Below, one piece after another: positions 1 through 40,769 of a stretch of 40,769 nt of DNA. Origin of the DNA: Roseibium sp. TrichSKD4 (GTDB taxonomy: Bacteria > Pseudomonadota > Alphaproteobacteria > Rhizobiales > Stappiaceae); contig NZ_GL476310.1 of the NCBI RefSeq assembly GCF_000148725.1, positions 275,723 through 316,491 on the forward strand, in the 5' to 3' direction. The position numbers and the translations under genes are program-made. Numbering within the stretch: position 1 is the first letter of the stretch; each line of letters opens with the position of its first letter. A model generated the notes under the pieces. The model saw nothing but the letters and a program-made list of their open reading frames with translations. It was not told the origin of the DNA and made no database searches.

Positions 1-39
1 ATCCACCCTTGTTGTCATGACCGGAAAACCGGTTGCTGA

Positions 40-1140
40 TTATTGTGCGAGCCAAGCCTGGAATTTTGCGTCCAGGTCGTCGCGGTAATCAGCCCACCAC
101 TCATAGTTATAGAGGAAGGTGTTCTTCGCGTTTGCCGGGTCGGTCGGCATGTGTGGAGCCATGTCAATGCCGAGTTCTGCATGCTTGCCGACAAGCGGAG
201 CAGAGGACTGGCGAGCCGGACCGTAGGAGATGTACTTGGCCTGATCCGCAAGACGCTGAGTGTCAGTTGCAAAGTTCAGGTAGTCCATCACACGCTGTTG
301 ACGCTCTTCGGAAAGACCGGCAGGAACAATCCAGCCATCAAGGTCAAACACCTGTGCGTCCCAAAGCATGGCAACCGGCTGCTTCTGCTCTTCGATCAGA
401 GCAAAGAGACGGCCGTTGTATGTGGAGCCGATCACAACTTCCTTGTCTGCAAGAAGCTGCGGTGTTTCAGCACCAGCTGACCACCAGACAACACTGTCCT
501 TGATGGAATCCAGCTTGGCAAATGCCTGCGCCTGACCTTCTTCGGTCTCAAGAACGTCGTAAACGTCTGCTTTAGCTACGCCGTCACACAGAAGAGCCCA
601 TTCCATGTTGTTGATCGGACGCTTTTCCAGCGAGCGCTTGCCCGGGAATGTTTCCAGATCAAACACATCACAGATGTCGTCCGGGGTTTTTCCGCCCCAC
701 TCGTCTACATCGGTGCGGTAGCCGAAGGTGGTGGAGTAAACGATCTGCGGAATGAAGCAGCCGGATACAATGAGGTCGCCGAAGTCTTCAGAAGCAGGCG
801 TACCATCTGGAGCTGCAGCCAGAGCCTTGTCGTGGTCGATTTCTAGCGCAAGGCCTTCGTCGCACAGACGGATGGCGTCAGATGCGACAACGTCAACCAG
901 ATCCCAAGTGATGTTTCCGGCTTCGTTCATGGCGCGAAGTTTTGCCACAGCCTCGGCAGAGGACTCATCATTGATGATGTTGATGCCCGGATTCTTTTCC
1001 ATGTAAGGCTTGTGATAGGCATTGTTCTGCGAAGCAGAATATGCACCACCCCAAGAGACGATTGTCATGTCTTGAGCGAAGGCAGTGCCTGCCGCCATGG
1101 CCAAAGCAGTGCTGGCCAGTACCATAGTCTTGAGCTTCAT
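40..1140 (-). CDS. Periplasmic solute-binding protein of a polyamine-type ABC transporter (PotD/PotF-like)
   Basis: The 366-residue product has a typical Sec signal peptide: a KLK-type basic start, a hydrophobic stretch, and an AFA|QD cleavage site after about residue 22. The mature start, TIVSWGG, is characteristic of the spermidine/putrescine-binding (PotD/PotF) family. Start chosen: the ATG at 1140, with GAGGGAG about 9 nt upstream; a longer frame to 1227 lacks these features and would bury the signal peptide. The gene lies 79 nt downstream of the transporter ATPase on the same strand, so the two are almost certainly one operon. The permease genes are not in the window and probably lie beyond the left edge. 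The product should bind a cationic amine or related solute in the periplasm. The exact substrate (polyamine, amino acid, other) cannot be read from sequence alone. Confidence 0.9.
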   Translation of the reverse strand: MKLKTMVLASTALAMAAGTAFAQDMTIVSWGGAYSASQNNAYHKPYMEKNPGINIINDESSAEAVAKLRAMNEAGNITWDLVDVVASDAIRLCDEGLALEIDHDKALAAAPDGTPASEDFGDLIVSGCFIPQIVYSTTFGYRTDVDEWGGKTPDDICDVFDLETFPGKRSLEKRPINNMEWALLCDGVAKADVYDVLETEEGQAQAFAKLDSIKDSVVWWSAGAETPQLLADKEVVIGSTYNGRLFALIEEQKQPVAMLWDAQVFDLDGWIVPAGLSEERQQRVMDYLNFATDTQRLADQAKYISYGPARQSSAPLVGKHAELGIDMAPHMPTDPANAKNTFLYNYEWWADYRDDLDAKFQAWLAQ

Positions 1141-1167
1141 GTAATTAGCTCCCTCTTTCTGGTTTGG

Positions 1168-1211
1168 GACGGTCGAGCCGTCTTTGCCACTGGCGCGCTT
1201 CAGGGCGCGCC
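1168..1211 (-). promoter_or_regulatory. Tandem hairpins between ABC ATPase and binding-protein genes
   Basis: Two inverted repeats lie in the 79-nt gap. GGCGCGC (1192-1198) pairs perfectly with GCGCGCC (1205-1211) across a 6-nt loop. GACGG (1168-1172) pairs with CCGTC (1178-1182) across a 5-nt loop. Neither is followed on the minus strand by a T-run, so they do not look like plain terminators. In ABC operons, such stems between ATPase or permease genes and the binding-protein gene often stabilise the downstream message or partly stop transcription, which gives excess binding protein. That role is inferred here. Confidence 0.5.
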
Positions 1212-1219
1212 TGTGTTTG

Positions 1220-2314
1220 TCAGGCAACCGGGTCCAACGCCTTGCAGTCTCCTAGGGACCAACCAATCGGCACGGTATCCCCAACGCTGAGATTGCGCTT
1301 TTCACCACGGTTGCGGACCTTTGCAATGAACTCGTCATTGCCGGCGACGTTCATGCGCACACGAATGTGGTCGCCAAGGTAAATCAGTTCTTCGATCCGG
1401 CCGTTCATGATGTTGTCCATGGCATCATGTGTGTCGAACTCGACACGTTCCGGCCGAAGGGAAATGGTTGTGCGATCACCCACACCTCCGACATTCACCT
1501 TGTCGGCTTTAAGCTGGGTGCCGTCGTCAAGTTCCACACGGCATTCCTCGCCCTGGATTTCGACAACCTTGCCGCTCAGTTTGTTGTTCTCGCCAATAAA
1601 CTGGGCAACAAACGAGTTCTGCGGATCTTCATAAAGAATGTCCGGGGACGACAGTTGCTGGATCACCCCATCGTTAAACACGGCCACCCGATCCGACATG
1701 GTCAGGGCTTCCGTCTGGTCGTGCGTCACATAGACAACTGTAACGCCAAGGTTTTCGTGGATGTGCTTGATTTCATATTGCATCTGCTCGCGCAGCTGTT
1801 TGTCCAAAGCGCCAAGCGGCTCATCCATGAGAACCAACTCTGGGTCAAACACGAGCGCACGTGCAACAGCAACACGCTGCTGCTGACCGCCGGAAAGCTG
1901 AGCCGGGCGCCGGTTTCCGAAGTCACCAAGCTCAACCATTTCAAGGGCCCGCTTAACCTTCTCTTCCTGCTCAGCCTTGCCCATATTTCGGACTTGAAGC
2001 GGGAAGGCCAGATTCTCAGCAACCGTCATGTGCGGGAAAAGGGCGTAGTTCTGAAACACCATGCCGATGCCACGTTTGTGCGGTGGCACGTTGTTGATTG
2101 GTCGGTCGTTCAGAAAAATCTCGCCATGGGTTGCCGGTTCAAATCCGGCCAACATCATCAGGCAGGTTGTCTTGCCGGAGCCTGACGGCCCAAGCATTGT
2201 CAGAAACTCGCCTGGCGGGATATCGAGGTTCAGGTTTTTGACGACGAGACTTACCCCGTCATAGCTTTTTTGCACGCTCTCATAGCGGACAGCCGCGCCG
2301 CGCGTTGTTGCCAT
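1220..2314 (-). CDS. potA: ABC transporter ATP-binding protein, PotA-like
   Basis: The 364-residue protein is the ATPase of a polyamine/spermidine-type importer at the inner membrane. Visible motifs are Walker A GPSGSGKTT (residues 42-50), Q-loop VFQNYALFPHMTV (about 86-98), signature LSGGQQQR (140-147), Walker B VLMDEP (161-166) and the switch His in VTHDQTEA (H198). About 130 C-terminal residues match the regulatory TOBE domain of this family. Start chosen: the ATG at 2314, with GAGGGGAAG directly upstream; the frame is open to 2422, but that extension has no family match. It is the first visible gene of a minus-strand operon that continues into the binding-protein gene. potA is a family-level name; the substrate is not proven. 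Confidence 0.88.
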   Translation of the reverse strand: MATTRGAAVRYESVQKSYDGVSLVVKNLNLDIPPGEFLTMLGPSGSGKTTCLMMLAGFEPATHGEIFLNDRPINNVPPHKRGIGMVFQNYALFPHMTVAENLAFPLQVRNMGKAEQEEKVKRALEMVELGDFGNRRPAQLSGGQQQRVAVARALVFDPELVLMDEPLGALDKQLREQMQYEIKHIHENLGVTVVYVTHDQTEALTMSDRVAVFNDGVIQQLSSPDILYEDPQNSFVAQFIGENNKLSGKVVEIQGEECRVELDDGTQLKADKVNVGGVGDRTTISLRPERVEFDTHDAMDNIMNGRIEELIYLGDHIRVRMNVAGNDEFIAKVRNRGEKRNLSVGDTVPIGWSLGDCKALDPVA

Positions 2315-2879
2315 GCTTCCCCTCAGAAGTGTTATCGTTATTCCGCTGGTCGATAAGGGGAAATTCTTTTCCCTCCGTCGATGTGCCAGCGGCAATTTGT
2401 GCATAAGAAAAGCAAAATCCAAACGGTATTGGAAGGGGGGAGTGAAAAAAATATCGAAAATTATGTGAAGGCGATTTGTTGTTATGCGATGTCTGGCAGG
2501 ATTTTTGGAAATACTTTCTCGTTCCGCGAAAATGTGAGGAGCATTTTGGCGGATATTTCGTTCAGGTGTATTTTCCTTGCGGGAAAATCCAATAAGAACT
2601 TTATGCTTGAAATGATTGAGAGGATTGGGTTGGAAACGACGATGGTTGGCGAGAATTCGTCATTTAACGTACCACGAAACACCTAGACCTCGGGGTTTCT
2701 GCGATCCAGTTGTGGTTTGGTGATCAAGTTCTGGCGTGTTTTGGTCAGCAGACCCGGTTTATTTGTGACGTGGAGGTCGTGTAGACAATGCAAGATCACG
2801 CAGCGGAAATTTCGCGTGCGATTGTGGTCCCGAATTTCAATCTATGCTCAATGCACGGATTGCATTGGAGGTTAATTGG
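2315..2879. other. 565-nt intergenic region between divergent potA and cytochrome genes
   Basis: No convincing gene is seen. The stretch is clearly more AT-rich than its flanks and should hold the promoters of both divergent genes. One perfect inverted repeat is visible: ATTTTCC (2570-2576) and GGAAAAT (2582-2588) around a 5-nt loop. It could be a hairpin or an operator. Open frames on both strands (2381-2686 plus, 2482-2682 minus) lack a family match and a good ribosome-binding site, and look like chance. Confidence 0.5.
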
Positions 2880-3338
2880 ATGAAAAATTGGAGTGCTCCG
2901 GCACTGATTTGCGCCGCACTACTGATAACTGCGACGACCGTTGTAGCTCATCAGGGTGCAACGGGTGTGGTCAAAAAGCGTATGAACCAGATGGGCGAGC
3001 TGAAAGAGGCCATGAAGGCCGTTGGTCAAATGCTGAAGTCGGACGATGACCTGAACGCGGATGTAATTGCGGCAACCGCACAAGCGGTTCAGGATAATGC
3101 AGGTCATCATTTAACAAGCTTGTTTCCCGATGGCAGTCTTAAGAAGCCAAGCGAAGCGCGCCCGGAAATTTGGAAAAACTGGACTGAATTTCAAAGATTT
3201 GCAGATCAATTGAAGGCAGCGGGAGAGAGGCTTGGCAAGACCGCCTCCGGCGATCGCAAGGATGTGGCAGAAGCTTTCAAGGAGCTGGGACAAAGTTGCA
3301 AGGCGTGCCACGAAAAATTTCGCTTGAAATCCAACTGA
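2880..3338 (+). CDS. Class II c-type cytochrome (cytochrome c'/c556 family)
   Basis: The 152-residue protein has an N-terminal signal peptide (hydrophobic stretch about residues 8-22) and a single haem-binding CKACH motif close to the C-terminus (C140, C143, H144). That position is the hallmark of the four-helix class II cytochromes c. The segment RMNQMGELKEAM early in the mature protein offers a Met that could be the sixth ligand, as in low-spin c556. Start chosen: the ATG at 2880, with GGAGG about 9 nt upstream; an in-frame ATG at 2844 would disrupt the signal peptide. It should be a small periplasmic electron carrier or gas-binding protein; the partner is unknown. It is monocistronic, with no obvious functional link to its neighbours. 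Confidence 0.87.
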   Translation: MKNWSAPALICAALLITATTVVAHQGATGVVKKRMNQMGELKEAMKAVGQMLKSDDDLNADVIAATAQAVQDNAGHHLTSLFPDGSLKKPSEARPEIWKNWTEFQRFADQLKAAGERLGKTASGDRKDVAEAFKELGQSCKACHEKFRLKSN

Positions 3339-3453
3339 CTACGGCATTTGGAACGGAGACTGCCTAGCGTCGCTATTGGATATCTTGCCAATCCGGGTTC
3401 CATCAATTACCTGCTGGCGCAACTTGCCTTATGCTGGCCACGAATTGAGTGTT

Positions 3454-3469
3454 TTTCAGGTCCCTGAAA
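3454..3469. promoter_or_regulatory. Perfect inverted repeat upstream of the RNase D-like gene
   Basis: TTTCAGG (3454-3460) and CCTGAAA (3463-3469) are exact complements around a 2-nt centre, in the gap between the cytochrome and exonuclease genes. There is no T-tract after it. It may be an operator or a weak terminator of the cytochrome transcript; the role is not known. Confidence 0.25.
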
Positions 3470-3511
3470 TATGCTGTTTGATGTGCTGCAACAATTGGAG
3501 CCCTTCCCGGT

Positions 3512-4132
3512 ATGACCATTCGGTTTCACAAGAACGACCTTTCGGATCTCACACACTATGTCTCTTGTGACGCAGTGGCCGTGGATACGGAAACCCTTGG
3601 CCTTAATCTGCTGCGAGATCGGCTGTGTGTCGTGCAATTGTCTCCAGGTGATGGCTCTGCGGATGTGGTGCAAATAGAAAAGGGCATGACCGCAGCACCA
3701 AATTTGACTGCGCTCTTGTCAGACCCGGCCAGGACAAAAATCTTCCACTATGCGCGTTTTGATGTTGCAATCCTTCGGCAGAACCTCGGGATTCATGTTG
3801 ATCCAGTGTGGTGCACCAAGATTGCTTCGAAACTTTGCCGGACTTACACCGACAGGCACGGCCTGAAAGACATTACCCGCGAATTGCTCGGCGTCGATAT
3901 TTCCAAGCAACAACAAAGTTCTGACTGGGCTGCAGAGCAGTTGACGGATGCTCAATTGGCATATGCTGCTTCGGATGTTCTTCACCTTCATGCTCTTAAG
4001 GAGAAGTTGGAGTTTATGTTGCGCCGGGAGGAGCGAACGCATCTGGCAGAAGCGAGTTTCGGGTTTCTCCCGACACGGGCGGAACTGGATCTAAAAGGAT
4101 GGGGCGAAACTGACATCTTCGCGCATTCCTGA
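3512..4132 (+). CDS. RNase D-family 3'-5' exonuclease
   Basis: The 206-residue protein is a DEDDy exonuclease domain with no HRDC domains, so it is a single-domain relative of RNase D, common in Alphaproteobacteria. The catalytic set is visible: D25 and E27 in VAVDTETLG, D84 in HYARFDVAIL, and Y151 with D155 in LAYAASDVLHLH. These residues bind two metal ions for 3'-end trimming of structured RNA. The start ATG at 3512 has GGAG about 11 nt upstream. It lies immediately ahead of the lptC-lptA-lptB-rpoN block, a common alphaproteobacterial order. I leave the symbol empty because full-length rnd is larger. Confidence 0.88.
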   Translation: MTIRFHKNDLSDLTHYVSCDAVAVDTETLGLNLLRDRLCVVQLSPGDGSADVVQIEKGMTAAPNLTALLSDPARTKIFHYARFDVAILRQNLGIHVDPVWCTKIASKLCRTYTDRHGLKDITRELLGVDISKQQQSSDWAAEQLTDAQLAYAASDVLHLHALKEKLEFMLRREERTHLAEASFGFLPTRAELDLKGWGETDIFAHS

Positions 4133-4175
4133 TCAAGAGTTGAAAGACAAGACAATGCAAGGGATTGGATAGCCG

Positions 4176-4847
4176 TTGAGTCTGGGGTCGGAAAATCTGG
4201 CAGGACTGGGAGCTGCAGATAGACTTCTGCGTCCGGAAACGCCTGTCCAAAGAGCGGCCCGGCGTCATAGCCGTCTGGTTAAGACATTGCGGTTCCTGTT
4301 CCCAGCGCTTGGCGCATTGATTTTCGCAGGAATGATCGGGCTGATCGTTCTCTTTAATCTGTTTTCAAGTATGGGCGCTGCAAATGTCATTTTAACAGCG
4401 GACGGCTTGGTCATGGATTACCCGGTCCTGTCCGGTCATGATGGCGAGAAGTCCTACAATGTAACAGCCCGGCGCGCGATACAGCGGCTAAGTGACCCTC
4501 GTATCCTCGATCTGGAATTTATCGATGCTGACATCGTTCTGGGTCCGGACGAAAAAGCCAACGTTACAGCAGTCAAAGGCATCTATAACAACGCTGGAGA
4601 AACCCTGAAACTTTATGACGGCGTGCAGGTGGACTGGAGCCAAGGTTATGAAGTTGAAGTGAGTGAAGTCGATATCGACATGAAATCAGGTGCCTTGAAG
4701 ACCTCTGAGCCCGTCGCAATCGATTCCGACAAAGGACGGCTATTGGGCGGAAAAATGGACTATGATCAGGACAACGGTATTGTCCGGTTCACCGACGGCG
4801 TAAAGATGACCATTGCGCCGTCCGCTCAAGCCTCACAGGAGCAATAA
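4176..4847 (+). CDS. lptC: LPS export ABC transporter periplasmic protein LptC
   Basis: The 223-residue protein has a cytoplasmic basic N-terminus, one transmembrane segment (about residues 38-62) and a beta-jellyroll periplasmic domain typical of LptC. It forms part of the bridge that carries LPS from the LptB2FG transporter to LptA. The likely start is TTG at 4176: the nearest upstream ATG (4155) meets a stop after a few codons. Its TAA stop shares its last base with the ATG of lptA (TAATG), which implies translational coupling. Identity rests on position directly before lptA and lptB, topology and domain pattern; the sequence itself is only weakly conserved in this family. Confidence 0.87.
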   Translation: MSLGSENLAGLGAADRLLRPETPVQRAARRHSRLVKTLRFLFPALGALIFAGMIGLIVLFNLFSSMGAANVILTADGLVMDYPVLSGHDGEKSYNVTARRAIQRLSDPRILDLEFIDADIVLGPDEKANVTAVKGIYNNAGETLKLYDGVQVDWSQGYEVEVSEVDIDMKSGALKTSEPVAIDSDKGRLLGGKMDYDQDNGIVRFTDGVKMTIAPSAQASQEQ

Positions 4848-5398
4848 TGTACAATACGCTTTACCGTCTCATGGGAATTGTGGTCACACTTGGGGCCTTG
4901 GCAATTGCTCCGGTGTCTGCCCAGACGTTCTCCAACGCCTTTGAAGGCTTCGGGTCAAATGATGATGACCCGATCCAGATCGAAGCGTCCGAGCTGCAGG
5001 TCGAAGACAAAAACAATCTCGCCATTTTTACGGGCAATGTTGTGGTCACTCAGGGTGAGGCGCAGCTGAAGACGCATCGTTTGAAAGTCTTTTATGATGG
5101 TCAGGGCGGCGGTGCCGGAACCGGAACCGGGCAGCGGGATATCTCCCGTCTGGAAGCGTCAGGGCGCGTGTTCATCTCGTCGGAAGGCCAGACAGCGACT
5201 GGCGACGAGGCAAGCTTCGATATGAAGCGGGATATTATGGTCATGACAGGCAAGGAAGTTGTTCTGAGCCAGGGACCAAATGTCGTGGTGGGCAACAAGC
5301 TGACGGTTAATCTGGTGACAGGACAAGCTGACCTTCAAGCTCCGAAATCTGGTCGCGTCAAGGTGTTGATTAAGCCAAATTCTGTTGAAGGCAACTAA
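4847..5398 (+). CDS. lptA: LPS transport periplasmic protein LptA (OstA-like)
   Basis: The 183-residue protein has a signal peptide ending near VSAQ (about residues 24-27) and an OstA/LptA domain: it begins with PIQIEASELQVEDKNN, followed by the repeating GNVVVTQGEAQLK-type strands. LptA polymerises in the periplasm to shuttle LPS from LptC to LptD. A Gly-rich loop (GGGAGTGTG, about residues 87-95) is a local insertion. The gene overlaps the lptC stop by one base and has AGGAG six nucleotides before its ATG, so it is a coupled second cistron. lptB follows after 68 nt. Confidence 0.93.
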   Translation: MYNTLYRLMGIVVTLGALAIAPVSAQTFSNAFEGFGSNDDDPIQIEASELQVEDKNNLAIFTGNVVVTQGEAQLKTHRLKVFYDGQGGGAGTGTGQRDISRLEASGRVFISSEGQTATGDEASFDMKRDIMVMTGKEVVLSQGPNVVVGNKLTVNLVTGQADLQAPKSGRVKVLIKPNSVEGN

Positions 5399-5466
5399 CT
5401 TTTTGCCTATTTCCGCAATAGTATGAGTAAGGCCGGTCAAGGCTTCAACAAGGACAACCCACCATC

Positions 5467-6258
5467 GTGAACTTTCCCGCCCACCCGACTGAAGGTGATC
5501 TTGCCAGACCATCGGCATCCGAGCATCCCGATTATGCCAGCGCTCTTGTGGTCAACGGGATTGGGAAAACCTATGGCCGTAGACAGGTGGTGAAATATAT
5601 CAGCTTGTCCGTGCGTCCGGGGGAATCAGTTGGTCTTCTTGGCCCAAACGGGGCCGGAAAGACGACAACATTTTATATGATCACTGGGCTGGTTCGTCCG
5701 GATCAGGGGCAGATCAGCCTTGAAGGATTTGATATCACGCGCCTTCCCATGTACCGGCGGGCGCGCCTTGGTATCGGATATCTTCCTCAGGAAGCTTCAA
5801 TTTTCCGCGGTCTGACTGTCGAGGAAAACATCCGAGCTGTTCTTGAGGTGATCGAGCCGAACCGGAAGAAGCGGGCCGAAGAACTCGATTCGCTGTTGGA
5901 AGAATTCGGCCTCACGTACTTGCGTAAATCACCGTCCATGGCACTGTCTGGTGGTGAGAGACGGCGTGTTGAGATTGCGCGGGCTCTGGCGAGTCGACCA
6001 TCCTTCATGCTGCTCGACGAGCCATTCGCCGGCATCGATCCGATTGCCGTGGGCGATATTCAGGCGCTGGTTCGGCATTTGACCCAACGTGGTATCGGCG
6101 TTTTGATCACCGATCACAACGTTCGTGAGACCTTGGGATTGATCGATAGGGCGTACATCATTGCAGCCGGGGAAGTGCTGACCCACGGTTTGCCAAACGA
6201 GATTGTCGCAAATCCGGATGTTCGGAGACTTTATCTCGGAGAACAATTTACTCTTTGA
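5467..6258 (+). CDS. lptB: LPS export ABC transporter ATP-binding protein LptB
   Basis: The 263-residue ATPase powers LPS extraction from the inner membrane with LptF and LptG, which are not in this window. Motifs are Walker A GPNGAGKTTT (59-68), signature LSGGERRRVEIARAL, Walker B MLLDEPFAGIDP and the switch His in LITDHNVRET. The start is GTG at 5467, with AAGGA about 11 nt upstream. The N-terminus carries about 25 residues more than the E. coli form, as often in Alphaproteobacteria. It follows lptA and precedes rpoN by 71 nt, the classic order. Confidence 0.95.
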   Translation: MNFPAHPTEGDLARPSASEHPDYASALVVNGIGKTYGRRQVVKYISLSVRPGESVGLLGPNGAGKTTTFYMITGLVRPDQGQISLEGFDITRLPMYRRARLGIGYLPQEASIFRGLTVEENIRAVLEVIEPNRKKRAEELDSLLEEFGLTYLRKSPSMALSGGERRRVEIARALASRPSFMLLDEPFAGIDPIAVGDIQALVRHLTQRGIGVLITDHNVRETLGLIDRAYIIAAGEVLTHGLPNEIVANPDVRRLYLGEQFTL

Positions 6259-6329
6259 AGACAATTGGCCGAATAGGGTATAGGCAAGAAGCGGACCAAT
6301 TCCTGAATTGAAGGCTTAAGCTGACCTAA

Positions 6330-7856
6330 ATGGCATTGTCGACAAAGTTGGAGCTGCGTCAGAGCCAGTCTCTGATCATGACGCCGCAGTTGATGCAGGC
6401 GATTAAACTGCTGCAGCTTTCCAATCTGGATCTTAGCACCTATGTCGACGCCGAATTGGAGCGAAATCCCTTATTGGAAAAGGGTGAAAACGATGACGCT
6501 TTTACTTCAGAAGGTTCCGATGACGGTCCGGACGGAAATGATCTAAACACAGGTGATGCGGAATCTGGTGATTGGCTCGGCACGCAGTTGGAAACGAGCT
6601 CAGAAACCATCGCATCACGAATGGACACGGATCTCGGAAACGTTTTTCAGGATGAGCCGGGAACAGCAACGCACAAGGACGCTCCAGTTCTGACATCGTC
6701 CGAAAGTATCCGCCCTGTGGCATCGGGTGGCGCGTCGGAAGATTACAATCTGGAGGCCTTTGTTGCGGAAAGCGAAACGCTGACGCAGCTTCTGGAAGAC
6801 CAAATGCATATTGCGTTTAGTGATCCTCGCGACAAGCTGATTGCAGCTCATCTGATTAATTCTCTGGATGACAACGGTTACCTTGATCTCGATATGGATT
6901 TGGTGACTGAAGACCTCGGTGTCTCAAAACCTCGGGTCGAAACAGTCCTGTCTGTCGTTCAGACCTTCGAGCCCGCAGGCGTTTTTGCGCGAAACCTGCC
7001 AGAGTGTCTCAAGCTGCAATTGATCGAAAAAAACCGTTTCGACCCAGCTATGGAAGCGATGCTTGAGAACATTGAGCTGCTGGCAAAACGTGACTTGGCA
7101 GCGCTAAAACGAATTTGCGGGGTCAATGATGAAGACTTGGTTGAGATGGTGGGGGAAATCCGAGCACTCGACCCAAAACCGGGTGCCGTCTACGGTGCTG
7201 CTCCCGTACAGCCACTGATTCCAGACGTGTTCGTTGCCCCTGCAAATGACGGGACGTGGAACGTTGAACTGAACAGTGATGCGCTGCCGAAAGTACTGGT
7301 GAACCAGACCTATTATGCCACGGTGAGCAAATCGGCGCGCGGCGACTCGGAGAAGGACTATCTCACTGATTGTCTGCAAACCGCGAACTGGTTGGTGAAG
7401 AGTCTGGATCAGCGAGCGAAAACAATTTTAAAGGTGTCCACGGAAATTGTGCGTCAGCAGGATCGTTTTCTGACCCATGGAATTGAGCATTTGAGACCGC
7501 TGAACCTGAAGGTGGTTGCTGATGCAATAAGTATGCATGAATCAACCGTAAGCCGCGTTACTTCAAACAAATATATGGCGACGCCGCGCGGGATATTTGA
7601 GCTCAAGTACTTCTTTACATCTGCGATTTCTGCGACCGGGGGCGATGAGGCGCATTCAGCTGAATCTGTTCGTTACAAAATCAAGCAATTGATCGATGCT
7701 GAAGATCCGAAAAAAATCCTGTCCGACGATACCATTGTGAAGATATTGAAAGACGACGGCGTGGATATTGCGCGTCGCACGGTTGCAAAGTACCGCGAAG
7801 CCATGAAGCTTGGGTCATCTGTTCAAAGACGGCGGGAAAAACGAGCCAACCTTTAG
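6330..7856 (+). CDS. rpoN: RNA polymerase sigma-54 factor RpoN
   Basis: The 508-residue protein directs RNA polymerase to -24/-12 promoters and needs AAA+ enhancer-binding activators. Region I is the Gln/Leu-rich N-terminus (about residues 8-35, including SQSLIMTPQLMQAIKLLQ). Next comes the acidic, poorly conserved region II (about 50-130), then the core-binding and helix-turn-helix regions. The RpoN box ARRTVAKYRE is at residues 481-490. It is full length with the standard MALSTKL-type start. It is followed by hpf and ptsN, as in most Proteobacteria. No Shine-Dalgarno is obvious, so translation may be modest. Confidence 0.97.
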   Translation: MALSTKLELRQSQSLIMTPQLMQAIKLLQLSNLDLSTYVDAELERNPLLEKGENDDAFTSEGSDDGPDGNDLNTGDAESGDWLGTQLETSSETIASRMDTDLGNVFQDEPGTATHKDAPVLTSSESIRPVASGGASEDYNLEAFVAESETLTQLLEDQMHIAFSDPRDKLIAAHLINSLDDNGYLDLDMDLVTEDLGVSKPRVETVLSVVQTFEPAGVFARNLPECLKLQLIEKNRFDPAMEAMLENIELLAKRDLAALKRICGVNDEDLVEMVGEIRALDPKPGAVYGAAPVQPLIPDVFVAPANDGTWNVELNSDALPKVLVNQTYYATVSKSARGDSEKDYLTDCLQTANWLVKSLDQRAKTILKVSTEIVRQQDRFLTHGIEHLRPLNLKVVADAISMHESTVSRVTSNKYMATPRGIFELKYFFTSAISATGGDEAHSAESVRYKIKQLIDAEDPKKILSDDTIVKILKDDGVDIARRTVAKYREAMKLGSSVQRRREKRANL

Positions 7857-8044
7857 AGTGAAGTACTTTTGGGTATAGTAGTCCGGAAACTAAGATTGTC
7901 TCTGTGAAAAACACAATTTCCTTTTCACTTCAGGATGCTTGCGTCGTTTTAGAAGTTTTGCTCCGTAGAGCGCTTGATCTTTGAATTGACTCCTTCATTT
8001 CTGGCCGTTATACGCCCACCCCAGTTCTGTTGCGTTAGGGGATG

Positions 8045-8118
8045 GCGCTTCGGCGCAGACTGGTCCATTCTGTAGGCTTGAAACGTCCGCTGTTTCAAGC
8101 GCTGTCCGGGAGGGCAGC
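8045..8118 (+). promoter_or_regulatory. Structured 5' leader of hpf with three successive hairpins
   Basis: The gap 7857-8152 between rpoN and hpf has no gene, but ends in three back-to-back hairpins. GCGC-TTCG-GCGC (8045-8056) has a UUCG tetraloop. GCTTGAAAC (8076-8084) pairs perfectly with GTTTCAAGC (8092-8100). GCTGTCC (8101-8107) pairs with GGGCAGC (8112-8118), with one G-U. The hpf ribosome-binding site (AAGGGG) lies about 25 nt beyond. There is no T-tract after the last stem, so an mRNA leader structure is likelier than a terminator. Control of hpf by growth state would fit but is inferred. Confidence 0.45.
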
Positions 8119-8152
8119 GACCCAAAGGTCCACACAAAAAGAAGGGGTCCCC

Positions 8153-8740
8153 ATGGCATTGCGGATTTCGGGCAAACACGTTGATGTTGGTGATGCGTTG
8201 CGCACTCACATCACAGACAGAGTAGAAGACGCGCTGTCGAAGTATTTCAATGGCGGCTACACTGGGCATGTAACATTGAGCAGAGAAGGGGCGGGGTTCA
8301 AATCCGAATGCTCTCTGCATCTGGACACTGGAATAGTGTTGCTGGTCTCCGCACAGGACCACGATCCACGCGCGAGTTTTGATCTCGCCGCAGAGAAGAT
8401 CGACAAGCGGCTACGCCGATATAAGCGTCGCCTCAAAGATCACCATGCCAACAACGGCAATGGTAAGGAACATTTTGAAGCGGCCTCCTACGTTCTGGCG
8501 TCGACCGAGGACGAAGAGGAATTGCCGGAGGACTACAATCCTCTGGTCATCGCTGAAACCGCAGCCAAGGTGAAAACCATGACTGTGGGGATGGCAGTGA
8601 TGGAGCTGGATTTGACAGAAGCTCCGGTTGTCATGTTCAAGAACGCTGCCAATGGTGGATTGAACGTGGTATATCGCCGCTCCGATGGCAATGTTGGCTG
8701 GATTGATCCAGCTCTGGTAGCACAAGCTGCCGCGGAATAA
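8153..8740 (+). CDS. hpf: Long-form ribosome hibernation promoting factor
   Basis: The 195-residue protein has an N-terminal S30AE/HPF domain (about residues 1-105, beginning LRISGKHVDVGDALRTHI) and a C-terminal dimerisation domain (about 140-190, including EAPVVMFKNAANGGLNVVYRR and GNVGWIDP). The long form joins 70S ribosomes into inactive 100S dimers in stationary phase. Start chosen: the ATG at 8153, preceded by AAGGGG; the frame is open back to 8042 but that part is the hairpin leader. It lies between rpoN and ptsN in the conserved cluster and is followed by a probable terminator. Confidence 0.95.
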   Translation: MALRISGKHVDVGDALRTHITDRVEDALSKYFNGGYTGHVTLSREGAGFKSECSLHLDTGIVLLVSAQDHDPRASFDLAAEKIDKRLRRYKRRLKDHHANNGNGKEHFEAASYVLASTEDEEELPEDYNPLVIAETAAKVKTMTVGMAVMELDLTEAPVVMFKNAANGGLNVVYRRSDGNVGWIDPALVAQAAAE

Positions 8741-8748
8741 TCGAGTAT

Positions 8749-8785
8749 GGCCCGTCCTATCGTGCGATTGGACGGGCCCTGTTTT
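8749..8785 (+). terminator. Rho-independent terminator or attenuator between hpf and ptsN
   Basis: GGCCCGTCC (8749-8757) is perfectly complementary to GGACGGGCC (8770-8778) across a 12-nt loop and is followed directly by CTGTTTT. The stem is strong and the T-run short, so it may stop only part of the transcription. ptsN starts 27 nt later and therefore either depends on read-through or has its own promoter. Confidence 0.65.
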
Positions 8786-8811
8786 GAAGAAGATGCGTGT
8801 AGGCAAAACCA

Positions 8812-9279
8812 ATGGATCTGAGTGATCTCCTGAGCAAGGAAGCCGTAGTTTGCGGCTTGAAAGCGAAAAGTAAAAAGCAGGTGATTCAAGAACTGGCTGG
8901 AAAAGCTTCGGCTGCGACCGGATTGTCCGAACGAGAAATCTTCGATACGCTTTTGCAGCGTGAGCGCCTTGGCTCAACGGGGGTTGGTCAGGGAATCGCG
9001 ATACCGCATGGAAAGCTCACGCGTCTGGACAAGCTGATTGGGTTTTTCGCCAAGCTTGATCGCCCTATTGATTTTGACGCACTCGATGATGAACCAGTTG
9101 ATCTGGTTTTCTTGTTGTTGGCTCCTGAAGGGGCTGGCGCGGATCACCTAAAAGCTCTGGCGCGCATTGCCCGCCAACTTCGCGATTCTTCCGTTGCTGA
9201 GAATCTGCGCAATGCTGGAGATGAAGACGCAATATACGACTTGCTCGTCCAGCCACTGACGTCTTCCAACGCAGCCTGA
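8812..9279 (+). CDS. ptsN: Nitrogen PTS regulatory protein EIIA(Ntr)
   Basis: The 155-residue protein is a PTS EIIA type 2 domain. The phosphorylated His is H66 in GIAIPHGKL, and LAPEGAGADHLKALARIA is the second conserved block (with a further His). It receives phosphate from NPr/EI(Ntr) and regulates rather than transports, typically acting on potassium handling, carbon/nitrogen balance and, in Alphaproteobacteria, polymer storage and ABC transport. It is the last gene of the rpoN-hpf-ptsN block and converges on opgH. Confidence 0.95.
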   Translation: MDLSDLLSKEAVVCGLKAKSKKQVIQELAGKASAATGLSEREIFDTLLQRERLGSTGVGQGIAIPHGKLTRLDKLIGFFAKLDRPIDFDALDDEPVDLVFLLLAPEGAGADHLKALARIARQLRDSSVAENLRNAGDEDAIYDLLVQPLTSSNAA

Positions 9280-9335
9280 GTTTACCACACAGCTTCCCGA
9301 ACCTGCGACGAAAAAAGCTTGGAAGGCATTATACG

Positions 9336-11147
9336 TCAGGCTTGAGCCGGTGCGGGGTCGCCCGTGTGATCAGGGTCCCGTGGTTCTTCCGCAATTCCGC
9401 CATGTTGGATCAAGCCGAGGTCCCGAATAAGAGGGCTCGGAGCCTGTTCTTCAGGGGTCCGCCAAAGGCCGGATCGTTGGGTGAGGCGACCAAGCCATTC
9501 GGTCGAGGTTGCCATTGCAAACGGGATGGCAAACAACGGGCCAAGCGCAATTGGTAAGACGGGCCAAGTCAGAGCGAATGGTTGTGAAACCATCCAGAAG
9601 CCTGCCACCAGACCAAAAAGGGTTTGGGGCCAGAGTTTGCTGGCGCACAAGACGAAGGGCAGGCGTTGAAGGTCGCGCGCCTGCGCACCCCAACCGATAC
9701 TCTTTCCAAACAATAGCCCGATCATGAAAACGGTATGGGCGATCGCCATGATTGGTGCCACAAGGGCAGAAAAGAAGAGCTCGCCAAATGCACTGACAAG
9801 CACGCGCACCCCGCCGCCAAAACGCGCACGTGCATGCTTTGAGGACAGAATGTCGATGACAGTGGCAATTTTGGGCGCGAACACCATTGTCATGATGGAC
9901 AGAAACAAAATGCCACCGGAGGACGTGTTGATCGGCCAATGACCGGGAGGCATCATCAGGGATATGGCGGCAATGCAGCCAAGGAATACCATCCAGGCTG
10001 GCGAGCCGATAAACATCAGAATTGCCAAGCCAAGCTGAATGCGGCTGGTTAGCTTGAGGCCCGGCAAGCCCAAAAGGCGCATATACTGCAAATTGCCCTG
10101 ACACCAGCGCAGGTCACGACGAATGAATTCGAGCAGGTGCGGCGGGTTTTCTTCGTAGCTGCCGCCTTCTTCTGGCACGACGCGGATGTCGTATCCGGCC
10201 TTGCGCATCAAGACAGCTTCCACTTGATCATGGGACAATATAGGGCCGGAAAGAGGGCCTTTTCCTGCAAAATGCGGGAGGCGGCAATGCTCCTTGAATG
10301 GGGCGATGCGGAAAATGGCATTATGTCCCCAATATGGACCACAATCTCCCTGCCACCACGCGCTGCCGAGCGTATAAGACCGCATACCCAAACGCATGCC
10401 AAACTGAAAGATTCGCGCAAAAGAACTTGCAGCTGGAAGACCGACTGCAAGGCTCTGCAGGATACCTAAGTTAGGGTTTGCTTCCATTTTGCGCACAAGG
10501 TCCAGCAGGCGGTCGGCGGACATCACGCTGTCGGCATCAAGAGTGATTGCGAAATCATACTGGCCACCCCAGCGGTCGCAAAAATCCATGACGTTTCCGG
10601 ACTTGAAGCCGGTATTTATGGTCCGCCGTCGATATACGATCTCAATATCCGCCGACCAGTGTTGCTTCAGGTCTGAAACCATCTGCTCTTCAAGGATGGC
10701 AACATCCTCATCGGATGTGTCACTCAGAACAAACAGCGAGAATGGTGAGATCGCTTTGTCTCGGACCAGCTCTGCCAGCATCGCTGACAACCGGATATGG
10801 AGCGCTTCTACATCTTCGTCGCGAATACATGACAAGAGCGCAGTCTTGGTGGAAATTTGTCGTGAGGCGTCACCCGGTTCAATCGGACATACATTTTTAA
10901 CCGGGTCTTTGCTCAACCGCATGAGCAAAAGGCCGATGACGGCGTTGAGGAACCCAATGATTGTCCACGGCAGGGTAATCATGAAACAGACAAGCAGCGT
11001 GGCATCGAGCAGGCTGAAGCCGCCGGGTGCCAATGTTACGGCCATCAAGGCGGTGAGTGACACAAAAGACAGCGCAAACAAGAGGGTGAAACCAATTCTG
11101 CGGCCGGTTACTGATTTTGAATTTGGAACGAAAGCCAGGTCACGCAT
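9336..11147 (-). CDS. opgH: Glucan biosynthesis glucosyltransferase OpgH/MdoH
   Basis: The 603-residue inner-membrane GT2 enzyme builds the backbone of osmoregulated periplasmic glucans from UDP-glucose. Two hydrophobic segments lie near the N-terminus, followed by a cytoplasmic GT2 domain with ITLDADSVMS and the R-x-x-RW-type motif RRDLRWCQGN, and then several C-terminal membrane segments. It lacks the long N- and C-terminal extensions of the E. coli protein, as usual in Alphaproteobacteria. The start could be ATG at 11147 or in-frame TTG at 11162; neither has a strong ribosome-binding site. No opgG or opgD partner is adjacent, which is unusual because opgG normally precedes opgH. Confidence 0.9.
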   Translation of the reverse strand: MRDLAFVPNSKSVTGRRIGFTLLFALSFVSLTALMAVTLAPGGFSLLDATLLVCFMITLPWTIIGFLNAVIGLLLMRLSKDPVKNVCPIEPGDASRQISTKTALLSCIRDEDVEALHIRLSAMLAELVRDKAISPFSLFVLSDTSDEDVAILEEQMVSDLKQHWSADIEIVYRRRTINTGFKSGNVMDFCDRWGGQYDFAITLDADSVMSADRLLDLVRKMEANPNLGILQSLAVGLPAASSFARIFQFGMRLGMRSYTLGSAWWQGDCGPYWGHNAIFRIAPFKEHCRLPHFAGKGPLSGPILSHDQVEAVLMRKAGYDIRVVPEEGGSYEENPPHLLEFIRRDLRWCQGNLQYMRLLGLPGLKLTSRIQLGLAILMFIGSPAWMVFLGCIAAISLMMPPGHWPINTSSGGILFLSIMTMVFAPKIATVIDILSSKHARARFGGGVRVLVSAFGELFFSALVAPIMAIAHTVFMIGLLFGKSIGWGAQARDLQRLPFVLCASKLWPQTLFGLVAGFWMVSQPFALTWPVLPIALGPLFAIPFAMATSTEWLGRLTQRSGLWRTPEEQAPSPLIRDLGLIQHGGIAEEPRDPDHTGDPAPAQA

Positions 11148-11265
11148 TCTTGTGCTGTCCAATATTGCTTAAGGGGACAAAATATCTTTTTTTGTAGGCT
11201 GTTACGCATCTCTGCGCGTGATAGTTCATCAACCTCGCAACATTCTTCACAAGGGTGACAAGATT

Positions 11266-12246
11266 GTGTCCGAACCCCGTCACGCAGAAGCGCTTTGGTA
11301 TGTCGGCGAAAAAACCTGCGAGATCCGCAGTGAGCGGCTGCCGCATCAAAATGAAACTGAAGCTCATGTTGCGACGAGCTATAGCTTGATCAGCCGAGGT
11401 ACAGAGCGACTTGTTTTTCAGGGGCGCGTTCCGAAAAGCGAGCATGCGCGCATGCGCGCGCCGTTTCAGGTCGGTGAATTCACATTTCCGGTAAAATACG
11501 GGTATGCCTGTGTGGGCAAGGTCACAAGTGGCCCGGCCGACTGGCTGGACCGTCCTGTTTTTTGCCTTCACTCTCATCAAACAAGTTTTGTTACGCAAAC
11601 CAACTACCTGACACCTGTACCTGACACAGTTCCTGTCCGCCGGGCGGTTCTCGCAGCGAACATGGAAACGGCTTTGAATGCTTTATGGGATGGAAAGCCA
11701 TCACCTGCAGATCAAATTTGTGTGGTCGGGGCGGGCGTGGTTGGATTATTGACTGCGTATCTTTGTCAGAAAATCCCAGGAACGAGCGTGACTGTGGTCG
11801 ATATTAATCCGGCGCGGGGGGGCTTGGCCAACCGGTTGGGGTGTAAATTTGCGTTGCCGGATAATGCTCCTGAGGAACAAGATATTGTCTTTCATGCCAG
11901 TGCAAGTACCGCCGGCCTGCAAACTGCCCTGTCGGCGGCGGGCAAGGGGGCGACAGTCGTGGAATTGAGCTGGTACGGCGACAAACCGGTCACCGTTAAC
12001 CTAGGGGCAGAGTTTCACAGCCAGCGATTGACCCTCCTTTCCAGTCAGGTCGGCAGTATACCAGCTGACAGGCAAGAGCGCTGGACGTTCAAACGGCGTC
12101 TTCATGCGGCAATGAAGCTGTTGAACGATCCCGTCCTTGACGCACTTTTGACCCATGAAGTCGCTTTTCGTGACTTGCTTTCGAGCCTGCCAGCGCTTTT
12201 AACCGAGCAAGACGATATCCTCACACCTCTTGTTCGGTATGACTGA
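11266..12246 (+). CDS. MDR-family zinc-type dehydrogenase, first gene of a pterin-fold/glycosyltransferase unit
   Basis: The 326-residue protein is a medium-chain dehydrogenase/reductase. An N-terminal GroES-like half carries SLISRGTERLVFQGRVP, resembling the SxGTE block of BchC and threonine-dehydrogenase-like members. The Rossmann half has VVGAGVVGLLTAYL and an acidic VVDINPAR that suggests NAD preference. I do not see the usual Cys/His catalytic zinc set, so zinc dependence is doubtful. Start chosen: GTG at 11266, with AAGGGTG about 9 nt upstream; the frame also allows GTG at 11218. It is followed after 27 nt by a PTPS-like gene, then by two overlapping genes, which implies one operon. The substrate is unknown; a polyol or keto group on a sugar- or pterin-like intermediate is plausible. 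Confidence 0.82.
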   Translation: MSEPRHAEALWYVGEKTCEIRSERLPHQNETEAHVATSYSLISRGTERLVFQGRVPKSEHARMRAPFQVGEFTFPVKYGYACVGKVTSGPADWLDRPVFCLHSHQTSFVTQTNYLTPVPDTVPVRRAVLAANMETALNALWDGKPSPADQICVVGAGVVGLLTAYLCQKIPGTSVTVVDINPARGGLANRLGCKFALPDNAPEEQDIVFHASASTAGLQTALSAAGKGATVVELSWYGDKPVTVNLGAEFHSQRLTLLSSQVGSIPADRQERWTFKRRLHAAMKLLNDPVLDALLTHEVAFRDLLSSLPALLTEQDDILTPLVRYD

Positions 12247-12273
12247 GTTTCTCATTAATCAGAAAGTGTCAGA

Positions 12274-12678
12274 ATGTTTGCAGTAGAAGTTCGTGACCAC
12301 ATCATGATCGCCCACTCGTTTCGAGGCGAGCTTTTCGGCCCTGCTCAGGCATTGCACGGGGCGACATTCGTTGTTGATGCTGCGTTCTTTTCAAGGGAAC
12401 TGGATGCCAATGGTGTTGTGATTGACATTGGCCGAGCCCACGAAGTTCTCAAGGAAATTTTGGCTCCGCTCAACTACAAGAATCTGGATGCGGTGGAGGC
12501 ATTTGAAGGGCAGAACACAACCACAGAGTTTCTGACCAAACACATCCATGATCGTCTGGCCTTGGCTGCTCGGGAGTTGCGGCTGGGGCGTGCGGACGGC
12601 GAAATTACGTTAATCCGAGTAACTCTGTCAGAATCCCATGTGGCGCGTGCTTGGTATGAAGCACCGGTCGAAGGGTGA
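12274..12678 (+). CDS. 6-pyruvoyl-tetrahydropterin synthase / QueD-fold protein, catalytically degenerate
   Basis: The 134-residue protein follows the T-fold pattern of PTPS/QueD: IAHSF (H14), LHGATF (H28), VVIDIGRAHEVLKEILAPLN, NTTTEFLTKHI and LSESHVARAWY (E120, the pterin-anchoring Glu). Against E. coli QueD as I recall it, the catalytic Cys becomes A24, the third zinc-ligand His of HGH becomes A30, and the catalytic Asp-His pair of LDHHYLN becomes N67-Y68. It is therefore unlikely to catalyse the 6-carboxy- or 6-pyruvoyl-pterin reaction. It may bind a pterin or similar ring and do different chemistry. Its TGA overlaps the ATG of the next gene (ATGA-type). Confidence 0.85.
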   Translation: MFAVEVRDHIMIAHSFRGELFGPAQALHGATFVVDAAFFSRELDANGVVIDIGRAHEVLKEILAPLNYKNLDAVEAFEGQNTTTEFLTKHIHDRLALAARELRLGRADGEITLIRVTLSESHVARAWYEAPVEG

Positions 12679-13754
12679 TGAAGCATCTTGTCTTCGCCTA
12701 TCCGGGTGATCTTGATACTCCAACGGGCGGCTATGTTTATGATCGGCGTATTATCACTAGCCTAGAGCAGCTTGGTTGGGATGTCGAGCTTCTGTCGCTT
12801 GGGGAAGGGTTCCCCTTTCCGGAAGAAAAGGTTTTGCGGAAGGCAGAAAAGCGATTGCTCGGTTTGCCGAGAGGCGCCCGTACGGTGATTGATGGGTTGG
12901 CCTATGGCGTGATGGACCACAGCGCGCCTCAATTTGCCACCCATCTGGACATAACAGCTTTGGTGCATCATCCGCTTGGATGCGAAACAGGGTTGTCATA
13001 CGAGCAGGCCGCAGAGTTTATCAATAAAGAACAACGGTCTGTGCAGGCTGCCAAGCGCGTCATCGTGACCAGCCCAGCCACCGCCCAGCAGGTCGAAACC
13101 CTTTTTGGTGTCCCGAGGGAGCGCATCCATGTGGTGGTTCCTGGTACAGAGAAAAGCGCGTCTGTGGATCGAGCCCTAGTCCCGTCCAAATCTACCGCAC
13201 CCAAGCTCCTCTGTGTGGCCACCGTCACACGTCGCAAGGGATATGATTTGTTGGTTCAGGCGCTGGGCCAGTTAGCGGATTTGGATTGGCATCTTGATAT
13301 TGTCGGAGCGACAGACCGCGATCCTGCGTGTTTTGGTGACGTCACAGAATTGATCGCAAAGCACAGCCTTGAAGGTCGGATCACGTTTCACGGGGCACTG
13401 CCAGCGTCAGAACTTGGTCAGTTCTATCGTTCTGCTGATATCTTCGTGCTTGCCAGCCGGTATGAAGGGTATGGCATGGCCTACACGGAAGCTCTCGCCC
13501 ACGGCTTGCCGGTCATTGGCAGTGGTGGAGGAGCTGTACGCCAAACGCTGCCCGAGGGGGCGAGCCTTTATTGTGAGACGGAAAGTGTTGTCCAGCTAAC
13601 TGAGGCTCTGAAAAGGCTGATTATGTTTCCGCAAGAGCGGATGCACTTCGCTCAAGCCGCGCGGGAGGCTGCGAATACCCTGCCGACATGGGCTGCTGCA
13701 GCAAAGCTATTTGCCAGTGCGCTGGGCGATCAAGCGGAGCGGGGCAGATCATGA
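12678..13754 (+). CDS. GT4-family glycosyltransferase
   Basis: The 358-residue protein has two Rossmann lobes of the GT-B fold. The N-lobe begins KHLVFAYPGDLDTPTGGYVYDRR with the Gly-rich acceptor loop. The C-lobe has LLCVATVTRRKGYDLLVQAL and the donor-binding E-x7-E motif in SRYEGYGMAYTEALAHGLPVI. It uses a nucleotide-sugar donor with retention of configuration. The start ATG at 12678 overlaps the previous stop by one base; the GTG one codon earlier is less likely. The stop overlaps the next ATG by 4 nt. Context suggests it glycosylates the product of the dehydrogenase/PTPS-like pair rather than a bulk polysaccharide, but that is inference. Confidence 0.88.
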   Translation: MKHLVFAYPGDLDTPTGGYVYDRRIITSLEQLGWDVELLSLGEGFPFPEEKVLRKAEKRLLGLPRGARTVIDGLAYGVMDHSAPQFATHLDITALVHHPLGCETGLSYEQAAEFINKEQRSVQAAKRVIVTSPATAQQVETLFGVPRERIHVVVPGTEKSASVDRALVPSKSTAPKLLCVATVTRRKGYDLLVQALGQLADLDWHLDIVGATDRDPACFGDVTELIAKHSLEGRITFHGALPASELGQFYRSADIFVLASRYEGYGMAYTEALAHGLPVIGSGGGAVRQTLPEGASLYCETESVVQLTEALKRLIMFPQERMHFAQAAREAANTLPTWAAAAKLFASALGDQAERGRS

Positions 13755-14566
13755 CCACTTTTGGCGCAGATTGGCTGGGTTTACGCCACCCTTATGATCT
13801 TGAAGCGCGGTCTCAAGAAATTGAGAGCCGATTTCTTGAGGCATTGCCTCGTGCAAGCGTTCGGATTCTGGATTTGGCGAGCGGAACCGGAGCAACTGTC
13901 AGGGCGTTGAGCGAGAAGTTGCGGCGATCTGGTCGTGTCCATCAACATTGGATCTTGTCAGATTTTGACAGCGGACTTCTAGAAAAAGCTGAGGCCCTTC
14001 AGGGCCAAGGTGAAGGCGTCACCATTGAAACAAGACAGGTGAATTTGGCAGAAGACTGCGCAAGCCTGCCGTTTCAATCCGTGGACGGGGTCACAGCCTC
14101 TGCTTTCTTCGACTTGGTTAGCTCAGACTTTGTAGAAGAGTTGGTGTCTGGGTTAGCTTCACATCGGCTGCCGCTTTTGGCGGGCCTTAATTATGACGGC
14201 CGAACTGCGTGGACGCCCGAACATCCTGCCGATGAAGCTGTTATTTCGTGTTTCAATCACCATCAACGTGGGGATAAGGGATTTGGTCCTGCCTTGGGGC
14301 CGACCACCACAGAGTGCCTAACGAACGTCTTAAAAAGTTCCGGGTATACCGTCTCAACCGATCAGTCAGACTGGGTCATCGGTAATGGTCACGGGGATAT
14401 GCAAAAGGCTCTCCTTTCCGGTTGGATCCAGGTGGCAGAGGAAATGGCGATGGATCCAGCAGAACTTGCGGCTTGGCGAAAAGAACGGACGGCGCAGTTG
14501 GCCTCTGATAATCAGTCGATGATGGTTGGCCATATGGACCTTTGCGCTCGAATGGGCGCTGTTTGA
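13751..14566 (+). CDS. Class I SAM-dependent methyltransferase
   Basis: The 271-residue protein has a Rossmann methyltransferase core with motif I ILDLASGTGATVRAL (about residues 39-53), an acidic post-I strand (WILSDFDSGLLEKA) and LPFQSVDGVTASAFFDLVSSDF as the motif IV region. It is the last gene of the four-gene unit and overlaps the glycosyltransferase stop by 4 nt (ATGA). The full-length frame from 13688 is rejected because it would run into the upstream coding frame. The methyl acceptor is unknown; the context allows O- or N-methylation of the same glycosylated small molecule. Confidence 0.85.
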   Translation: MTTFGADWLGLRHPYDLEARSQEIESRFLEALPRASVRILDLASGTGATVRALSEKLRRSGRVHQHWILSDFDSGLLEKAEALQGQGEGVTIETRQVNLAEDCASLPFQSVDGVTASAFFDLVSSDFVEELVSGLASHRLPLLAGLNYDGRTAWTPEHPADEAVISCFNHHQRGDKGFGPALGPTTTECLTNVLKSSGYTVSTDQSDWVIGNGHGDMQKALLSGWIQVAEEMAMDPAELAAWRKERTAQLASDNQSMMVGHMDLCARMGAV

Positions 14567-14764
14567 CCAGTGATAGTGCCGCATCCTGAATGAAGTCAGG
14601 CCGTTCAGATTCGGTTAACTATCGCCTGAATAAACAGATTTGCTTACCTGCGCGCATCCGTCTATTTTAACGCTTACTTTAAGTTGGCATTCTACCTGAT
14701 TACATAGATAAACGTGTCGAGGGTTTTTCATATTCGCCCTCCGCTATTTTAAGGACTGTTCGCA

Positions 14765-15013
14765 ATGCATGATGTTGTTCGCCAATTGCTCGCCAAACAT
14801 GGTAGCCTTCCGGTTTCCGTTGATGAGATTGCCAATAACGCTGATCTTTATGATGCTGGTCTCTCGTCATTTGCGTCAGTGCAGTTGATGCTCGCTCTGG
14901 AAGAGCATTTTGATGTCGAGTTTCCAGAGCATTTGCTGAACCGAAAGTCCTTCTCTTCAATCGACGCAATCGCAGCAGCCGTCTCTGAAATAGCAGACGA
15001 TCAGGCGGCGTGA
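14765..15013 (+). CDS. Acyl carrier protein-like carrier, probable amino-acid acceptor
   Basis: The 82-residue protein is a four-helix carrier. The phosphopantetheine attachment site is S35 in DAGLSSFASVQLMLALEE; the usual DSL is replaced by SSF. AAGGA sits 9 nt before the ATG, and a 198-nt gap upstream should contain the promoter. The stop overlaps an in-frame GTG of the next gene. It is the first gene of a unit with an acyl-CoA-dehydrogenase-like protein and an amino acid:[carrier protein] ligase. The proposed role is to hold an aminoacyl thioester, as shown for the carrier partners of these ligases in Bradyrhizobium, rather than to serve fatty acid synthesis. Confidence 0.9.
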   Translation: MHDVVRQLLAKHGSLPVSVDEIANNADLYDAGLSSFASVQLMLALEEHFDVEFPEHLLNRKSFSSIDAIAAAVSEIADDQAA

Positions 15014-15015
15014 GC

Positions 15016-16200
15016 ATGACCGCTGCTGGACCTGTAACTGCTATGAGTTTGCCGGAACGCGCGAAACGTGCCGCAAAGGTTGCCGCCAAATATGCCGATG
15101 CTGTCGATCGCGAAGGTAGGTTTCCCAGTGAAGCGCTGGACGCGATGAAAGCCGAGCGCTTGATGGGCGTCATGATCAAGGCTGAACTGGGCGGTGAGGG
15201 TGCGAGCCTCTCAGAGGTGGCAGACGTTTGCGTCACCCTCGGCCAGGCATGCGGGTCAAGCGCCATGGTTTATGCCATGCACCAGATCCAGATCGCGAGC
15301 CTCAATGACTATGCCGTTGGAAGCGCATGGTATGAGGAATTTCTGGGCCGCGTTTGTGATGAGCAGCTTCTGATCGGATCTGCCACCAGCGAAGCCGGTG
15401 GAATTGGCGGCAATCTGCGCAATTCTATTTGTGCTGTTGACGTGGTCGGTGATGTGGTTCGTCTCGAGAAAGACGCCACCGTGATTTCCTATGGTGAAGC
15501 TTCTGATGCGATCATGGTCACCTCCAGACGCAACGCGGATGCAGCGCCTTCGGATCAGGTCTCAACGGTTTTCGTCAAAGGGCAGTACACGCTCGAAAAA
15601 ACGACCGATTGGGACACCCTCGGTATGCGCGGCACCTGCTCGGAAGGTTTTATCTTCCGTGCCGAAGGGGCGAAAGAGCAAATCTTGCCGCGGCCTTTTG
15701 CCGAAATTGCGGCTCAATCCATGCTGGCGGTATCGCACCTCCTTTGGAGTGCGCTTTGGTATGGCATTGCCTATGACGCATTCGCGCGCGGGCAATCCTT
15801 CGTCAAAGCGGCAGCACGGAAAAACCCGGGCCAGACACCGCCGGGTGCGCTGCGGGTCGCTGAGGCAGCCAATCTCTTGCAGCAGGTCAAGGGCAATGTC
15901 GTGTCAGGTCTGAAGCAGTTTGAAGCTGCCAAGGGCAATCCAGATGCCTTGAACGCCATGAGTTTTGCGGTGGCTATGAACAACATCAAGATCGGCACGT
16001 CCCAAACGATCCTGACAGTCATCAATCATTGCATGCTGATTTGCGGTATCGCTGGGTACAAGAATGACACGCCCTACAGTTTGGGGCGGCATCTGAGAGA
16101 TGCTCATTCGGCGCAGCTAATGATCTCCAATGACCGTGTCTTGGGCAACACCTCGACAATGCTTCTGGTCAACAAACCTGACCCGAGCCTTGTGGGGTAA
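15016..16200 (+). CDS. Acyl-CoA dehydrogenase-family flavoprotein, likely acting on a carrier-bound substrate
   Basis: The 394-residue protein spans the whole acyl-CoA dehydrogenase fold: N-terminal helical domain, central beta domain (SATSEAGGIGGNLRN, DWDTLGMRGTCSEGF) and C-terminal helical domain (SLGRHLRDAHSAQLMIS). Where dehydrogenases have the catalytic Glu in an EGT motif, this protein reads NDRVLGNTS, so the standard base appears to be missing, as in flavin monooxygenase-like branches. The start is ATG at 15016 or GTG at 15010; the AGGCGG spacing favours ATG. Coupled to a carrier protein and an aminoacyl ligase, it probably oxidises a tethered aminoacyl group, in the way prolyl-carrier dehydrogenases do in pyrrole pathways. 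Confidence 0.85.
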   Translation: MTAAGPVTAMSLPERAKRAAKVAAKYADAVDREGRFPSEALDAMKAERLMGVMIKAELGGEGASLSEVADVCVTLGQACGSSAMVYAMHQIQIASLNDYAVGSAWYEEFLGRVCDEQLLIGSATSEAGGIGGNLRNSICAVDVVGDVVRLEKDATVISYGEASDAIMVTSRRNADAAPSDQVSTVFVKGQYTLEKTTDWDTLGMRGTCSEGFIFRAEGAKEQILPRPFAEIAAQSMLAVSHLLWSALWYGIAYDAFARGQSFVKAAARKNPGQTPPGALRVAEAANLLQQVKGNVVSGLKQFEAAKGNPDALNAMSFAVAMNNIKIGTSQTILTVINHCMLICGIAGYKNDTPYSLGRHLRDAHSAQLMISNDRVLGNTSTMLLVNKPDPSLVG

Positions 16201-17112
16201 ATGATGGAAAAGCCGATTTCATTTCTCGACCAGCTGTTTGAGAAGCGCATTCTCCACGACAGCGGCGTTGACGGCCTTTATGCGCGCAGCGCGCAGTTTG
16301 AGGATGTGGTCAGCCGGTTTGAAACCTTCGCGCTCACTTTTGGTGCAGATGAAATCACCGAATCCATGATGTTCCCGCCCGGTATGCCCATGGCTGATTT
16401 TGAGACCAGCGGGTATATGAAGAGCTTTCCGCATTTGGCGGGAACGGTTCATGCCTTTTGCGGGTGCGACAGTGACCATATGGGTTTGCTGCAATGCCTG
16501 GCCGAGGGTGAGGACTGGACGAAGAATCAAAAGGCAACACAGGTGGCACTGACACCTGCAGCTTGCTATCCGCTTTACCCGATATTGGCGCGCCGCGGTG
16601 TTTTGCCGGAAGATGGTGCCTACGTTGCTCTGCAGTCTTATTGTTTCAGGCATGAGCCGTCGAAAGACCCGGCGCGGATGCAAATGTTCCGTCAGCGGGA
16701 GTATGTTCGCGTGGGAACCGCTGAACAGACCATGGCCTTCCGGAACACATGGAAAGAGCGGGGGTCGGTGATGATGGAGCGCCTGTGCCTGCCGCATGAG
16801 GTCGATGTTGCAAACGATCCGTTTTTTGGGCGCGGTGGCCGCATGATGGGTGTAAGCCAGCGCGAGCAAGCCTTGAAGTTTGAGATGTTGGTCCCGATCA
16901 ACTCGACGGAAAAACCTACGGCCTGCATGAGCTTCAACTACCACACCGACAATTTTGGCAAGGCATGGGACATTCGGCTTCCCGATGGCAATCCAGCCCA
17001 TACCGCTTGTGTAGGCTTCGGTCTGGAGCGGATCACGCTGGCCTTGTTCCGCCATCACGGGCTTGACGTCGATGCGTGGCCGGATGAGGTCCGTTCCGCT
17101 CTGTGGGGGTGA
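16201..17112 (+). CDS. Amino acid:[carrier protein] ligase (class II seryl-tRNA-synthetase-like)
   Basis: The 303-residue protein is a stand-alone class II aminoacyl-tRNA synthetase catalytic core without a tRNA-binding arm. Motif 2 is seen in CFRHEPSKDPARMQMFRQRE (148-167) and motif 3 in GFGLERITLAL. C122, E167 and C270 match in spacing the Cys-Glu-Cys zinc site I recall for the Bradyrhizobium japonicum ligase Bll0957. Those enzymes activate a small amino acid (mainly glycine or alanine) with ATP and load it on the phosphopantetheine of a partner carrier protein. The ATG directly follows the stop of the flavoprotein gene, and the carrier gene heads the unit. The amino acid used here is not known. 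Confidence 0.92.
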   Translation: MMEKPISFLDQLFEKRILHDSGVDGLYARSAQFEDVVSRFETFALTFGADEITESMMFPPGMPMADFETSGYMKSFPHLAGTVHAFCGCDSDHMGLLQCLAEGEDWTKNQKATQVALTPAACYPLYPILARRGVLPEDGAYVALQSYCFRHEPSKDPARMQMFRQREYVRVGTAEQTMAFRNTWKERGSVMMERLCLPHEVDVANDPFFGRGGRMMGVSQREQALKFEMLVPINSTEKPTACMSFNYHTDNFGKAWDIRLPDGNPAHTACVGFGLERITLALFRHHGLDVDAWPDEVRSALWG

Positions 17113-17118
17113 CGGGTC

Positions 17119-18099
17119 ATGTCGCATGCCATTTTCCCGGATCTCAACCCGGCCACCTATCAACGCCACAGTTTGCATTCGGCTGAACGAGACTGGCCGG
17201 AAACCAACTGTTATCTGGATGTCTGGATTGAGCTGCTTAATGCAATGGGATTACCGCCCGAGGCCTGCCTGGGGTCGTTGATCACGCAAGATTTTGAGGG
17301 CGATCAATTCACTTTCTTCAAGGTGCCACTGGAAGACCTGGAGACTCTATTCGACATTCGTGTCACCGAGTTGGCTATCTATAAACGGGTTGAGGATCAT
17401 ATCCTCGAACAGCTTTCACGGGGGCGTCTATCTCTCGTTGAGGTAGACAGCTATTACCTCCCGGATACGCAGGGCTTTGGCTACAAGCAAGCTCACGGAA
17501 AGACCTCAATTTCGGTCAATCGGTTGGATCTTGAAGCTCGGACAATGGATTATTTCCACGGCTTGTCCTTTTACCATCTGGAAGGAGACGATCTGGACGG
17601 CATTTTTCAGCGCGGAGCTTTCGCGCGCGAGCTTCCGTTCATGCCGTATGCCGAGTTTATAAAGCTACCGGACCAATTCCCCGCCCGCGAAATGGTTGTC
17701 GAGCGGTGCCGCGCCCTTTTAAAGCGCCATATTCGGAGGCGGCCCAAAGAAAATCCGATACGCTCATTTGCTGCCGTGATGCCAGACCATGTCGAAGGAC
17801 TTGCACAACAGCCTTTCGAGGCTTTTCATCTTTACGCTTTCAATACACTGCGTCAGCTTGGGGCCAATTTTGAACTCTATGCCTCGCACCTGTCTTGGCT
17901 GGAAGAGCAGAACAGTGGGCCGGTGACGGAGGCAACAGAAGCTGCCCGCCAAATCTCGCAAACCTGTAAGACGGTCCAATTTCAGCTTGCCCGCGCAGTG
18001 ATGCGAAAGAAGTTTCAAAATCTGGACCATTTGCTCGACTCAGCGATTGATGCATGGGACGAGCTTGTCCAAACTTTGGATACCATCCCGCAGTCCTGA
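17119..18099 (+). CDS. DUF1839-family protein of the carrier-protein unit
   Basis: The 326-residue soluble protein has no signal peptide or membrane segment and matches the DUF1839 family by pattern (starts with FPDLNPATYQRHSLH and ERDWPETNCYLDVWIELL; later EVDSYYLPDTQG). The mixed alpha/beta N-terminal half contains the conserved EVDSYYLPDT-type segment. The C-terminal third is helical. DUF1839 genes recur next to amino acid:[carrier protein] ligases in Alphaproteobacteria, so it probably acts on the loaded carrier. The EVD/H-rich motifs and size are compatible with an amidase- or peptidase-like thiol/acyl-transfer fold, but no catalytic triad can be asserted. It starts 6 nt after the ligase stop. 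Confidence 0.82.
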   Translation: MSHAIFPDLNPATYQRHSLHSAERDWPETNCYLDVWIELLNAMGLPPEACLGSLITQDFEGDQFTFFKVPLEDLETLFDIRVTELAIYKRVEDHILEQLSRGRLSLVEVDSYYLPDTQGFGYKQAHGKTSISVNRLDLEARTMDYFHGLSFYHLEGDDLDGIFQRGAFARELPFMPYAEFIKLPDQFPAREMVVERCRALLKRHIRRRPKENPIRSFAAVMPDHVEGLAQQPFEAFHLYAFNTLRQLGANFELYASHLSWLEEQNSGPVTEATEAARQISQTCKTVQFQLARAVMRKKFQNLDHLLDSAIDAWDELVQTLDTIPQS

Positions 18100-18102
18100 G
18101 GC

Positions 18103-20643
18103 TTGGACCTAACCTTGACCGAACCCAAAAGTCTTTCTCCGATCTGGTCCCCGTCAGGGATGCATCTGTACGCCGCAGAAGCGGTCCTCAATGAAGGTTG
18201 GTCACTGGCGCTAACTGAACCGGATAGATTTTTAGACCCTGAAGAGCTGGCGGATGCGGGGCTGAACTGGGTTGCCGCCAAGGTGCCCGGTACGGGCGCT
18301 GCATCATTGGCAGAAGCGGGCCTCTATGACCCGGAAAACCCGCACCCTCTTCATGACCGTGATGTCTGGTACAGAACCCGGTTTGAAGTTGAGCATCCGG
18401 GCGCAAAGCGAATTGTTTTCGGCGGTTTGGCTACAATTGCCGAAGTGTTCTTAAACGGCGAAAAACTCTTGGAAACCGAAAGCATGTTTCTGGCTCAAGA
18501 GGTTTTCGCCAAGGTCAAAGATACAAACACGCTTGCCATCTGTTTTCGCGCCCTTGAACCACGCCTTGGCAAGAGGGGGCCACGTGCGCGATGGAAAACG
18601 CAGCTTACCGCTACGCAAGGCCTGCGCCATTTCCGCACCACCTTGTTGGGGCACATGCCGGGCTGGTGCCCGGAAGTCCATGCCGTTGGTCCGTGGCGCC
18701 CCATCACACTGCATGATGCGCAAGCTCCGGTTCTTTCAAACCTGAAAATTCAGTCCGAGCTCTTGCCAGACGGCGCTGGGCGATTGTCCGTGTCTTTTGA
18801 GGCAGGCAAGTTAGACGCTGTCCCGCACATTTCGTGCGCGGGCTCTGAGTGCGCGATGACAAGGGGGGGAAATGGTCGATGGGTGGCAAGTGTTGAGCTT
18901 GCCGATATCCATCCCTGGATGCCCTCCACACACGGCACACCACATGTGTATGAGGTGGCTTTAGACATCGACGGACAGGCTGTCAGTTTGGGTAAAACCG
19001 GCTTCCGGCGCATTGAGGTTGATCGCGGAGCAGATGGAAAAGGCTTCGGCCTCAAGATCAACAGTGTCCCCGTCTTCTGCCGGGGAGCGGTGTGGACGCA
19101 GGCCGATTTGCTGGGCCTGTCGGGTACTAAAGAGGCCTATCGCCCGCTGCTTGAGCTTGCCCGTGATGCGGGCATGAATATGCTGCGCATCGGTGGGACT
19201 ATGACCTACAAGACACGGGCGTTCTTTGACCTGTGTGCGGAGCTGGGTATTCTGGTTTGGCAGGATTTCCAGTTCGCCAATTTCGACTATCCCGTTGCCG
19301 ATGATGCATTCGCGGACCTCGTACGCGCTGAAACCCGTCATCAATTGCAGATGCTCGAAGGTTGTCCTGCCCTTGCGGTCTTATGTGGTGGCAGCGAAAT
19401 CTTCCAGCAAGGCGCGATGATGGGGCTTCCGGAAAGCCGTTGGCGGGGGGCGCTCTCTCAAACGCTTTTGGCGGATTGTGCAGCAGAACTTCGGCCGGAT
19501 GTTCCTTACGTTGAAAACTCCCCGGTCGGCGGACATCTTCCATTTTCTGCCAATGAGGGCATTGCACATTATTATGGGGTTGGGGCCTATCAGCAGCCTC
19601 TTGAGGATGCTCGCCGCGCCAATGTCCGATTTACGACCGAATGTCTGGCCTTCTCCAACGTGCCAACGCGGAGAGCATTGGAGCAAAATTTCGCCCTGTC
19701 CGTTGATGATCCGAGATGGAAAGCAGGTATCCCGCGTGATCGCGGCGCGGATTGGGACTTTGAAGATGTCCGAAACCACTACCTGAAACGCCTTTACGAC
19801 ATCGAAGGTCCGGACATTCGCGACGCCGATCCCGAGCGCTACCTTGACCTCTCAAGAGCCGTTGTTGCAGACGTTCTGGAGGCAACGATTTCCGAATGGA
19901 GGCGCTCACAAAGCTCGTGTCAGGGAGCGCTGGTCTGGACGTTTCAAGATGTGGCAACCGGTGCAGGCTGGGGCGTTGTAGATGCTGCCGGTCATCCGAA
20001 GTCCGCTTATTATGCGCTTAAGCGGTCGTACCAACCGCTCCATGTTGCCTTGATCGATGAAGGGACAAACGGTGTTCAGGTTCATCTGACCAATGACACG
20101 CCCTTAAGTCAAAACATTCGCTTGGAAGTCACGTGTTTGCGGGGCGGTGCAGTTCCAGTAGTCAAAGGACAACGCGATCTCGTGCTGACGGCCCAAGCTC
20201 AAATGGACCTGCCAACGACGGACCTGTTCGGGGCATTTTTTGATACCGGATATGTTTTCAAGTTTGGCCCTGCCTCACATGATGTTGTCGTTGCGCGGCT
20301 GATCGCTTCCAACACCGATTTGGTCTTGTCGGAGGCGGTTCATTTCCCGCTTGGTTTTTCAACCGAGCAGTTTCCGCTGAAGGTATCTTTCGAGTTCACG
20401 GAGGTGGATGGTGGTGAGTGGGTCTTGAGCCTAGAAACAGAGAAAACGCTTCGGTTCGTGCAACTGGACTTTTTGGACTTTCGAACATCAGATGACGGGT
20501 TTACGCTTGTCCCGGGGCGAAAAAAGCAGGTGCGCTTGAAACCGGAACCCGGAACCGAACACACCCGGCCGCAGGGTAGCCTTCGAGCGCTAAACGGTCT
20601 TGGAGAACTGAACCTCAGCCCTGACGTATCGAAAAAGACCTAG
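18103..20643 (+). CDS. Glycoside hydrolase family 2 protein, beta-mannosidase-like, cytoplasmic
   Basis: The 846-residue protein has a jelly-roll sugar-binding domain (about 40-210), an immunoglobulin-like linker, a TIM barrel (about 315-640) and C-terminal beta domains. Barrel landmarks are LRIGGTMTYKTRAFFDLC and ILVWQDFQFANFDYP, close to beta-mannosidases. The probable acid/base is E432 in LCGGSEIFQQ and the probable nucleophile is E513 in RFTTECLAFSNVP. There is no signal peptide, so it should be cytoplasmic, which is unusual for polymer degradation. The start is probably TTG at 18103, with GAGG just upstream, 3 nt after the DUF1839 stop. Its place in the carrier-protein unit suggests trimming or transglycosylation of a glycoside made in the cell. 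Confidence 0.85.
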   Translation: MDLTLTEPKSLSPIWSPSGMHLYAAEAVLNEGWSLALTEPDRFLDPEELADAGLNWVAAKVPGTGAASLAEAGLYDPENPHPLHDRDVWYRTRFEVEHPGAKRIVFGGLATIAEVFLNGEKLLETESMFLAQEVFAKVKDTNTLAICFRALEPRLGKRGPRARWKTQLTATQGLRHFRTTLLGHMPGWCPEVHAVGPWRPITLHDAQAPVLSNLKIQSELLPDGAGRLSVSFEAGKLDAVPHISCAGSECAMTRGGNGRWVASVELADIHPWMPSTHGTPHVYEVALDIDGQAVSLGKTGFRRIEVDRGADGKGFGLKINSVPVFCRGAVWTQADLLGLSGTKEAYRPLLELARDAGMNMLRIGGTMTYKTRAFFDLCAELGILVWQDFQFANFDYPVADDAFADLVRAETRHQLQMLEGCPALAVLCGGSEIFQQGAMMGLPESRWRGALSQTLLADCAAELRPDVPYVENSPVGGHLPFSANEGIAHYYGVGAYQQPLEDARRANVRFTTECLAFSNVPTRRALEQNFALSVDDPRWKAGIPRDRGADWDFEDVRNHYLKRLYDIEGPDIRDADPERYLDLSRAVVADVLEATISEWRRSQSSCQGALVWTFQDVATGAGWGVVDAAGHPKSAYYALKRSYQPLHVALIDEGTNGVQVHLTNDTPLSQNIRLEVTCLRGGAVPVVKGQRDLVLTAQAQMDLPTTDLFGAFFDTGYVFKFGPASHDVVVARLIASNTDLVLSEAVHFPLGFSTEQFPLKVSFEFTEVDGGEWVLSLETEKTLRFVQLDFLDFRTSDDGFTLVPGRKKQVRLKPEPGTEHTRPQGSLRALNGLGELNLSPDVSKKT

Positions 20644-22364
20644 CGCTCAATCAGGTTTTCCAGATATCCAAAAAACGATTCTCGAGCGGCTGGTGGTGTC
20701 AGATTGTGGTCTGCGTTTGGCACCTTGGTCAGGGTCACGTTCGGATAGGCGCGAAGGCCCTTCCGATCTTTGCCAAAATAGAGCGCCAACTGTTCTAGGC
20801 TCTGATCGCCCTCACTGCAGAGAAAATACATTGAAACATCACGTGCACGAAGGGCTTTGAAGATCTCATGGCACTCCTGGCGAAACCGTCCATGCTTGGA
20901 AATGTTAGGCCAGACTGGTGCAATCATGTGAGAAACACGCGTGACAGCATGGCTGCTCAAGCCGCGCATGACACCGGGAATGCTGATGTCCCCGGTCAAA
21001 AGCCGCTTCAAGGTTTTGGGGTCACCAAACCGCTTCTTGTAATCCCCCATGGAGCGCGGCCCCATGCGTGTTGGGTCAGTCAGGCTTTCCTCCGGGTCCC
21101 AAATCAATCGGACCTGATTGCACAAAAACAATTGAGTGATCCGATCATCTCGAAACGCGGCCTGAAACGCAGTATAGGCCCCGCTACACCGTCCCACCAA
21201 GGTGATCGGGCCGGAGGTCTTTGTTCGGATGAAATCAATGAGCGCGCTGGTGTCCTTGATCGGACCCTCCGTATAAAGCACTTGCTCCGGCTCACTGTTA
21301 GCTGGAGGACTATCGCCAATATTGGCGAAATCAGCCCGTAAACAAAGCGCACCTTTCGAGGCACATCGTCGGCTTGCCTCAACCCACGCACGCGCCCAAC
21401 CACCATGATGGTCGTACCCAGAATTCAAAAAGATAAGTGCAGGCGCATCCGGCTCGGAGGCTTCAGGTGAGCAAAGCACTCCATAAAGCGGCGCGCTTCC
21501 TTCAATAATGACACCCTCTTCAATGTAGCCAGAGCCACTTACATGCGTGGACCAGGTGGTCTGAAGCGGGAAAATGCTGGTAGCTGCGGAGGAGTGCTCA
21601 ATGCACCAGTCAACAATCTGGCTCAATACCTGATCAGGAATAATGGAGGCCGTTGGGTCTTCCAACAATTGAGTGTAGCCATCAAACGCGATTTCTGAAA
21701 CAGGGCAACCTGCTTCCTTCATTTGCGCCACAAACTTCTGATCGGACGCTTTGTCCTCTCGACTAACCACCAGAGTGGGAATATTGGCAAGTCGAGGCGG
21801 AGAAAAGGTCCGGAGATCCTCCGCTAGCCGTGGCTCCATGATAATGCCAGCAATGGACACGTGGCCCAGTAGTATTTGAAAAGCATCAAGGCCTAGGCCA
21901 TCATGAATGACCTTCGCTCGTAGCTCCACCTCACGCAAATATCTTCTGGGGTTACCAACAGGGGCTGCATGCACAACACCCTTTACAAGGGAGTGGCTAT
22001 AAATCTGCTGGGCAATAACGCTTCCCAACCCAAACCCGAAAATGATGATTTCATCTGCGCCGCTTACCTTGTGCAAGGTGTCCAGCGCTGACAGGGCTGA
22101 GCTTTCCCAGGCTTGCAAACTTTGCCCGTCTCTTGGGTCCAATGCGTCAACGGTGCCGGGGTAGTCAAACCGCAAGGAAGCGATACCCGCTTGCGAGAGT
22201 TCTTCGGCGAGTCGGCGGAAAAACTTCCGGGTGCAAAGTTCATCAAAACCCCACGGCCGCAGCATGAGAACCGCTGCGCTACGGCGGGTTTCCAGGTTTG
22301 GAGCGGCGAAAATGCCATGACTATCGATCAGTGAAACGGGAACAGGGCGCAGATGATCAATCAT
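20640..22364 (-). CDS. Two-lobed alpha/beta-hydrolase with Cys nucleophile
   Basis: The 574-residue protein is two alpha/beta-hydrolase domains in tandem (about 1-260 and 285-574). The first nucleophile elbow reads GFGLG (110-114), with Gly at the catalytic position, so the first lobe looks inactive. The second reads GRCSG (391-395), with C393 as nucleophile and D520 (SEGDQS) and H553 (ADHNLT) completing a Cys-Asp-His triad. There is no signal peptide. The gene converges on the GH2 gene with a 4-nt overlap and overlaps the upstream flippase gene by 8 nt, so it is transcribed with the flippase. Hydrolase, thioesterase or acyltransferase activity on a carrier- or glycan-linked group is possible. 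It resembles hydrolases associated with polysaccharide export systems. Confidence 0.83.
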   Translation of the reverse strand: MIDHLRPVPVSLIDSHGIFAAPNLETRRSAAVLMLRPWGFDELCTRKFFRRLAEELSQAGIASLRFDYPGTVDALDPRDGQSLQAWESSALSALDTLHKVSGADEIIIFGFGLGSVIAQQIYSHSLVKGVVHAAPVGNPRRYLREVELRAKVIHDGLGLDAFQILLGHVSIAGIIMEPRLAEDLRTFSPPRLANIPTLVVSREDKASDQKFVAQMKEAGCPVSEIAFDGYTQLLEDPTASIIPDQVLSQIVDWCIEHSSAATSIFPLQTTWSTHVSGSGYIEEGVIIEGSAPLYGVLCSPEASEPDAPALIFLNSGYDHHGGWARAWVEASRRCASKGALCLRADFANIGDSPPANSEPEQVLYTEGPIKDTSALIDFIRTKTSGPITLVGRCSGAYTAFQAAFRDDRITQLFLCNQVRLIWDPEESLTDPTRMGPRSMGDYKKRFGDPKTLKRLLTGDISIPGVMRGLSSHAVTRVSHMIAPVWPNISKHGRFRQECHEIFKALRARDVSMYFLCSEGDQSLEQLALYFGKDRKGLRAYPNVTLTKVPNADHNLTPPAARESFFGYLENLIER

Positions 22365-23877
22365 TCAGCGAACGCTTCTCTGCAGGAGCCAGAAAATACA
22401 GTGATTTAATCGCAACGTCTTGGAGGCGTTCCGGAATAACCTTTGGAAGATTGGCTTCTATTGCCCAAATGTCTTCTACGGGAATGCATTTCAAAAGCCG
22501 AAGCGAGAACAGATAGGAGAACGCGCCAGCAGCAATTGCCAAACCCAGACCCCAGATGTCCGGCTGATACGACAGGGTGAAGTGTGCAGCAGCAGCGCAG
22601 GCAATTCCCGCTGAAAGCAATCGGATCATTTCCCAGACATCAAATTTCACGTCGAGCTTGAACCAGCAAAAAAGGACGAGCCATAGAAGCCAGATTATGT
22701 GGATCGCGGCCCGAACCCAAGCGGCACCTTCGCCGCCGAGCGAGGGAACCACAAGAGCGAGTACGCCAACAGAAAGCACCGCGAGTATGGGAGTGGAGTA
22801 AAGGAAAAAGGAGGACATTTCTCTTGCACTGATAGTCAAGGACGGAACCATAGACAGGGCAGTCGCAAGCGCAGAGGCGACAATGATGATGGCCATCGGT
22901 ATGGCTGCCGCAAATTCAGGGACGAACAAGAGGGGCAGCATTACCGGGATCACAGCTGCCCCGCCGAAGCAAATTGGCATCATCATGAGTGTGATCCATC
23001 GCAACACTCTTTGATAAGTCAGGTTTATCTGTTGCACATCGTCGTTATCGTGGTGGCGCCCCATATGTGGGGTCAGGGCGGCGACCATTTGAGTTGGTAG
23101 TTGAACAACGAGATTGGACAGGGTCAGCCCTGCGGCGTAGTAGCCGATTTCCGTTGTCGAAAAATATAACCCGAGGAACAGGATTTCGATCCGACCCCAG
23201 ATCATCAATCCCATAATGTCAGAGAACCACTCATTGCGGGCATGTGCGCGCATTTTGGGTTGGACAACGACGCCTTCTGCAGCAGGTATTTTGATATATT
23301 TTGAAAGTTTGACCAATTGCGGAATGTATCTGGCGACATAACCTGCAAGTGCCCCGGGAACGCCAAAAAAATAGGCGCCAATCAGCACGCACGGCAGTTG
23401 AAGCAAACACCCAATAAAGACCAGCCGTCCCGTTTCGTCAAAACGATTCAAGCCCCGCGCAGAGGCCTCCGCGATTGAGGCCAAACTGAACACTGCAAAG
23501 AACAGCGCTATCATCATCCAGGTTTCAGGAGTGTAGGTAAAAGCTCCATCAGAGTTCTGGAATACGTAACCGTACCCAGCGAACCCCAAGGTAGTCAGAG
23601 CAACTGGCATTGCGAAATAGGGAAGCAGCACCCTGGTCAGACCACCACCGGGATTGCCGGGGCGGTCATATCTCGGCATATAGCGGTTCAAAATGTGGGA
23701 AATTCCCAAGCCTGCAACCAGCGTCATAGTTGTTGTCAACCACAGGGAAAATGCGATCGCACCGCTGCCGTCAGGCCCCAACAACCGCGCAATACCGATG
23801 CTGCAGAGAAAACCGAAGGAAAGGGAAACGAGACCGGCCAATGTACTGAAGGCGGAAGCTGTAATAAAACTGGCCAT
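22357..23877 (-). CDS. Polysaccharide flippase (Wzx/MOP superfamily)
   Basis: The 506-residue integral membrane protein has about 12-14 hydrophobic segments and the N-terminal pattern of lipopolysaccharide/polyunsaturated-linked flippases (SLSFGFLCSIGIARLLGPDGSGAIAF shortened here to the block near residues 18-43). It would flip undecaprenyl-linked oligosaccharide units across the inner membrane. Its stop lies inside the start of the alpha/beta-hydrolase gene, so the two are coupled. The GT2 gene is 60 nt upstream on the same strand. No Wzy polymerase or initiating phosphoglycosyl transferase is visible nearby, so the pathway must use genes elsewhere. Confidence 0.87.
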   Translation of the reverse strand: MASFITASAFSTLAGLVSLSFGFLCSIGIARLLGPDGSGAIAFSLWLTTTMTLVAGLGISHILNRYMPRYDRPGNPGGGLTRVLLPYFAMPVALTTLGFAGYGYVFQNSDGAFTYTPETWMMIALFFAVFSLASIAEASARGLNRFDETGRLVFIGCLLQLPCVLIGAYFFGVPGALAGYVARYIPQLVKLSKYIKIPAAEGVVVQPKMRAHARNEWFSDIMGLMIWGRIEILFLGLYFSTTEIGYYAAGLTLSNLVVQLPTQMVAALTPHMGRHHDNDDVQQINLTYQRVLRWITLMMMPICFGGAAVIPVMLPLLFVPEFAAAIPMAIIIVASALATALSMVPSLTISAREMSSFFLYSTPILAVLSVGVLALVVPSLGGEGAAWVRAAIHIIWLLWLVLFCWFKLDVKFDVWEMIRLLSAGIACAAAAHFTLSYQPDIWGLGLAIAAGAFSYLFSLRLLKCIPVEDIWAIEANLPKVIPERLQDVAIKSLYFLAPAEKRSLND

Positions 23878-23937
23878 GGAGTGTTTGTACGCTGGTCTGA
23901 AGAATGGGAGGCGAAATCTAGCTTGCGATCTTTGCTA

Positions 23938-24861
23938 TCACATCCGACCTAGCAAAGTCTGCAGGATACGGCGACGAACGGTTCCGCGGGTCAAGGCAAG
24001 CCGAAGCATTGTGACAAGGTCTCCCTTGGCGCGGGCCCTATGAAATGCCGCAATAGGTGCCATAAGCGCCATATCCTCTAGTCGTTTGTCCAGCGCTTCA
24101 AGCTCTTGCACTGTGAACTTGTGCAGATGCTCGGACCGAAGTTCCTGTAAATGGTGTCGGAGCATCGTCGTATCTGTTGTGCTGCGGGAATAGGGGGAGG
24201 CAACTTTACTCAATGGCCCAACCGGTAGCGCATAGATGTAAAGCGGCTCATCTATGAACAGGGCCCGTCCACCAGCTAAGAGAATTTGCAGGTTCAGGAG
24301 AAGATCCTCACCCACTCGCACATCTTCGTTATAGCGAAATTCATGAGTCTCGAGAAAAGACCGACGCATGAGCGGCTGAAGATATCCGAGATCATGTTGG
24401 TCTTCACGGCCTTGATGCAAGAAATCGAGAAAGGTCAACGCACCGGTTTGCCGCTCGTCATATATCGGACCTGTTTGCTTTCCAGCGACGGCATCAAACC
24501 CCATGATATTGTCCGCGATAAAGTCGAAATCAGGTGCTTGGGCCAGCAAAACCTCGAGGCGTTTCGGATGCCAAAGGTCATCAGAATCCAATAGGCCAAC
24601 CCAAGTGCCTTTCGCTTTATCCAATGCTGCGTTTCTGGCTGCCGAGGGCCCTTGGTTTTTTTCGAAATGTATAAGCGTGACCCTGGTGTCGGTCTCGTAG
24701 GTTTTTGAAACAAATTCCGCAGTGCCGTCTGTTGATCCATCATCCACCACGAGAACTTCAACAGAGTGGTTGTGTTGTCCTAGCGCACTGTCAATCGCGT
24801 GGTTTACACATGCTTTGGTGTTATAGCAGGGGATGATTACCGAAACTTCAGGTATGGGCAT
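23938..24861 (-). CDS. GT2-family glycosyltransferase
   Basis: The 307-residue GT-A fold enzyme opens with VSVIIPCYNTKACVNHAID. It has the nucleotide-binding DDGSTDG (40-46) and the metal-binding DSD in LLDSDDLWHP (92-94), followed by an acceptor region with no membrane segment. It is an inverting sugar transferase, probably assembling the lipid-linked repeat unit moved by the neighbouring flippase. It is divergent from the deacetylase gene on the other strand, with a 103-nt gap between them that must hold both promoters. Donor and acceptor sugars cannot be predicted from sequence. Confidence 0.9.
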   Translation of the reverse strand: MPIPEVSVIIPCYNTKACVNHAIDSALGQHNHSVEVLVVDDGSTDGTAEFVSKTYETDTRVTLIHFEKNQGPSAARNAALDKAKGTWVGLLDSDDLWHPKRLEVLLAQAPDFDFIADNIMGFDAVAGKQTGPIYDERQTGALTFLDFLHQGREDQHDLGYLQPLMRRSFLETHEFRYNEDVRVGEDLLLNLQILLAGGRALFIDEPLYIYALPVGPLSKVASPYSRSTTDTTMLRHHLQELRSEHLHKFTVQELEALDKRLEDMALMAPIAAFHRARAKGDLVTMLRLALTRGTVRRRILQTLLGRM

Positions 24862-24964
24862 TCAAAGGCTCATTAGGGCGTTGATGAAATACTAAAAACG
24901 ATCATCGGGTTTATAACCTCGCTAAGTTGACGCAATTTCTGGTAGCTGTCTTTTTGGAGTGGGC

Positions 24965-26080
24965 ATGCCTCTTTTTTTTCAAAATATGCGTCGGGTTTTT
25001 AGAGAACTGAATGAAACGCCGCTTTCAGATCTGCCAGTGGCTTTGACGGGGTATGCAAAGCCTAAGATTGAAAAAGGCATTGAAACGGGAGCCTTCAGAC
25101 TTGGGCTTATGAACTTGTTAAGTTCCCGGTTTCGTGGTCCGGGAATAGCTTTGATGTTTCACGAAATTCAGACGGATGTCGAAAGCGAGTTGTTAACTGG
25201 GTGCCCGCCTGAGCAATTGCGCGAGATATTGAGAGCAATCAAAAGCGATGGCCGGGATGTTGTAACAATTGAAGAAGGGCTGGCGCAGCTTGGACAACAG
25301 AACCCGAAACCGTTTGCGCTCCTGACTCTTGACGACGCTTATCGTGATAACCTGGAAATTGCGCTGCCCATATTGGAAGAGTTTGCAGCGCCAACCACTC
25401 TTTTTGTTCCCACAGGCATGATAAATCGCCAATTGGATGTCTGGTGGCTTGAGCTTCGGGCAGTTCTAAAGCATCACGAAACCTTTGCTTTTCCGCCAAT
25501 GGATCGCGTGTTTGTGTGTGCTGACACAGCAAGCAAAGCGGCAGCCTTAAGAAAGGTTACCGCTTGGGTCGGCACCGACCAAGGCCGAGTGAACGAACTG
25601 ACTGCAGCTTTGGCGCCCTACGGGATGAACAAAGCGTCTTTAATTGATAGCTACGCTATGGACGACGCCACTTTAAAGCAGTTTGCGGCGCACCCCTTGG
25701 TCACGATTGGTGCCCACACGACCACCCATCGATTTATGTCTCAATTGAGCGATGATGAAGTCATGCGCGAATTTAAAGACAATAAGGAGTTTCTCGAAAA
25801 TCTCATTGGCCAGAGGGTTGAATTTTTAGCATACCCGTATGGAACCGAGGGGGCTTGCGGCGAGCGGGAAGCAAATCTTGCCAAAGAGGCTGGTTTCAAA
25901 GCAGCCTTCACAACAAGGCCCGGTCACGTGTTTGCTGAGCATCTAAAACTGCCGCATCTGCTGCCGAGAATTGATGTGGGTTATTTCCCTCAGCGCAAAG
26001 CAGCGTTAGCCAGTCGGCTTTCGGGCTTCCAGAGAGCCATGTTGACCGGATGGAAAGAGCCCATCGCCACCTTGACCTGA
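24965..26080 (+). CDS. Polysaccharide deacetylase-family protein (CE4/NodB-like)
   Basis: The 371-residue protein has a NodB homology domain: motif 1 TLDD (121-124, with metal/catalytic Asp), motif 2 HTTTH (251-255, metal His pair) and motif 3 in FLAYPYGTEGACG. It would remove N-acetyl (or other acyl) groups from a sugar polymer or lipid-linked oligosaccharide. An inserted stretch of about 90 residues between motifs 1 and 2 is common in the polysaccharide-gene-linked branch of the family. I see no signal peptide, so action on the cytoplasmic side is likely. Start chosen: the ATG at 24965, with GGAG 5 nt upstream, rather than GTG at 24959. Confidence 0.87.
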   Translation: MPLFFQNMRRVFRELNETPLSDLPVALTGYAKPKIEKGIETGAFRLGLMNLLSSRFRGPGIALMFHEIQTDVESELLTGCPPEQLREILRAIKSDGRDVVTIEEGLAQLGQQNPKPFALLTLDDAYRDNLEIALPILEEFAAPTTLFVPTGMINRQLDVWWLELRAVLKHHETFAFPPMDRVFVCADTASKAAALRKVTAWVGTDQGRVNELTAALAPYGMNKASLIDSYAMDDATLKQFAAHPLVTIGAHTTTHRFMSQLSDDEVMREFKDNKEFLENLIGQRVEFLAYPYGTEGACGEREANLAKEAGFKAAFTTRPGHVFAEHLKLPHLLPRIDVGYFPQRKAALASRLSGFQRAMLTGWKEPIATLT

Positions 26081-26089
26081 GTTTTCAGG
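26076..26089. terminator. Small bidirectional hairpin between convergent deacetylase and GT4 genes
   Basis: CCTGA (26076-26080) pairs with TCAGG (26085-26089) around GTTT, spanning both stop codons of the convergent genes. The stem is only 5 bp, and the T-runs are weak on both sides. It is a candidate shared terminator at low confidence. Confidence 0.25.
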
Positions 26090-27125
26090 CTCTACCAAGC
26101 GTTTCATAGAGCTCAATATGTCGTCGAGCGATTACTCGCCAGTCGTATCTGGCTTGAACGTCGGCGAAGTTTTTCGGATACGAGATGTCACCCTCTTTAA
26201 ACACCTCGGGCTGGGTCACAACACGCAGTGCATCTGCAGGGGAACTGACCTCTTGCGCGATGGTCTTGATCCATTGGGGTGTTGCGTTGCCAAATGTGGT
26301 CAACAGTTTACATCCATTGACCAAAACAGCGGCCATGCTTCCGCGCCGTTCATCGGCCCCGGTTGGGAAGGGCAGGTAAGCAAATTCGTGTTCAGCTAGC
26401 AGCCTTGCGACCTCATCAGGCGAACGACTCTCATAGAGGTTGAAACCAATGTCTCGGGATTTTTCGCGAATTTGCGCGTGGAAGCGGTCTTTCCCCTGAA
26501 CGGGTGCTCCGATTACGGAGATACTTGAAGGGTCAATACCTCGGCTTTTCGCAAGAATGGCGAACTCCAAGAACTGCTCCAGCCCCTTGCCCGGCCAAAA
26601 CAGGCCGAAGAATGCGACTGTTGCCGATTTGCGTGTGATGTCTTCCGCCTTTGGTATGTTGCTTCCAATGGGAATGACGACGTCTTGCCCTTTGCGTGCC
26701 GGATAGGTTTTGGCAAATCGATCAAGTTCATCTGATCTGGTGAACACTCTTGCGCTTGTGCCTGTGGCAATCGGCGCAAAGATAAATCGCCAGTAGGCTC
26801 GATAAACTTGGAACTCATGAAGGGTGACGAGTGTTGGAATTTTAAGACCAAGATGCCCTGTTACTGCTGGCAGAATGGATCTCTTGTAGCCAAGGCTTGG
26901 ATACTGAACGTGAACAAGGTCCGCTGCACTATCAGCCAATAGGGACTTGTACTGTGAGGCTTGCAGAAGCGACCAGTTTTTCATCTCTATCTGCTCGACA
27001 CTGACACCCTCAGCTCGCAGAGCATCCGCCAGACAGTTGCTGTAGTCGCCCACACCGCATTTGCCAGGTGTCCGGGTGCCGCACACGAGGGCAACTTTAA
27101 TCTGCTTCGCTGGTCTGCTTGTCAT
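26085..27125 (-). CDS. GT4-family glycosyltransferase
   Basis: The 346-residue GT-B enzyme has an N-lobe with CGTRTPGKCGVGDYSNCLADAL (only the GVGDYS loop is diagnostic) and VHVQYPSLGY, typical of sugar transferases of exopolysaccharide loci. The C-lobe has VAFFGLFWPGKGLEQFLEFA; near PFPTGADERRGSMAAVLVNG the donor site differs from the usual E-x7-E. It starts 4 nt inside the end of the GH5 gene (ATGA overlap), so the two are translationally coupled. It is probably a repeat-unit assembly enzyme. Confidence 0.85.
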   Translation of the reverse strand: MTSRPAKQIKVALVCGTRTPGKCGVGDYSNCLADALRAEGVSVEQIEMKNWSLLQASQYKSLLADSAADLVHVQYPSLGYKRSILPAVTGHLGLKIPTLVTLHEFQVYRAYWRFIFAPIATGTSARVFTRSDELDRFAKTYPARKGQDVVIPIGSNIPKAEDITRKSATVAFFGLFWPGKGLEQFLEFAILAKSRGIDPSSISVIGAPVQGKDRFHAQIREKSRDIGFNLYESRSPDEVARLLAEHEFAYLPFPTGADERRGSMAAVLVNGCKLLTTFGNATPQWIKTIAQEVSSPADALRVVTQPEVFKEGDISYPKNFADVQARYDWRVIARRHIELYETLGRA

Positions 27126-28294
27126 TTTGCGACAGGCTGTTCAAGTGGAGTGCAGTTGATCTGGCGCTGGTCAAAAGGTTGCCAATAGGCTGATAGAAGC
27201 TTTGTTTGTGGCTGGTCTCCAGCTTCAGTCGGTTGCAACGAGAGATAGTAATCCCCCCACCACTCTCCGGCGGCCCAAGCGGTCCACCCAAGCCATACAT
27301 CATTGTTGCGATTCAAATAGAGAACAACTTCAGCCAAGCCCTGCAAACAGTCGGAAGACTTCGTGCCGCCGAACTCACCAAGAAAGCCTGTATAGCCATT
27401 GTCGCGAAACCACTTTTCCACTCCGCGTAATGCGTTCAGCGCGTCATTCACCCTGGGACAGGTCAAATTCGTGCCGGAAAAATTCTCGTCAAGATACTGG
27501 TGAATATCGAACGTGTAATTCTGCAGCGGATCTATAACGTTTTTCATGACCTGGGCGTTTGAGCCACCATCCTGCTGGTCGAACCAATGGATGGCTCCCG
27601 TCCAAAGCGTACCTGGAACCATGATCAAGTTGTTTGCGCCAGCCTCTCGTATGGCCGAAATCGCTGCATTGGTTGCTTCTAGCCAATCTGCTGCAGTTAT
27701 CTCAACAGGCTCATTCATCAAGAGGTAGATAACATTGTCTTTATTGGCGAAAAACGGTGCTAGTTGAGCCCAAAAGTCTGCAAAAGCAGCGACGGTAACG
27801 TCGCCACTGCCAATTTTGTGTAATCCATATTCAGCGAAGTTATGGGGGCTCAGGACAACGGTCATGCCCCGTTTTGTCATCCGGTCTACCACATCTATAA
27901 GGCGACCAAGTTCAGCCTTGTTGAAGGGGCCATGCAATGAATTTTGCAGGCGTTCCCACCTGAAAGGAAATCTGACCGTGTTGACACCAAGCGCTGCAAA
28001 ATGATCCAGCGTTTTGTCCGTCGGATAGATGAACTGCTGACCATATACGCCGGGCAAAGACCCAAACTCAGCACCGGCGATATTGATGCCACGAAGACAG
28101 GTTGCAGCATGGGCGTTCGCCGCAATTCCAAATGCGGGAAGAAAAAGAGACAGAAACAGCGCGACAGCACACGAGAATTGGCCTGATTGAATACGCAATA
28201 GAAGCACCAGATTTTTGAATAGTGATTTTCCCAACCACCGGAACGGGACTGGCTCCCTCATCAAATATTGCGAGGGGTAATTTAATCCAATCAT
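27122..28294 (-). CDS. Secreted GH5-family glycoside hydrolase (endoglucanase-like)
   Basis: The 390-residue protein has a long N-terminal basic and hydrophobic region (hydrophobic about 42-62) ending ANAHA|AT near residue 63, consistent with a signal peptide or anchor. It then has a GH5 TIM barrel. GINIAGAEFG and TVRFPFRWERLQ are family landmarks. The acid/base is E195 in LLMNEPVE and the nucleophile is E307 in GFLGEFGG. The start is either 28294 or ATG at 28261 (MREPVPF); neither has a good ribosome-binding site. In polysaccharide loci such glucanases trim or release the polymer in the periplasm. Here it is coupled to a GT4 gene and lies 12 nt after the chimeric Wzz-MATE frame. Confidence 0.88.
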   Translation of the reverse strand: MIGLNYPSQYLMREPVPFRWLGKSLFKNLVLLLRIQSGQFSCAVALFLSLFLPAFGIAANAHAATCLRGINIAGAEFGSLPGVYGQQFIYPTDKTLDHFAALGVNTVRFPFRWERLQNSLHGPFNKAELGRLIDVVDRMTKRGMTVVLSPHNFAEYGLHKIGSGDVTVAAFADFWAQLAPFFANKDNVIYLLMNEPVEITAADWLEATNAAISAIREAGANNLIMVPGTLWTGAIHWFDQQDGGSNAQVMKNVIDPLQNYTFDIHQYLDENFSGTNLTCPRVNDALNALRGVEKWFRDNGYTGFLGEFGGTKSSDCLQGLAEVVLYLNRNNDVWLGWTAWAAGEWWGDYYLSLQPTEAGDQPQTKLLSAYWQPFDQRQINCTPLEQPVAK

Positions 28295-28306
28295 AGGTTG
28301 TGAAGG

Positions 28307-29158
28307 TTACCAGATCCTTTGGCTCGTCACCTGATGCAGTCTTTTCTCTTCGAAGAAAGGGTCATTCACCGGCTCAGGTGTCAGATGCACCATAAGTCTT
28401 CTCGTGGCAAAAATCCCGGCAATAGCAAAAAGCACCCCACCTACGGCTTGCCCTATCAATACGCCAGAGGCCCCGAAAAAAGCTGCTCCCAATAGCGCAA
28501 ATGGCCAGGTTCCAATCGTGTGCCGGGACCAGTTCAGCAACGTAGAATAGATCGGTTTTCCCAAATTGTTGAAGCTGGCATTGCAGACGAAAATGGCTCC
28601 ATTGAAAAACTGCAGGAGCGCCAGAGGACCGCAGAAGAGGAATAAAAGTGCAGCCATTTCACCGGTCGCACCGAACATATTCGCGATAGGGGTGCGCAGA
28701 AGATACAGAACTGCGGAAACGAAAAGGACGTAGAGCCCGACAAAAACGAGGCCATTAATAAATGTCTGTCGAACACGGTCCATTCTGCCTGCGCCAAAGT
28801 TTTGGCCTACAATTGGTCCGATTGCACCGGAAAGTGCCAAAACGACTGCAACGGCAAGCGGGGTAAGGCGACCGATTACGGCCATGGCAGCAACAGCAAC
28901 CTGAGCAGACAGAACAATGAAAGACTGGCTTTCCAATTCCACGTTTTGAAATTCGAGGCTGCTTAACCCTGAGCCGGGTGAATTGGCAAGCACCTGAATC
29001 CCACCTTGCGGCTCGATCAGGACTTCCACCCCTGTGCGGTAGGAGGGCGTTTTCAAGGCGAGGAAAGCCAATGCAAGAGGCACCGTGATGAGCGGTCCCA
29101 ACAGGAGCCAGATCACGTTTCGCCGCAATATTCCCGGAATGTCTGAAATATCGACCAT
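28307..29158 (-). CDS. Chimeric frame: Wzz-type chain-length domain fused to MATE transporter C-terminal half
   Basis: The 283-residue frame has two unrelated parts. Residues about 1-84 are the N-terminus of a Wzz/Wzc-type polysaccharide co-polymerase: a cytoplasmic start, TM about 16-36, SYRTGVEVLIEPQ, and the ELESQ block. From about residue 85 the text is the second half of a MATE (NorM-like) exporter, with a GRLTP block, IGPIVGQNFGAGRMDRV and about five or six membrane helices. The join falls near 28890-28910, and no stop or frameshift is present. A Wzz protein should continue into a large periplasmic domain and second TM, and a MATE protein should begin with six more helices, so both genes look truncated by one in-frame deletion or rearrangement. 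The product is probably not functional in either role. Confidence 0.8.
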   Translation of the reverse strand: MVDISDIPGILRRNVIWLLLGPLITVPLALAFLALKTPSYRTGVEVLIEPQGGIQVLANSPGSGLSSLEFQNVELESQSFIVLSAQVAVAAMAVIGRLTPLAVAVVLALSGAIGPIVGQNFGAGRMDRVRQTFINGLVFVGLYVLFVSAVLYLLRTPIANMFGATGEMAALLFLFCGPLALLQFFNGAIFVCNASFNNLGKPIYSTLLNWSRHTIGTWPFALLGAAFFGASGVLIGQAVGGVLFAIAGIFATRRLMVHLTPEPVNDPFFEEKRLHQVTSQRIW

Positions 29159-29488
29159 TCGCTTCCATCAAACTACAAAGTCCAGCCCTTGGAAGAGGTG
29201 TTCACAGGTCGGGGTTCATCGGATTCCCAAATGCGTGACCAGTTCGAAGGTGTCCAACAATCATCTATGAACAATCATGATTAACAGTTTACAAATATAC
29301 CGCCTTATGATTGCAATAAATAGCATGAGCAATGAAAAGTTACAAACATAACTGGTAAGCGTTCACGCAGAAAGATCAACAGCCTAGTTAGTCTTTGCAA
29401 TGTATTTCGCGTGTCGTGGAATGTCTAAAGGTGTGGTTAACCACTAGGGAATTTGGCGGGTGGTGGTAACGGGATTTTTCACGAGGAT
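29159..29488. promoter_or_regulatory. AT-rich divergent promoter region with repeated CAATCAT motif
   Basis: This 330-nt gap separates the chimeric frame (minus) from the WecG-type gene (plus) and is the most AT-rich stretch of the polysaccharide region. CAATCAT occurs at 29258-29264 and again at 29272-29278, with starts 14 nt apart. Its complement ATGATTG is at 29307-29313. The second copy lies in a perfect 10-bp palindrome, AATCATGATT (29273-29282). This looks like a regulator-binding region controlling both directions; the regulator is not identified. Confidence 0.4.
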
Positions 29489-30349
29489 ATGAATTATAGG
29501 GAAGTCCTATGCAAACCGTCCATTTCGGGTAAGAACTTGTCCAGCACAAGTACACTAGAAAATGAAAAGAACGTGAATTGTCAAAAGCAACCGGAAACGG
29601 GGGCTATTGGACCTTTCCGTCTTCTGTCAATGCACTTGGATAGGGCAGTTTCCCATGTTCGTTCCGCGGTCGACCAACGACGAAAATTGAACATTGCGAT
29701 CTGCAACGCGCATACGCTTCTAACGGCGTTTGACGACGCTGAATATGCGCACCTCTTACAGTCTATGACACTTTTGAATGATGGGATTGGCGTCAATATT
29801 GCTAATAATTTTCTGAACGGACAGAGCTTTCCAGACAATTTAAATGGAACAGATTTTGTTCCTTACATGCTTAAAACAATCGGCGTGCCATTGCGCATCT
29901 ATTTATTTGGTGCGCATGACGCGCAATTGGTTGGAGCTGCTGCTACAATCCGTGAGCGCTATCCAGACCACATAATTGTTGGGCAAAGATCAGGTTATTT
30001 TGAAGCAGGTGAGGTGCCAGCCATTTGCCGTGAAATCTCGGAGGCAAAGCCGGACTTGTTGCTGGTCGCCATGGGCAACCCGCGGCAGGAACGCTTCATC
30101 ATGGAACATCAGGATAGTTTGGATGTGCCGGTTGCGATCGGCGTGGGCGCATTGTTTGATTTTATGTCCGGCAGTGTTGCGAGAGCCCCAAGGGTTTTGC
30201 AGGTGATAGGTCTCGAGTGGCTGTTCCGTCTTACGTTGGAACCAAGACGCTTGTTCAGACGCTATATCATCGGGATACCGCGGTTTCTTTTTGCAATTTT
30301 CAAGTTGCGCCTTGGGCGTCGGGGAAAAGCAGCGCCAGAGTCACTTTAG
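29489..30349 (+). CDS. WecG/TagA/CpsF-family (GT26) glycosyltransferase
   Basis: The 286-residue protein carries the GT26 blocks: CNAHTLLTAFDD, LLNDGIGVNIANNFLNG with the conserved Asp, RIYLFGAHDAQL, GYFEAGEVPAI and LLLVAMGNPRQERFI. The last part, ending in LEPRRLFRRYIIGIPRFLF, is the membrane-associating tail typical of the family. Such enzymes add ManNAc-type or related sugars to an undecaprenyl-pyrophosphate-linked sugar, the second step of many surface glycans. The first about 45 residues are low in conservation. The start could be TTG at 29453, ATG at 29489, or a later ATG (29627). The gene converges on cobK and is the last polysaccharide gene before the cobalamin cluster. Confidence 0.87.
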   Translation: MNYREVLCKPSISGKNLSSTSTLENEKNVNCQKQPETGAIGPFRLLSMHLDRAVSHVRSAVDQRRKLNIAICNAHTLLTAFDDAEYAHLLQSMTLLNDGIGVNIANNFLNGQSFPDNLNGTDFVPYMLKTIGVPLRIYLFGAHDAQLVGAAATIRERYPDHIIVGQRSGYFEAGEVPAICREISEAKPDLLLVAMGNPRQERFIMEHQDSLDVPVAIGVGALFDFMSGSVARAPRVLQVIGLEWLFRLTLEPRRLFRRYIIGIPRFLFAIFKLRLGRRGKAAPESL

Positions 30350-30358
30350 TGTCTGCCG

Positions 30359-31123
30359 TTATCTCGGCGCCCGCCCTAAGCGGTGCGCCGTTTCTGAAAC
30401 GATCAGATCAGTGGTCCCATAGGTGTCTGCTTTCGGGAGTTCAGGTCGTTGAACCATGATAACCGGAAGGTTCAAGGCTCGGGCGGCCTCCAGTTTGGCG
30501 AATGATCGCGTGCCGCCGCTGTTCTTGCAGACAAGGGTAGATATGTCGTGGCGCTGCATCAGCTCGATTTCGTCCTGAACGGTTTGTGACGGTCGCGCCA
30601 GTTCCAGATGCCAATGGTCGGGTAATGGGACGGCGGGCGGCTCGATCATGCGCGTCAGCGCGAAGACGTCTTGTCTATGAACAAACCGTTCGATTTCCTT
30701 TCGCCCGACTGCGAGAAACACCCGGCTCCCACTGTGCAATCCGTCCAACGCTGCCTGCATATCGGGCGCGTTTTGCCAATCATCACCCTCTTGAGGCTGC
30801 CACTCAGGGCGCTCAAGTCTTATGAGTGGACGGGATGTTAAATATGCAGCCGCGGCTGCATGATGACTCATTTGCGAAGCAAACGGATGCGTAGAGTCAA
30901 TCACGAGCCGAACATCATGGGTCTCAAGATAGCTTGTAAGACCATCAACACCGCCAAAGCCCCCAATTCGCATGGGAACCGGTAAATCGGGAAGGTCCTG
31001 AACGCTTCCGGCATAAGAGGCCACAATTGTGAGATCCGGAAACTGAGCGTTCAGCGCTGCTGCCAAGCGACGAGCTTCAAATGTGCCGCCGAGGAGCAAG
31101 ATATCAATCTTGTCAGGGTTCAA
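30359..31123 (-). CDS. cobK: Precorrin-6A reductase (CobK/CbiJ)
   Basis: The 254-residue protein reduces precorrin-6A (or the cobalt form) with NADPH. It begins DILLLGGTFEARRLAAAL, the conserved nucleotide-binding start, and has DSTHPFASQMSHHAAAA and the VCKNSGGTRSFAKLEAAR block that define the family. Start chosen: TTG at 31123, preceded by GGGAGAG, which overlaps the cbiD stop by 11 nt; the frame also allows TTG at 31159. It is the second cistron of a two-gene minus-strand unit with cbiD. The C-terminal codons contain a strong hairpin that may serve the converging gene. Confidence 0.93.
   Translation of the reverse strand: MNPDKIDILLLGGTFEARRLAAALNAQFPDLTIVASYAGSVQDLPDLPVPMRIGGFGGVDGLTSYLETHDVRLVIDSTHPFASQMSHHAAAAAYLTSRPLIRLERPEWQPQEGDDWQNAPDMQAALDGLHSGSRVFLAVGRKEIERFVHRQDVFALTRMIEPPAVPLPDHWHLELARPSQTVQDEIELMQRHDISTLVCKNSGGTRSFAKLEAARALNLPVIMVQRPELPKADTYGTTDLIVSETAHRLGRAPR
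30365..30390 (+). terminator. Strong hairpin just after the WecG-type gene, inside the end of cobK
   Basis: CGGCGCCCGC (30365-30374) pairs with GCGG (30380-30383) and GCGCCG (30385-30390), giving a 10-bp GC-rich stem with one bulged T and a 5-nt loop, followed by TTTCT on the plus strand. It fits a terminator for the GT26 gene placed inside the 3' coding end of the converging cobK, but the T-run is short. Confidence 0.4.
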
Positions 31124-32207
31124 AGCCGGTCTCTCCCAGCACGTTCCCGGAGCGGTCAATGATCATGACCTCAACTGAAATTGGCGCATCGCGAAGGATG
31201 GATCTGACTGCGGATTGGGTCCGAAAGGCGAGCGGTGTGGCAAGATCCACATCATGCGAACGTGCCGCATCCAGAACTTCCTTTGCCGTGTTGGCTTGTT
31301 TGGGAAGGGTTACAAGGCCGGCCGGTGCACCTGCCTCACTGAGAAGGTCTTCCAGAAACATAAAGTCCACCTGACTGCGCGCGGAATGTAAATCAAGCGC
31401 ACCTTGGGCAAGCTTTGTGAATTTGGCAAATCCACCTGCCATAGTGAGCTTTGGAACCGGATGAGCTCTGAGATATTTTAAGAGTCCTCCGGCAAAGTCG
31501 CCCATGTCGAGATAGGCAGCCTCTGGCAATTGATAGCGCTCGCGCACGGCGTCTTCTGAAGTGGAACCAGTGGCGCCAATGACATGTTGAATGTTGGTCG
31601 CACGGGCAACATCAATTCCGCGATGAATGGATGCAATCCACGCAGCGCAGGAAAACGGTCGCACGACCCCGGTTGTTCCCAAAACCGATAGGCCGCCAAC
31701 GATCCCGAGACGGGGGTTCAGCGTTTTCTCCGCAAGGGCTTCACCGCCCTCAATGGAAATCTCGACTTCCCAATCGGGAGCCGCACCCAAGGGAGCACAG
31801 ACCTCCTGTATCGCGGTTTGGATCATTTGCCGCGGGACCGGGTTGATGGCTGGTTCTCCGGGAGGGATCGGCAAGCCGAGACGCGTCACAGTTCCAACGC
31901 CGGGACCGGCCTTGAATACGATCCCTTCGCCAGACGCCAAAGGTCTGACGGTTGATGAAACCAAAGCACCATGGGTGACGTCCGGGTCGTCACCGGCATC
32001 TTTTATGATTGCGGCTCGGGCGCCATATTCTGTGATCTCGTGACTGGCGAGCGCAAAATCGGTTGTTCCGCCTTTTGGAAGGGTGATGTTGACCGGGTCT
32101 GGAAACGATCCGCTCACAAGTGCTGACACTGCCGCTTTTGTTGCAGCGGTCGCGCAAGCGCCTGTCGTCCAGCCCCGTCTGAGCTCGTTCGGTGTCTTGG
32201 TCTTCAT
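31113..32207 (-). CDS. cbiD: Cobalt-precorrin-5B C1-methyltransferase CbiD
   Basis: The 364-residue protein starts with the diagnostic RRGWTTGACATAATKAA and continues with KDAGDDPDVTHGA and GPGVGTVTRLGLPIPPGEPAINPVPR, all CbiD hallmarks. It methylates C1 with SAM during ring contraction. CbiD belongs to the cobalt-early (anaerobic) route, but it is found with Cob enzymes in many Alphaproteobacteria, where it stands in for CobF. Start chosen: the ATG at 32207; a TTG at 32249 is possible but gives a non-conserved tail. It is divergent from cobA across a 120-nt gap with no visible cobalamin riboswitch. Confidence 0.95.
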   Translation of the reverse strand: MKTKTPNELRRGWTTGACATAATKAAVSALVSGSFPDPVNITLPKGGTTDFALASHEITEYGARAAIIKDAGDDPDVTHGALVSSTVRPLASGEGIVFKAGPGVGTVTRLGLPIPPGEPAINPVPRQMIQTAIQEVCAPLGAAPDWEVEISIEGGEALAEKTLNPRLGIVGGLSVLGTTGVVRPFSCAAWIASIHRGIDVARATNIQHVIGATGSTSEDAVRERYQLPEAAYLDMGDFAGGLLKYLRAHPVPKLTMAGGFAKFTKLAQGALDLHSARSQVDFMFLEDLLSEAGAPAGLVTLPKQANTAKEVLDAARSHDVDLATPLAFRTQSAVRSILRDAPISVEVMIIDRSGNVLGETGFEP

Positions 32208-32302
32208 GGGGTGGTTATAGCGCAGTTTTCTCCGCTTGCCCTTGTTCAATTCGGCAATGTCGGATGTGTGACATTTGCGGGTCTTAATTGCTCTTTTCCA
32301 AC

Positions 32303-32344
32303 GGAGGTTTAATGATTACAAGAAGGTATGAGCAACAGTTCTGA
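32303..32344 (+). other. Possible 10-codon leader ORF overlapping the cobA start
   Basis: A good GGAGG (32303-32307) precedes an ATG at 32312 that opens a 10-codon frame (MITRRYEQQF) ending at TGA 32342-32344, out of frame with cobA. The cobA ATG at 32328 has only AGAAGG one base upstream, which is too close. The arrangement would let ribosomes load at the leader and re-initiate at cobA. It may also be chance. Confidence 0.3.
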
Positions 32345-33197
32345 CATTCTTGGCGCATGTGACGCCCTGCCCGTGTTTGAGGCGGGATGGGTGTGGCTGG
32401 CTGGTGCAGGCCCTGGAGATCCGGGCCTGTTGACGCTGCATACACTCAATGGCCTGCGTCAGGCCGATGTCGTTGTTTATGATGCCTTGGTCGATACCTC
32501 GATCCTTCAATGGGTCAAGCCGGGCGCACTTGTCGATTATGCTGGCAAGCGGGGCGGAAAACCCAGCCCGAAGCAACGCGACATCACGTTGAAGCTGATT
32601 GACTATGCGCGCAGCGGCAAGCGGGTTCTGCGTTTGAAGGGCGGCGATCCGTTCGTCTTCGGACGCGGTGGTGAAGAGGCGCTGGGCCTTGTCGATGCCC
32701 GAGTGCCGTTCCGAGTTATTCCGGGTGTGACAGCCGGGATTGGAGGCCTTGCCTATGCGGGCATTCCAGCCACGCATCGCGACTGTAATCAGGCAGTGAC
32801 TTTTCTGACCGGTCACGATCAAACGGGCCTCACACCTGATGCTGTTAATTGGGACGGGATTGCAAAAGGGTCTCCGGTCATCGTCATGTACATGGCGATG
32901 AAGCATTTGGAGACGATTGCTACCAAGCTGATTGCGGGTGGACGATCCGTCGATGAACCGGTGGGCATTGTCTGCAATGGCTCGTTGCCAACCCAAAAGG
33001 TACTAGAGACAACATTGGGAAGCTGCGCGGAAGATGCCCGCAATTCCGATCTTGAACCTCCCGCCATCGTGTGTGTTGGCGAAGTGGTTCGTTTACGCGC
33101 CGGATTGGATTGGCTTGGAGCGTTAAATGGCCGCGAGCTGATTTCTGATCCACTCGGGATCGAGGGGGGCGCTGGAGTGTCTGCCAGTCAGGCATGA
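32328..33197 (+). CDS. cobA: Uroporphyrinogen-III C-methyltransferase (SUMT)
   Basis: The 289-residue protein makes precorrin-2 by two SAM-dependent methylations of uroporphyrinogen III, the entry step to corrin and sirohaem. Motifs are LAGAGPGDPGLLTLH, VVVYDALV, GKRGGKPSPKQ and LRLKGGDPFVFGRGGEEA, followed by the YAGIPATHRDCN block. It lacks any CysG-type dehydrogenase domain. The C-terminus overlaps cobB by 4 nt (ATGA). The start context is weak and an overlapping mini-ORF is present. An in-frame GTG near 32370 is a less likely alternative. Confidence 0.95.
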   Translation: MSNSSDILGACDALPVFEAGWVWLAGAGPGDPGLLTLHTLNGLRQADVVVYDALVDTSILQWVKPGALVDYAGKRGGKPSPKQRDITLKLIDYARSGKRVLRLKGGDPFVFGRGGEEALGLVDARVPFRVIPGVTAGIGGLAYAGIPATHRDCNQAVTFLTGHDQTGLTPDAVNWDGIAKGSPVIVMYMAMKHLETIATKLIAGGRSVDEPVGIVCNGSLPTQKVLETTLGSCAEDARNSDLEPPAIVCVGEVVRLRAGLDWLGALNGRELISDPLGIEGGAGVSASQA

Positions 33198-34501
33198 CTT
33201 TGGGCCAAGCAAAAGGCATCTTGATTGCAGCCCCGTCTTCGGGAAGCGGAAAAACGACGCTCACCCTTGCCGTACTGCGGGCATTGCGGAACGCCGGCCA
33301 TTCAGTTGTGTCTGCCAAATCCGGACCGGACTATATCGACCCAAAGTTTCACGAGGCAGCGAGTGGTGCGCCCTGCGTTAACCTCGATGCATGGGCGATG
33401 CCTGAACTCGGTCTTCGGGCACTGGCGCGTGGTCAGGCTGAAGGACATGATCTCTTTATCATTGAAGCGGCGATGGGCCTGTTTGACGGTGCAGCCAATG
33501 GACAGGGATCCGCCGCTGATCTTGCCACAAGTCTCGGCGTACCCGTCTTGCTGGTAATTGATTGCGCCAAACAGGCACAATCGGTGGCGGCTCTTGTCAA
33601 CGGGTTCGCCTCCTTTCGCTCCGATGTCCAAGTTTGCGGTATTGTGCTGAACAAGGTGGGCAGTGCACGACATAAAGCAATACTTCGCTCCGCCCTTGAG
33701 CCATTGGGACTTCCCGTTTTGGGCGCAATTCCAAGAGCTGCTGAGCTTGCTCTACCAGAGCGCCACCTGGGACTTGTGCAGGCAGAAGAACATGAGGGCT
33801 TGGAGGGCTTCCTCGGAAATGCAGCGGAGGTCGCCGAACAACATATCGATCTCGGACTGCTGGCAAATCTGTGTCAGCCTTTAGGTCAAACAAGTGATGA
33901 TCCCAAGCCTCTTATCAAGCCGTTTTCACAGCACATCGCGGTCGCGCGTGATGTCGCCTTTGCCTTTTGCTACCCACATATGGTGAGTGGTTGGCAGGCG
34001 GCCGGAACTGAAGTCAGTTTCTTCTCACCACTTGCTGATGAAGCGCCGTCGCCCTCCGCACAGGCGATCTATTTGCCCGGTGGGTATCCGGAGCTACACG
34101 CTGAAAGATTGTCTGCGGCAGCCAACTTCAAGGTTGGTATGAGTAACGCTGCATCCTCAGGCAAGCTGATCTACGGCGAGTGCGGCGGCTTCATGACCCT
34201 TGGCGAAATCCTGATCAACAAGGATGGTGTCGGCTACGAAATGCTCGGCCTGCTTCCGCTTGAAACCAGATTCGCGCACAGAAAGCGACATTTGGGCTAC
34301 CGGCAATTGAAAGCGCTGGTCGAGGCACCGTTTACCGGGAGCTATGCGGCTCACGAGTTTCACTATGCATCGACCATCCGCGAGGGAAAGGCAGATCGAC
34401 TGTTTGCTGCCAGCGATGCAGAAGGGGCATCACTGGGGAAAATGGGCCTGAAGGTCGGCTCGGTCATGGGATCGTTCGCGCATTTGATCTGCGAACGTTA
34501 A
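33194..34501 (+). CDS. cobB: Cobyrinate (hydrogenobyrinate) a,c-diamide synthase
   Basis: The 435-residue protein amidates the a and c side chains using ATP and glutamine. The N-terminal dethiobiotin-synthetase-like domain has P-loop APSSGSGKTTLTLAVLRAL and KSGPDYIDPKFHEAASG. The C-terminal type I glutamine amidotransferase domain has PGGYPELHAERL, the Cys nucleophile in YGECGGFMTLGE and the His of HEFHYAS. The overlap with cobA and the shared strand make a cobA-cobB unit. Because hydrogenobyrinate and cobyrinate forms share this fold, the sequence alone does not say whether cobalt is already in the ring. Confidence 0.95.
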   Translation: MTLGQAKGILIAAPSSGSGKTTLTLAVLRALRNAGHSVVSAKSGPDYIDPKFHEAASGAPCVNLDAWAMPELGLRALARGQAEGHDLFIIEAAMGLFDGAANGQGSAADLATSLGVPVLLVIDCAKQAQSVAALVNGFASFRSDVQVCGIVLNKVGSARHKAILRSALEPLGLPVLGAIPRAAELALPERHLGLVQAEEHEGLEGFLGNAAEVAEQHIDLGLLANLCQPLGQTSDDPKPLIKPFSQHIAVARDVAFAFCYPHMVSGWQAAGTEVSFFSPLADEAPSPSAQAIYLPGGYPELHAERLSAAANFKVGMSNAASSGKLIYGECGGFMTLGEILINKDGVGYEMLGLLPLETRFAHRKRHLGYRQLKALVEAPFTGSYAAHEFHYASTIREGKADRLFAASDAEGASLGKMGLKVGSVMGSFAHLICER

Positions 34502-34524
34502 GACCAACCGTAAATGCGCAGACT

Positions 34525-35157
34525 TCAGACCTTGATCACTGTACACAATTCGCACTCAACGCCCTCGTGAACATGATAGGGCCGGTGTTCGATGGAGTGG
34601 ATGGTGACCTTTCCATCCGCTTTCAGCTTCTCGAAATAATCCTTGAAGCCATCTGCCTCCCAAGCGCTGTCACGAACAGTAATGACGATTGGAGCGCCCG
34701 GTTTCGTGATCCGGATCAGTTCATCAAGACCGCTTGGTCCCACATGTCCATTCGTGAATACCCCGGCGCTGATGACCCCGTCATACATGTCCGTTTCAAA
34801 CATATCGAGGCTGGCAGTCATGTCGGCTTCGACGAGGTCGCGGTAAACGCCTTTCTTGGCATGGGCGACCGTCAGCATTTCAGGGGTCAGATCAATTCCG
34901 TCGATCAAGAGATCCTTGCCAAGGTCCCGCAAAGCCTGACCGGCCAGTCCCGAGCCGCATCCGGCGTCCAGAATTTCTGCGGTGCCGGAAACCAGCTCTG
35001 TCAGCTTTTCTGCCACAAGCCGGGGGGCGACATAGCCGGTTCCTTCCAGCATGTCTTTTTCATATTTATCGGCCCATTCGCCATAAAAGCTGCGAGTGGC
35101 TTCCTTGTCTCCGCCGAGAGAGATCGCGCTCTCCAACAGGTCGTTCTGATCGGCCAT
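34525..35157 (-). CDS. Class I SAM-dependent methyltransferase within the cobalamin cluster
   Basis: The 210-residue protein has motif I ILDAGCGSGLAGQAL, post-I acidic IDGIDLTPEML, and motif IV MYDGVISAGVFTNGHVG. The C-terminus carries HRPYHVHEG and a Cys pair, ECELCTV. The start is well supported (AGGAGTT 4 nt upstream). It follows cobM after 62 nt on the same strand and converges on cobB. It does not resemble the SAM tetrapyrrole methylases of the corrin pathway, so it may be an unrelated passenger or modify a cofactor-related small molecule. Similar proteins are generally annotated only as methyltransferases. Confidence 0.83.
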   Translation of the reverse strand: MADQNDLLESAISLGGDKEATRSFYGEWADKYEKDMLEGTGYVAPRLVAEKLTELVSGTAEILDAGCGSGLAGQALRDLGKDLLIDGIDLTPEMLTVAHAKKGVYRDLVEADMTASLDMFETDMYDGVISAGVFTNGHVGPSGLDELIRITKPGAPIVITVRDSAWEADGFKDYFEKLKADGKVTIHSIEHRPYHVHEGVECELCTVIKV

Positions 35158-35219
35158 GACAACTCCTCCAGATTTCTTGTCGGATAAGAGCGTAATCGAC
35201 CAGAACGTTGGAACGCAAA

Positions 35220-35990
35220 TCAGGCCAATTTCTTTTTGGGTCTGAGCACGTGGACGTGATCGGCATCATAAAGGGCGCTGTCTCGGAAATCCTGTCCGGG
35301 CTTCAAGGCATGACCTACAAAAATCAGCGCCGTGCGGGTGATTTTCGCCGCGCGTACCTTTTCTGCTATTGAGGAAAGTGTCCCGTGAATGAAAGCCTCG
35401 TCCGGCCAGCCGACACGGTAGGCAACAATCACCGGGCAATCTGCACCGTAATGTGGGCTGAGTTGGCGCTCTACTTCTCGAAGGTTGCGGATCGACAAGT
35501 GAATGGCCAGCGTTGCACCACTCTTGCCGAGGGTATCCAGATCCTCGTTGTTTGGCATTGCAGAGCTTTTCATCGCTGTGCGTGTCACGATAACGGTTTG
35601 CGCCACTTCCGGGATGGTGAGTTCCGTTTTGAGAGCTGCAGCAGCCGCAGCAAAGGCGGGCACGCCCGGAGTGACGTCATAATCGATGCCAAGGGCTTCC
35701 AATCGGCGCATTTGCTCTGCAGTTGCGCCATAAATTGACGGGTCGCCGGAGTGTACACGGGCAACGTTTAGGCCCTTGTCGTGAGCTTGCTTGATCTCAT
35801 CAATGATCTCGTCCAGCGTCATCGGTGCCGTGTCAATGACACGCGCACCTTCCGGAGCAGCTTCGACAATTTGTTCTGGAACCAGCGAACCTGCATAAAG
35901 GCACACAGGGCAGGATTGGATCAGTTTCAGGCCGCGAACCGTAATCAGGTCGGGATCACCGGGGCCAGCGCCAATGAAATGAACGGTCAT
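35220..35990 (-). CDS. cobM: Precorrin-4 C11-methyltransferase
   Basis: The 256-residue SAM tetrapyrrole methylase has FIGAGPGDPDLITVRGLKLI at the start, VCLYAGSLVPEQ, VARVHSGDPSIYGATAEQM, and TRTAMKSSAMPNNEDL, a segment conserved in CobM/CbiF. It methylates C11 of precorrin-4. It overlaps the upstream cbiG-cobJ stop by 4 nt and is the last corrin gene on this strand. A SAM methyltransferase of unknown role follows after 62 nt. Confidence 0.95.
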   Translation of the reverse strand: MTVHFIGAGPGDPDLITVRGLKLIQSCPVCLYAGSLVPEQIVEAAPEGARVIDTAPMTLDEIIDEIKQAHDKGLNVARVHSGDPSIYGATAEQMRRLEALGIDYDVTPGVPAFAAAAAALKTELTIPEVAQTVIVTRTAMKSSAMPNNEDLDTLGKSGATLAIHLSIRNLREVERQLSPHYGADCPVIVAYRVGWPDEAFIHGTLSSIAEKVRAAKITRTALIFVGHALKPGQDFRDSALYDADHVHVLRPKKKLA

Positions 35991-37831
35991 TCTGCAGCTC
36001 CTTGCAGTTCCGGCTTTGGGGCATCAATTCGTTTGGCATAGCCGCGCGGTGTGTAGACAAACGGGCGTCCATCGCCGCGCAGAACAGCCTTTGAGTTGGA
36101 GGACCCAACCAGCACGGTTGTCAGCATGTCGACTTCATCCACGGTCAGCGCGCCCAGTGTCGTCACGCGGACGGTTTCCTCTGGGCGCCCCAGATTGACG
36201 CCCAGAACAACGGGTGTTTCGGCTGGCCGGTGCTTTAGCAGTATTTCGCGGGCCGCCGCCAGCTGAGACCGGCGGCGTTTGGAGACCGGATTGTAAAAGG
36301 CAACCACGAAATCACCGCTAGCGGCCGCATGAAGGCGCTTCTCGATCGCCTCCCACGGCGTCAGCAGGTCGGAAAGGGAGATGGCACAAAAGTCATGGCC
36401 AAGCGGTGCGCCGATGCGGGCGGATGCGGCTTGAAGCGCCGAAATGCCCGGTGCATTGGTCACACTGACACGCCGTGCAGCATCAGACACACCGCCATTT
36501 GCCTCATCACGATCAAGCAATTCATAGACCAGAGCGCCCATGGCATAGATCCCGGCATCACCGGATGAAATCAGGGCAACGTTCTTGCCCTTGCCGGCTT
36601 CCTCCAGCGCAAAACGAACCCGGTCTTCTTCCGCACCAAGCGGGAAGTTGTGGTGGGTCTTGCCTTTGATGTGGCTCGAGACGATGTCGAGATAGAGCGA
36701 ATAGCCCACCACGTCTTCGGCTTGGGACAGGAGACGTGTTGCCTGCGGGGTTCGCCATTCATCGGCTCCCGGTCCAATTCCGATCACGGACAGATGTCCG
36801 CGCGCCCGTCCAACCGAAAGGGGGGCAATCGGGTCTGAAGCGCGTGCAATGGCGCAGGTGGCATTCGTTGTCTTTTGTTTTTCGAGGACCAGCTCGCCGT
36901 CTTGCCCAACAGCGGCAAGCGCAGCGCCCTCACTGACGCCATGACAACCGACTTCCTCAAAGACGACATCAGAAGGGTTTTTGAGACGCCGTGCTTCGGT
37001 TTCGAGAGTTTTTGCATCAAAGACCCGGAATGGCACACCGAGGTGATCGGCAAGTGCATTCATGGCCGTTTCGTCGGCCTTCAAGTCGATGCTCGTAACG
37101 CAGGCGATCGCGCCTTTGGCGATGTTTTGGGTGGTAAGGTGGGTCTCAACCAAACCAATCAGTTCGTCTGCAGCACATCCGCGCGCACAACCAACACCGA
37201 TCACATGGGTTTGGGGATGGTAGACGAGCCGTGTTGGCGATCCCTGATCCTGCTTTTCTGTGACGGCCAAAGTGATTGCAGCCGAGTCAGAGATTGGAAA
37301 GCCCGCTGATGACAGCCAATTCGCGTCACCCTCAATCCAGACAGATGCACCAGACAATAGCTCAGCCATGACCGGTTTTGCATCTTCCGGATTGGCAAGG
37401 CTCCAGCCCTTGGGCGGAGCGTCGAGCGCAACTCCAAAGGCGCTATCACCTGCCGTGGTGATGGCTGCATGCCCATCCAGAAGGCTTGAAAGGGAGCGGG
37501 CCAGTTCATTGGCTCCTCGGTGACCACCCAGCAACGGAACAACGCTTTGCCCATCCTCGGAGACCGCCAGAACCGGTGGCTCGGTACGCTTATCATTCAA
37601 AAGCGGAGCAAGCGCGCGGATCAAGATGCCGCTTGCGCAAACGCCGATGATCGGGTGACCTGCTGAAAAGAGCAGCCGAATATGATCGAGCGTCTCGCTG
37701 AACAGCGTGTCCGCTTCGCGAATACGGCCAGCAAGCCCATGAATAGCCGAGCCGGGAAGAGCTTGTTCCAGACGGCGGGCAACGGGCAGTCCTGCGTCAT
37801 TTAGGACGAGTAGGATGGGGGAAGCGTCCAC
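35987..37831 (-). CDS. cobJ: CbiG-CobJ fusion: acetaldehyde-releasing CbiG domain and precorrin-3B C17-methyltransferase
   Basis: The 614-residue protein joins two pathway enzymes. About 1-345 is CbiG-like: VPLLGGHRGANELA (N-terminal domain), VIGVGCARGCAADELIGLV and VGCHGVSEGAALAA (C-terminal domain). About 350-614 is CobJ/CbiH: VIGIGPGADEWRTPQATRLL, DVVGYSLYLD, ALISSGDAGIYAMG, VTNAPGISALQAASARIG. CobJ contracts the ring with C17 methylation; CbiG opens the delta-lactone in the cobalt-early route. The start is GTG at 37831 with AGGGAG upstream, inside the cobI 3' end (31-nt overlap). The stop overlaps cobM by 4 nt. The fusion is seen in other Alphaproteobacteria. Confidence 0.93.
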   Translation of the reverse strand: MDASPILLVLNDAGLPVARRLEQALPGSAIHGLAGRIREADTLFSETLDHIRLLFSAGHPIIGVCASGILIRALAPLLNDKRTEPPVLAVSEDGQSVVPLLGGHRGANELARSLSSLLDGHAAITTAGDSAFGVALDAPPKGWSLANPEDAKPVMAELLSGASVWIEGDANWLSSAGFPISDSAAITLAVTEKQDQGSPTRLVYHPQTHVIGVGCARGCAADELIGLVETHLTTQNIAKGAIACVTSIDLKADETAMNALADHLGVPFRVFDAKTLETEARRLKNPSDVVFEEVGCHGVSEGAALAAVGQDGELVLEKQKTTNATCAIARASDPIAPLSVGRARGHLSVIGIGPGADEWRTPQATRLLSQAEDVVGYSLYLDIVSSHIKGKTHHNFPLGAEEDRVRFALEEAGKGKNVALISSGDAGIYAMGALVYELLDRDEANGGVSDAARRVSVTNAPGISALQAASARIGAPLGHDFCAISLSDLLTPWEAIEKRLHAAASGDFVVAFYNPVSKRRRSQLAAAREILLKHRPAETPVVLGVNLGRPEETVRVTTLGALTVDEVDMLTTVLVGSSNSKAVLRGDGRPFVYTPRGYAKRIDAPKPELQGAAE

Positions 37832-38526
37832 GCTTCGTCTCCCTTGTAGATGAGGATCATGGAAAAATACGGGGCGCGATCTGAGGGCACATCAGCGAGG
37901 CGGGTGACCTTTTGCTCCGGCAAGCTGGCGCGTTCGACATATCCGGCTTGGTCAAGAAGGCCCATGTCATTCAGAAGCGCTTTAAGTCGCGGCAGGTGAC
38001 GACCAACCTTCATGATGGCAATCGCCTGTGCCTGCTCAATCCTGGGGCGTAACTCAGCATCCTCCAGCGGTCCGGGGAGAACCGTCAGAACGTCGGTCCG
38101 ACTGGTAAGAGGACGCTGGAGCTGCACTGCGCAGGCTGTCAATGATGTAACGCCGGGAACAATCTCGCAGGCATAGTTTCCCGAGAGCCGTTCAAACAGG
38201 TACATGAACGAGCCATAAAAGAAAGGATCACCCTCGCAAAGGGTAATCACATCTTCGCCGGCATCCAGCGCCGCTGCAATCTCCTCGGCAGCTTTGTCAT
38301 AGATCTCTTGTGCCGGAAAACGATCCACCCGCATGGGGACGATTATCGGGATTTCCCAGGCTGTTTCTGGAATAACGGATGCGGCGATGGAGCGCGCGAA
38401 GCTGTCACCAGAATCAGGGGCCGGATAGGCGATGACTTTCGCGGATGAAATCAGCCGATGGGCCTTTAAGGTCATCAATTCCGGATCGCCGGGACCAAGG
38501 CCAACGCCAAAAAGCGTTCCCGTCAT
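37801..38526 (-). CDS. cobI: Precorrin-2 C20-methyltransferase
   Basis: The 241-residue SAM tetrapyrrole methylase begins GTLFGVGLGPGDPELMTLKA and has VIAYPAPDSGDSFARSIA, VITLCEGDPFFYGSFMYL and EIVPGVTSLTACAVQLQRPL, matching CobI/CbiL. It adds the C20 methyl that is later lost with ring contraction. Start chosen: the ATG at 38526, overlapping the cobL stop by 4 nt; the longer frame to 38571 would be internal to cobL. Its end overlaps the cbiG-cobJ start by 31 nt, so the operon is tightly packed. Confidence 0.95.
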   Translation of the reverse strand: MTGTLFGVGLGPGDPELMTLKAHRLISSAKVIAYPAPDSGDSFARSIAASVIPETAWEIPIIVPMRVDRFPAQEIYDKAAEEIAAALDAGEDVITLCEGDPFFYGSFMYLFERLSGNYACEIVPGVTSLTACAVQLQRPLTSRTDVLTVLPGPLEDAELRPRIEQAQAIAIMKVGRHLPRLKALLNDMGLLDQAGYVERASLPEQKVTRLADVPSDRAPYFSMILIYKGDEAWTLPPSYSS

Positions 38527-39725
38527 GACTTTACAAAACTCCATTGTGTCACCGGCATCAGGGGGCGCCAACCTGTCAGCCCACCGACAGCGCTGGCACG
38601 TTGAACCGAAAGCCGTGTCAACTCGCCGCCAAAGGTGGTCCAGGCTGACTGTATGACCGCTTCGCCTTCAAGCGTCACCGCATTGGCAACAAGCCGCCCG
38701 CCGGGTTTCAAGGCCTTGTGACAGATCTCGACAATGCCCGGTGTCGTTAAACCGCCGCCGATGAAGATCGCATCCGGCGTCGGCAGGCCATCCAGCCCAT
38801 CTGGGGCAGAAGCGTTGCGGACATCAAACTGTGGTACGCCTAACTCAAGCGCATTCAGATCGGCCATAGCACGGCGCTCGTCATGTGGCTCAAGACCAAT
38901 GGCTTTGGTGCGTGGCGCAGCACGCAGCCACTCAATTCCGACCGAACCGCATCCAGCTCCAATATCCCAGAGCACAGCACCTGGATGCGGCTCAAGAGCA
39001 GACAGGGTAACGGCCCTGATCTCGCGTTTGGTCATCTTGCCGTCATGGTGGAAGGCATCGTCGCTCAGGCCCGGTGTGACAGCCAAAAATCGTTGCCCCG
39101 GCGTCGATCGAACCTCGATTGCCAGTGTATGAAAGTCGGCTACATCTTCACGCCAGCTCTCGGCGACACCGGAGACAATCCGTTCCTGAGCGCCGCCCAT
39201 ATGCTCCAACACAGTCATGCGTGATGGGCCAAACCCAGCATCCGTCAATATGTCGGCAACACGTGTGGGAGTTTCAGAATTGCTGGTCAGAGCCAGTATT
39301 TGTGCGCTGGGATAAAGGGATGGCTTCAGCGTCTCCACCGGGCGACCGTGAAGGGAAAGGCACTCTGTGTCCTGTACGGCCCAGCCAAGGCGGCTTGCGG
39401 CCAGCTGAAACGCAGAAAGGGATGGGAGGACGTCCATTTCGGAGGCCGGGAAATGCTTTGCCAGAGTAGAGCCAATCCCAAACCATTGTGGATCACCGGT
39501 CGCCAGAACCGCTACCTTTTTCCCCCTCAAGGCCTTTAGATGGTCATAAACATCGGAAAACGGGCTGGGCCATGTGCGTTGCTCAGCTGAAACAGGTCCG
39601 ACCAACTCAAAATGGCGGGCACCGCCGTAGATTACCTCCGCCTCTGAAAGCATATGGCGGGCCGCTGACGGTAAACTGCCGTCTTCGCCCATCCCGATCA
39701 GGCTTAACCATTTTCCGGAGGTCAT
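38523..39725 (-). CDS. cobL: Precorrin-6Y C5,C15-methyltransferase (decarboxylating)
   Basis: The 400-residue protein has both domains of CobL. The N-terminal CbiE-type methylase (about 1-200) has SLIGMGEDGSLPSAARHML, VAVLATGDPQWFGIGSTL and LSLHGRPVETL. The C-terminal CbiT-type domain has MTKREIRAVTLSAL, LWDIGAGCGSVGIEWL (SAM site) and ADLNALELG. It methylates C5 and C15 and decarboxylates the C12 acetate. It is joined by ATGA overlaps to a small ORF upstream and to cobI downstream. Confidence 0.95.
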   Translation of the reverse strand: MTSGKWLSLIGMGEDGSLPSAARHMLSEAEVIYGGARHFELVGPVSAEQRTWPSPFSDVYDHLKALRGKKVAVLATGDPQWFGIGSTLAKHFPASEMDVLPSLSAFQLAASRLGWAVQDTECLSLHGRPVETLKPSLYPSAQILALTSNSETPTRVADILTDAGFGPSRMTVLEHMGGAQERIVSGVAESWREDVADFHTLAIEVRSTPGQRFLAVTPGLSDDAFHHDGKMTKREIRAVTLSALEPHPGAVLWDIGAGCGSVGIEWLRAAPRTKAIGLEPHDERRAMADLNALELGVPQFDVRNASAPDGLDGLPTPDAIFIGGGLTTPGIVEICHKALKPGGRLVANAVTLEGEAVIQSAWTTFGGELTRLSVQRASAVGGLTGWRPLMPVTQWSFVKS

Positions 39726-39934
39726 GATTTGCGCTCCAGATTGAACGGACGAATAGTGGGCTTTGTCGCCAGCTCCTTGGATTTTGCGTCGGAGTTTGGC
39801 GCGATCTTGCGTTTGCCACGCGATTTGTGATGGGCTTTTGGGTCTTCGCCCGGCGCACCTTCAGGCCCGCCATGGGAGAGAAACCCGTACGAGCGCATGG
39901 GGGCGCCTTTGCGTGTCGACTTTCGCTCACTCAT
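39722..39934 (-). CDS. Small basic protein of unknown function between cobH and cobL
   Basis: The 70-residue product is rich in Lys, Arg, Ser and Gly (KSRGKRKIAPNSDAKS region), with no membrane segment, signal peptide, Cys or recognisable domain. It is probably disordered. The reading frame is held at both ends by 4-nt ATGA overlaps, its start with the cobH stop and its stop with the cobL start. Chance would rarely give this and conserved operon packing implies real translation. I do not recognise the family. A role as an RNA- or protein-binding accessory of the cobalamin enzymes, or simply as a coupling cistron, is possible. Confidence 0.7.
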   Translation of the reverse strand: MSERKSTRKGAPMRSYGFLSHGGPEGAPGEDPKAHHKSRGKRKIAPNSDAKSKELATKPTIRPFNLERKS

Positions 39935-40599
39935 ATCCGCTCCTCCGGCAAACCGGCCGCGAGCGCATTGACGGCCGCAGCTGCAATTGCAGACCCGCCG
40001 CGTCGTCCCTTCAGGGCAAGAAACGGTAGGTCAAGAGCGTTGGCAGCCAGCGCATCCTTGGATTCTGCCGCGCCGACAAATCCAACTGAAAACCCCAGTA
40101 TGGCAGCCGGTTTTGGCGCTCCGGAAGTGATCATTTCCAGCAAATGAAAAAGAGCCGTTGGAGCGTTTCCAATGGCGACAACCGAGCCTTCAAGATGCTC
40201 GCGCCAATGCTCAACAGCAGCGGCAGACCGCGTGGTTCCCATGCGTTGAGCCAGTTCCGGTACATCATCGTGATTGAGGGTGCAGATGACCCGATTGTTC
40301 GCAGGCAAGTGTCTTTGGATGATCCCATGCACCACCATCTCCACATCGCAGAGCACAGGTGCGCCCCTCATCAATGCGTCATGCGCGGTTTCGGCTACTT
40401 CGTCAGACCACATCAGGTCGTGCGGAATGTCCGTCATCCCGCAGGCGTGGATCAGACGAATGGCAACAGGTTGCAAGGCAGGAGGCAGGACGTCGAGCTC
40501 TGCCTCACTGCGCACAATTGAAAAAGACTGCCGGTAGATGGCAGCTGGGTCTTTTTCATAATCGTACCCCTCGCCGCCCGTTGCATCGTCAAGTGTCAC
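39931..40599 (-). CDS. cobH: Precorrin-8X methylmutase
   Basis: The 222-residue protein moves the C11 methyl to C12 to form hydrogenobyrinic acid (CbiC forms cobyrinate). Conserved features are PAAIYRQSFSIVRSEAEL, IRLIHACGMTDIPHDL with the catalytic His, GAPVLCDVEMV, and AIGNAPTALFHLLEMI plus GFSVGFVGAAESKDALA. The start is GTG at 40599, which overlaps the stop of the preceding gene (the TGA at 40596-40598). The stop overlaps the small basic ORF by 4 nt. It is full length. Confidence 0.95.
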   Translation of the reverse strand: MTLDDATGGEGYDYEKDPAAIYRQSFSIVRSEAELDVLPPALQPVAIRLIHACGMTDIPHDLMWSDEVAETAHDALMRGAPVLCDVEMVVHGIIQRHLPANNRVICTLNHDDVPELAQRMGTTRSAAAVEHWREHLEGSVVAIGNAPTALFHLLEMITSGAPKPAAILGFSVGFVGAAESKDALAANALDLPFLALKGRRGGSAIAAAAVNALAAGLPEERI

Positions 40600-40769
40600 T
40601 CGGGCTTGCTCATGGAGTTTGGCCCCAGCGGATGATCCGCATGCGGGTAGGGGTGATGGTGGTGATCGTGTCCATGGTCGTGCCCATGATGGTGATGGTG
40701 ATGGTGATGACCACCCTTGCGCACCTCTTTCTCACAGGCACCGGTGCAGATTTCATCACAAAGCTTACA
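40596..40769 (-). CDS. Partial gene (C-terminus only): Cys- and His-rich metal-handling protein upstream of cobH
   Basis: The frame runs off the right edge; 57 residues and the stop are visible. It opens with CKLCDEICTGACEKE, four Cys at close spacing (C-x2-C-x3-C-x3-C), then a run of eight His followed by GHDHGHDHHHHPYPHADH. Such tails suit cobalt or nickel binding or an Fe-S site. The TGA overlaps the GTG start of cobH, so it is part of the operon. Candidates are a cobaltochelatase such as CbiX, a CobW-like metallochaperone or a cobalt transport component; the visible part does not decide between them. Confidence 0.7.
   Translation of the reverse strand, partial: CKLCDEICTGACEKEVRKGGHHHHHHHHGHDHGHDHHHHPYPHADHPLGPNSMSKPE

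Follow-up and report, generated by a model that had tools for sequence, protein, structure and literature searches.

What does an amino acid:[carrier protein] ligase feed when its gene lies beside those of a flavoprotein, a glycosidase and a polysaccharide flippase? The question is raised by a head-to-tail block of five plus-strand open reading frames (ORFs) at positions 14765-20643 (ORF coordinates) of the window, by which we mean the whole 40,769-nt stretch of Roseibium sp. TrichSKD4 DNA that was analysed. We propose, with a probability of about 0.6, that this unit is a carrier-protein aminoacylation cassette that makes an amide on an amino sugar or its glycoside. An experiment showing what ligases of this kind feed was not found in the open-access literature searched.

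The earlier note on this DNA knew of no end product for such neighbourhoods, but essentially the same proposal was printed in 2010: a note added in proof (Biology Direct 2010 5:48; PMC2922099) describes this neighbourhood and predicts that a cell-surface sugar is aminoacylated on its amino group. As in the window, the genes listed there comprise a ligase, a carrier, a redox enzyme, a conserved uncharacterised ORF, a glycosidase and saccharide genes, and the predicted chemistry, an amide bond to a sugar amine together with a monooxygenation, resembles the present reading. Because both the core and its likely role appear in that text, we regard the unit as an instance of something already predicted in print; no report of an experimental test of that prediction was found. 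In the part of the paper that deals with the neighbourhood, the uncharacterised ORF is given no fold, active sites are not analysed and an alpha/beta hydrolase does not appear. What our analysis adds is an amide-synthase fold for DUF1839, the Cys hydrolase, readings of the active sites, the tie to the exosortase-A sets and a caution about the branch to which Bll0957 belongs.

Layout of the unit and its recurrence across genomes

Table 1. Features of the unit and its nearest neighbours in the window.
Feature	Position	Strand	Family matches and motifs
Carrier protein, 82 aa	14765-15013	+	PRK07081, PP-binding; phosphopantetheine Ser35 in GLSS
ACAD-fold flavoprotein, 396 aa	15010-16200	+	Acyl-CoA_dh_N
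Amino acid:[carrier protein] ligase, class II aaRS-like, 303 aa	16201-17112	+	NF005479/PRK07080
DUF1839, predicted Cys-dependent carrier-protein:amine transferase (amide synthase)	17119-18099	+	DUF1839, E 1.2e-126
GH2 glycosidase, 846 aa, probably cytoplasmic	18103-20643	+	Glyco_hydro_2_N2, Ig_mannosidase; SE replaces NE at acid/base
Two-domain alpha/beta hydrolase, Cys elbow in C-half, sixth component	20640-22364	-	GRCSG elbow
Wzx-type flippase, lineage-specific partner	22357-23877	-	Polysacc_synt_3

The genes of the unit are tightly packed: the carrier and flavoprotein ORFs overlap by 4 nt, the flavoprotein and ligase ORFs abut with a gap of 0, and gaps of 6 nt and 3 nt separate the ligase from DUF1839 and DUF1839 from GH2. 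GH2 and the minus-strand alpha/beta hydrolase converge with a 4-nt overlap, the hydrolase and flippase ORFs overlap by 8 nt, and a Pfam scan of the other neighbours recognised GT2, Polysacc_deac_1 and WecG. Both the compact five-gene plus-strand unit, with its families now assigned by profile, and the flippase, glycosyltransferase, deacetylase and Cys-type hydrolase neighbours described in the earlier note were thereby borne out. A hydrophobic N-terminus is absent from all six window proteins (the five and the hydrolase). The upstream MDR-PTPS-GT4-methyltransferase string (11218-14566) was considered as part of the unit and rejected, because PTPS occurs in only 15/80 loci and does not accompany the unit in L012, L013, L015 and L016.

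Recurrence was assessed in the best 80 of 133 loci from a ligase scan of a species-genome collection, with a codon-position filter for ORF calling on GC-rich loci and with rough cluster labels. Carrier, flavoprotein and ligase were present in 80/80 of these ligase-selected loci and all five genes in 79/80 (DUF1839 79/80, GH2 79/80); the sole exception, L020, is cut off by the end of its contig. Represented among the loci are Roseibium (including R. aggregatum IAM 12614, L008), Stappia, Oricola, Reyranella, Paraburkholderia (including P. xenovorans LB400, L051) and Cupriavidus; the nearest among those found belong to Roseibium and relatives, and DUF1839 is inverted and placed behind GH2 in three (L043, L048, L060). 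Selection by DUF1839 retrieved 5/385 genomes of one class and 7/300 of one order, including the two sample centres (G001, G002), which had been picked for carrying the unit. The ligase exceeded its cut-off in 12/12 of these genomes, against a total of 10 ligase genomes in the class and 8 in the order. Adjoining carrier, flavoprotein and ligase genes were found in 12/12 and GH2 in 11/12, while no GH2 was found within 20 kb around the unit of the remaining genome, G192. Co-occurrence of the five genes in other genomes, whose absence had been set beforehand as refuting the proposal, thus held (hypergeometric p of 4e-9 and 2e-13 in the two genome samples, with kinship ignored), and the five proteins co-vary, with pairwise distance correlations of 0.92-0.97. 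DUF1839 and GH2 were absent from 6/18 genomes with a ligase above cut-off, four of which retain the flavoprotein, and in three non-DUF1839 loci a Cys/Met-type PLP gene shares the stretch with the ligase (recognised by Pfam in L126 and by BLAST cluster in L127 and L132), so ligases of this family also serve other purposes.

The surface-glycan region claimed for the unit proved to depend on lineage. Flippase and glycosyltransferase genes lie near it in the window and in some Stappiaceae, the hydrolase-flippase order recurs in L001, L004, L011 and L014 (4/80 loci), and in the two Paraburkholderia loci scanned (L051, L021) the unit is surrounded by Bac_transf, Wzc, Poly_export, glycosyltransferases and a sub-cut-off Wzy_C match. 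However, a glycan gene was recognised in only 6/12 DUF1839 genomes (15-21 kb stretch), a lower bound because the bait set was limited. With these limited baits, none was recognised in the 15-21 kb stretches holding the other 6/12 units, which means that the acceptor may be something other than a surface glycan.

Active sites and predicted roles of the five proteins

Residue conservation was counted after dropping homologues below a set length (CP 70, ACAD 350, LIG 280, DUF1839 290, GH2 600 and ABH 500 aa). The carrier scored 117 bits against a PRK07081 cut-off of 72 and also gave a PP-binding Pfam match; its Ser35 is kept in 96/96 aligned homologues, and an ACPS-type phosphopantetheinyl transferase directly precedes the carrier in L135.

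The ligase reached 488.3 bits with the amino acid--[acyl-carrier-protein] ligase profile (curated cut-off 357) and aligned with the solved Bll0957 structures (3mey) at E 1.9e-86. Ligases of the Bll0957 type were reportedly characterised in a PNAS study of 2010. C122, E167 and C270 are present in 100/100 aligned homologues, C122 aligns with the Cys of AACYP in 3mey, and the three presumably correspond to the Bll0957 metal site (Cys131, Glu176, Cys279). The earlier description of a biochemically known, Bll0957-type family stands as far as family membership goes, but Bll0957 itself looks like a member of the branch without DUF1839: the ligase of L124, a locus of that branch, matches the 3mey sequence almost residue for residue, whereas the window ligase is 48% identical to the L124-type ligase. 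The substrate preferences known for Bll0957 may therefore not apply to the window enzyme. Other acceptors can be served by the ligase, given that 6/18 ligase genomes have neither DUF1839 nor GH2 and that Bll0957 represents this type.

The flavoprotein matches Acyl-CoA_dh_N at 39.3 bits (cut-off 22.9), but the catalytic Glu of acyl-CoA dehydrogenases is missing: in 97/97 homologues position 372 holds I, V or R and position 242 holds S, A or C, sites that we take to be those of the catalytic MCAD Glu376 or IVD Glu254. Because 7p98, a dehydrogenase and the top profile match of the flavoprotein, has Thr at the first of these sites, the missing Glu lowers the claim to the name dehydrogenase and not the possibility of dehydrogenation. 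Oxygenases, including group D flavin monooxygenases of the DszC / DnmZ type, and dehydrogenases tie in sequence, profile and fold comparisons, so a settled assignment as dehydrogenase is not supported. By sequence, the protein is a putative flavoenzyme, either a monooxygenase or a dehydrogenase, and the suggestion that the amino acid is oxidised while tethered holds in this form only.

For DUF1839, comparison of the sequence with the PDB gave no match (profile best 0.57), and the match to BtrH_N reached only E 0.061 at best. The predicted model, in contrast, adopts over the whole chain the fold of carrier-protein-dependent Cys amide synthases (CcbD / AziU3 / CtaG), at about 11% sequence identity to CcbD. 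C31 begins helix 31-42 and is Cys in 91/92 homologues; H126 and H147 are each kept in 92/92, and one of these two candidates would be the catalytic His. Because the model has an amide-synthase fold, DUF1839 probably moves the aminoacyl group from the carrier to an amine, and it is most likely the transferase that the earlier note had left unnamed. The transfer to a glycan or glycoside predicted in that note fits as regards the chemistry, but the surface-glycan part depends on lineage. A 2023 survey describes the DUF1839 triad as a rearranged C(T/S)H and suggests acyl-CoA-dependent glycan processing (PMC10318531). Atu2574, the uncharacterised ORF in the neighbourhood described in PMC2922099, is putatively a DUF1839 protein.

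GH2 aligns with beta-mannosidases (E 4e-50). Its catalytic Glu pair, E432 and E513, is kept in 87/87 homologues, as is the Ser before E432 (87/87), and the loop-2 position G364, set by alignment to the Trp of 6byc, is Gly in 75/87 and Ser in 8. The catalytic Glu pair, the SE that replaces NE and the loop-2 Gly make up a GH2_14-like signature. In a 2025 GH2 survey (PMC12243196), SE with loop-2 Gly marks subfamily GH2_14, which is proposed to accommodate substituted substrates, while the Ser of GH2_16 is explained by C2 amination; an exo-glucosaminidase, CsxA, is likewise described with Ser at that position (PMC6566704). The GH2_14 enzymes of the survey are reported as inactive on mannobiose and mannotriose and were measured on pNP-galactoside (PMC12243196), data that say nothing for or against an amino-sugar substrate of the window GH2. 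No signal peptide was detected by hydropathy and the N-terminus is not hydrophobic, so GH2 should act in the cytoplasm, and any trimming of the product would putatively have to take place there.

The two-domain hydrolase and the exosortase-A sets

The neighbouring alpha/beta hydrolase was called Cys-type in the earlier note, and the call was upheld: C393 of the Cys elbow and H553 are kept in 41/41 homologues, the window protein carrying GRCSG (the Cys elbow) and GFGLG (no nucleophile). It also belongs to the system: 15/16 DUF1839 genomes have it, and 14 of these carry it on the same contig as a DUF1839 gene and no more than about 21 kb away. In G548 this proximity concerns a second DUF1839 copy, in G192 the hydrolase sits on a separate contig from the unit, and in G003 DUF1839 is present and the hydrolase absent. 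In the order sample of 300 genomes, where scoring of the best four candidates per genome makes the count a lower bound, at least 8 genomes carried the hydrolase at E <1e-100: all 7 DUF1839 genomes and G645 (1.8e-176), which has no DUF1839 or ligase hit. G467 and G614 matched at E <1e-40, and in the other class the hydrolase occurred in 2/137 genomes, both of them ligase carriers. Its distances correlate with those of the five proteins at 0.75-0.86, compared with 0.92-0.97 within the five.

TIGR03100 and TIGR03101 match 13/13 hydrolase members, the window protein falling below both cut-offs (63.6 vs 168.45 and 36.7 vs 202.75). Six loci (L140-L145) out of 21 genomes over the TIGR03100 cut-off were taken to represent the exosortase-A set TIGR03098/03099/03100/03101. 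By profile, the carrier and both hydrolase halves, as a pair or a fusion, occur in 6/6, and DUF1839, the ACAD-like flavoprotein and GH2 gave no match in 6/6. As in the cassette, the Cys elbow lies in one hydrolase (hydrolase 1, WGLCDA in L140/L142) and the other has no nucleophile (hydrolase 2, WGLRLG). Unlike the cassette, the set uses an AMP-forming ligase, recognised by NCBIfam scan with both hydrolases in L140 and, together with a PLP decarboxylase and a fused hydrolase pair, in L142. It is possible, and we put it forward tentatively, that the aaRS-ligase/DUF1839 cassette and the exosortase-A set are branches of one carrier-fed machinery placing amino-containing acyl groups on amino sugars of surface polysaccharides. 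The branches would differ in activation (class II aaRS-like ligase versus AMP-forming ligase with PLP decarboxylase) and share the tandem hydrolase, one half dead and one with Cys, as a carrier-thioester enzyme. No published link between the two was found in the literature searched.

A proposed route, its rivals and its relatives

In the route that we propose, the aaRS-like ligase would use ATP to activate a small amino acid, which it would load onto the phosphopantetheine arm of the carrier; we infer this from the match above the family cut-off and the invariant Cys/Glu/Cys, loading having been shown by others for Bll0957. The ACAD-fold flavoprotein would then alter the carrier-bound aminoacyl group by oxygenation or dehydrogenation. 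Cys31 of DUF1839 would accept the group and hand it to an amine in a CcbD-type ping-pong, giving the amide, as its fold and invariant residues suggest. The weakest step is the last, in which the acceptor would be an amino sugar or its glycoside and the cytoplasmic GH2, whose SE motif would fit a C2-modified sugar, would act on that glycoside, either readying the acceptor or clearing wrong products. The two-domain Cys hydrolase may serve as a second carrier-thioester enzyme, either an editing thioesterase or the agent of a second transfer step. For Stappiaceae and some of the Burkholderiales-type genomes, the probable destination of the product is the polysaccharide made by the nearby Wzx/glycosyltransferase genes.

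The strongest competitor, although we consider it unlikely, is that the product is a free small molecule (an antimetabolite or an aminoacylated glycoside) and that GH2 removes a protecting sugar. The missing hydrophobic N-termini of the six window proteins and the 6/12 units lacking a glycan bait match agree with this, as does the fold relationship of DUF1839 to CcbD, which serves an antibiotic, as do AziU3/U2 and CtaG (azinomycin, closthioamide). The polysaccharide genes around the unit in L051 and L021, and those for a flippase and glycosyltransferases near it in the window and in some Stappiaceae, with the hydrolase overlapping the flippase in the window, argue against this reading. Rather improbable, in our estimate, is that the Cys hydrolase is the main transferase and a general partner of carrier and ligase, with DUF1839 hydrolysing or editing. 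Such a role would suit G137 and G322 (L125, L128), where carrier, ligase and hydrolase lie close together and flavoprotein, DUF1839 and GH2 are absent by profile, and also the exosortase-A loci, which have the hydrolase pair or fusion in 6/6 and DUF1839 in 0/6, with a Cys elbow in the hydrolase 1 copies inspected. The amide-synthase fold, however, extends along the whole of the DUF1839 model, and the hydrolase co-varies less with the five, lies up to about 20 kb off, and is displaced in G192 and missing in G003. A stand-alone nonribosomal peptide route, in which the carrier feeds a peptide and not a sugar (a 2010 PNAS proposal as retold in PMC2922099), seems very improbable: the ligase-carrier chemistry is NRPS-like in that account, but no NRPS condensation protein was recognised among the Pfam-scanned proteins, which cover part of the genes around the units, and GH2 adjoins 11/12 units. 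The probabilities that we attach to the amide mechanism, the small-molecule reading and the hydrolase reading overlap.

For the amide mechanism, the fold assignment of DUF1839 turns the question of the ligase target into one assay. If true, the mechanism would give a role to an unusual GH2 subtype, connect the evolution of the aaRS fold family with the chemistry of polysaccharides or glycosides, and perhaps provide a tool to put amino acids on sugars.

Two further known systems resemble the proposed route. In lincosamide synthetase (CcbC, CcbZ, CcbD and their Lmb counterparts), an amino acid is activated, loaded on a carrier and then attached to an amino sugar through an amide bond. The joining enzyme is Cys-dependent and protease-like, and DUF1839 is predicted to share its CcbD fold. 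Unlike in the unit, activation there is by an adenylation domain (CcbC/LmbC) and not by an aaRS-like ligase, and the product is an antibiotic; we know of no flavoprotein-GH2 pair in that system. In butirosin biosynthesis (BtrI/BtrJ/BtrO/BtrH), as proposed for the unit, a carrier-bound amino acid undergoes flavin oxidation on the carrier and papain-like transfer to an aminoglycoside; BtrJ and BtrO belong to other enzyme families. BtrH is also discussed in the 2023 survey (PMC10318531).

Inverted DUF1839 and the ligase branch without it

At the Cupriavidus loci L043 and L060, the DUF1839 gene lies inverted behind GH2, as it also does at L048; L043 and L060 each carry a second DUF1839 match and a second GH2 match about 5–7 kb upstream of the carrier gene.

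Within the ligase branch devoid of DUF1839, loci L125 and L128 have compact units of carrier, ligase and Cys hydrolase, in which a profile search found no flavoprotein, DUF1839 or GH2. Loci L126, L127 and L132 combine an ACAD-like protein and the ligase, again without DUF1839, with a Cys/Met-type PLP enzyme (assigned by Pfam at L126 and by cluster at L127 and L132). The carrier was detected at L126 and L132, and a homoserine O-succinyltransferase homologue also occurs at L126 and, by cluster, at L127. These three loci likely make a different product.

Neighboring genes in the window

The pterin gene string is kept among Roseibium relatives, with PTPS present at 15 of the 80 ligase-selected loci (best 80 of 133). 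This string is independent of the unit; it could represent a pterin glycoside route.

Features of the window and of related loci
Feature	Location	Strand	Basis
Carrier-ligase-Cys hydrolase, compact unit	L125 5455-10371		no flavoprotein, DUF1839 or GH2 by profile
Carrier-ligase-Cys hydrolase, compact unit	L128 about 9425-12613		no flavoprotein, DUF1839 or GH2 by profile
BchC-like dehydrogenase, PTPS-type pterin enzyme, GT4, methyltransferase	window 11218-14566	+	gene string
Chimeric ORF	window 28307-29158	-	Wzz-like part by eye; MatE part by Pfam
Cobalamin (cob/cbi) biosynthesis-like run	window 30359-39725		by eye

In the chimeric ORF, ~80 residues that resemble Wzz by eye are continued by the latter half of a MatE-type transporter (Pfam match at residues 85-211), reflecting a fusion, a remnant or an assembly join. 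The cobalamin-like genes are consecutive.
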